Assembly: GCA_903928015.1 (NCBI GenBank)
Contig: CAIYPF010000033.1
Span: forward strand, 1-34,536
From: an uncultured Gammaproteobacteria bacterium
GTDB lineage: Bacteria > Pseudomonadota > Gammaproteobacteria > Pseudomonadales > UBA5518
Length of the DNA: 34,536 nucleotides
Direction of reading: 5' to 3'
Shown: positions 1-34,536 of the stretch, piece after piece
Layout: each line of letters starts with the position of its first letter
How positions within the stretch are numbered: position 1 is the stretch's first letter
Program-made: the position numbers and the translations under genes
The notes under the pieces: generated by a model
Databases searched by the model: none
Seen by the model: the letters and a program-made list of their open reading frames with translations, nothing else
What the model was told of the DNA's origin: nothing

Positions 1-771
1 CCGGTGCCGCAGATCCTGCCCGCACCAGACGGAGCGCTCTTCCGGAACGTGCAAGTTCCCGCGGTTCCCGAAGCCCGGCAGGTGGATGTCTTCGCGTGGG
101 TCGATGGACGGCAGCTCGGCTCGGTGGAAGGCGGGGTGGAACTCGATGCCGAGGCCATACGCGGGATCTACCGCACCATAGGCTTGCTGGCCGCGCGGCT
201 GCACGAGCAGACGGCGGCCTGGACGCTGCCCGAGGGTTTTGTGCGGCACGCCTGGGATGCAGACGGGCTGGCGGGACCTGCGCCGTTCTGGGGACGCTTC
301 TGGGAACTGTCACAGTTGAACGACGATGAGCGCCGTTTGCTCGTGCAGGCGCGCGATGCGGTGCACGCGGGCCTCTCGGCCTACGGAGCAGACCCCGCCA
401 ACCAGGGCCGCTACGGCCTGATCCATGCCGATCTCGTGGCCGAGAACCTGCTGGTCGACGGCGACGAGGTACGGCTGATCGATTTCGACGACGCAGGCTT
501 CGGCTGGCATCTGTTCGAGTTGGCGACCGCGCTCTACTTCGAGAGCGACGCGCCGCACTTCGAAGCGGCCTTCGAGGCGCTGGTCGAGGGTTACCGCTCG
601 GTGCGGAGCCTCCCTGACACGCAACTCGCGCACATGCCGCTCTTCTTCGCGGCGCGCAGTTTCACCTACCTCGGCTGGATCCACACGCGCCCCGAGACCG
701 AAACCGCACGTACGCTGGGACCCATGCTGATCGACATGGCCTGCCGGGCGGCGCGGCGGTATCTGGGCTGA
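1..771 (+). CDS. APH-fold phosphotransferase/kinase (5' end missing)
   Basis: This is the C-terminal part of an aminoglycoside-phosphotransferase/choline-kinase-fold enzyme of the SrkA/homoserine-kinase-like group, which moves the ATP gamma-phosphate to a small molecule or protein Ser/Thr. Counting from the ATG at base 4, the catalytic loop HADLVAENLL gives the base D143 and metal ligand N148, and IDFDDAGFG gives the second metal-binding Asp (D160). The frame is open to the left edge, and only about 255 residues are present against roughly 330 in relatives. The N-lobe with the ATP-binding Lys therefore probably lies upstream, and the ATG at base 4 is unlikely to be the true start. Substrate cannot be told from sequence. 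SulP follows 96 bases later on the same strand. Confidence 0.85.
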   Translation, partial: PVPQILPAPDGALFRNVQVPAVPEARQVDVFAWVDGRQLGSVEGGVELDAEAIRGIYRTIGLLAARLHEQTAAWTLPEGFVRHAWDADGLAGPAPFWGRFWELSQLNDDERRLLVQARDAVHAGLSAYGADPANQGRYGLIHADLVAENLLVDGDEVRLIDFDDAGFGWHLFELATALYFESDAPHFEAAFEALVEGYRSVRSLPDTQLAHMPLFFAARSFTYLGWIHTRPETETARTLGPMLIDMACRAARRYLG

Positions 772-867
772 CCCTAAGGCGCGCTGCCGCATACCTCACC
801 CTGCCCGGCCTGCAACTGCAGTATCGTGGCAAGGACACTCCGGACAGCAGGGAAGGCTGGTGGACCG

Positions 868-2664
868 ATGAGCGACTCCGCCCCGCAAGGGCCCGTGCCT
901 CCGCAAACCGAACCGGGAGCCCGCCACCGCCCGCAGCTGACCGCGACGCCGCGAGGCTGGCTGCGCTGGCTGCCCGGTCTGCAGACCATGCGCGAGTACC
1001 AGATCAGCTGGCTGCGGCATGACGTCATGGCCGGACTCGCCCTGACCGCCGTGCTGGTGCCGGTAGGCATCGCCTACGCCGTCGCCTCCGGCGTGCCTGC
1101 CATCTGCGGCTTGTACGCCACGATTTTCGGCCTGCTTGCCTATGCCTTGTTCGGCCCGAGCCGCGTTCTGGTTCTGGGACCGGACTCTTCGCTGGTTGCC
1201 CTGATTCTCGGCGTGGTGCTGCCCTTGTCGGGTGGCGATCCGGCACGCGCCATGTCGCTGGCCGCGATGCTCGCGCTGGTGTCCGGAACGATATGCGTAC
1301 TTGCCGGCAGCCTCCGCCTGGGCTTCGTGACCGAGTTGCTTTCGAAGCCGATCCGTTATGGCTACATGAACGGCATAGCGCTGACGGTGATCGTCAGCCA
1401 GCTACCCGCCTTTTTCGGCTTCAAGATCGCCTCCGCCGGCCTGTTGCAGCAGGCATGGGCATTTTTGCAGGCGCTGGCGCAGGGCAGGACCAACCTCGTT
1501 TCGCTGGGGCTGGCCTGCGGCACATCGCTGGTGGTTCTCGTGCTCCGGCGTCGCACGGGCATACCGGGTGTGCTCGTTGCCGTGGCGGGCGCGACCCTGC
1601 TGAACGCATTCCTGGAGGAGACGCTGCGCGCGGGCGTCGACGTCGTGGGTGCCCTGCCTCAGGGCTTGCCGGCCATCCGCATACCGCTGATCCGTTTCGA
1701 CGACATCGCGCCGGTGCTGCTCGGAGGCTTGGCGGTGGCGCTGGTGTCCTTTGCCGATACAAGCGTCCTTGCACGCAGCTATGCAGCGCGTACCGGCGAC
1801 CTGCCCGACCCGAACCGGGAAATGGTGGGGCTGGGCGCCGCCAATCTGGCGGCAGGGCTTTTTCAGGGCTTTCCGGTCAGCGCGAGTGCATCGCGAACAC
1901 CCGTGGCCGAAATGGCTGGCGCAAAGACACAACTGACCGGTGTGGTAGGCGCTCTCGCCGTGTGCCTCTTGCTCGTGCTCGCACCCGGCCTGCTTGCGAG
2001 CCTGCCCCGTGCGACGCTGGCCGCGGTGGTCATCGCCTCTGCCTGTGCATTGGTGGAGGTCAGCGACCTGCGCCGCATCTACCGCATCCAGCAATGGGAA
2101 TTCTGGCTCTCGATGGGCTGCTTCGCGGGCGTGGCGCTCTTCGGCGCGATCCCGGGGATAGGGCTCGCCATCGTGGCTGCCGTCATCGAATTCCTGTGGG
2201 ACGGCTGGAGACCGCATTTCGCAGTGCTTGGCCGCGTCGAGGGCATGAAGGGTTACCACGATCTCAAACGCTACCCCGATGCGCGCCAGGTGCCGGGGCT
2301 GTTGCTGTTTCGCTGGGACGCGCCCTTGTTTTTCGCCAATGCCGAGTTGTTCCAGTCGCGTGTGCTGGAAACAGTTGCCGCCTCAGCCACGCCGGTGCGA
2401 TGGCTGGTGGTGGGCGCCGAACCGATCACCAGCGTTGATGTCACGGCCGCCGACGTGCTGGATGATCTCGACCGCATCCTGCGCGCGGCAGGCATCGAGT
2501 TGTGTTTCGCGGAAATGAAAGATCCCGTGAAGGACAAGCTCAAACGCTTCGGCCTGCACACCAACCTGGGCGAGGAGCGATTCTTTGCCACCATCGGCGA
2601 GGCCGTGAACAGCTACCTGGACATGTACGCCGTGGACTGGGTCGATTGGGAAGACCGGACCTGA
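868..2664 (+). CDS. SulP family inorganic anion transporter with STAS domain
   Basis: This is an inner-membrane SLC26/SulP transporter of about 598 residues, carrying sulfate, bicarbonate or another anion. The N-terminal hydrophobic region opens with the family signature around WLRHDVMAGLALTAVLVPVG and continues through about ten or more membrane segments. The C-terminal ~115 residues form a cytoplasmic STAS domain, including the FFANAELFQSRV stretch and the AEPITSVDVTAADVL loop. An in-frame GTG at 826 would add 14 residues, but the ATG at 868 has GGAAGG at 851-856 and gives a more usual N-terminus. No carbonic anhydrase or sulfate-assimilation gene is adjacent, so the anion is undetermined. 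It converges with the chemoreceptor gene, with 13 bases between the stop codons. Confidence 0.93.
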   Translation: MSDSAPQGPVPPQTEPGARHRPQLTATPRGWLRWLPGLQTMREYQISWLRHDVMAGLALTAVLVPVGIAYAVASGVPAICGLYATIFGLLAYALFGPSRVLVLGPDSSLVALILGVVLPLSGGDPARAMSLAAMLALVSGTICVLAGSLRLGFVTELLSKPIRYGYMNGIALTVIVSQLPAFFGFKIASAGLLQQAWAFLQALAQGRTNLVSLGLACGTSLVVLVLRRRTGIPGVLVAVAGATLLNAFLEETLRAGVDVVGALPQGLPAIRIPLIRFDDIAPVLLGGLAVALVSFADTSVLARSYAARTGDLPDPNREMVGLGAANLAAGLFQGFPVSASASRTPVAEMAGAKTQLTGVVGALAVCLLLVLAPGLLASLPRATLAAVVIASACALVEVSDLRRIYRIQQWEFWLSMGCFAGVALFGAIPGIGLAIVAAVIEFLWDGWRPHFAVLGRVEGMKGYHDLKRYPDARQVPGLLLFRWDAPLFFANAELFQSRVLETVAASATPVRWLVVGAEPITSVDVTAADVLDDLDRILRAAGIELCFAEMKDPVKDKLKRFGLHTNLGEERFFATIGEAVNSYLDMYAVDWVDWEDRT

Positions 2665-2674
2665 GAAGACGACC

Positions 2675-2692
2675 GCTTCAGCTTTGTGAAGC
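2675..2692. terminator. Small hairpin between convergent SulP and chemoreceptor genes
   Basis: GCTTCA (2675-2680) and TGAAGC (2687-2692) form a perfect six-base inverted repeat with a six-base loop. It lies 10 bases past the SulP stop and overlaps the last codons of the chemoreceptor gene. There is no T-tract on either side, so at best this is a weak transcription end. Confidence 0.25.
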
Positions 2693-4162
2693 TGATGGCT
2701 GCTGACGCGCCCCTACGCTCATCTCCAGCGCGGCAACCACAGCTCTCAGCGAGGTCGCTTGCGTCATCAATTCGTCAGCGGCTGCCGAGCCCTCCTCTGC
2801 GCCGGCAGCGGCCTGCTGCGTCACATCCTCGATCTGCTCCAGCGCGCTGCTGATGCGCGACAGCGCACGCAATTGCTCGCGGCTGCCCTGCTGGACTTCG
2901 TCGACAAGGGAACGCACTCCCGAGGACTGCTCGGTCAGCGTCCGGATGGCGGCGGCAACGTCGTTCACCTTGCGTTTCCCCGAGCGCGATCGGTCAATGG
3001 ACTCCTCGATCAGCTCAGCGGTCTCGCGCGCCGCCTGTGCGCAACGCTGGGCGAGGTTGCGTACCTCGTCGGCGACCACCGCGAAACCGAGCCCTGCCTC
3101 ACCCGCACGCGCCGCCTCCACCGCGGCATTCAGCGCAAGGATGTTCGTCTGGAAGGCGATCTCGTCGATCACCTTGTTGATGCGCGAGATGCGACCGCCC
3201 GCCGTGTCTATCTCGTCCATGGCAACGACCATATCTTCCAGAAGCGCAACCGTGCCCTGGAACTGGCCCTGTTCCCGGCTGACCAGATCACCCGCAGAGC
3301 TCGTTTTCTGCGCATTCGTGGTCGCCATGGAACTCGTCTCACGGGTCGAGGCTGCGATGTTTTCGATCGACGCGACCTGCTCGGCGGTTCCCTGCGCAAG
3401 CGAACGGCTGGCCGACGCAACCTGCGATGCGCCGCTTGCAACGTTCTCCGATGTCGCCGAGAGCGCGTCGATCGCCATTCGGAGGGCTCTCGCGTGACCG
3501 CGAATGCTGGCCCAGGTGATGGCAACGGCGAGCGCTGCAAGGCCGATAACCGACAGCATCAGCAGTCCGCTGCGCGCCTGCGCGCTCTTTACGGTCGAAT
3601 CCGTGCGCAGATCGAGCATTGCCTCGAAGGCACTGATCGGCTGCATGATCTTTTTCTTGTCCTCGTGGTATTTCGCGTCGTGCATGATCCGCCGCGCCAT
3701 TGCGAGGTCAGGCGCGGCCTTGCGCGAGTAACCGCCCTTGCCATCCTCGAACTCGCCCTTGACCGCGTGCATGGCGATGGTCTCGGTGGTCACCAGTGCG
3801 TTGGAGTTGTCCTCGGACTCCTTCAGCTTGGCGAACTCCTCGTCCGTGAAACCCTGCTCCTCCATCAGTCGCCGCAACGCCACAGTGCGGCCATCGGGTC
3901 TCGGCCTGCTGCCGTTGCGGACGTCCAGGATGTGCCAGTACGCATCTTCGTAGGCGGAATCTGCCGTGACCACATAGGTTCTGGCGAGGCGCGTCAACTC
4001 CTCGGAACTGGTGCGAAGTTCATTGGCCAGCCGGTAAGACTGGTAGCGATTCGCCTGCGCCTGGTTGAGGGCGTTCAGGTTCCACAGGGCGAGTGCCGAC
4101 AGGAGCACGAGGCCGAACACCGGCAAGAGCGTCGTCAGCTGGAGTCGTTTGAGCGTATTCAT
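2678..4162 (-). CDS. Methyl-accepting chemotaxis protein, apparently without HAMP domain
   Basis: This is a 494-residue chemoreceptor that would relay ligand binding to CheA/CheW. One membrane helix lies at about residues 8-28 and a second at about 198-220, enclosing a ~165-residue helical periplasmic sensor region. The signalling tip at about 332-375 is classic ([19 protein letters not shown], then [14 protein letters not shown]). After the second helix only a short linker ([14 protein letters not shown]) precedes the adaptation-helix heptads, and the usual ~50-residue HAMP module is not recognisable. There is no C-terminal CheR/CheB pentapeptide. The start at 4162 has a GGAGGAG ribosome site; an upstream extension in frame looks non-coding. 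No other chemotaxis gene is present, so it is probably an orphan receptor. Confidence 0.93.
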
Positions 4163-4298
4163 TGTTTTCTCCTCCCCGGGCCCCAGGGGCACCCGACGAG
4201 TTCGAACTTCCGGAGATCGGGCGCACGGAGTGTAGTCTGATCGGGGGCCACGCGCGGCCACGCCATCCCCACCACCTCCACGCCGGGCAGGTGCGCCG

Positions 4299-5228
4299 CT
4301 AATGGGCGTCGGGCTTCAGTTCGCCAGCGCGAATAGCCACGTTGAGAACGTTTTCTTTCATGGGGATCGGGCAGGTGGCATAGGCAGTGAACGCACAGGG
4401 TGGATTTACCGCGCGGTTGAAATCCAGCAGGACATGGCCATTTTCCGGCATCCGGGTATTCAGAAAGCGTGCGGCGCCATAGGTTTCGTGGGCGCTGGTG
4501 TGATCGCGAAACACAAAAAACAATGAATCCCCCTCGATGATTGGGGTCAGTTCGACGGTTTCGCCGTCCGCGGTGAAACGCGCCAGCCCCGGCGCTGTCT
4601 GTTCGTTTATGTTTCCAAGGACATCCGGAACACCCACTTTTCTGGGTGGGTCAAACGGAACCCAATCTGCGTCGATCCGGAAAGACGGATTCGGGGCATA
4701 CCAGCGTCGCCCGGAGAAGTGTCGGCGTGCTTCGGAATCTTCGTCTTTCACGCGAACCGCTATGCCGTTTTTTCGTTTGATGACGAAGAACTTCACATGC
4801 CCCGACTTCACCGTCGCGGGAGCAACGCCGTCAACGGCGTCATCATTCAAATCAACCGGGCTTACGCGGTCGCGGGCCTTGAGGGGTGTGCCGTCGATTT
4901 CAACGTCAGCGGCAAGCGTGAGCGAAACCTTTTCGCCGAGCAGTGAAAGTGTGCCAACGCTTTTTGCGGCCGAGGGGGCAAGTGTGATGGCATTGCCCGG
5001 ATCGGACCCGATGGTGGTGTCGCCTTGTTTCAGCCAGAAAAGTCCGACAACGGTCAGCCAGCCTTCGGGGCCGCGCAAACTCTCTTCGGCCCTGCTTCGG
5101 TACTCAGTGATCTCCTTTTCGTAGGCGGGATCCACCTGGAACTCCTGTCGGCGTTGCCCGGAAAAACAAACCCCCGCAAAGGCAGTGACGCCAATCAGAA
5201 CACACGCCGGGATTTTTGTTTTCGTCAT
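4299..5228 (-). CDS. DUF1684 family protein, exported or membrane-anchored
   Basis: This 309-residue protein matches the DUF1684 family, whose molecular function is not established. Recognisable family features are the [20 protein letters not shown] block near residues 56-75, a central [11 protein letters not shown] segment, [19 protein letters not shown], and the near-invariant C-terminal part [19 protein letters not shown]. The N-terminus (residues 1-24) is hydrophobic after a short basic start and looks like a signal sequence. A Cys at residue 21 is not in a canonical lipobox. Sampled lines of this gene are about 47-57 % GC, clearly below the neighbours, which suggests a different origin. 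The ribosome site is weak. It reads toward the chemoreceptor gene with 136 bases between them. Confidence 0.88.
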
Positions 5229-5262
5229 ACCCGAAAAAGCCTTTGGTTGTTCTTCAACCTGA

Positions 5263-5276
5263 AGCAGGCGCCTGCT
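5263..5276. promoter_or_regulatory. 14-base perfect palindrome upstream of DUF1684 gene
   Basis: AGCAGGCGCCTGCT is a perfect inverted repeat 35 bases upstream of the DUF1684 start, in the 191-base gap before the next gene. Its size and place would suit a dimeric regulator, but no known consensus is recognised. It could be chance in GC-rich DNA. Confidence 0.25.
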
Positions 5277-5367
5277 GTCGGTTGCGTTGCAATCTACGCG
5301 GTTCGGGGAGTCACCTCAAATTGCTCGACCCTGGATGGGCTCAGCCCGCCCGTTTGCGCTCACAACC

Positions 5368-5390
5368 AAAAAAGCTGTCGCGGCAACGCG
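5368..5390 (-). terminator. Possible intrinsic terminator after the 106-residue protein gene
   Basis: On the minus strand, a short CGCG/CGCG stem with a four-base loop (5379-5390) is followed a few bases later by six T residues (complement of the A-run 5368-5373). It lies about 30 bases beyond the stop of the 5420-5740 gene. The stem is short, so this is tentative. Confidence 0.3.
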
Positions 5391-5419
5391 CTGTAAGCGG
5401 GCTCCCCGCCAAAGCGCCA

Positions 5420-5740
5420 TCAATGGCGGATGGCCGTCCGGGCACTGCTATCGGTGGAGGACCACTGCGCAAGGCGGAGTGCGAGGAGCATCTCGCGCTG
5501 ATGCCGGCGCTCCTCTTCCGCGGCCCGGAAGAGGCGCAACTCATCGTTGAAACGCTTCGCCAGCAGCCGCAGGAAATCGATGATCCGATCGTGCTCTGCG
5601 GAGTCTGCGATATCCGGCAAGCCCTGCTCGGTGCTGCGCACGTACAGCTGCAGCAGGCTGCCAACCTCGCGCATCTCCGTCTCGCTCGCGACACGGCCAT
5701 CGGGAAGGTGGATAGCGAGGGGGCCAGGTATGTGATCCAT
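5420..5740 (-). CDS. Small hypothetical helical protein (106 aa)
   Basis: This small reading frame is not recognised as a known family. The product is acidic to neutral at the N-terminus. The middle (about residues 48-90) is strongly amphipathic and helical, with heptad-like Leu/Ile spacing and runs of Glu/Arg (DFLRLLAKRFNDELRLFRAA, then EEERRHQREMLLALR), so it could form a coiled coil or bind a partner. The overlapping 5341-5748 frame is Ser/Arg/Cys-rich and looks like a shadow. No good ribosome site precedes the ATG at 5740. Instead a long hairpin ends just upstream, which may control translation. No membrane segment or signal peptide is visible. Confidence 0.55.
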   Translation of the reverse strand: MDHIPGPLAIHLPDGRVASETEMREVGSLLQLYVRSTEQGLPDIADSAEHDRIIDFLRLLAKRFNDELRLFRAAEEERRHQREMLLALRLAQWSSTDSSARTAIRH

Positions 5741-5746
5741 GTGTGC

Positions 5747-5801
5747 ATCCGTCTTTCGGTCGCGCCTCCGGAGCGGAGGCGTCTTACCGATATAGACGGA
5801 T
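5747..5801 (-). promoter_or_regulatory. Long three-part stem-loop in the 5' leader of the 106-aa protein gene
   Basis: Three nested arms pair: 5747-5754 with 5794-5801 (8 bp, ATCCGTCT/AGACGGAT), 5756-5760 with 5786-5790 (5 bp), and 5763-5769 with 5775-5781 (7 bp, CGCCTCC/GGAGGCG). Small internal loops separate them. On the minus-strand transcript its 3' foot ends 6 bases before the ATG at 5740, so it would cover the ribosome-binding region. A second copy of the outer arm at 5819-5826 could pair in competition with 5794-5801. No known riboswitch consensus is recognised. Confidence 0.45.
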
Positions 5802-5851
5802 CACAGGAGCAGTGGTTCAGACGGATCGTGTAAAAGGTTGTAACAGCAGAA

Positions 5852-5912
5852 GCGCCCCTACGCCCTTCTCCAGCGCGGCATCTACCGCACCATCGGCACG
5901 TTGGCCCCGCGC
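5852..5912. pseudogene. Possible mosaic of short gene fragments (chemoreceptor 3' end and kinase)
   Basis: Bases 5852-5879 match 2707-2734, inside the 3' end of the chemoreceptor gene, at 26 of 28 positions. Bases 5874-5912 match 160-198 of the APH-fold kinase gene at about 32 of 39 positions, and translate on the plus strand to the same peptide, RGIYRTIG. The two matches overlap at CGCGGC. This gap between two minus-strand genes has no intact gene, so a relic of recombined fragments is plausible, but the matches are short. Confidence 0.35.
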
Positions 5913-5933
5913 CAGCGCCCGCCGCTCGCCGTC

Positions 5934-6902
5934 TCAGAGCGGCGAGCGCGCGATCGACAGCAGTTCCCGGGTATCGATGGTGGACGCGCGGCGCTGGATA
6001 TCTGCGGCATAGCGCGGTGCGAGCGATTTCGCTTCGGGCAAGAGCTCCTGGAACGTGGACTGGAGCAAGGCCGTGCTCATCTGTCGCCCACCCGCGTAAT
6101 AGCGCTCGGCAACACGCCCCAGCGCCCAGGTACTCGCGAAGCTCATCCCCGAACTCGCGGCCTGCCGGCCCACCGAGCGTCCAAGCCCGCCGAGCACGCT
6201 GCCCAGCACGCCGCCGAGCAGCTTGCGACCTACCTGCTCCAGATACTGCGAGCCCAGGCCCACGCCGACGGTGGCGATGAAATCCTTCGCCTGACTCGCA
6301 TCCATCGGGTAGCCGTACGAGCGCCCGATGCGGTACACGAGCCGCACTTGCAGCGGAATGATGGCGAGCGTCGAGAGCGACTCGGGCAGCAGTTCCAGCG
6401 CTGCGTTCAGGATCGAGGCGTCGAGGACCATGCGGTCCATCTGATCGCGCGGGATGTCGCTTGCGCGAGGAGCTCCAGCCGGCGCCGGCGGTGGCGCAGC
6501 CGGCAGGACGTCCGCGCTGGCGGCGATGCCCTCCGCACGCTCGGAAAACGCCGCCGCGCGCGGCGCAGCGATGCCCAGCGCGACGGCGAGGCGCTCGAGA
6601 AAAGCCCGCTCAGCGGGGGTCTGCACGCCATCGGCATCGCAGACGCCCACGGCCATCTCGTAGGCGAGCGAACGCGCCTCCGGAGACACGAGCCTTGCCG
6701 CAAGGGCTTCGGGCTCGGGTTTCTTCAAAAGCACCTCTCGGTACAGCGCGGCGAGGTTCAGACCACCCTCACTGTCCAGTGCATCGGCGACATCGCGGAT
6801 CGCAGCGCGCTCGCGCTCGTCCTTGGTGCCGTCGGCAAACGCCGCCACCAGCGCAATGGAAAGGATGGCTTCCTGCTGGCTGCGGTCTAATACATCGCTC
6901 AT
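5934..6902 (-). CDS. TerB-like domain plus DUF697 (YcjF-like) protein
   Basis: This 322-residue protein has two parts. Residues ~8-125 look like a TerB/tellurite-resistance-type helical domain, with the metal-site-like FADGTKDERER early on and a second CDADGVQTPAERAFLERLA repeat-like segment. An Ala/Pro linker (about 135-150) follows. Residues ~160-300 resemble DUF697, known from YcjF and GTPase-associated membrane proteins, with weakly hydrophobic Gly-rich helices (LLGGVLGSVLGGLGRSVG). The role is not established; members are often linked to stress or the envelope. The start at 6902 has GGAG eight bases upstream. It stands alone, with a 180-base gap on the upstream side that shows no gene. 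Confidence 0.8.
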   Translation of the reverse strand: MSDVLDRSQQEAILSIALVAAFADGTKDERERAAIRDVADALDSEGGLNLAALYREVLLKKPEPEALAARLVSPEARSLAYEMAVGVCDADGVQTPAERAFLERLAVALGIAAPRAAAFSERAEGIAASADVLPAAPPPAPAGAPRASDIPRDQMDRMVLDASILNAALELLPESLSTLAIIPLQVRLVYRIGRSYGYPMDASQAKDFIATVGVGLGSQYLEQVGRKLLGGVLGSVLGGLGRSVGRQAASSGMSFASTWALGRVAERYYAGGRQMSTALLQSTFQELLPEAKSLAPRYAADIQRRASTIDTRELLSIARSPL

Positions 6903-7082
6903 GGTGAAGTCTCCGTCCGGGTGGGCAAAGATGAGGCACGCTCCGACCCTAACGGGGCCGGAGTACAGAGGGGGAGGCTGCCCGATGCGCGTGCGCGAAG
7001 GCGAAACATCATCCCTTGCCCGGGAGTCTACGCCCGGCGCGTGCCGGACAGATTGCCCGCCTCGCCCCGCCCGCCACCCCGC

Positions 7083-7838
7083 TCAGAAATAGGCCTGCCC
7101 GCCGTCTACCGCAATGCTCTGCCCGGTGACGTAACCTGCCTCATCGGTGCACAGCATGACCGCGAATCGGCCGATGTCGCGTTCGCAACTGCCGACACGG
7201 CCAAGCGGTATGGACTGCAGGAAGGCATCGCGGTCACCGGCGATGCTGGTTCCCATCCAGTCCATGAGGGCCGGGGAATCGGCGCAGGGAAGGATCGTGT
7301 TGACGCGTATGCCGTCCTTCGCCCACTCGCAGGCCGCCGCGCGGCTGAGCGAGCGGATGGCCTCTTTCACGCAGGCATAGGTGCCGTAATAGGCAAAATC
7401 CCAGCGCATCGCGGAAGTGCTGCCCAGGTTGATGATGCTGCCGCCTCCCTTGAGGTACGGGTAGCAGAGCTTCATGAGCCGGAAAGATGCGAGCGGCCCC
7501 GACTCCCAGCCCGCGTTGAACGCCTCGTCGCTCACCGACATCAACGGCCCGAGCGCAACCTCCTGGGCATTGTTGACGAGGATGTTCAGCGCACCGAAAG
7601 CCTGCACCACATCCGCAACAGAACGTTCGAGCGCGGCGGGATCCTTGACGTCGCAGGGCAACGCCAGCGCACGACCACCGCGTTCACCGATCCCCGCGCA
7701 GGTCTCGTCGAGTTTGCTGGCCGTTCTCCCCAGCACGGCCACGGACGCACCTTCGGCCGCCATGGCGAGGGCAATACCTCGTCCGACGCCTTGCCCCGCG
7801 CCTGTGACCAGCGCCACCTTTCCGTCGAGCTTTCCCAT
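7083..7838 (-). CDS. SDR family NAD(P)-dependent oxidoreductase
   Basis: This is a classical short-chain dehydrogenase of 251 residues, which oxidises or reduces an alcohol/carbonyl using NAD(P). The cofactor glycine motif TGAGQGVG is at residues 12-19 and the NNA motif at about 89-91 (with Gln following, where Gly is usual). The catalytic Ser is near 140-142, with Tyr154 and Lys158 as YACVK, and the C-terminus carries VTGQSIAVDGG. It starts 49 bases after the dioxygenase-like gene on the same strand, so the two are probably co-transcribed and act on one substrate. Substrate is not identifiable. Confidence 0.92.
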   Translation of the reverse strand: MGKLDGKVALVTGAGQGVGRGIALAMAAEGASVAVLGRTASKLDETCAGIGERGGRALALPCDVKDPAALERSVADVVQAFGALNILVNNAQEVALGPLMSVSDEAFNAGWESGPLASFRLMKLCYPYLKGGGSIINLGSTSAMRWDFAYYGTYACVKEAIRSLSRAAACEWAKDGIRVNTILPCADSPALMDWMGTSIAGDRDAFLQSIPLGRVGSCERDIGRFAVMLCTDEAGYVTGQSIAVDGGQAYF

Positions 7839-7887
7839 GTGTCCCCCTGTGCGTGGACCTGGAACAGGCCCCTGAATGATCCGTCAG

Positions 7888-8670
7888 CTATGCCAGCGAC
7901 ACCGAGGGAAACCAGTCCTCCCGAAGTCGCTGCCCGTTCACCATCCCGTGCCCGGGAAAGGGCGGGGAGGTGCGGCCGGGACGCTCGACGAAGCGGGCAT
8001 CATCGCCCAGATAACGGACCGAAAATGCGCGTCGCCGGGACGCACCCACGTTGCCGCGCGCGCCGTGGAGGGTCGAGAAGTGGAATGCGATCGCATCACC
8101 CGGCTCCATCGGCCACTCGAGGATGTGCATACCGTCGGCATCCGGATCGGGTACCGGGCGATAGTGCTCCGCGTCAGGATAAAAGCTCTGCTCCGACACC
8201 CAGCGGGTAGGCCGCACAGGGCGATCCCACAGATGCGATCCGGCCACGCAGCGCAGCGTGGCATCGCTCACCGGATCCAGCGGCACCCAGAAACTCAGGT
8301 TCTGCTGGCCTTCCACGAAGTAATACGGGCTGTCCTGATGCCATGGCGTGGCCGCGGAGGTGCCGGGTTCCTTGACCAGCACGTGGTCATGGAAAAGCTG
8401 AACGCTGCGCGATTGCATCAAGGCAGCAGCAACCCCGGCGATGCGCGGATCCATCACGACCGAGGCGAACTCGGGTATGCGCGTCCAGTTGCAGTAATCG
8501 TCGAAGAAGCGGCCGGTGTCGCCAGGCTTGAGGTTCTCGGCGGCGTAGGGCCCCGGCTCCGCCATGTTCCGCTCGACGCCCTCGCGCAGTTGCCCGAGGA
8601 ACGGGGCGAAAAGCCCCTTGATCAGGACGGCGCCGTCACGCGCGTAGTCCCGGATGGCCCGCTGATACAT
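7888..8670 (-). CDS. Phytanoyl-CoA dioxygenase (PhyH) family protein
   Basis: This is a 2-oxoglutarate/Fe(II)-dependent hydroxylase-like protein of about 260 residues. The iron facial triad is visible as H111 and D113 in WHQDSPYY, and H202 in LHGARGN. An Arg in the following RRRAFSVRY segment is suited to 2-oxoglutarate binding. The cupin-like strand TLRCVAGSH lies between. A GTG directly upstream (8673) could also be the start; neither has a strong ribosome site. It is the first gene of a likely two-gene unit with the SDR enzyme, suggesting hydroxylation followed by alcohol oxidation. Family members hydroxylate fatty acids, natural products or osmolytes; the substrate here is unknown. The 269 bases upstream to 8939 show no gene. 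Confidence 0.9.
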   Translation of the reverse strand: MYQRAIRDYARDGAVLIKGLFAPFLGQLREGVERNMAEPGPYAAENLKPGDTGRFFDDYCNWTRIPEFASVVMDPRIAGVAAALMQSRSVQLFHDHVLVKEPGTSAATPWHQDSPYYFVEGQQNLSFWVPLDPVSDATLRCVAGSHLWDRPVRPTRWVSEQSFYPDAEHYRPVPDPDADGMHILEWPMEPGDAIAFHFSTLHGARGNVGASRRRAFSVRYLGDDARFVERPGRTSPPFPGHGMVNGQRLREDWFPSVSLA

Positions 8671-8939
8671 CACAGGACGGCGCGCCGCGGTCCACGACGC
8701 CCAGCGCCCCCTCGGTCAGGCAGGTCTACGGGACCGCCACAGGCGGGATCGGTCACGGGCAGTAACGTGGGCATCGCTTTGCTCCCGATGCGACAGGCGG
8801 CGAAGCTCTGGGGCCCGGGCGATCCGCCCGGTCATGCGGTCACAGTAGACACGTCGGCTGGTACCGAGTCCAGCAAGCAGGATGCCGCCTGGCGACTGCC
8901 TCGGGCAGAGCCCGCATGCTGCAACCCGGGCAGTCCTCC

Positions 8940-10580
8940 TCAGCCCGGCACATCCACCCCGGTGTGCAGCGGCTCCCCGAACACCCGCAACAACAGCGGC
9001 GTGAGCGCCTGCAGGGGGGCGAGCGGCCGATCGGGCGGCTGCAGCCCGTTCACGAAACCTTCCCCTCGTAAGCGCGCGAGGAGTTCCGTGTTCCGGCTGA
9101 TCACATGCACCGGCACATCCCAGGGAGCTCCGGGCCCGGTCACCGCACCGATGGGCTGGTGGTCGCCGATCACGATCAGCACGAGATCCGGATCGGCTCG
9201 CTCGGCAATGAAGCCCGCGAGCCAGCCGAGCGTGTACCGGAATGCTGCGATGTACTGCGGCGTTGGCTGCGTCCAATCCTGCGGCACCGCGAGCGCGGCC
9301 TCGCGCTCGGCAGGCGTGTAGGCCGTGCCGGCGGCAAGCGCTGCCCAGTCCGACACCAGCGGTGCGAGAGGCGCAAAAGGCGCGTGCGTGCTCACCGTCG
9401 GGAACATCACGAAACGCGGCGCCGGTGAGCCGTGCCGGGCGGCTGCGGAAAGCTCGTCGCGCTCGAGCAGCGCCATCGCCGCCTGGTCGGGCACCTGCCA
9501 GTAGCCGAAGCCTGGCCCCCGGTAGCCGAGGGTGTCGAGTTCGCCATAGCGATCGAAGCCCCAGAAACGGCCTTCCGGCCACGGTCGCTGGATCCCCGGC
9601 ACCCACGCGACGGTGCGGTAGCCATGCGCGGAGAAATGCGACACCAGCGATGAGCGGCGGCTGCGCAGCAGCCCCGCATAGACATCCGGCTCGCGGGTGT
9701 CGAGGCCGGAGAGCAGCGCCGCATGCGCGAGCCATGAGGCGCCACCGAAGGTCGGTGAGACGACGCGGGCAGACACCACGCTGCGATCACTGCGGGAAAT
9801 GGCACGCGCCAGCACCTCACGCGCAGGCGCGAGTGATGCCCGGATATGCGGATCGTCCAGCGTGATCGCACCGTAGGCCTCGAGGAACAGCACAACCACA
9901 TCGGATCCGCCGAGCACCGACAGATCCCTGTCGAACGCAGGGCTTGCCGGCAGCGACGCATCGAGCCGCTCCGGAGACATCGAACGCGCCATGGCGCGAA
10001 CCTGCTTTGCCACGCTGCCCGAAACGGGCTCCGCGAAGACCTGATGCACGGGGAAGCCCAGTCGTGGCGCGATGCACCACGCGAGTACGAGCAGGAGCGC
10101 TGCCAGCGGCAGCGCCGATTGCACGGGCGAGTGATGCAGCCCCTGCGCGGTCCAACTGATCAGGGTGCGCAACAACAGGAACAGCAGCCCGATCAGCAGC
10201 ACCGCCGCCATCACGCCGCCGCCCAACGCGAACCACGCCTGCTCCGCGCCAGCCATGCGCAGCAGCTGCCAGACATGCTGTCCGTCCCAGTAGAGATTCA
10301 CGGGGCGCCCCAGCAACGCACGGCTCGTCACATCCGCGTACCGCCACAGCACGCCAAAGCTGACGATCACGGCCAGCACACCGGCGCTCCGCGGCGAGGG
10401 ACCGCGAGCGAACCGCACACAGAGCGCGAGCACAATCACCAGCAAGGCCAGCTCCACCGACACCCGGAGCTGCGGCACCACGCCAATCCCCGGCCAGAGG
10501 TTCGCGAAGGTGAGGAGTGCATTCAGCCCGAGGAGCGCGAGCCCGAGCCGGACAAGGGGCCAGCCGCCCATCCTGCTCAT
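8940..10580 (-). CDS. Membrane sulfatase/LTA-synthase-fold phosphotransferase-like protein
   Basis: This 546-residue protein has about five N-terminal membrane helices (residues ~8-28, 40-57, 66-80, 118-138, 155-172) and a large C-terminal periplasmic alkaline-phosphatase-superfamily domain. Metal-site candidates are E234 in VLFLEAYGAIT and the Asp/His pair in VIGDHQP near residue 472. The nucleophile region is SPTFGGASW (residues 275-283), where T277 or S282 would be the active residue. There is no Cys for a formylglycine, so phosphotransferase activity on a glycerol-phosphate or phosphoethanolamine head group is more likely than sulfate hydrolysis. It is divergent from the creatininase-family gene (83 bases between starts) and sits at the edge of the rib/pterin/envelope cluster. 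Confidence 0.85.
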   Translation of the reverse strand: MSRMGGWPLVRLGLALLGLNALLTFANLWPGIGVVPQLRVSVELALLVIVLALCVRFARGPSPRSAGVLAVIVSFGVLWRYADVTSRALLGRPVNLYWDGQHVWQLLRMAGAEQAWFALGGGVMAAVLLIGLLFLLLRTLISWTAQGLHHSPVQSALPLAALLLVLAWCIAPRLGFPVHQVFAEPVSGSVAKQVRAMARSMSPERLDASLPASPAFDRDLSVLGGSDVVVLFLEAYGAITLDDPHIRASLAPAREVLARAISRSDRSVVSARVVSPTFGGASWLAHAALLSGLDTREPDVYAGLLRSRRSSLVSHFSAHGYRTVAWVPGIQRPWPEGRFWGFDRYGELDTLGYRGPGFGYWQVPDQAAMALLERDELSAAARHGSPAPRFVMFPTVSTHAPFAPLAPLVSDWAALAAGTAYTPAEREAALAVPQDWTQPTPQYIAAFRYTLGWLAGFIAERADPDLVLIVIGDHQPIGAVTGPGAPWDVPVHVISRNTELLARLRGEGFVNGLQPPDRPLAPLQALTPLLLRVFGEPLHTGVDVPG

Positions 10581-10663
10581 CGCCCTGCGCCCTCCGCTTG
10601 TTTAGCATGGGAGCGCGCGCCGGCCGAGGGCACGCAGCACACCCACCTCCGAGGACGCATCGC

Positions 10664-11473
10664 GTGCCGCACACCGACCTCCATACGCGCTGGCAGGATC
10701 AGACCCCCGATGGCCTCGCGGCGCTGGCTGCAGCGGGCGCGGTGGTGCTCTGGCCGCTCGCCGCGATCGAACAGCACGGCGAGCACCTGCCGCTCTCGAC
10801 GGACCTCGATATCGCGCTCGGGCTCACGGCCGCGGCTCTGGAGCAAGTGCGTGCGGACGTGCCCGTGTGCGTGCTCCCGCCGCTCGCCGTGGGCATGAGC
10901 CTGGAGCACACGCATTTCCCGGGCACGCTCAGCTTCTCGCCGCAAACCGCTCTCGCCGTGATGACCGAGATCGGCGAGAGCGTCGCGCGCGCCGGCTTCA
11001 GGCGCCTCGTGCTGCTGAACGCACACGGCGGCAACCGCGCCCTCGTGGACCTCGCAGCACTCGCGCTGCGTGAATCGCGGAACATGCTGGTGGTGCGCGC
11101 GAACTACTTCATGATCGCGGCACCCGCCGATGCGCTGCCGGAGGCCGAGTTGCGCCACGGACTGCACGGCGGCGCGCTCGAGACAGCCATGATGCTGCAC
11201 CTCGCGCCGCAGGCGGTGCGCCTCGACCGGTTCCCGCAGGCGCGGAGCCTCGGCGAGGACATGGCCGAGGCAGGACAGGTGCTCGGGCCCGAGGCCGAGG
11301 CGGGTTTCGCATGGATGGCAGAAGACCTTCACCCTGGCGGCACCGCGGGCGACGCGCGTCTGGCGAGTGCCGCGCTCGGCGAGCGCTTGCTCCGTCACTA
11401 CGGCAGCAAACTCGCACGGGTGATCGAGGAGAGCTTCGAGTTCGCTCTCTCGCGTCTGGGGCACCGGGACTGA
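10664..11473 (+). CDS. Creatininase/ArfB-family amidohydrolase
   Basis: This metal-dependent amidohydrolase belongs to the family of creatininase, the archaeal formamide hydrolase ArfB and mycofactocin peptidase MftE. All expected metal ligands are visible: Glu and His in IEQHGEHLPL, Asp in STDLDIA, His in LNAHGGN, and Glu in HGGALETAMM. The GTG start at 10664 is chosen because GAGGA precedes it by 8 bases and the ~269-residue product fits the family. An ATG at 10607 lacks a ribosome site. It converges on the GTP cyclohydrolase II-like gene (17-base gap). ArfB removes the formyl group from the GTP-derived pyrimidine in archaeal riboflavin/F420 synthesis, so a deformylase or related amidase role fits this setting. 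Creatinine hydrolysis is the alternative, but no creatinase gene is present. Confidence 0.88.
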   Translation: MPHTDLHTRWQDQTPDGLAALAAAGAVVLWPLAAIEQHGEHLPLSTDLDIALGLTAAALEQVRADVPVCVLPPLAVGMSLEHTHFPGTLSFSPQTALAVMTEIGESVARAGFRRLVLLNAHGGNRALVDLAALALRESRNMLVVRANYFMIAAPADALPEAELRHGLHGGALETAMMLHLAPQAVRLDRFPQARSLGEDMAEAGQVLGPEAEAGFAWMAEDLHPGGTAGDARLASAALGERLLRHYGSKLARVIEESFEFALSRLGHRD

Positions 11474-11490
11474 GCGCCGCTTCGGAAGCA

Positions 11491-12627
11491 TCATCCGCGC
11501 CCCGCATCCGGGGCGATCGCCGGCGCGGGCTCCGCCGGATCATCGAACAGCGCGTGAAGCAGATGGCCCTGGCGGTCCGCCATCGCCAAGAGGTAACGGC
11601 GATTGTGCCGGGTGAGCGGCCCGAAGAGCGCCTGGCGGTTCGCGACCTCGGTGCCGGCCTCGCAGAGGGCCGTGATCTTCGCCGGGTTGTTCGTGAGCAA
11701 CGTCACGCGTGGCACACCGAGTGCGGCCAGCATGTCGTGCGCGATACGGTAATCCCGCTCGTCATCGCCGAAACCGATCGTGCGGTCCGCGTCGACGGTG
11801 TCGAGGCCTTCGTCCTGCAGGCGATACACGCGCAGCTTGTTGGCGAGTCCGATACCACGCCCTTCCTGCGCGAGGTAGAGCAGGATCCCTCCGCCCTGCG
11901 CGTTGATGGTGGCGATGCTGCGCTGCAGTTGCTCGCCGCAATCGCAACGCTGGCTGCCGAACACATCCCCGGTAAGGCAGGCGCAGTGGAGACGCACCGG
12001 CACGGCCTCTGGCCAGCGCGCGGGATCCCCCACCAGCACGGCAACGTGCTCTTGCAAGCCGTCGCGTTCGCGGAACAGCACAAAGCGGCTGTCCACGCCC
12101 TGCGCGAGCGGCACACGCGCCTCGCCGGCGCGAACGAGCCGCGGGGCCCCGTCACAGAGCGCGAGCGCCTCCTCGAGGGGCACGCGCAGGAACTCCCCCT
12201 CTCGCACTGCCGCATCTACCGCCCCCGCGTTGCCGGCAGGCACCCGCACGGCAAGACCCGCGGGCAGCACGCGCGCACGCCGCAGCAGTCTCACGGCGGC
12301 CTGCTCGGTCGCAACGCAGTCGCGCAGAGAGGCGCCTTCCGGCACGTGCTGCGCGTGCTCACCCGCGAGTCTGAGCAGTTCGGCGGGGCTGGCAGGCAGC
12401 ACGATCGGCAGAGCGGCAAACTCCGCGATATCAGGGACCGACATGCTCGCGAGCCGATGCCCGGTGAGCAGCAAGGCACAACGATCTCCTCCCAACTCAC
12501 GAAACCGCGCGATACTCCCGGTGGTGATGCCCTCGACCGGGTGCACGAGCATGTCGCCCGTGTGGTCGGCGATGAGCACGGGCAAGCCCCGGTGCAGATC
12601 GAAAACCGCTCGCTCTGCATGTCGCAT
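11491..12627 (-). CDS. GTP cyclohydrolase II with degenerate DHBP-synthase-like N-terminal domain
   Basis: The C-terminal half (~residues 175-365 of 378) is a complete-looking GTP cyclohydrolase II, which converts GTP to 2,5-diamino-6-ribosylamino-pyrimidinone phosphate, formate and pyrophosphate. Zinc Cys217, Cys228 and Cys230 lie in CLTGDVFGSQRCDCGEQL, followed by QEGRGIGLANKLR, GFGDDERDYRIA and LLTNNPAKI. The N-terminal ~150 residues align by eye with 3,4-dihydroxy-2-butanone-4-phosphate synthase (FDLHRGLPVLIAD, TGSIARFRELGGDRCALLL). They lack the acidic RENEGD-type metal site, which reads ADHTGDML here, so this half is probably inactive. GGAGGTGA precedes the ATG. It is divergent from the RibD-reductase gene, 63 bases apart. 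Housekeeping RibA is less likely given the decayed half and neighbours. Confidence 0.88.
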   Translation of the reverse strand: MRHAERAVFDLHRGLPVLIADHTGDMLVHPVEGITTGSIARFRELGGDRCALLLTGHRLASMSVPDIAEFAALPIVLPASPAELLRLAGEHAQHVPEGASLRDCVATEQAAVRLLRRARVLPAGLAVRVPAGNAGAVDAAVREGEFLRVPLEEALALCDGAPRLVRAGEARVPLAQGVDSRFVLFRERDGLQEHVAVLVGDPARWPEAVPVRLHCACLTGDVFGSQRCDCGEQLQRSIATINAQGGGILLYLAQEGRGIGLANKLRVYRLQDEGLDTVDADRTIGFGDDERDYRIAHDMLAALGVPRVTLLTNNPAKITALCEAGTEVANRQALFGPLTRHNRRYLLAMADRQGHLLHALFDDPAEPAPAIAPDAGRG

Positions 12628-12690
12628 CGGTCACCTCCATGGAGTGGTTCCGGCTGCCGCACCCTCCACGTCGTACGGAAGGACTCTTGA
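12628..12690. promoter_or_regulatory. 63-base divergent control region of the two rib-like genes
   Basis: The GTP cyclohydrolase II-like gene and the RibD-reductase gene start back to back here, so both promoters and any operator must lie in or near these 63 bases. Both ribosome sites are visible (GGAGGTGA leftward, GGAAGG rightward). No clear sigma-70 boxes are recognised, and the space is far too short for an FMN riboswitch. Confidence 0.4.
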
Positions 12691-13572
12691 ATGCCGATTG
12701 AAGAGATTACGGAGGCCGAGGCCTGGTCGGCCACAAGATCCTCGATTAATCGTCAGCGGGCGGGGGTAGAGCGCGCGTCGAACAGTGGTTCGGACGGTCC
12801 GATACATTTTCTGCCGGACGGCTCCTGGCACGCCGAGCGGCCCGTATCGGCGCCGGCGCAGAGCCTGCTCGAGGTCTTTGCGCCACTCGTGTCACGCACG
12901 GGGCCGCTCGTCATAGGGCAACTCGGGCAGAGCCTGGACGGACGGATCGCCACCCACACCGGCGCCTCGCACTACATCAACGGCGAGGCCGCACGGACGC
13001 ACCTGCACCGGTTGCGGGCGATCGTCGATGCCGTGGTGATCGGCGTGGGCACTCTCAACGCGGATGATCCCCAGCTCACCGTGAGGCACGTCGAGGGACA
13101 CAACCCGGCAAGGGTGCTGCTGGACCCCACGGGACGGGCACGTGCGGACTGCCGCATGTTCCGCGACGGGCAGGCGCGCGTGCTGCATCTGCAGGCGCAG
13201 GGCGCGGGCGCGGGCGACCCGCAGTTGCCAGCGGGCATCGAGAGCGTGCAGCTACCGCATCACCCTGCGTACGGAATCCACCCTGCGGTCGTGCTGCAGT
13301 CCCTGGTGGAGAGGGGGTTGCGGCGCGTGCTGGTGGAAGGTGGAGGGCTCACCGTGTCGCGTTTCCTCGAGGCCGGGGCGCTGCACAGGCTGCACCTTCT
13401 GGTGGCACCGATGCTGATCGGCTCGGGGCGCCCGGGGATTTGTCTGCCGCCCATCGACACCCTGGAGGCAGCGCTGCGCCCGCGCTGCCGGGTGTTTGCC
13501 TGTGGCGCAGACAGCCTCTTCGATCTGGCGCTGGACGCCCCTGCGGCAGCGACTTCAACCGGGGCTATCTGA
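12691..13572 (+). CDS. RibD C-terminal (pyrimidine reductase) domain protein without deaminase domain
   Basis: This 293-residue protein carries the dihydrofolate-reductase-like RibD_C/Rib7 fold, which reduces the ribosyl group of a riboflavin pathway intermediate with NADPH. Typical segments are GQLGQSLDGRIATHTGASHY (residues ~75-94), HRLRAIVDAVVIGVGTLNAD with DDPQLTVR, VLVEGGGLTVSRFLEAGAL, and VAPMLIGSG. The zinc deaminase half of bacterial RibD (HxE and PCxxC motifs) is absent. Instead there is a ~70-residue N-terminal region of unknown role. In fungi and archaea a stand-alone reductase of this type acts before deamination. GGAAGG precedes the ATG. Its last 18 bases overlap the end of the convergent flippase-like gene. 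Confidence 0.88.
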   Translation: MPIEEITEAEAWSATRSSINRQRAGVERASNSGSDGPIHFLPDGSWHAERPVSAPAQSLLEVFAPLVSRTGPLVIGQLGQSLDGRIATHTGASHYINGEAARTHLHRLRAIVDAVVIGVGTLNADDPQLTVRHVEGHNPARVLLDPTGRARADCRMFRDGQARVLHLQAQGAGAGDPQLPAGIESVQLPHHPAYGIHPAVVLQSLVERGLRRVLVEGGGLTVSRFLEAGALHRLHLLVAPMLIGSGRPGICLPPIDTLEAALRPRCRVFACGADSLFDLALDAPAAATSTGAI

Positions 13573-14517
13573 GGTGACCTCCGCCTGCACCGCGGGCGGT
13601 GACCGGACCGCAAGCAGCAGGAAAGCGCCCGCAAGCGCCGACACCAGCACGAGCACGCCATACAGCAGTGAAATCGCCACGCCCTGCGCCACCGGCAGGC
13701 CGGCGAGCATCCAGATACCTGCCGCCGCGCCCTCACGGATACCCCAGCCCGCCAGCGAGAGCGGCACCGACATCGCCACCAGCACCCAGAGGATGAGTGG
13801 CACCAGCGCGAGCGCGCCCGTCCCGACGCCCAGTGCGCGGGCACAGCAGAGATACACCACTACATAGCTGCCCACCAGCGCCAGCGAGAGCAGCAGCTGC
13901 GGGAACCACGCGCGGCGCGAGAGCACGGCCTGCCCGAAGTCGCGGCCGAACCACGCCAACGCAGGCAACATCCGGCGCGCGAGCACTGCGGCGGCGATCA
14001 GCGCGAGGACGATGCCTGAAAGGCCGAGCGTGAGGCTCTGGCCACGCCCGTTCCGGCATTCCACGCCGATCGAAGGCGCCCATGGCAAGGCGAGAAGCGC
14101 GCAGGCGAGCAGTACAAGCTGCCCCGCAGCCCGCTCGATCATCACAGCGTGCCAGGCCGCGCGCGTGGCCGGGGCGGTGCGCGCGTGGCGCCAGGCACGG
14201 GTGAGATCACCCGCGACCCCACCCGGTAGTACCTGGTTCAGGACGTTGCCGAGGCAGTACTCGCGAAGTGCGCGCGAGAACGGCAGCGGCATGCCGAGCA
14301 GCCCGGTGGTGAACCGCCAGCGCCAGGCCGACAACAGCACCTGCGGCACGCTGAGAAGAAGCGCAAGCAGAAGCCAGGGGATCGACAAGGTCTCGAGCAT
14401 ACCGAGCAGACCCGCCGGCCCGACCCATGCGACCAGCCCTGCAAGGAGCAACACGCTCGAAAGCGCACGCAGCCACCAGACCCGGCTGCGCCGCGGCGCA
14501 GTGTCGATGGTGCTCAC
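13555..14517 (-). CDS. Lysylphosphatidylglycerol-synthase-TM/flippase-like membrane protein
   Basis: This integral membrane protein of about 320 residues belongs to the UPF0104/LPG_synthase_TM group (flippase-like domain), related to the membrane part of MprF. About eight hydrophobic helices are visible, with the family-typical loop LREYCLGNVLNQVLPGGVAG near residues 64-83 and the Pro/Gly-rich SLAGWGIREGAAAGIWML late in the chain. Relatives move or handle lipid-linked substrates. The GTG at 14517 is chosen because it forms a GTGA overlap with the methyltransferase stop; the frame extends upstream but would then lie within that gene. It is the last gene of the five-gene unit beginning at 17877, which suggests it moves or anchors the product of that unit. 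Confidence 0.85.
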   Translation of the reverse strand: MSTIDTAPRRSRVWWLRALSSVLLLAGLVAWVGPAGLLGMLETLSIPWLLLALLLSVPQVLLSAWRWRFTTGLLGMPLPFSRALREYCLGNVLNQVLPGGVAGDLTRAWRHARTAPATRAAWHAVMIERAAGQLVLLACALLALPWAPSIGVECRNGRGQSLTLGLSGIVLALIAAAVLARRMLPALAWFGRDFGQAVLSRRAWFPQLLLSLALVGSYVVVYLCCARALGVGTGALALVPLILWVLVAMSVPLSLAGWGIREGAAAGIWMLAGLPVAQGVAISLLYGVLVLVSALAGAFLLLAVRSPPAVQAEVTSDSPG

Positions 14518-15419
14518 GCGTCCGGCTCTGTGCCCGCCCGCTCCCCACCGGGACAGGCGAAGAGATCGACATGGCCCACGCACATCCGGAAGGCGGGATC
14601 GCGGAGTGCCTCGCGTCTGCGGGCGTGCCAGGCGCGCAGACGCAGGGCCTCACCGGGCATCTGCGCCAGCGCTGCGTCACACCAGCCTTCCAAGAGCGCT
14701 GCGGCGAGTGCGGCCTCCCGCGGGCGATCCATGTGCAGCTGCCACGGGCTCGGTGCCACGTGCACGCGGTAGCCCACGGCGCGCAGGCTCGCGGCGAGAT
14801 GCGCGTGTGCATCGGGGCCCAGCGCACCGCCCACGCCCTTGTCGCGCCGCTGGTGTGCGTTGAAGGCTTCCCGCGCGAGTTGGTCGCCCGGGTCCTCGTC
14901 CTGATGTGGTCCGCGACGGAACGACCACTCACCATCCACCGAGAGACTGAACAAGGCGGCCGCACCCGCGCGGGAGCACGCCGCCGCGAGGCGCTCGAGC
15001 CACGCTGCGCCCACCAGATCCATCAGTGCCGAAGCGCAGACCAGATCCACGCCTGCGAACGCATCAGGCGCGAGCGCGGCGAGATCCCGGCACTCACTGC
15101 GGAGCGCGACCGGCTGGCCAGCAGCATCACGAAGCAAGGCGCCACCGCGAACGGCGCGCTCGAGCAACAGGGCGTCGTGATCGACGAGGCACCACGCCTG
15201 CGGCCCCGGCAGCCGTGGCGCGAGGAACCGCGGGTTTGAGCCGCTGCCCGAGCCGAGATCCACGCAGGCGACAGGCGTTCTTCCACGTGCCTCGAGCCAG
15301 CGAGCCGCGCGTGCGGTGAGCGCCGGGGATCGGGCATCGGCATCAGCGCCCTCCCGGAGCGCGAGCCAGTCCGCATCGAAACGGCTCTCGGGGTGGGGCG
15401 AGTCGTTTGCGGTACTCAC
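14514..15419 (-). CDS. Class I SAM-dependent methyltransferase
   Basis: This is a predicted methyltransferase of 301 residues with a Rossmann-type SAM site. Motif I is VDLGSGSGSN (residues ~49-58), followed by an acidic strand end (WCLVDHD) and DLVCASALMDLV in the motif IV area. The C-terminal half is Trp/His-rich and may form the substrate pocket. Nothing in the sequence tells the acceptor (carbon, oxygen or nitrogen). The GTG start at 15419 overlaps the glycosyltransferase stop in a GTGA, and its own stop overlaps the next GTG, so it is translationally coupled on both sides. The longer upstream frame lies inside the glycosyltransferase gene and is rejected. Confidence 0.86.
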   Translation of the reverse strand: MSTANDSPHPESRFDADWLALREGADADARSPALTARAARWLEARGRTPVACVDLGSGSGSNPRFLAPRLPGPQAWCLVDHDALLLERAVRGGALLRDAAGQPVALRSECRDLAALAPDAFAGVDLVCASALMDLVGAAWLERLAAACSRAGAAALFSLSVDGEWSFRRGPHQDEDPGDQLAREAFNAHQRRDKGVGGALGPDAHAHLAASLRAVGYRVHVAPSPWQLHMDRPREAALAAALLEGWCDAALAQMPGEALRLRAWHARRREALRDPAFRMCVGHVDLFACPGGERAGTEPDA

Positions 15420-16465
15420 GCGCGCGCCCCCTCGAGTACAGCCGCAAAGGCCCGCGCCGCTTGCATCCAGTCGCCCTGGTGACCGCGCGCCTCCCGCGCC
15501 GCCGTGCGTAATGTCGCCCGCGCAGCACCATCGCGCAGCAGCTGTTCGAGCGCATCGGCCAAGGCCGCCGCATCGCCGGGCGGCACCAGCACCCCGGCGC
15601 CCGGGGGTAGGGTCTCGGCAAGCGCGCCGCCGCGCGTCGTCAGCACGGGCAGACCGTGTGCGATGGCCTCGGTCACGACCATGCCGTAGCCCTCGTAGAA
15701 CGAGGGCAGCACGAAGAGATCCGCTCCGAGCCAATACTCCCGCAGACGCGCGGGCGGCAACTCCCCCGCAAGCGTGATGCGCCCGGCGAGCCCTGCCGCC
15801 GCGATGGCCTGCGTCACCGCGCTCGCATGGGGGGGATCGCGGTCAGCACTGCCCACCAGCGTGCACGACCAGGGCAACGCCTGCAGAGCCGCAAGGGCCT
15901 CGACGAGGATCAGATGCCCCTTCCGAGGCACGATGCTGGCGATGCAGAGAAGCCGCGGCGGCTCGTGGTCGGCCGCCGCGAGCGGGGACGGATCGATGCC
16001 GGGTTCCACCACATGGATGCTCCCTGGCGGAACTGCGTAATCCGCGAGCTGGCGGGCGGTGAAGCCGCTGGTCACCACCACCCGTCTTGCATGGACGAGG
16101 GCAGCGCGCTCGGTAGCTTCAAGGGTATCGCGCACGCTGGCGTCCAGGCCGTTTTCCTTGGCAAGCGGATGGTGAACGAGCGCCACCAGATCAAGGCGAC
16201 GCGCGTGCTCGCGCACCACCTCGGGCAAGCCACCGAACACCAGCCCGTCGATGACAACACAGGCTCCGTCGGGGTGTTCGGCAAGGCACTGCGCGAGCGC
16301 ACCCGCGGCACGCGCATCGGGCAAGGGGAATCGGCCCTCAAGGCCGTGGGTCTGCACCTGCCAGCCGAGCGCGGTCAGCCCCTCTGCGATACGGGCGTCG
16401 TAGAGGTAACCGCCAGTGAACTGTGCCGGCGAACCTGCAACAACGAAGCTGCACGCCCGGTTCAC
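15416..16465 (-). CDS. GT4 family glycosyltransferase
   Basis: This is a GT-B fold glycosyltransferase of about 349 residues. The N-terminal domain opens with [19 protein letters not shown]. The C-terminal donor-binding domain shows [14 protein letters not shown] and the EX7E motif in [20 protein letters not shown], typical of family 4 enzymes using NDP- or GDP-sugars. No signal peptide or membrane helix is seen, so it acts in the cytoplasm or at the membrane face. The GTG at 16465 forms a GTGA overlap with the PTPS-like gene stop; another GTG at 16489 is possible but less consistent. Its place between a pterin-synthase-like gene and a methyltransferase suggests it glycosylates the same small molecule. 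Confidence 0.9.
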
Positions 16466-16860
16466 ACGGGCCCTTCGTAGCTCGCCCACGCAATGTGTGA
16501 TTCATGGAGCGTCACCGATATCACGTTCACGCCACGGGCGCCCGCGCCCAGCGCACCGGCGTGCAGTTCCGCGACCATGCGATCGAAGATCTCGCGCGCC
16601 ATGAATTCGGTGGTGGTGTTCTTGCCCGAAAAGTCAGGCTCATCGTCGAGGTTGCGGAAATTCAGCGCCTCCAGCACGCGCTTCAGGGATTGCGCGGCCA
16701 GCCCGATGTCCACGACCAGTCCGTCGGCATCGAGCGCCTCGCGCCGGAACGTGAGGTCGACGATGTAGGTCGCGCCGTGCAGCCGTTGCGCGGGCCCGAA
16801 AATCTGCCCCTGGAAGCTGTGGGCGATCATGATGTGATCGCGGACGTTCAGGCTGTACAT
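16462..16860 (-). CDS. 6-pyruvoyl-tetrahydropterin synthase/QueD-like protein with altered active site
   Basis: This 132-residue protein has the PTPS/QueD (tunnelling T-fold) pattern. It keeps IAHSF (H14), RLHGATY (H28) and the C-terminal SVTLHESH with E120. However, canonical QueD/PTPS residues are changed. The third zinc His of the HGH motif is Ala (A30), the catalytic Cys four residues before the HGH is Ala (A24), and the catalytic Asp-His pair reads Asn67-Phe68. Ordinary QueD or PTPS chemistry is therefore unlikely. It may do another reaction on a pterin or pyrimidine, or only bind one. It lies 36 bases after the dehydrogenase gene and is coupled to the glycosyltransferase by GTGA. Confidence 0.85.
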
Positions 16861-16896
16861 GCGCGTGTTTCCTCGGTGCTGTGTCTGCTGCGGACT

Positions 16897-17877
16897 TCAG
16901 GGTTGTTCGTACTGCACGCGGTGGCAAAGCACGCCACGCGGATCGCAGGCAAGGCGCCCCATGTTCAGGGGCAGGTCCCGGAAGCGGCCTTCGTCGTTGA
17001 TAAGCGCCTCGAGGCGCTCGTCACGCAGCAATTCCAGTGCGAGCCCCAGCCGTCGGCGGGTGTCCCAGCGCGGCGCGCGAGACGGGGGCAGGCGTCCTAC
17101 CTGACTCGACTTCAGCGTAAGACGACGCGAGTGGAACGCGCCACCGAGCGGCAACTCCACGCTTTGGCTGCCGTACCAGCTCATCTCGAGCACCATGGCC
17201 TCGAGGCCGGCAAGGCCGAGCGCGCTGCGAAGCCCCGCGGGATGGCCGCTTGCGTGGATCACGAGGTCACGATCCCCCGTCGCCTGCTCCGGGTGACTGA
17301 AACGGCATCCGAGCACGCGGGCGAGCGCCTCGCGCGCGGGGTCGATGTCGAGCAGATCCACTTCCGCGCCGGGAATCCGCGCACAGAGATAAGCCACGAG
17401 CGCACCCACCACCCCCGCGCCCACCACCGTGATCCGGTCACCCGGACCGGCTTGCGCATCCCACACCGCATTCAGGGCGGTTTCCATGTTGGCGGCGAGC
17501 ACCGCGCGACCGCTCGGCAGATCCGCAGGCAACGGCGTCACCGCGGCGGCAGGCACCACATAGCGTGACTGGTGCGGGTGCAGGCAGAAAACGGTGCGTC
17601 CGAGGAGCGCCGCAGCGCCTGCCTCCACCACACCGACGCTTGCGTAGCCATACTTCACAGGAAAGGGGAAATCGCCGCTCTGGAAGGGCGCGCGCATCCG
17701 CGTGTACTCGGCCTGGGGCACCGCACCGCGCCAGATCAGGCTCTCGGTGCCGCGACTCACGGCGGAATACAGCGAGCGCACGAGAACTTCGCCGTCACGC
17801 GGATCGGGGATTACCTCGGGGCGTATCTCGCCGCACTGCGGCGAGACGACCCAGAAGGCCTCGGTGTGATGCGTCAT
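16897..17877 (-). CDS. MDR superfamily (zinc-type alcohol dehydrogenase-like) protein
   Basis: This medium-chain dehydrogenase/reductase-like protein has about 326 residues. The N-terminal catalytic domain has SLYSAVSRGTESLIWRG, resembling the BchC-like/zinc-binding dehydrogenase group, and FPVKYGYASVGVVEAG. The Rossmann domain starts at VVGAGVVGALVAYLCA with an acidic LLDID that suits NAD. The usual catalytic Cys and four-Cys structural zinc site are not visible, so metal use is uncertain. The ATG at 17877 has AGGAAAG upstream; the longer frame to 18675 is antisense to the phosphatidyltransferase gene. It is the first gene of the five-gene unit and is divergent from the CDP-alcohol phosphatidyltransferase gene (86 bases). 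Confidence 0.86.
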   Translation of the reverse strand: MTHHTEAFWVVSPQCGEIRPEVIPDPRDGEVLVRSLYSAVSRGTESLIWRGAVPQAEYTRMRAPFQSGDFPFPVKYGYASVGVVEAGAAALLGRTVFCLHPHQSRYVVPAAAVTPLPADLPSGRAVLAANMETALNAVWDAQAGPGDRITVVGAGVVGALVAYLCARIPGAEVDLLDIDPAREALARVLGCRFSHPEQATGDRDLVIHASGHPAGLRSALGLAGLEAMVLEMSWYGSQSVELPLGGAFHSRRLTLKSSQVGRLPPSRAPRWDTRRRLGLALELLRDERLEALINDEGRFRDLPLNMGRLACDPRGVLCHRVQYEQP

Positions 17878-17896
17878 GCGAAGCTTTCCTGCGCGG

Positions 17897-17916
17897 TGTA
17901 ATAGCTGCCGGTTACA
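17897..17916. promoter_or_regulatory. Possible operator (TGTAA-N10-TTACA) between divergent cluster genes
   Basis: TGTAA at 17897-17901 and TTACA at 17912-17916 form a symmetric site with a 10-base spacer in the 86-base gap between the MDR gene and the CDP-alcohol phosphatidyltransferase gene. A dimeric regulator could control both directions from here. The arms are short and no cognate regulator gene is in the window. Confidence 0.3.
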
Positions 17917-17963
17917 GGCCTGCGAGTGTATCGTCGAAGCCCCGCCACAAGTACCGGAGCACC

Positions 17964-18689
17964 ATGCAGAGCAGATCTTCCGGAGCACCACACCCGCTCC
18001 TGATCGCCGAATTCGCGAGCGGCGGCGCCGCGGTCCTGCTGCTGGCGTCAGCGGCCGGCCGTTGGCTCGCGGCTCCACCGGCATTTGCGATTGCAGCAAC
18101 GGTCGGCTACCTGGCGATGGCGGCCCTGATCGCGTGGCGGCTTCCGAAAAACAGCGGGCTTGGCCCTGCCAACCGCGTGACGCTCGCCCGAGGCGTGCTG
18201 GTCTGCCTGATAGCGGCAGCGCTCTTTGACGTGGCATGGCTCGCCGCGCAAGCCCACTGGCTGGTGGGAACGGCGATTCTCGCGCTCGCGGCAGACGGGC
18301 TCGATGGCTGGGTCGCCCGGCGCACGGGCTCGGGGAGCGCCTTCGGTGCGCGCTTCGATATGGAGCTCGACGCCTGCCTGATCCTCGTGCTCTGTCTCTG
18401 CGTGCTCGCGCTGGGCAAGGCAGGCGCCTGGGTGCTTGCCATCGGTGCCATGCGGTACCTGCTGGTAGCGGCGATGTGGCCCTGGCCCTGGCTAGCGGCG
18501 CCCTTGCCGGAGAGCTGGCGTCGCAAGGCGATCTGCGTGTGGCAGGTCGCGAGCCTCGTATGCGCACTCTCGCCGTGGGTGATGCCGCACGTGGCAGCGC
18601 CCCTGCTGTGGAGCTCGCTCGCGCTGCTCGGCTGGTCCTTCGCGGTGGATGTACGGTGGCTGCATCGGGAAGCACGCGGCCAGGCCTGA
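17964..18689 (+). CDS. CDP-alcohol phosphatidyltransferase family protein
   Basis: This integral membrane enzyme of 241 residues transfers a phosphoalcohol from a CDP-linked donor to an acceptor alcohol. The full family motif D(x)2DG(x)2AR(x)8G(x)3D(x)3D is present: D111, D114, G115, A118, R119, G128, D132, D136. There are about six to seven hydrophobic helices. An unusual first ~60 residues with two helices precede the conserved PANRVTLARG segment. The ATG at 17964 has CGGAG seven bases upstream. It is divergent from the dehydrogenase gene and converges on the sarcosine-oxidase region. The acceptor is not identifiable; phospholipid, inositol-phosphate or a cluster-specific product are possible. 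Confidence 0.88.
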   Translation: MQSRSSGAPHPLLIAEFASGGAAVLLLASAAGRWLAAPPAFAIAATVGYLAMAALIAWRLPKNSGLGPANRVTLARGVLVCLIAAALFDVAWLAAQAHWLVGTAILALAADGLDGWVARRTGSGSAFGARFDMELDACLILVLCLCVLALGKAGAWVLAIGAMRYLLVAAMWPWPWLAAPLPESWRRKAICVWQVASLVCALSPWVMPHVAAPLLWSSLALLGWSFAVDVRWLHREARGQA

Positions 18690-18725
18690 AGCACCGGGCT
18701 CACACGACTGCATCCGCACACGCTT

Positions 18726-18748
18726 GGAGGCGGGCGTGGCCCGCTCCC
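18726..18748. terminator. GC-rich hairpin between convergent genes
   Basis: GCGGGC (18730-18735) and GCCCGC (18739-18744) pair perfectly around a three-base loop, and flanking bases extend the stem with a wobble and one mismatch. It lies in the 92-base gap where the phosphatidyltransferase and dimethylglycine-dehydrogenase-like genes converge. No T-tract follows on either strand. Confidence 0.35.
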
Positions 18749-18781
18749 ATGGGGGAAGTGCGGCGGGCGACGCTGTGCGGG

Positions 18782-21199
18782 TCAGGCCCGAATCCGCTCC
18801 CCCTTCGGATCCCACGCGGCTTGCCTCAGCACATGCGCCGCCCTGCTCTCCCCCACCACATCCACCGTGAGCGCAGGCGCCTCACGCACAACATCACGAT
18901 CGACATAGGCCAGCGCCAGACTCTGACCCACGTGATGCCCGCAGGCACCCGAGGTCGTGTAGCCCACCAGCCTGCCCTCGCACTTCACCGGCTCGAAGCC
19001 CGAGGCGTCGGCATCGGTGGCATCAATGGCAAGCGTCACCAGCACGCGCGGTGCGGGTGATTCGCGCTCGCGCAGCGCGCCCTCGCGGCCGATGAAATCG
19101 CCCTTGTCGAAGGCCACATGCCGATCGAGACCGCACTGTCCCGGCGTGTTCGCCTGCGTGAATTCCGTGGACCAGATGCCGTAGCTCTTCTCGAGCCGCA
19201 GGCTGTCGAGTGCGCGATTGCCGATGTTGCGCAAACCGCGCTCCTGGCCCGATGCCATCAGCGCGTGGTAGAGCGCGCGCTGCTCGGCGGCGGGCACGTA
19301 GATTTCGTAACCGAGTTCACCGGTGAGCGAGAGTCGCGCCACCACCGCGCGCGCGAGGCCCACATCGAACTGTGCGCAACGCATGAAGGGGAACGCGGCG
19401 TTCGAGAGATCGCCCTCGACCAGCGGCTGCACGATCTCCCGCGCGAGCGGACCCGAGAGCGCAAAGCCCGTCCACGTGTCCGAGAGATTGCGGAAGCTCA
19501 CACCATGCACGGGCAGCGATTCGCGGAACCAGCGCCCGTGCCACTCCTGCAGGTAATAGGAACCGATCAGCCAGAAGCGGTCTTCCGCCAGGCGGCTAAC
19601 CGTGAGATCGCCCATCAGCTTGCCGCCGTGGCCGAGCATGGGCGCGAGGCGCACGCGGCCCACCGCAGGCAGGCGGCAGGCGAGCAGGCGATCCAGCCAG
19701 GCCGCAGCAGCGGGGCCGCTCACCTCGTAGCGCGCGTAGACGGAGGCATCGAACATCCCCGCGGCCTCGCGCGTGGCGCGCACTTCTTCCGCGACGAAGC
19801 CATGCGCATTCGAGCGGCGCACGGTGGGGTTTTCGATGAAGCCGTTCGCGCCACGCGCGAAAAACTGGGGTGTCTCCATGCCCCAGGTGGAGCCGAAGAG
19901 CGCGCCGTCGGCGGCAAGCAGATCGTGCACGGGTGAGGTCTTCAGCGGGCGGCCCGCCGGGAGCTCCTCGTTGGGATAGGAGATCACGAAGCGCCGCGCG
20001 TAAAACTGTCGCGTCATGTCGCGCAGATAGCGCTCCTGCGAGGCAAACGCGCCGTAGCGCGCCACGTCCATGCCGAAAATGTCGTGCCCCGGATCACCGT
20101 TGATCATCCATTGCGCGAGCGTGAGACCGATCGCGCCGCCCTGCGAGAAACCGCCCATGCAGCCGCAGGCCACCCAGTAGTTCTTCTTGCCGGGCACGGG
20201 GCCCACCAGCGGGTTGCCGTCGGGCGTGAAGGTGAAGGCGCCGTTCACCCAACGCTTGATGCCCACCTCGGAGAGCGCCGGGAAGCGCGAGAAGCCGATC
20301 TCGAGCTCCGGCAGGATGCGGTCCACGTCCGGCGGCAGCAGATCCATGCCGTAGTCCCAGGGCGCGCCCTCGGGGCACCAGTGGCGCGGATCGCGCTCGT
20401 AGACGCCAAGCAGCGCGCCCTTGCCGAGCGGCTGCAGATAGGTGAACCCCTCGAGATCCGTGATGGACACGAACTCGCGGTCCATCGCGGCGAGCATGGG
20501 CACGTCTTCGGTAACCAGATAGTGGTGCGACATGGGCGTGACGGGCAGATCGACACCCACCATCCGACCCACCTTGCGCGCCCACAGGCCCGCGGCGTTC
20601 ACCACATGCTCGGCGTTGATGGTTCCCTTTTCCGTTATCACGTCCCATGAACCATCGGCGCGTTGCTGCAGGTCGAGCACGCGGTTGCGCAGGATCACGT
20701 CCGCACCGCGTTGCTTCGCCGCGATGGCGAAGGCGTGCGTGGTGCCGTGCGCGTCCATGTAGCCTTCGTGGGCGTCGTAGAGTCCGCCCTTGAGACCCGA
20801 GGGGTCCACCAGCGGACACATCTCGCGGATCTGCTCGGGCGTGACAAGCCGGGTCTCCATGTCCATGGTTTCGTACATCGCGCGCTCGGCCTTCAGCATC
20901 TGCCAGCGCTCATCGGAGGCCGCGAGGCTGATGCCTCCGGTCATGTGCATGCTCACGCTCTGGCCGCTCTCTTTCTCGATCTCGTCGTAGAGGCGGATCG
21001 TGTAGCCCTGCAGCGCCGCGATGTTCGGGTCGTCGTTCAGCGCGTGGAAGCCGGCAGCGGCGTGCCAGGTCGAACCCGAGGTGAGTTCGGCACGCTCGAT
21101 CAGCGCCACGTCGCTCCAGCCGTAACGGGCCAGGTGATAGAGCACGCTGGTGCCCACGATGCCGCCACCGATCACCACCACGCGGTAATGCGATTTCAT
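18782..21199 (-). CDS. Dimethylglycine/sarcosine dehydrogenase-like flavoprotein (DAO + GcvT)
   Basis: This 805-residue enzyme has an N-terminal D-amino-acid-oxidase-type FAD domain (VVVIGGGIVGTSVLYHLA at residues ~7-24) and a C-terminal GcvT/folate-binding domain (about 430-800). SGSTWHAAAGF contains the His that carries covalent FAD in dimethylglycine dehydrogenases. The domain order matches dimethylglycine and sarcosine dehydrogenases, which demethylate the amine and pass the one-carbon unit to tetrahydrofolate. It lies 25 bases after the M20 peptidase gene, as the last gene of the sox run. With soxBDAG it would provide successive removal of the two N-methyl groups of dimethylglycine. Exact substrate preference is inferred. 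Confidence 0.9.
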   Translation of the reverse strand: MKSHYRVVVIGGGIVGTSVLYHLARYGWSDVALIERAELTSGSTWHAAAGFHALNDDPNIAALQGYTIRLYDEIEKESGQSVSMHMTGGISLAASDERWQMLKAERAMYETMDMETRLVTPEQIREMCPLVDPSGLKGGLYDAHEGYMDAHGTTHAFAIAAKQRGADVILRNRVLDLQQRADGSWDVITEKGTINAEHVVNAAGLWARKVGRMVGVDLPVTPMSHHYLVTEDVPMLAAMDREFVSITDLEGFTYLQPLGKGALLGVYERDPRHWCPEGAPWDYGMDLLPPDVDRILPELEIGFSRFPALSEVGIKRWVNGAFTFTPDGNPLVGPVPGKKNYWVACGCMGGFSQGGAIGLTLAQWMINGDPGHDIFGMDVARYGAFASQERYLRDMTRQFYARRFVISYPNEELPAGRPLKTSPVHDLLAADGALFGSTWGMETPQFFARGANGFIENPTVRRSNAHGFVAEEVRATREAAGMFDASVYARYEVSGPAAAAWLDRLLACRLPAVGRVRLAPMLGHGGKLMGDLTVSRLAEDRFWLIGSYYLQEWHGRWFRESLPVHGVSFRNLSDTWTGFALSGPLAREIVQPLVEGDLSNAAFPFMRCAQFDVGLARAVVARLSLTGELGYEIYVPAAEQRALYHALMASGQERGLRNIGNRALDSLRLEKSYGIWSTEFTQANTPGQCGLDRHVAFDKGDFIGREGALRERESPAPRVLVTLAIDATDADASGFEPVKCEGRLVGYTTSGACGHHVGQSLALAYVDRDVVREAPALTVDVVGESRAAHVLRQAAWDPKGERIRA

Positions 21200-21224
21200 T
21201 TGCCGGTCTCCGGGTATTGCTGTG

Positions 21225-22610
21225 TCACTTCGCGAGATCGCGGAGGAGGGAGTCGTAGTGCGCGAGCGCGCCGTCGATGGCGGCGACCGGAGACTTCTCG
21301 TTCAGGCCGTGCGAGAAGGACTCGCCCTTCTGCGAGAACATCCCCGAAAGCCCGTAGCTCGGCACACCGGCGGCGCGGAAATACATGCTGTCGGTGGCAC
21401 CCGCCGACATCGAGGGCGAGATGGGGATGCCGGGATGGATCGCGTGGACGGAGCGCTTCACAGCCGCCATGACGTCGGGGCGCAGCGGAGACGCGGGGCT
21501 GTCGAGCGCGCCGTCGTTGCGGCGCGTGATGCTGACCTCGGGATCGGCCATCACGGAGGCCAGCGTCTGGCGCACCGATTCCGCGGGCGTGCCCGGGAAG
21601 ATCCGGCAGTTCACCACCGCAGTCGCGCGCTGCGGCAGCGCATTCGGCGCGTGCCCTCCGCCCTGCATGGTGGCGACACAGGTGGTGCGCAGCATGCCCA
21701 CGTTGCCGAGTTCGGTTTCCAGCGTGGCGATCGCCGCAGCGTCCGTCGGGTCTTCGGCAAAGCGTTTCATGGCGGCACCCATCTCGCCGGGGTACTCGCC
21801 CGCGGCCGCCGCGAAAGAGCCGCGCGTGATCTCGTTCGACATCACGGGGAATCGGTACTCGGAAATGCGCACCATGGCGCGGGCAAGGCGGTAGATAGGG
21901 TTGCCGGGCGTGGGGCGGCTCGAATGGCCGCCGGGATCGGTGGCAACGACGTCGAAATCCGCGTAACTCTTTTCTGCGCCCTGGATGCCGTAAGACACCG
22001 CCTTGCCATCACGCATCAGCCCGCCACCGCCGTCCACGTTGATGACGAGCTCCGCGTTGGCGAGACGCTTCGCCAGCACAGCGGTGGTGGCCATGCGGGT
22101 TTCCTCGTCGCCCGAGAGCGCGAGGATCACATCGCGCCCGGGCTTCCAGCCCTCACGGCGCAGCTTCGTGAGCGCGGTCACGGCCATCGAGACGTCGAAC
22201 TTGTTGTCGGAGGCGCCACGCCCGTAGACGTAGCCGTTCTCGACCACCGGGGTGAAGGGGTCGCGTTCCCAGTCTTCGGGCCTGGCTTCCACCACGTCCA
22301 TGTGGCCCAGCACCACGACGGGCTTACTGGCGGGATCGCGGCCCGGGTAGCGGGCGATCAGGATGGCGGAGCCTTCGAGTTCCTCGATGGCGATCTCATC
22401 GGCCGCGTAGCCGGACCCGACGAGGAGGCCCTTCAGATAGGCCGCGTAGGCAGGCGTCTGCCCGCCACCGGCTACCGTGCGGAACGAGACGCTGCGCTTC
22501 AGTGTGTCGAGTGCCTGCGCATGCAGCGCCGGATCCACGACGGGCGGAGCGGCGAGTGCGGCGACGGAAAAAAATGCGGCGATGGCGAGCAGGGTGTGCG
22601 GGGCTTTCAT
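21225..22610 (-). CDS. M20 family metallopeptidase, exported
   Basis: This di-zinc peptidase/deacylase has about 461 residues. An N-terminal signal peptide (MKAPHTLLAIAAFF, cleaved near ALAAPP) suggests periplasmic location. Metal residues H103 and D105 lie in LGHMDVV, D135 in GRGASDNK, and E169/E170 in SGDEE. The lid/dimerisation segment contains GGHSSRPTPGNPIYRLA. It resembles carboxypeptidase/dipeptidase members of M20/M28. The ATG at 22610 with CGGAG upstream gives a proper signal peptide; a longer frame to 22874 is not supported. It sits between soxG and the dimethylglycine-dehydrogenase-like gene, so it may liberate an N-methyl amino acid from a conjugate, but this is inference. Confidence 0.9.
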   Translation of the reverse strand: MKAPHTLLAIAAFFSVAALAAPPVVDPALHAQALDTLKRSVSFRTVAGGGQTPAYAAYLKGLLVGSGYAADEIAIEELEGSAILIARYPGRDPASKPVVVLGHMDVVEARPEDWERDPFTPVVENGYVYGRGASDNKFDVSMAVTALTKLRREGWKPGRDVILALSGDEETRMATTAVLAKRLANAELVINVDGGGGLMRDGKAVSYGIQGAEKSYADFDVVATDPGGHSSRPTPGNPIYRLARAMVRISEYRFPVMSNEITRGSFAAAAGEYPGEMGAAMKRFAEDPTDAAAIATLETELGNVGMLRTTCVATMQGGGHAPNALPQRATAVVNCRIFPGTPAESVRQTLASVMADPEVSITRRNDGALDSPASPLRPDVMAAVKRSVHAIHPGIPISPSMSAGATDSMYFRAAGVPSYGLSGMFSQKGESFSHGLNEKSPVAAIDGALAHYDSLLRDLAK

Positions 22611-22653
22611 GGTGTGCTCCGAGAGAGGTTGCGGGGTGGCCGTGCAGGCGCCC

Positions 22654-23181
22654 TCAGGAATGTGACGACGTAGCGTGTACCTCGAGCCAGCGCCACAGCG
22701 CCGGCGCCCAGGCGCGATCGACGTGCAGGCGCCAGCCCGCAGCGCGGCGCGAGACCGCCACCACCAGCCCGGCAAAGAGCATGCGCGCGGATTCGGTGGC
22801 GGCTCCATGCTCCGACGGGAAGGGATACTCGCAGCCCTGCGCGAGCAGCGCAGGAGCGCCCTCTCCTTCCACATCGATCAGTATCCATGCATCACCCGCG
22901 TCGCTGATCGCAACGCCGTGCTCCGCGTGCCAGCCCGGTGATGCCGCCACAGCGCCCACGATCAGCAGCGTGTCTGGCGCGAGGCGCAGTGCGTAGTCCG
23001 GGCGCGTGCATGTCTGGCGCGGACCGGAGACGGCAAGGGAGCGCGCAGCAAGCCAGGCCTCCACCGATCCGGCCACCAATTGCGCGGGGCCGCAGCTCGC
23101 GGCGACCGACAGGCCGGGCCGCTCGATCCGCGCGCCGCTCCACTCGGGAGGAGCAGACCAGAAAGAACTGCGTTCAAACAT
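22654..23181 (-). CDS. soxG: Sarcosine oxidase gamma subunit
   Basis: This 175-residue protein is the small gamma subunit of heterotetrameric sarcosine oxidase, which is GcvT-like in fold and helps hold the complex together. Family features include LSVAASCGPAQLVAGS, the central DYALRLAPDTLLIVG segment and the C-terminal LHVDRAWAPALWRWL. Sequence conservation in this subunit is low, so order (soxB-soxD-soxA-soxG) is a large part of the evidence. The ATG at 23181 overlaps the end of soxA by eight bases. Confidence 0.88.
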   Translation of the reverse strand: MFERSSFWSAPPEWSGARIERPGLSVAASCGPAQLVAGSVEAWLAARSLAVSGPRQTCTRPDYALRLAPDTLLIVGAVAASPGWHAEHGVAISDAGDAWILIDVEGEGAPALLAQGCEYPFPSEHGAATESARMLFAGLVVAVSRRAAGWRLHVDRAWAPALWRWLEVHATSSHS

Positions 23182-26017
23182 GCAGGCGCTCTCCTGCAGG
23201 GTCCAGGAAGCAGATAGCTGTCACCGCGCCACGGTGACGCGCGCCCAGATGCTCGAACTCGAGTACCTCGCCCATGCGCGAGAGGCCGTCCTCGATCAGC
23301 GCGAGCGCCACCGGACGTCCAAGCGCGGCACTGTCGTAGCTGCTCGTGATGAAGCCGATGCTGCGCCGCCCGGCTGCAGAGGAGGCAACAGCGTGAGCAC
23401 CGGGCGGAATCATCGCGCCGTCGGCAGCGATGCCGACCAGTTGCCGACGACCGGCGCGGGTTCCCTCGGGCAGGAACAGCGAGCGGTCTCCGACGTAGGC
23501 GTCCTTGCGGTTGCGGCGCGGACCGTCCATGCCGAGATCCTGCGGCTGCGTTTCGGAATCGGTGTCCTGCCCGATGAAGAGGAATCCCTTCTCGGCACGC
23601 AGCACGCCGAGCGCCTCGACGCCGAGCGGCGCGGCACCGCCGCTGCGCGCGGCCTGCCAGAGCGCGCCCGCGAGGCTTGCAGGCACGGATACCTCGTAGC
23701 TGCGCTCGCCGGTGAAACTCACCCGCGCCACGCGCGCGGGGCGATCATGGAACACGCCCGTCTGCAGGCTCATGTGCGGGAAATCCGCGTCGTCCAGCAC
23801 TGCTCCCGGGATGATCGAGGCCAGGACCTCCCGCGAACGCGGACCGGAGATGGCCATCGTGGCCCACTGCGAGGTGCAGTCGTGCACGAAGACGCGCGAG
23901 AGATCGAAGTGGTCCTCGCGCCACTCCTGCAGATGCGCCGTCATGGCTGCGACGTGGCCGCTGGAGCAGGACACCACGAAGTGTTCCGGCGCGAGGCGCA
24001 TCACCACGCCGTCGTCCCACACCGCCCCGCTCTCGGAGAGCGCCAGCGTGTAACGCAATCGCCCGGGGGCGAGCGTGGAGAGGCGGTGATAGAACACGAA
24101 ATCAAGCAGTGCTCCGGCGTCCGGCCCGATCACCTCGATCTTGCCGAGCGAGGAGGCATCGAGCACCGCCACCGACTCGCGCGCAGCGCGGCATTCGCGC
24201 TCCAGCGCACCCTCTTCCGGGCCATACCACGCCGGGCGCAGGAGATTGCCGTAATCGCGGAAATGCGCGCCCTCCGCGCGGTGCGCGTTCTCGGCCGGCA
24301 GGCGACGCAGCGGGTGCTGCAGCTCGCCGCGCTCGTGCCCCGCCAACGCCGCCATCGACACGGGCACGTAGGGCGGACGGAAGGTGGTGATGCCCACCTC
24401 GGCGATGCTGCGCGCCGTGCGATCGGCAAGCACGGCCAGGCCGTTCACATTCGAGGTGCGCCCCTGGTCGTTCGCCATGCCGAGCGTGGTGTAGCGTTTC
24501 AGGTGCTCAACGACGCGGAAGTTCTCGCGGATCGCGAGCTCGAGGTCTTTCACCGTCACGTCATGCTGCAGATCGACCCACACGCGGCCGCCGCCCGTCT
24601 GCGAGAGATCGGGCGCGCCACCCGGGCCCGAGGAGAACTCGCTGCAAGCCGGTGTTTCGAGGCCCTGCGCACCGCCCGCCTCTGCGCCCTGCGAAAGCGC
24701 CTGCGCAAGTGATACGGCGCCGTTGGCGCTGCCCGCAACGCGCAGGCCCGGCAACGCATCGCCCGGAAGATAACAGCCGAGTTCCGCATTCCAGCGCGGA
24801 CGACCGCGGGCGTGGCACCACAGGTTGATGAGTGGCGTCCAACCGCCGCCCACCGCGATCAGGTCGCAAGGGATGCGCTCACCGGTATCGAGCCGCGCGC
24901 CCGTCACCACCGGCGCGCCCAGCGCCTGCGCGACGCGGGCACCGGTGCGCAACTCGATGCCGCGTTCGCGCGCTGCAGCCGCCATGGGCGGATCCGTGCG
25001 CGCGTCCACCAGCACGCAGCGGGCACCCGCGGCCTGCAACGCGAACGCCGTCTCCCACGCGGGGTCGCTGGCGGTGGCCACCACCACGCGCTCGCCCGCA
25101 CACACGGCGTAGCGGCGCAGGTACTCCAGCACGGCATCGGCCAGCATCACGCCGGGGCGGTCGTTATGAGCAAACAGCAAGGGGCGCTCGATGGCACCGG
25201 TGGCGAGCACGATCTCGCCGGCACGCACCTGCAGCAGGCGCTCACGGCCTGCCTCGCGCTGCACCAGCACGACGGTGTTGTGGTCGTAGAGGCCGATGGC
25301 GCTGGTGTCCTGCAACACCGTGGCTCCGCCCGCCCGAAGCGCTTGCACGCTCTGCGCGGCCCAGGCTGCGCCTGGCTCGCCGGTGATCGAGGTCTCGCGC
25401 CACAGCAGCGAGCCGCCCGGTCGGCTGCGCTCGTCCGCCATCACCACGGAAAGGCCACGCGCCTGCGCTGCCCGCGCGGCAGCGATGCCCGCGGGCCCGG
25501 CGCCGATCACGCAGAGATCAGCGCGCAGATGGATGGTGGACTCGGCGTGCGCGCGGGCATCCGGATCGAGCTTGCCGATCCCGGCCATGCGGCGGATCGC
25601 GTTCTCGAAGAGCCACCAGCGCGGCCACATGAAGGTCTTGTAGTAAAACGCCGCGGGAATGAAGCGGGACAGACGATCAAGGAATCCAAGGGCATCAAAC
25701 GAGGCCTTGCCCAGCGCGTGCACCGAGTGCAGTTCCATGCCGGCGGCGAGCATTTCGCGGGTGATGCGGGCGTTGGGGTCGTGGCGCTCGCCATCACGCA
25801 GGTCGAGGAGCGCATTGGGCTCCTCGAAGCCCGATCCCAGCAAACCGCGCGGGCGGTGGTACTTGAAACTGCGCCCGAGGATCTGCGCGCCCCCGGCGAG
25901 CAGCGCGGAGGCAACCGTGTCGCCCGCAAAGCCCGTGAAAGAGCGCCCGTCGAAACGGAAATCCAGTGTCTTGCCGCGGTCGATCTCGCCGCCGTGCCCA
26001 AGCCTGCGCGCGCTCAT
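23174..26017 (-). CDS. soxA: Sarcosine oxidase alpha subunit
   Basis: This 947-residue large subunit of heterotetrameric sarcosine oxidase works with soxB, soxD and soxG to convert sarcosine, oxygen and tetrahydrofolate to glycine, methylene-tetrahydrofolate and hydrogen peroxide. The N-terminal ferredoxin-like region (LDFRFDGRSFTGFAGDTVAS, RSFKYHRPRG) is followed by a dinucleotide-binding domain (CVIGAGPAGIAAARAA near residue 170) and a second Rossmann segment. The C-terminal ~390 residues are a GcvT-like folate-binding domain (LDASSLGKIEVIGPDAGALL, TGERSYEVSVPA). The ATG at 26017 overlaps the soxD stop as ATGA. Upstream extension of the frame runs antisense through soxD in another frame and is not used. 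Confidence 0.96.
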   Translation of the reverse strand: MSARRLGHGGEIDRGKTLDFRFDGRSFTGFAGDTVASALLAGGAQILGRSFKYHRPRGLLGSGFEEPNALLDLRDGERHDPNARITREMLAAGMELHSVHALGKASFDALGFLDRLSRFIPAAFYYKTFMWPRWWLFENAIRRMAGIGKLDPDARAHAESTIHLRADLCVIGAGPAGIAAARAAQARGLSVVMADERSRPGGSLLWRETSITGEPGAAWAAQSVQALRAGGATVLQDTSAIGLYDHNTVVLVQREAGRERLLQVRAGEIVLATGAIERPLLFAHNDRPGVMLADAVLEYLRRYAVCAGERVVVATASDPAWETAFALQAAGARCVLVDARTDPPMAAAARERGIELRTGARVAQALGAPVVTGARLDTGERIPCDLIAVGGGWTPLINLWCHARGRPRWNAELGCYLPGDALPGLRVAGSANGAVSLAQALSQGAEAGGAQGLETPACSEFSSGPGGAPDLSQTGGGRVWVDLQHDVTVKDLELAIRENFRVVEHLKRYTTLGMANDQGRTSNVNGLAVLADRTARSIAEVGITTFRPPYVPVSMAALAGHERGELQHPLRRLPAENAHRAEGAHFRDYGNLLRPAWYGPEEGALERECRAARESVAVLDASSLGKIEVIGPDAGALLDFVFYHRLSTLAPGRLRYTLALSESGAVWDDGVVMRLAPEHFVVSCSSGHVAAMTAHLQEWREDHFDLSRVFVHDCTSQWATMAISGPRSREVLASIIPGAVLDDADFPHMSLQTGVFHDRPARVARVSFTGERSYEVSVPASLAGALWQAARSGGAAPLGVEALGVLRAEKGFLFIGQDTDSETQPQDLGMDGPRRNRKDAYVGDRSLFLPEGTRAGRRQLVGIAADGAMIPPGAHAVASSAAGRRSIGFITSSYDSAALGRPVALALIEDGLSRMGEVLEFEHLGARHRGAVTAICFLDPAGERLHV

Positions 26018-26268
26018 CGGTTCATGGGCTCCGTGGCGATCACGACGTGGCTGGCAGTGTCGCGCCGGATCTCGATCCAGCGTCCGCAGCCGGCAGCGTG
26101 CAACCAGAGCTCGAGCGACTCTCCACGCGTGTTGGCGCGGAAATGCATGTACTGCGCCCACTCGGCGTCGCTGCAGTCGCGCGCCGGGCGCGCCTTGCGT
26201 GCGTCGCCGCCGTAACGGAACTCCGCATCAGGGCGTTCGCCGCAGAATGGACAGGGAAAGACCTGCAC
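26014..26268 (-). CDS. soxD: Sarcosine oxidase delta subunit
   Basis: This small zinc-binding subunit has 84 residues. With GTG at 26268 as start, Cys6 and Cys9 (FPCPFCG) plus His57 and Cys61 (LHAAGCGRW) give the four expected zinc ligands. The pattern AEFRYGGDA, WAQYMHFRANTRG and the final IEIRRDTAS are typical. The GTG is preceded by a perfect AGGAGG that spans the stop codon of soxB. This start is preferred over longer forms that would lie within soxB. It ends in an ATGA overlap with soxA. Confidence 0.95.
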   Translation of the reverse strand: MQVFPCPFCGERPDAEFRYGGDARKARPARDCSDAEWAQYMHFRANTRGESLELWLHAAGCGRWIEIRRDTASHVVIATEPMNR

Positions 26269-26276
26269 GCGCCCTC

Positions 26277-27545
26277 CTAGTGCTGCACGCCGGCGTGGCT
26301 CTCGTCGATCAGCGCGCCCGTGGTGAAGCGCGAGAGATCGAAGGCCGCCGAAAGCGGGTGATGGTTGCCGGTGGCCAGCAGGTGAGCGAAGACCGTGCCT
26401 CCGGCCGGTATGGCCTTGAAGCCGCCGGTGCCCCAACCGCAATTGAGGAACAGTCCCGGCAAGGGCGTAGGGCCTATCAGCGGGGAGTTGTCGGGGGAGG
26501 CATCGACCGTTCCGCCCCACTGGCGCATGAGTTTCAGCGTGGCAAAGGACGGGAACATCTCGACCAGTGTCGACAGCACCGACTGCGTCACCGCAAAACT
26601 GCCGCGCTGCGCATAGGACGGGTTGCGGTCAAGATTGCCGCCGATCACCAGTTCGCCCTTGTCGGACTGGCTCACGTAGGCGCCGTTGCTGGTGGACATC
26701 ACCACCGTGTGCAGGCATGGCTCGAGCGGCTCGCTCACCATGGCCTGCAGGGTGTAGCTCTGCAGCGGCAGCCTGAAGCCGCCCAACTCCGCCAGGACCG
26801 AGGAGTTCCCCGCCACGGCCATGCCGATACGGCCCGCGCGGATGGTGCCGCGGTTGGTGCGCACGCCCACCGCGCGGCCGGCTTCGATCTCGAAGCCCTG
26901 CACCTCGCAGCCCTGGATGATGTGCACGCCCAGCGTGTCGGCTGCGCGCGCATAGCCCCAGGCCACGGCATCGTGGCGGGCGGTGCCGCCGCGGCGCTGC
27001 ACCAGCGCGCCGCGCACCGGCCAGCGGCAGTCGGGCGAGGCGTCCATGAGCGGCGCCATGGCGAGAGCCTCGCGCCGGTCGACGAGTTCGATATCGATGC
27101 CGCTGATGCGCATTGCGTTCGCGGCGCGCGCCATGCTCTCCAGGTCGGCATCGGTGTGCGCGATTTCCATGATGGCGCGCTGGGAAAACATGATGTTGTA
27201 GTTCAGTTCGCGGGACAGGCCCTCGTAGAGCCGCACCGAGAGGTCGTAGAGCGCCGCGCTCTGGGGATTGAAGTAATTGGAGCGGATGATCGTGGTGTTG
27301 CGACCGGTGTTGCCGCCGCCGATCCAGCCCTTCTCGAGCACCGCCACCCGCCGGATGCCGTGGGTACGGGCGAGGTAATAGGCCGTGGCCAGCCCGTGCC
27401 CTCCCCCGCCGATCACGATCACATCGTAGGCGGGATCGGGGTCGCGGTCCGTCCATGCGGGCGTCCAGCCACGCTGGCCGCGCAGTCCCTCGCGCAGCAG
27501 CGACCAGGCGGAATAGTGGCTCTTGCGCGGAGGAGTTGCGCTCAC
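26277..27545 (-). CDS. soxB: Sarcosine oxidase beta subunit
   Basis: This 422-residue catalytic flavoprotein subunit carries non-covalent FAD and covalent FMN. The FAD motif VIVIGGGGHGLATAYYLA lies near residues 42-59. GGNTGRNTTIIRSNYF is a family signature, and RHDAVAWGYAR contains the His to which FMN is attached in characterised enzymes. The C-terminus has SPLIGPTPLPGLFLNCGWGT. The GTG start at 27545 forms a GTGA overlap with the stop of the aspartate kinase gene, so translation of the two is probably coupled. An internal GTG/ATG start would remove conserved residues. Confidence 0.96.
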   Translation of the reverse strand: MSATPPRKSHYSAWSLLREGLRGQRGWTPAWTDRDPDPAYDVIVIGGGGHGLATAYYLARTHGIRRVAVLEKGWIGGGNTGRNTTIIRSNYFNPQSAALYDLSVRLYEGLSRELNYNIMFSQRAIMEIAHTDADLESMARAANAMRISGIDIELVDRREALAMAPLMDASPDCRWPVRGALVQRRGGTARHDAVAWGYARAADTLGVHIIQGCEVQGFEIEAGRAVGVRTNRGTIRAGRIGMAVAGNSSVLAELGGFRLPLQSYTLQAMVSEPLEPCLHTVVMSTSNGAYVSQSDKGELVIGGNLDRNPSYAQRGSFAVTQSVLSTLVEMFPSFATLKLMRQWGGTVDASPDNSPLIGPTPLPGLFLNCGWGTGGFKAIPAGGTVFAHLLATGNHHPLSAAFDLSRFTTGALIDESHAGVQH

Positions 27546-28927
27546 GGCACGAAGGCTCCGTAGATCGCTCGCACAGCACCTGGATAATCCTCCGGCGCCA
27601 CACCGATGATGATGTTCAGCTCCGAGGCTCCCTGGTTGATGAGGCGGACATTCACGCCCGCGGCAGCGAGCGCGGCGAAGACCTTGGCTGCAATGCCCAC
27701 CGCATGCGACATGCCCTCGCCCACCACGGCCACCAGCGCGATCTTCGGCACGTATTCGAGCGCATCGGGCTCCAGCGTGCGGCGGATCTCGGAGAGAACC
27801 TGCGCCGAACGTCCCTCCATGCCCTGCGCGTCGACGATCACGCTCACGCTGTCGATGCTGGAAGGACAGTGCTCGAAAGCGATGCCGTTGTGCTCCAGCA
27901 CACCGAGCAGCCGGTAGACGAAGCCCACCTCGCGGTTCATCAGGTGCTTCGAGATGGTGATCATCGCAAAGCTCGATTTGCCCGCCACGCCCGCTATCTG
28001 CGTGTTCTTGACGGTCTCCGGCGAGAGCTCGGCCACGATCCGCGTGCCGGGATGGGCGGGGTCGTTGGTGTTGCGGATGTTCACCGGGATGCGCGCGTCA
28101 CGGACCGGCGCCATCGCTTCCTCGTGGAGCACCGAGGCGCCCATGTAGGAGAGTTCGCGGATCTCGGCGTAGGTGACTTCGTCCATGGGTTTGGGGTTCT
28201 GGACGATGCGCGGATCGGCCATGAGCAGGCCGGGCACGTCGGTCCAGTTCTCGTAGAGCGCAGCGCCCGCGGCGCGTGCCGCCACGGCTCCGCTCACGTC
28301 GGACCCGCCCCGCGAGAAGGTGCGGATGTTGCCCTCTGCATCGCGGCCGTAGAAACCGGGCACGACGTAACGCCGCGCGGGATCGGAGAGTCGCGCGCCG
28401 AGCAGTTCCCAGGTCTCGTCCTCGACCAGACCGTTCGAGCCGATGACGACGCAGCCCGCCGGATCCACGAATTCCGCGTCCAGCAAGGCCGCGAGCAGAC
28501 GGCCGCTCAGGTATTCCCCCCTCGAGGCCGCGTGATCGGCGCTGATGCCGCGGGCGAGCGCCTCGTGCAAGCTGGCGAGTTCCGCGGCCAGGCCCGCATC
28601 CAGCCCCAGTTCGCGCTCGATGCCGAGGAATCGTTCCTCGATCTGCGCGAAAGCGGTGCTGAAATCGGCATCGACGCTGGCGGCGTGCTGGCAGAGGTAG
28701 AGCAGGTCGGTGATCTTGGCGTCTTTTGCATCGCGTTTGCCGGGAGCCGACGGCACGATGATCGAACGGTGCGGGTCCGCGAGGACAATGGCCTGCACCT
28801 TGCGGAACTGCGCCGCGCTCGCAAGGCTCGAACCACCGAATTTGCACACGATGCGGGTACTGGCTTCCACGCGAGGCAGGGCTCCGGTCAGGTCTGTTCG
28901 GGGGCTCGCCTGCTCAAGGCGCGGCAT
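27542..28927 (-). CDS. Aspartate kinase (monofunctional)
   Basis: This enzyme of about 461 residues phosphorylates aspartate to aspartyl-4-phosphate, the first step toward lysine, threonine and methionine. The N-terminal signature VCKFGGSSLA includes Lys29. PSAPGKRDAKDAKITDLLY, SRGGSDVSGAVAARAAGA and ENWTDVPGLLMADPRIV are family hallmarks. Two C-terminal ACT domains (ISKHLMNREVGFVYRLLG; VVGEGMSH and LINQGASELNIIIGV) suggest end-product control. The ATG at 28927 is taken as start though its ribosome site is poor; a longer frame to 29083 is not supported. It follows the prolyl oligopeptidase gene by 46 bases and overlaps soxB, an unusual place for this enzyme. Confidence 0.93.
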   Translation of the reverse strand: MPRLEQASPRTDLTGALPRVEASTRIVCKFGGSSLASAAQFRKVQAIVLADPHRSIIVPSAPGKRDAKDAKITDLLYLCQHAASVDADFSTAFAQIEERFLGIERELGLDAGLAAELASLHEALARGISADHAASRGEYLSGRLLAALLDAEFVDPAGCVVIGSNGLVEDETWELLGARLSDPARRYVVPGFYGRDAEGNIRTFSRGGSDVSGAVAARAAGAALYENWTDVPGLLMADPRIVQNPKPMDEVTYAEIRELSYMGASVLHEEAMAPVRDARIPVNIRNTNDPAHPGTRIVAELSPETVKNTQIAGVAGKSSFAMITISKHLMNREVGFVYRLLGVLEHNGIAFEHCPSSIDSVSVIVDAQGMEGRSAQVLSEIRRTLEPDALEYVPKIALVAVVGEGMSHAVGIAAKVFAALAAAGVNVRLINQGASELNIIIGVAPEDYPGAVRAIYGAFVP

Positions 28928-28973
28928 CCCCGGAGTGTCGCACGAAACGCGGCACGAGTCAGAGACACCTGAC

Positions 28974-31205
28974 TCAATATCCCGCAGGCAGCACCAACCC
29001 CGTATGGCTTGCAATGAAGGCCCACTGGTCCGCGGTTTCGGCGATGCGCTTGCCCGTGGGCTTGCCCGCCCCGTGGCCGGCACGGGTCTCGATGCGGATC
29101 AGGTGCGGAAGCGGGCCTGTATCGGCCGCTTGCAGCGCCGCGGTGTACTTGAAGCTGTGGCCGGGCACCACGCGGTCATCGGTGTCGGCGGTGGTGACCA
29201 GGATGGCCGGATAGCGCACGCCCGGGCGGATGTTGTGATACGGCGAGTAGGCTCTCAGCACTGCAAAATCCGCGGCGTTTGCCGGATCGCCGTAATCGTC
29301 GGTCCAGAAGCGTCCCGCCGTGAAGCGGTTGAACCGCAGCATGTCCATGACCCCCACGCCGGGCAATGCCGCAGCGAAGAGATCCGGACGCTGGTTGACC
29401 ACGGCGCCCACCAGCAAGCCACCGTTCGAGCGGCCATGGATCGCAAGTTGCGCGGGCGTGGTCCAGCCCTCTTGCACCAGGTACTCGCCGGCGGCGATGA
29501 AGTCGTCAAACACGTTCTGCTTGTTGGCGAGGCGCCCGGCATCGTGCCATGCGGCGCCGTATTCGCCACCGCCGCGCAGGTTGGCCACTGCATAGACACC
29601 GCCCATCTCCATCCAGGCGAGCGCCGCCACGCTGAACGCGGGCACCACGGGAATGTTGAATCCCCCATAACCGTAGAGAAGCGCGGGACCGGGCCGGCCC
29701 GCCACGCGATCACGCCGGGCGGCAATGAACATGGGCACGCGGGTGCCGTCCTTCGACGTGTAGAAGCGCTGCTCCACGGTGTAGGCCGCGGGATCAAAGG
29801 ACGTTCTGGGCGCACGGAACACCGTGCTCGAGAGCGTTCGCACATCGAGGCGGTAAACGGTCTCGGGCATGTTGAAGCTCGAGAAACGGTAGAAGGTCTC
29901 CGGGTTGTCCTGATCTCCTTCCAGCCCTTCCACGCTGCCCGGGCCCGGCAATGCGAGCTCCCCTCTGGGCGCGCCGTCGATACCGAAAATCCGCACCGCG
30001 CTCTTCGCGTCCTCGAGGTAGCGCGCGACCAGCAGTCCGCCGATCACACGCGCCTGCACCAGCGTGGCCGCGCTTTCCGGCAGCAGTTCGCGCCAATGCG
30101 AGGGCGCGGGATGCGCGGCATCGATAGCGACCACGCGCGAACGCGGCGCGCCACGGTCGGTCCGGAAGAACAGCACGCTGCCTTGCGTTCCTGCGAGTTC
30201 GTAGTCGTTCTCGAATCCGCTCACCAATGGGAGCGGCGCGCTCTTGGGCTGCGACAGATCCAGCGCCACCACCTCGAAGCGCGCGTCCGTGCCCACGCTG
30301 GCCGTGATGACCAGCCAGCGTCCGTCGTCACTGCGCATGAAACCGAAGCCGAGCTCGGGCCGGTCCGGGCGGCTGTAGACGAGACGGTCGGCAGACTGCG
30401 GCTCGCCCAGACGATGGAAATACACCGAGTGTCCGGTGTTGGTGGACTGGAATTCCTCGCCGGCCGCGGGCTCGGGGTAGCGCGAGTACCAGAAACCGCT
30501 GCCGTCGGCGGCCCAGGCAAGGCTGGAGAACTTCACCCAGCGGATCTCCTCGGGAAGCGCGGCGCCGGTGTCCGCATCGAGCACGCGCAACACGCGCCAG
30601 TCCGAGCCACCGTCCTGCACCGAGTAGAGCAGGTGTTTGCCATCAGGGCCCGGCAGGTCCGCGTCGAGTGCAGTGGCGCCGTCGGCGGACCAGGTATTGG
30701 GATCGATCAGGGGGCGCGGCGTGCCGTCGAGGCCTTGCTGCACATAGAGCACGGACTGGCTCTGCAAGCCATCGTTGCGGCGGAAGAAATAGCGCGATCC
30801 GCGGCGCGTGGGCTCGGTGAATTTCTCGAAATCCCAGAGCGTCGTGAGTCTCTTGCGGATGCGCTCGCGTTCGGGCAACGCCGCGAGATATCCCTCGGTG
30901 AGACGGCTCTGGCGCGCGACCCAGTCGGCCACCTCGGGGTCCTGGCGCACGTCGTTCTCGAGCCAGCGCCAGGGATCGGCTACCGGCGTGCCGTGGAGGG
31001 TTTCCACCAACTCCGTGCGCCGCGACTCGGGATACACGGGCGAGGTCTCGCGCGCGGCCTGCGTCGGTTGTGGCGCCTTGCAGGCAACACCCGTCAGCGC
31101 AAGCGCCAGCGCAGCCGGCAGCGCAAGGTGCCGCCAGAGGCGACCGGCGCCGCCTGTACGCACGCAAGGGGTTGCGGAGTGCCTCACGCCTGCCAGTTGT
31201 TCCAT
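28974..31205 (-). CDS. Prolyl oligopeptidase family serine peptidase (S9A), exported
   Basis: This 743-residue enzyme cleaves short peptides, usually after proline. The N-terminus (MEQLAGVRHSATPC then a hydrophobic stretch ending LTGVACKAP) looks like a signal sequence; the Cys there is not in a strict lipobox. A beta-propeller covers roughly residues 70-450, starting at TPVADPWRWLEND. The alpha/beta-hydrolase domain holds GRSNGGLLVGA with the nucleophile Ser, TTADTDDRVVPGHS with the Asp, and RAGHGAGKPTGK with the His. GGAAGG precedes the ATG at 31205; earlier starts would run into the divergent gene. It is the first gene of the minus-strand run leading to aspartate kinase and sox genes. Confidence 0.93.
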   Translation of the reverse strand: MEQLAGVRHSATPCVRTGGAGRLWRHLALPAALALALTGVACKAPQPTQAARETSPVYPESRRTELVETLHGTPVADPWRWLENDVRQDPEVADWVARQSRLTEGYLAALPERERIRKRLTTLWDFEKFTEPTRRGSRYFFRRNDGLQSQSVLYVQQGLDGTPRPLIDPNTWSADGATALDADLPGPDGKHLLYSVQDGGSDWRVLRVLDADTGAALPEEIRWVKFSSLAWAADGSGFWYSRYPEPAAGEEFQSTNTGHSVYFHRLGEPQSADRLVYSRPDRPELGFGFMRSDDGRWLVITASVGTDARFEVVALDLSQPKSAPLPLVSGFENDYELAGTQGSVLFFRTDRGAPRSRVVAIDAAHPAPSHWRELLPESAATLVQARVIGGLLVARYLEDAKSAVRIFGIDGAPRGELALPGPGSVEGLEGDQDNPETFYRFSSFNMPETVYRLDVRTLSSTVFRAPRTSFDPAAYTVEQRFYTSKDGTRVPMFIAARRDRVAGRPGPALLYGYGGFNIPVVPAFSVAALAWMEMGGVYAVANLRGGGEYGAAWHDAGRLANKQNVFDDFIAAGEYLVQEGWTTPAQLAIHGRSNGGLLVGAVVNQRPDLFAAALPGVGVMDMLRFNRFTAGRFWTDDYGDPANAADFAVLRAYSPYHNIRPGVRYPAILVTTADTDDRVVPGHSFKYTAALQAADTGPLPHLIRIETRAGHGAGKPTGKRIAETADQWAFIASHTGLVLPAGY

Positions 31206-31294
31206 GTGCCTTCCCGTTTTTGCGTCGCGCCGAAGTCTACCGTGCGCAGTGCCGGCGGTGGTGTAATGCGGCCAACCCGACGGAGTGCGCCACC
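31206..31294. promoter_or_regulatory. Divergent control region of the peptidase/sox run and the LLM-P450 pair
   Basis: These 89 bases separate the starts of the prolyl oligopeptidase gene (leftward) and the luciferase-like monooxygenase gene (rightward). They should hold the promoter of the eight-gene sox run. Visible elements are GGAAGG for the left gene and CGGAG (31281-31285) for the right gene. No clear -35/-10 pair or operator is recognised. Confidence 0.4.
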
Positions 31295-32284
31295 CTGGAC
31301 ATCTCGCTTCTCGACCAATCGATATTGCGCCCCGGCGAAAGTGCGCATGACGCACTCGCCGCGACCATCGCCTCTGCGCAGGCCGCTGAAAGACTCGGCT
31401 ACGCGCGGTTCTGGGTATCGGAGCACCACGATTCCCCGATCATCGCCGGCAGCTCACCCGAGGTGCTGCTCGCGGCAGTGGGCGCGGCCACATCGCGCAT
31501 ACGGCTCGGCTCGGGCGGCGTGATGCTGCCCCACTACAGCCCCTTCAAGGTGGCAGAGAATTTCGCGCTGCTGTCGAACCTCTACCCCGACCGCATCGAT
31601 CTCGGCGTGGGGCGCGCCCCTGGTGCCGACATGCGGGCTGCCGCAGCGCTCGCCATCGATGGCCAGCCCCGCTTCGACCGTTTTCCGCAGCAATTGCGCA
31701 CGCTCACCGAGGCGCTGTGGAACGAGGCCTACCGGCCACGGGTCTCGCCCGCGCCCGCAGAACGGATTCCGGTGTGGCTGCTCGGCACCAGCCCCGACAG
31801 CGCCATGCTGGCCGCGGAACTCGGGCTTCCCTACGCGATCGCGATGTTCATCAACCCGCGTTTCGATCCGCGCATCGCGGAGTACTACCGCAGGCACTTC
31901 CGCCCCTCTGTGGCGCAACCCGAACCGCATGTCATGCTGGCGATGAACATCCTCTGCGCCGACAGCGCCGATGACGCCACCGCGATGGCCCACGCGGCGG
32001 ACCTCACCTACATCAGCTTCCTGCGCAACCCCACGGCACCGCAGGTGTGCTCGCCCGACGAAGCGCGCTCCCACCGCTTCAGCGCGGAGGAACGCGCCTT
32101 CGTGCAGAGCGTATCCGGGGCTCGCGCGGTGGGCACGGCAGATACGGTGCACCAGCGCGTGCTGGAGCTTGCCGGGCGCTTCGGCGCCGACGAAGTCCTG
32201 GCCGTCTCCAATACGTTCCACCACCGTGACCGGCTGCGCTCGCTGGAATTGCTGGCCGACGCATTCGGAGCAAAAGCGGCATGA
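31295..32284 (+). CDS. LLM class flavin-dependent oxidoreductase (MsnO8-like)
   Basis: This is a luciferase-like monooxygenase of about 329 residues using reduced flavin. Family features are the N-terminal DISLLDQSILRPG, RFWVSEHHDSPIIAGSSPEV, the TSRIRLGSGGVMLPHYSPFK strand-loop, and ALLSNLYPDRIDLGVGRAPG. There is no ATG, GTG or TTG at the place where the family begins. A CTG at 31295 has CGGAG nine bases upstream and matches the expected N-terminus, so a CTG start is proposed. In-frame starts further upstream overlap the divergent peptidase gene. Its stop overlaps the P450 start as ATGA, suggesting the two oxygenases act together on an unknown substrate. Confidence 0.9.
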   Translation: MDISLLDQSILRPGESAHDALAATIASAQAAERLGYARFWVSEHHDSPIIAGSSPEVLLAAVGAATSRIRLGSGGVMLPHYSPFKVAENFALLSNLYPDRIDLGVGRAPGADMRAAAALAIDGQPRFDRFPQQLRTLTEALWNEAYRPRVSPAPAERIPVWLLGTSPDSAMLAAELGLPYAIAMFINPRFDPRIAEYYRRHFRPSVAQPEPHVMLAMNILCADSADDATAMAHAADLTYISFLRNPTAPQVCSPDEARSHRFSAEERAFVQSVSGARAVGTADTVHQRVLELAGRFGADEVLAVSNTFHHRDRLRSLELLADAFGAKAA

Positions 32285-33510
32285 CCGGACTGGCTGCGGA
32301 AGAGCTCTTCGCACCGGCCGCGCTGGCGGATCCGGGCGATTTTTACCGGCGTCTGCGTGCGGTGGGGCCCGTCTGCCCACTGCTCGGTTCGCGTGCGTTT
32401 TACGTGAGCGGCCATGCGGCGGTGGAAGAAGCGGTACGCCGGCACGAGGAATTCTCGGCGCGGCTCACGGGCGTCTTGCTGCAAGACGCCGAAGGCAAGG
32501 CGAGCCTGTTCGACTTTGCGGGCGCGGGCACCGCAAGCGACGTCATCGCCACCGCCGACGAGCCGGAGCACTCCGTGCAACGCCGGCTACTCATGCCTCC
32601 GATGAAAGCCTCCCGCGTGGCGCAGATGGACGCGCCGATACGCGCCTTCGCCGGGGAGCGCATCGCGCGCTTCGTGGCGGCCGGTGGCGGGGACTGGTGC
32701 GATGCCGTTGGCGAGCCGGTGCCCGCCTTCGTCGTCACGCAACTGCTGGGGCTGCAGCCCGAGGCGGTGGACCTGGTGCGGCGCTGGGCGATGATGGGCG
32801 GTGACATGCTCGGGGGGCTGATAGACGCAGACGGCATGCAGCGGTTGCTGCAGGAGACGGGCCGGATGACGGCCTACCTTGGCGAGCATCTGGACCGCTC
32901 CCTCGCGCTGCCCGCGGAGCAGCGCGACAACTCGCTTACCGACACTCTGGCGGGTGGCATCGAAACCGCGACCATCAACCGCGAGCAGGCGATCGGGATA
33001 CTGGTGATCCTCTTCGGCGCTGCGGGTGAATCCACGGCAGCACTGCTCGGATGCGCGCTGCAGCTGATGCTGCAGACACCCGGACTGCAGGAGCGCCTGC
33101 GCGCGGAACCCGCGCTGATCGAGGCTTTCATCGAAGAGGCCATACGGCTCGAAACGCCGTTCAAGTTCCACTACCGCGTCGTGAAGCACGACACCGCGCT
33201 CTGCGGAACTGCACTCGCGGCAGGCGACAGGCTGTTGCTTGGCTGGGCCGCAGCCAACCGCGATCCGGAAGCCTTCGATGCGCCGGACAGCGTGCGTCTG
33301 GACCGTCGCCAGCCGCAGCGGCACCTCGGGTTCGGACACGGGATCCATTTCTGCATAGGCGCGCCGATCGCGCGCATGGAAGCGCGGATCACCCTCGAGG
33401 AATTGTTGCAACGCACCGCGAGGATCGAGGCAGACACCGCAGAAAAGGCTCGCCACGTGCCCAGCATTTTCATCCGCAGACTGGCCACGCTGCCGCTGCG
33501 CTGCGGCTGA
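32281..33510 (+). CDS. Cytochrome P450
   Basis: This is a soluble bacterial cytochrome P450 of 409 residues. The heme ligand is Cys358 in FGHGIHFCIGAP, which fits FxxGxxxCxG. The I-helix oxygen-activation motif is AGEST, with Thr252. The ExxR of the K helix is in EEAIRLE, and the meander/Arg region PDSVRLDRR follows. No membrane anchor is visible, so it needs a separate ferredoxin and reductase, which are not in the window. The ATG overlaps the LLM gene stop (ATGA), giving a two-gene unit. Substrate cannot be inferred. It converges on the hybrid-kinase gene with a 21-base gap. Confidence 0.96.
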   Translation: MTGLAAEELFAPAALADPGDFYRRLRAVGPVCPLLGSRAFYVSGHAAVEEAVRRHEEFSARLTGVLLQDAEGKASLFDFAGAGTASDVIATADEPEHSVQRRLLMPPMKASRVAQMDAPIRAFAGERIARFVAAGGGDWCDAVGEPVPAFVVTQLLGLQPEAVDLVRRWAMMGGDMLGGLIDADGMQRLLQETGRMTAYLGEHLDRSLALPAEQRDNSLTDTLAGGIETATINREQAIGILVILFGAAGESTAALLGCALQLMLQTPGLQERLRAEPALIEAFIEEAIRLETPFKFHYRVVKHDTALCGTALAAGDRLLLGWAAANRDPEAFDAPDSVRLDRRQPQRHLGFGHGIHFCIGAPIARMEARITLEELLQRTARIEADTAEKARHVPSIFIRRLATLPLRCG

Positions 33511-33526
33511 GCGCGAGGCCCCGCGC
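33511..33526. terminator. Short GC hairpin between P450 and hybrid-kinase genes
   Basis: GCGCG (33511-33515) and CGCGC (33522-33526) form a five-base stem with a six-base loop directly after the P450 stop, in the 21-base gap between two convergent genes. There is no T-tract, so function is uncertain. Confidence 0.25.
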
Positions 33527-33531
33527 GGGCA

Positions 33532-34536
33532 TCAGCCCTGCAGGGAAAATCCCCGCAGCAGCTGCACCGCGGCGGCAAAATCATAGGACTCGATCAGCAG
33601 ATCGATCCTGGACAGCAGTTGGGCGTCTGTCCCCGGCGGCAATACACGCCGGAGTTGCCGCCACTGCGCCGGAGCACGTGCATCATCGCCCTGCAGGAGT
33701 TCGAGCAGCGCGGGCAGTGCGACCGACGCAGGCGTGCCGTCGCTCTCTTCGGCATCCGGCGCCTTGTCGTGTCCCAGACGCTCTATGCGCCGCAACACCA
33801 GTTTGAACGCCGAGTGCACGTGCGCGAGCAGCCCCACCAGAGTGCCGGGCTCCTGGCCGTCGCGAATGGCATGCTCGAGGGCCTGGGCCGCGTCAGCGAG
33901 ATTTTTTGCGCCCAACGTACCCGCCATGCCTTTCAGCGTATGGGCAAGGCGGATTGCGGTGTCGAGATCCCGGCACTCCAGCGCCTCGCGAATCAACTGG
34001 CAATCGCTCGCATGCCCGTCGGCAAAACGCGCCAGCAGCCGGTCGTAGGCATCGGCGCGTCCACCGAGGTTCAGCAGCCCTGCCTCGCGGCTGAGCACCG
34101 ACTCCTCGGGGTCCGGCCCCCCGACTGCACCGGGCTCGGCAGCGCCGGGCAAAAGACCATCGATGGGCATCCAGCGGGCAAGCGTGGAATACAGGAGTTG
34201 CGGGTCGACTGGCTTGGAGAGGAACTCGTCCATACCGGCCTCGCGGCAGGCAAGGCGGTCTTCGGAGAATGCATTGGCGCTCACGGCGATGATGGGAACC
34301 CTGGCGTAGCCGGGCAGTGCGCGAATGGCTCGCGTGGCGTCGAGTCCGCTCATGCGGGGCATCTGCATGTCCATCAGGATGAGGTCATAGTGCGCTTCGC
34401 CAGCGGCTTGGACCGCAATCAGGCCATCAGCCGCCACCACCGGGCGGATGCCCACGCGCTGCAGCAATTCGACCATCACCTCCTGGTTGAGCTCGTTGTC
34501 TTCCGCCAGCAGCACCCTCGCGCTGCCGCGCATCAC
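33532..34536 (-). CDS. Hybrid sensor kinase C-terminal part: REC and HPt domains (5' end missing)
   Basis: The visible 334 residues contain a response-regulator receiver domain (about 6-122) with acidic pocket E12/D13, phospho-acceptor D56 in LILMDMQMP, the switch Ser86 in AVSANAF, and Lys108 in LSKPVD. A histidine phosphotransfer domain follows, with H199 in LAHTLKGMAGTLGA. The last ~100 residues are helical and not recognised. The frame is open to the right edge, and this REC-HPt order is typical of the tail of BarA/ArcB-like hybrid kinases, so sensor, HisKA and ATPase domains probably lie beyond the window. A stand-alone REC-HPt protein starting at the edge GTG/ATG is possible but less likely. 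The input signal is unknown. Confidence 0.9.
   Translation of the reverse strand: MMRGSARVLLAEDNELNQEVMVELLQRVGIRPVVAADGLIAVQAAGEAHYDLILMDMQMPRMSGLDATRAIRALPGYARVPIIAVSANAFSEDRLACREAGMDEFLSKPVDPQLLYSTLARWMPIDGLLPGAAEPGAVGGPDPEESVLSREAGLLNLGGRADAYDRLLARFADGHASDCQLIREALECRDLDTAIRLAHTLKGMAGTLGAKNLADAAQALEHAIRDGQEPGTLVGLLAHVHSAFKLVLRRIERLGHDKAPDAEESDGTPASVALPALLELLQGDDARAPAQWRQLRRVLPPGTDAQLLSRIDLLIESYDFAAAVQLLRGFSLQG

Follow-up and report, generated by a model that had tools for sequence, protein, structure and literature searches.

The window, by which we mean the whole 34,536-nucleotide stretch of DNA that was analysed, carries ten ORFs between positions 8,940 and 18,689, all of them open and intact. 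Pfam places the encoded proteins in the families Creatininase, GTP_cyclohydro2, RibD_C, LPG_synthase_TM, GT4, PTPS, and CDP-OH_P_transf, and gives a weak match or none for three genes, which encode an MDR-type protein, a methyltransferase, and a protein with an LTA-synthase fold. A previous sequence-only reading had described a ten-gene cluster here, and the intact ORFs, the Pfam matches, and the predicted folds confirm that description.

The core of the cluster includes a GT4 glycosyltransferase (15,416–16,465, minus strand; PF00534/PF13692), an MDR-type (BchC-like) dehydrogenase (16,897–17,877, minus strand), and a class I SAM-dependent methyltransferase (14,514–15,419, minus strand). The MDR protein has weak Rossmann-type matches under the Pfam cut-offs, together with an NCBIfam BchC match (E 1.9e-11) whose 43.7 bits fall under the cut-off of 291; its orthologues on plasmids are annotated as zinc-binding alcohol dehydrogenases. 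The methyltransferase and the LTA-synthase-fold (LtaS-like) protein found no family in Pfam, and their identification rests on predicted folds. In the case of the methyltransferase, Foldseek matched the AF2 model (pLDDT 93) to 3mgg and other class I SAM methyltransferases.

The gene set is conserved in two phyla

In a sample of 398 Pseudomonadota genomes, drawn evenly, 27 had the PTPS-like gene, the source genome counted. Leaving aside the window (G000) and G023, 25 loci were retrieved, of which 23 were fully flanked. MDR, PTPS, and GT4 genes occurred in all 23 of these, the methyltransferase gene in 21, the RibD reductase gene in 20, and the gene for GTP cyclohydrolase II (GCH2) in 10. In a wider set of 112 loci, in which two contigs are present twice (L009/L014 and L022/L162), GT4 and MDR genes were each found in 110, a methyltransferase gene in 106, a PF00925 neighbour in 78, and a RibD_C neighbour in 54. 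Note that one source of these loci was the best 80 of at least 579 matches, mostly from Streptomyces, and we prefer the even sample for rates; counts of accessory genes rest on Pfam and tblastn, neighbour clustering and a crude gene finder being too noisy.

Much the same block is found in Streptomyces and Micromonospora (Actinomycetota; three of the nine matches in our scan of this phylum were followed to the wider locus) and on plasmids, where distant members are 43–59% identical. By contrast, when the genes that flank the cluster were searched for in 85 loci, the phyH, terB, and aspartokinase-like genes were seen in the window only, the M20 gene in one other locus, and the SDR gene in three others. 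Because the block recurs in other phyla and the window's flanking genes do not, the block is not a chance arrangement. Thus, the ten neighbouring genes are a real conserved gene set, and the co-occurrence in other genomes on which the sequence-only reading had staked its case is seen across genera and two phyla.

The marker gene encodes a PTPS-IV protein

The marker of the cluster is a PTPS protein (16,462–16,860, minus strand; PF01242, E 1e-24) whose closest solved structure is that of SCO6650 (PDB 3d7j, E 1.6e-57). The protein had been described only as PTPS-like; the family assignment stands, and it can be sharpened to PTPS-IV, a subfamily of COG0720 that forms cluster 62 of an AGeNNT network and carries an FGPAQ signature, published in 2017 with PF00925 and RibD_C neighbours in the portion of that report that we cite (PMC5445326). 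In the window both FGPAQ and the two neighbours are present, and the signature was found in 110 of the 112 loci, the exceptions being FGPAR (L088) and a fragment (L196). That same portion calls PF00925 FolE2/GTP cyclohydrolase I, whereas PF00925 here is GTP cyclohydrolase II, and it names just the PF00925 and RibD_C neighbours, to which the window adds the MDR, GT4, methyltransferase, and creatininase-family genes and a lipid module (PMC5445326). PTPS-IV is carried by hundreds of species at least (the matches number at least 579). Of note, orthologues are publicly named 6-carboxytetrahydropterin or 6-pyruvoyl tetrahydropterin synthase, and the first of these names, which is often given, is misleading.

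An HGH motif was found in none of the 112 cluster PTPS proteins, which hence have neither CxxxHGH nor ExxHGH. The window protein accordingly lacks the CxxxHGH, Cys27, and Asp70-His71 of QueD (PTPS-I) as well as the ExxHGH of the folate enzymes (PTPS-III). In an alignment of 18 PTPS-IV members from both phyla, which are 62–75% identical to the window protein, QueD residues C27, H33, and D70/H71 were lost in all 18 and H31 and E110 were kept: C was replaced by A and HGH by HGA in 18 of 18, D70 by N, S, or T, and H71 by Y, F, M, or L. We take the Cys27 and Asp70-His71 positions to be catalytic in QueD. Since the Cys, the Asp-His pair, and one His of HGH are gone, PTPS-IV does not belong with the ordinary QueD or folate enzymes, and the degree of identity across two phyla indicates that its chemistry is tightly constrained. 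That such an enzyme lies here by chance, as the public annotation of the orthologues would have it, is scarcely credible; the source genome has other, separate PTPS proteins, with the motifs CGRMHGH and ERLHGH.

GTP cyclohydrolase II, the creatininase-family hydrolase, and the RibD-type reductase

The GCH2 of the window (11,491–12,627, minus strand; PF00925, E 6e-53) has an extra N-terminal domain of 166 amino acids, with no Pfam match at 0.01 and chance-level matches in the PDB. The three zinc Cys residues (C54, C65, and C67) are kept in 66 of 66 aligned GCH2 rows, E. coli RibA among them. We take the position of E. coli Y105 to be a switch at which Met signifies release of FAPy; S. coelicolor SCO6655 reportedly (Spoonamore et al. 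2006) makes FAPy owing to its Met120. Of the 78 cluster GCH2s, 48 have Met at this position; all 48 come from Streptomyces and adjoin a creatininase-family gene. The window enzyme, in contrast, aligns a Tyr there and, by the result reported for S. coelicolor, would be expected to deformylate alone.

The creatininase-family ORF is open from 10,517, but the gene probably starts at 10,664 with GTG (10,664–11,473, plus strand; PF02633, E 2e-63). The protein keeps EQHG..LP..TD and N.HGGN and has Gly where solved creatininases have Glu122, reading NAHGGN where paralogues L238 and L242 read NGHYEN and NGHFEN. As Glu122 of NGHYEN is presumably a functional residue of creatininase (EC 3.5.2.10), its loss led us to reject a true creatininase. 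GCH2 is also present in 60 of the 62 loci with this gene (L165 and L172 have it with no GCH2 nearby). Note that the link between Met-type GCH2 and creatininase is confounded with a single genus, Streptomyces, and that a creatininase is also retained at the Tyr-type locus of the window and at 11 more loci of that type. In S. meliloti, the creatininase-family protein BrbF can deformylate FAPy, according to the part of the work cited (PMC9478397). This precedent and the company of GCH2 lend weight to the idea of an ArfB-type deformylase, whereas the Tyr at the window's own GCH2 switch fits it poorly; by analogy, we propose that the window protein is a FAPy deformylase.

In a tree of 31 of the 78 cluster GCH2s and 20 other sequences (L206, L207, L208, L210–L213, and L215–L217, which are cluster copies, and the weak L220 were left out), 30 of the 31 cluster rows fell into three clades, of Streptomyces (support 100/99), Micromonosporaceae (100/100), and Proteobacteria (99/94), the stray being L181. 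This pattern could also be explained by one gain and two losses. A tree of 21 of the 62 cluster creatininases and seven long-branched paralogues gave two cluster clades in the best tree, one of Streptomyces (100/100) and one proteobacterial (99/97), which were joined in 2% of bootstrap trees; a single origin would be compatible with the starred branches. The clades of both enzymes fit an entry step by way of FAPy or a diaminopyrimidine, without proving it.

The reductase of the cluster (12,691–13,572, plus strand) stands alone: its one Pfam family is RibD_C (PF01872, E 2.6e-35), and it has no deaminase domain, unlike a bifunctional RibD. Of the 48 Met-type loci, 45 lack a RibD reductase, although in the Streptomyces genomes tested several RibD_C genes lie outside the locus. 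The first and the reductase steps of the riboflavin pathway (RibA and RibD) are homologous to cluster enzymes, but the cluster has no deaminase, RibB, RibH, or RibE. Another contig of the source genome carries ribD (deaminase and reductase), ribB, ribH, ribA, and the gene for riboflavin synthase. Because riboflavin synthesis in the host thus has a complete locus of its own, the cluster has another purpose; we reject riboflavin as its job, in agreement with the previous claim that ordinary riboflavin synthesis is not at work here. The rib-like genes of the cluster are not the organism's only riboflavin genes, so that the second condition named as refuting the sequence-only reading does not hold.

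An optional lipid module

Three genes make up an optional lipid module. One encodes a CDP-alcohol phosphatidyltransferase (17,964–18,689, plus strand; PF01066, E 7e-17) with the full DGxxARx8Gx3Dx3D motif (DGWVARRTGSGSAFGARFDMELD), a motif found near the PTPS gene in 86 of 112 loci; we counted this gene by its motif because an iterative profile picked antisense ORFs in some loci. Another encodes an LPG_synthase_TM ("flippase-like") membrane protein (13,555–14,517, minus strand; PF03706, E 9e-33). The third (8,940–10,580, minus strand) is predicted to encode an LtaS/OpgB-like membrane phospho-headgroup transferase of the alkaline phosphatase superfamily. Its AF2 model (pLDDT 84) matches LtaP (4uop; Foldseek 3.4e-08, 12% identity, TM 0.36/0.47), LtaS (4uor/2w8d), an MCR-1 domain, and a Vibrio protein of that superfamily, and E234, T277, D473, and H474, to which we assign functional roles, are invariant in 12 aligned sequences. 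The modelled fold and these Glu, Thr, and Asp-His residues argue for membership of the LtaS-like group. The module has a fold and a motif in common with LtaS/OpgB and PgsA-type CDP-alcohol transferases, although at the sequence level the profile of the LtaS-like protein found nothing meaningful in the PDB, its one match (0.06) being at chance level.

The suggestion that the product may be linked to lipid or exported has to be qualified, since the lipid-type genes are not a fixed part of the set: the CDP-alcohol, LPG_synthase_TM, and LtaS-like genes occur in 10, 9, and 5 of the 23 even-sample loci. Plasmids of Methylosinus and Rhodobacteraceae have the core with no lipid genes within 9 kb, as their incomplete gene table has it. 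Among 119 loci searched by tblastn, query loci counted, 17 had an MdoH-like GT2 gene (13 of them at no less than 47% identity), 11 had FkbM, and 2 had OpgC.

A proposed pathway and its alternatives

On balance we favour a dedicated PTPS-IV pathway to a glycosylated, methylated, and often lipid-linked ribityl-pyrimidine or pterin, every reaction and product of which we infer. GTP would be converted to a diaminopyrimidine by the ring-opening GCH2 and, where that enzyme stops at FAPy, the creatininase-family hydrolase would remove the formyl group. A RibD-type reductase may then turn the ribose into a ribityl chain, the base being left undeaminated. PTPS-IV, with its tunnelling fold, retained base-binding Glu, and rebuilt active site, could carry out with the MDR protein a new ring-forming or side-chain step, after which GT4 would add a sugar and the methyltransferase a methyl group. 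In lineages with the lipid module, the CDP-alcohol transferase, LPG_synthase_TM, and LtaS-like proteins may attach the molecule to the membrane or carry it across. The proposed steps of FAPy formation, deformylation, and reduction before deamination are shared with archaeal ArfA, ArfB, and ArfC and with bacterial BrbF (likened here by description, not sequence). In the ArfC order, reduction precedes deamination; archaeal ArfA has, to our knowledge, no homology to GCH II. BrbF, in the part of the report cited, serves riboflavin, whereas the PTPS-IV cluster has no later riboflavin genes (PMC9478397).

Several observations sit awkwardly with the favoured pathway: a creatininase is kept beside a Tyr-type GCH2 in the window and 11 other loci and beside no GCH2 in L165 and L172, most Met-type loci have no local reductase, GCH2 and the lipid genes are far from constant in the even sample, and plasmid members are as distant as 43–59% identity. 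One could instead suppose that the cluster pyrimidine feeds the host's deaminase and its lumazine and riboflavin synthases, as an auxiliary flavin supply, for example for secretion. GCH2 and the RibD reductase are riboflavin-type enzymes, and in S. meliloti RibBA, in the part of the paper cited, serves secreted flavin and another route serves the cell (PMC9478397). Against this, the cluster lacks a lumazine synthase, a riboflavin synthase, and a deaminase, its most constant genes are those for MDR, PTPS-IV, GT4, and the methyltransferase, with GCH2 in just 10 of 23, and a complete rib set lies elsewhere in the genome, so that we regard such a supply as quite unlikely. The CDP-alcohol transferase and LtaS-like genes, along with the MdoH-like, FkbM, and OpgC neighbours, would suit the making of a surface glycolipid, a teichoic-like polymer, or a periplasmic-glucan decoration, with only ribityl-phosphate or a small head group derived from GTP; this too is unlikely, given that the lipid genes are optional and that the Methylosinus and Rhodobacteraceae plasmids carry the core apart from them.

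A role for PTPS-IV in coenzyme F420/FO synthesis is stated, for archaea and as unpublished, in the part of a 2016 paper cited here (PMC5041015). We found the F420 ligase in three of 11 cluster-bearing genomes, namely the source genome and the Streptomyces and Micromonospora genomes tested, and did not find it in the other eight, all proteobacterial and some of them metagenome bins. We therefore rejected F420 as a co-occurring pathway, even though the source genome is among the three, and consider this role very improbable.

Taken as a whole, the sequence-only reading is partly supported: the genomics (a conserved set and a separate rib locus) speaks strongly against ordinary riboflavin synthesis and for a pyrimidine or pterin that a dedicated pathway derives from GTP and tailors with sugar and methyl groups. 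It appears that a pathway of Pseudomonadota and Actinomycetota, sometimes plasmid-borne, diverts GTP to an undescribed pterin- or flavin-like molecule. More tentatively, PTPS-IV might form an 8-ribityl-pterin (2-amino-lumazine-like) or a similar ring that bears sugar and methyl groups and is joined to lipid through phosphate, so that the product would be a cofactor or pigment of a new, membrane-anchored class. Such a molecule may be redox- or light-active and spread by plasmids, and in some lineages YceI and cytochrome b561 may act as its partners.

Streptomyces loci have the order PTPS-GT4-MT-LPG_TM-creatininase-GCH2, and the numbering of S. coelicolor SCO6650–SCO6655, by which alone the two were compared, fits it. 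The window differs from S. coelicolor in its Tyr switch, extra GCH2 N-terminal domain, RibD reductase, and LtaS-like gene. SCO6655 is listed as a GTP cyclohydrolase II in the part of the literature cited (PMC2853524), and the company of GCH2 and a creatininase-fold protein offers a handle on the purpose of both PTPS-IV and SCO6655.

A widespread but patchy gene set

All ten genes at 8,940-18,689 are intact in the window, one entire contig of a draft genome (34,536 bases). In order, they encode an LtaS-like protein (minus strand), a creatininase-family protein (plus), GTP cyclohydrolase II (GCH2; minus), a RibD reductase (plus), an LPG_synthase_TM protein (LPG_TM; minus), a methyltransferase (minus), a GT4 glycosyltransferase (minus), a PTPS protein (minus), an MDR dehydrogenase (minus) and a CDP-alcohol phosphatidyltransferase (plus). 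With the starts chosen, each PTPS/GT4/methyltransferase/LPG_TM junction overlaps by 4 bp. For the two proteins that lack a Pfam match, structure models indicate that the methyltransferase is a class I SAM enzyme and that the LtaS-like protein has an LtaS/LtaP fold preceded by a helical N-terminal part.

A profile of six PTPS proteins identified at least 579 relatives in one-per-species genomes. Searched by tblastn with the ten window proteins as queries, the best 80 of these loci yielded GT4 (79), MDR (79), methyltransferase (78), CDP-alcohol transferase (72), LPG_TM (67), GCH2 (63), creatininase (55), RibD reductase (28) and LtaS-like (11) genes. Because these 80 loci were mostly from Streptomyces, we drew even samples, in which the PTPS gene (E <= 1e-30) was present in 27 of 398 Pseudomonadota genomes (20 of 213 genera; own genome counted) and 9 of 296 Actinomycetota genomes (Streptomyces centre counted). 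It occurred in 6 of the 36 nearest relatives, own genome counted; thus, it is often missing even from close kin. In the even Pseudomonadota sample, the 23 loci with complete flanks contained MDR (23), GT4 (23), methyltransferase (21), RibD reductase (20), GCH2 (10), CDP-alcohol transferase (10), LPG_TM (9), creatininase (6) and LtaS-like (5) genes. Across all 112 loci the counts were MDR 110, GT4 110, methyltransferase 106, CDP-alcohol motif 86, LPG_TM 84, GCH2 78, creatininase 62, RibD 54 and LtaS-like 18, and Thauera and Methyloversatilis loci (L015, L021, L025, L033 and L036) carry all ten genes in exactly the window's order. The co-occurrence across genera on which the sequence-only reading depended is therefore borne out in two phyla, and the cluster is a real biosynthetic gene set.

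The window's flanking genes do not travel with the cluster. Among 85 loci, the window alone has the phyH, terB and aspartokinase-like genes, whereas the M20 gene was found in one other locus and the SDR gene in three others; the FAD oxidoreductase had an 87% match within the genus and weak ones (~30%) in 17 Streptomyces loci. Note that the adjoining run at 18782-27545 (sarcosine oxidase alpha-like, dimethylglycine-dehydrogenase-like and DAO-family FAD oxidoreductases) probably serves methylated-glycine catabolism unrelated to the cluster.

A PTPS subfamily apart from riboflavin and queuosine synthesis

The PTPS protein carries the signature FGPAQ, as do 110 of 112 loci, and its closest match among solved structures, 3d7j, bears the deposition title 'Uncharacterized protein SCO6650'. 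When 18 members were aligned with E. coli QueD, all 18 had Ala in place of Cys27 and His33, N/S/T in place of Asp70 and Y/F/M/L in place of His71, and all retained His31 and Glu110; these six residues are functional in QueD. QueD His16 falls in a gap and by eye pairs with H14. These 18 members, from two phyla, are 62-75% identical to the window protein, which argues for a specific reaction rather than decay; more distant plasmid members are 43-59% identical. FGPAQ marks the subfamily named PTPS-IV in PMC5445326 and PMC5041015, and the association of PTPS-IV with PF00925 and RibD_C has been in print since 2017. Whereas PMC5445326 calls the PF00925 neighbour FolE2/GTP cyclohydrolase I, the protein here is GCH2, with three zinc cysteines present. 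Elsewhere in the genome, a 433-aa frame (contig C186, 4610-5596; L246, L261 and L266) holds three successive PTPS domains, one with the QueD motif CGRMHGH.

The claim that the cluster does not perform ordinary riboflavin synthesis stands, as riboflavin genes sit separately on contig C32 of the same genome: nrdR, ribD with both domains, a lumazine-binding protein (riboflavin synthase), ribH, nusB, thiL and ribA, together with a DHBP synthase fused to a weak GCH2 domain. The cluster genes are thus not the organism's only riboflavin genes. The genome also encodes a fourth protein with a GTP_cyclohydro2 domain (378 aa; contig C76, 33606-34085; L103), which is distant from RibA (28% identity).

Entry steps

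Spoonamore et al. 2006 are said to have found that SCO6655 yields FAPy, Met120 being the cause. The residue aligned with Tyr105 of E. coli RibA is Met in 48 of the 78 cluster GCH2s, each of which lies in a Streptomyces-titled locus and beside a creatininase; in the Streptomyces order, GCH2 lies five genes after PTPS. Tyr occurs in 29 (27 plus two read separately), 12 with and 17 without a creatininase, where the 17 count one truncated contig twice (L009/L014); the remaining GCH2 (L196) is a fragment. PMC2853524 lists SCO6655 as GTP cyclohydrolase II, and PMC9478397 describes BrbF, a creatininase-family enzyme of S. meliloti that deformylates FAPy and, per its authors, lacks sequence similarity to archaeal ArfB. 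The window locus, combining a Tyr-type GCH2 with a creatininase, is a misfit: either Tyr is insufficient for deformylation in this type of GCH2, which carries an additional N-terminal domain, or the creatininase has a different amide as its substrate. That domain (residues 1-166 of the GCH2 at 11491-12627) had no Pfam match and no meaningful PDB match; the protein resembles NCBIfam PRK08815 over its full length, below that model's cut-off.

The trees of both enzymes bear on how they entered the cluster. In the GCH2 tree, the cluster sequences form Streptomyces, Micromonosporaceae and proteobacterial clades, and L181 groups with a non-cluster GCH2 from its own genome. Four changes of the cluster label are required, three of them forced by starred branches; these three could be one gain and two losses. 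For creatininase, two origins fit best and one origin appeared in 2% of bootstrap trees; the starred branches are compatible with a single origin too. Taken together, the trees make repeated recruitment likely for GCH2 and suggest it for creatininase.

Lipid module and predicted product

Of 25 even-sample loci, 10 have LPG_TM, each with the CDP-alcohol motif, which L172 has without LPG_TM; five have the LtaS-like gene, four of them with the motif. Among 119 loci, query loci included, neighbours comprised an MdoH-like GT2 (17; 13 at >=47% identity), YceI (18; 13 at >=45%, the other five at ~30% in Streptomyces), FkbM methyltransferase (11), cytochrome b561 (9) and OpgC (2). A search of the window found no YceI; in a same-genus relative (L014, near 1641) the gene lies close to the CDP-alcohol transferase. 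The module and these neighbours point to membrane or periplasmic handling of the product, with a putative lipid link. The cluster is best read as a dedicated GTP route to a glycosylated, methylated, often lipid-linked ribityl-pyrimidine or pterin, the predicted product. Searches of the open-access literature turned up no publication describing the product or the entire gene set. An F420 ligase homologue (contig C124, 4639-5289; 244.8 bits) is present in the window's genome and was not found in 8 other tested proteobacterial genomes with the cluster.

Plasmid-borne copies

The cluster is partly plasmid-borne: the PTPS gene is on 20 of 72,556 plasmid records, 15 of them typed non-mobilizable. 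Seven were inspected, namely Methylosinus trichosporium pOB3b1, two Streptomyces plasmids, a 59-kb mobilizable Microbacterium plasmid, Agrobacterium pAt, and plasmids of Thiodictyon and a Rhodobacteraceae member, the last with MDR-PTPS-MT-RibD (MT, methyltransferase) and no GT4. The public annotation of L267-L273 as 6-carboxytetrahydropterin synthase, with a queuosine GO term on 5 of 7, is contradicted by the residues missing in PTPS-IV. On the Streptomyces anthocyanicus plasmid (L269) the setting differs: the PTPS gene that the PTPS-IV query picked up there (9001-9426) neighbours cupins, an MBL-fold hydrolase and a very large protein, and the usual cluster is absent.
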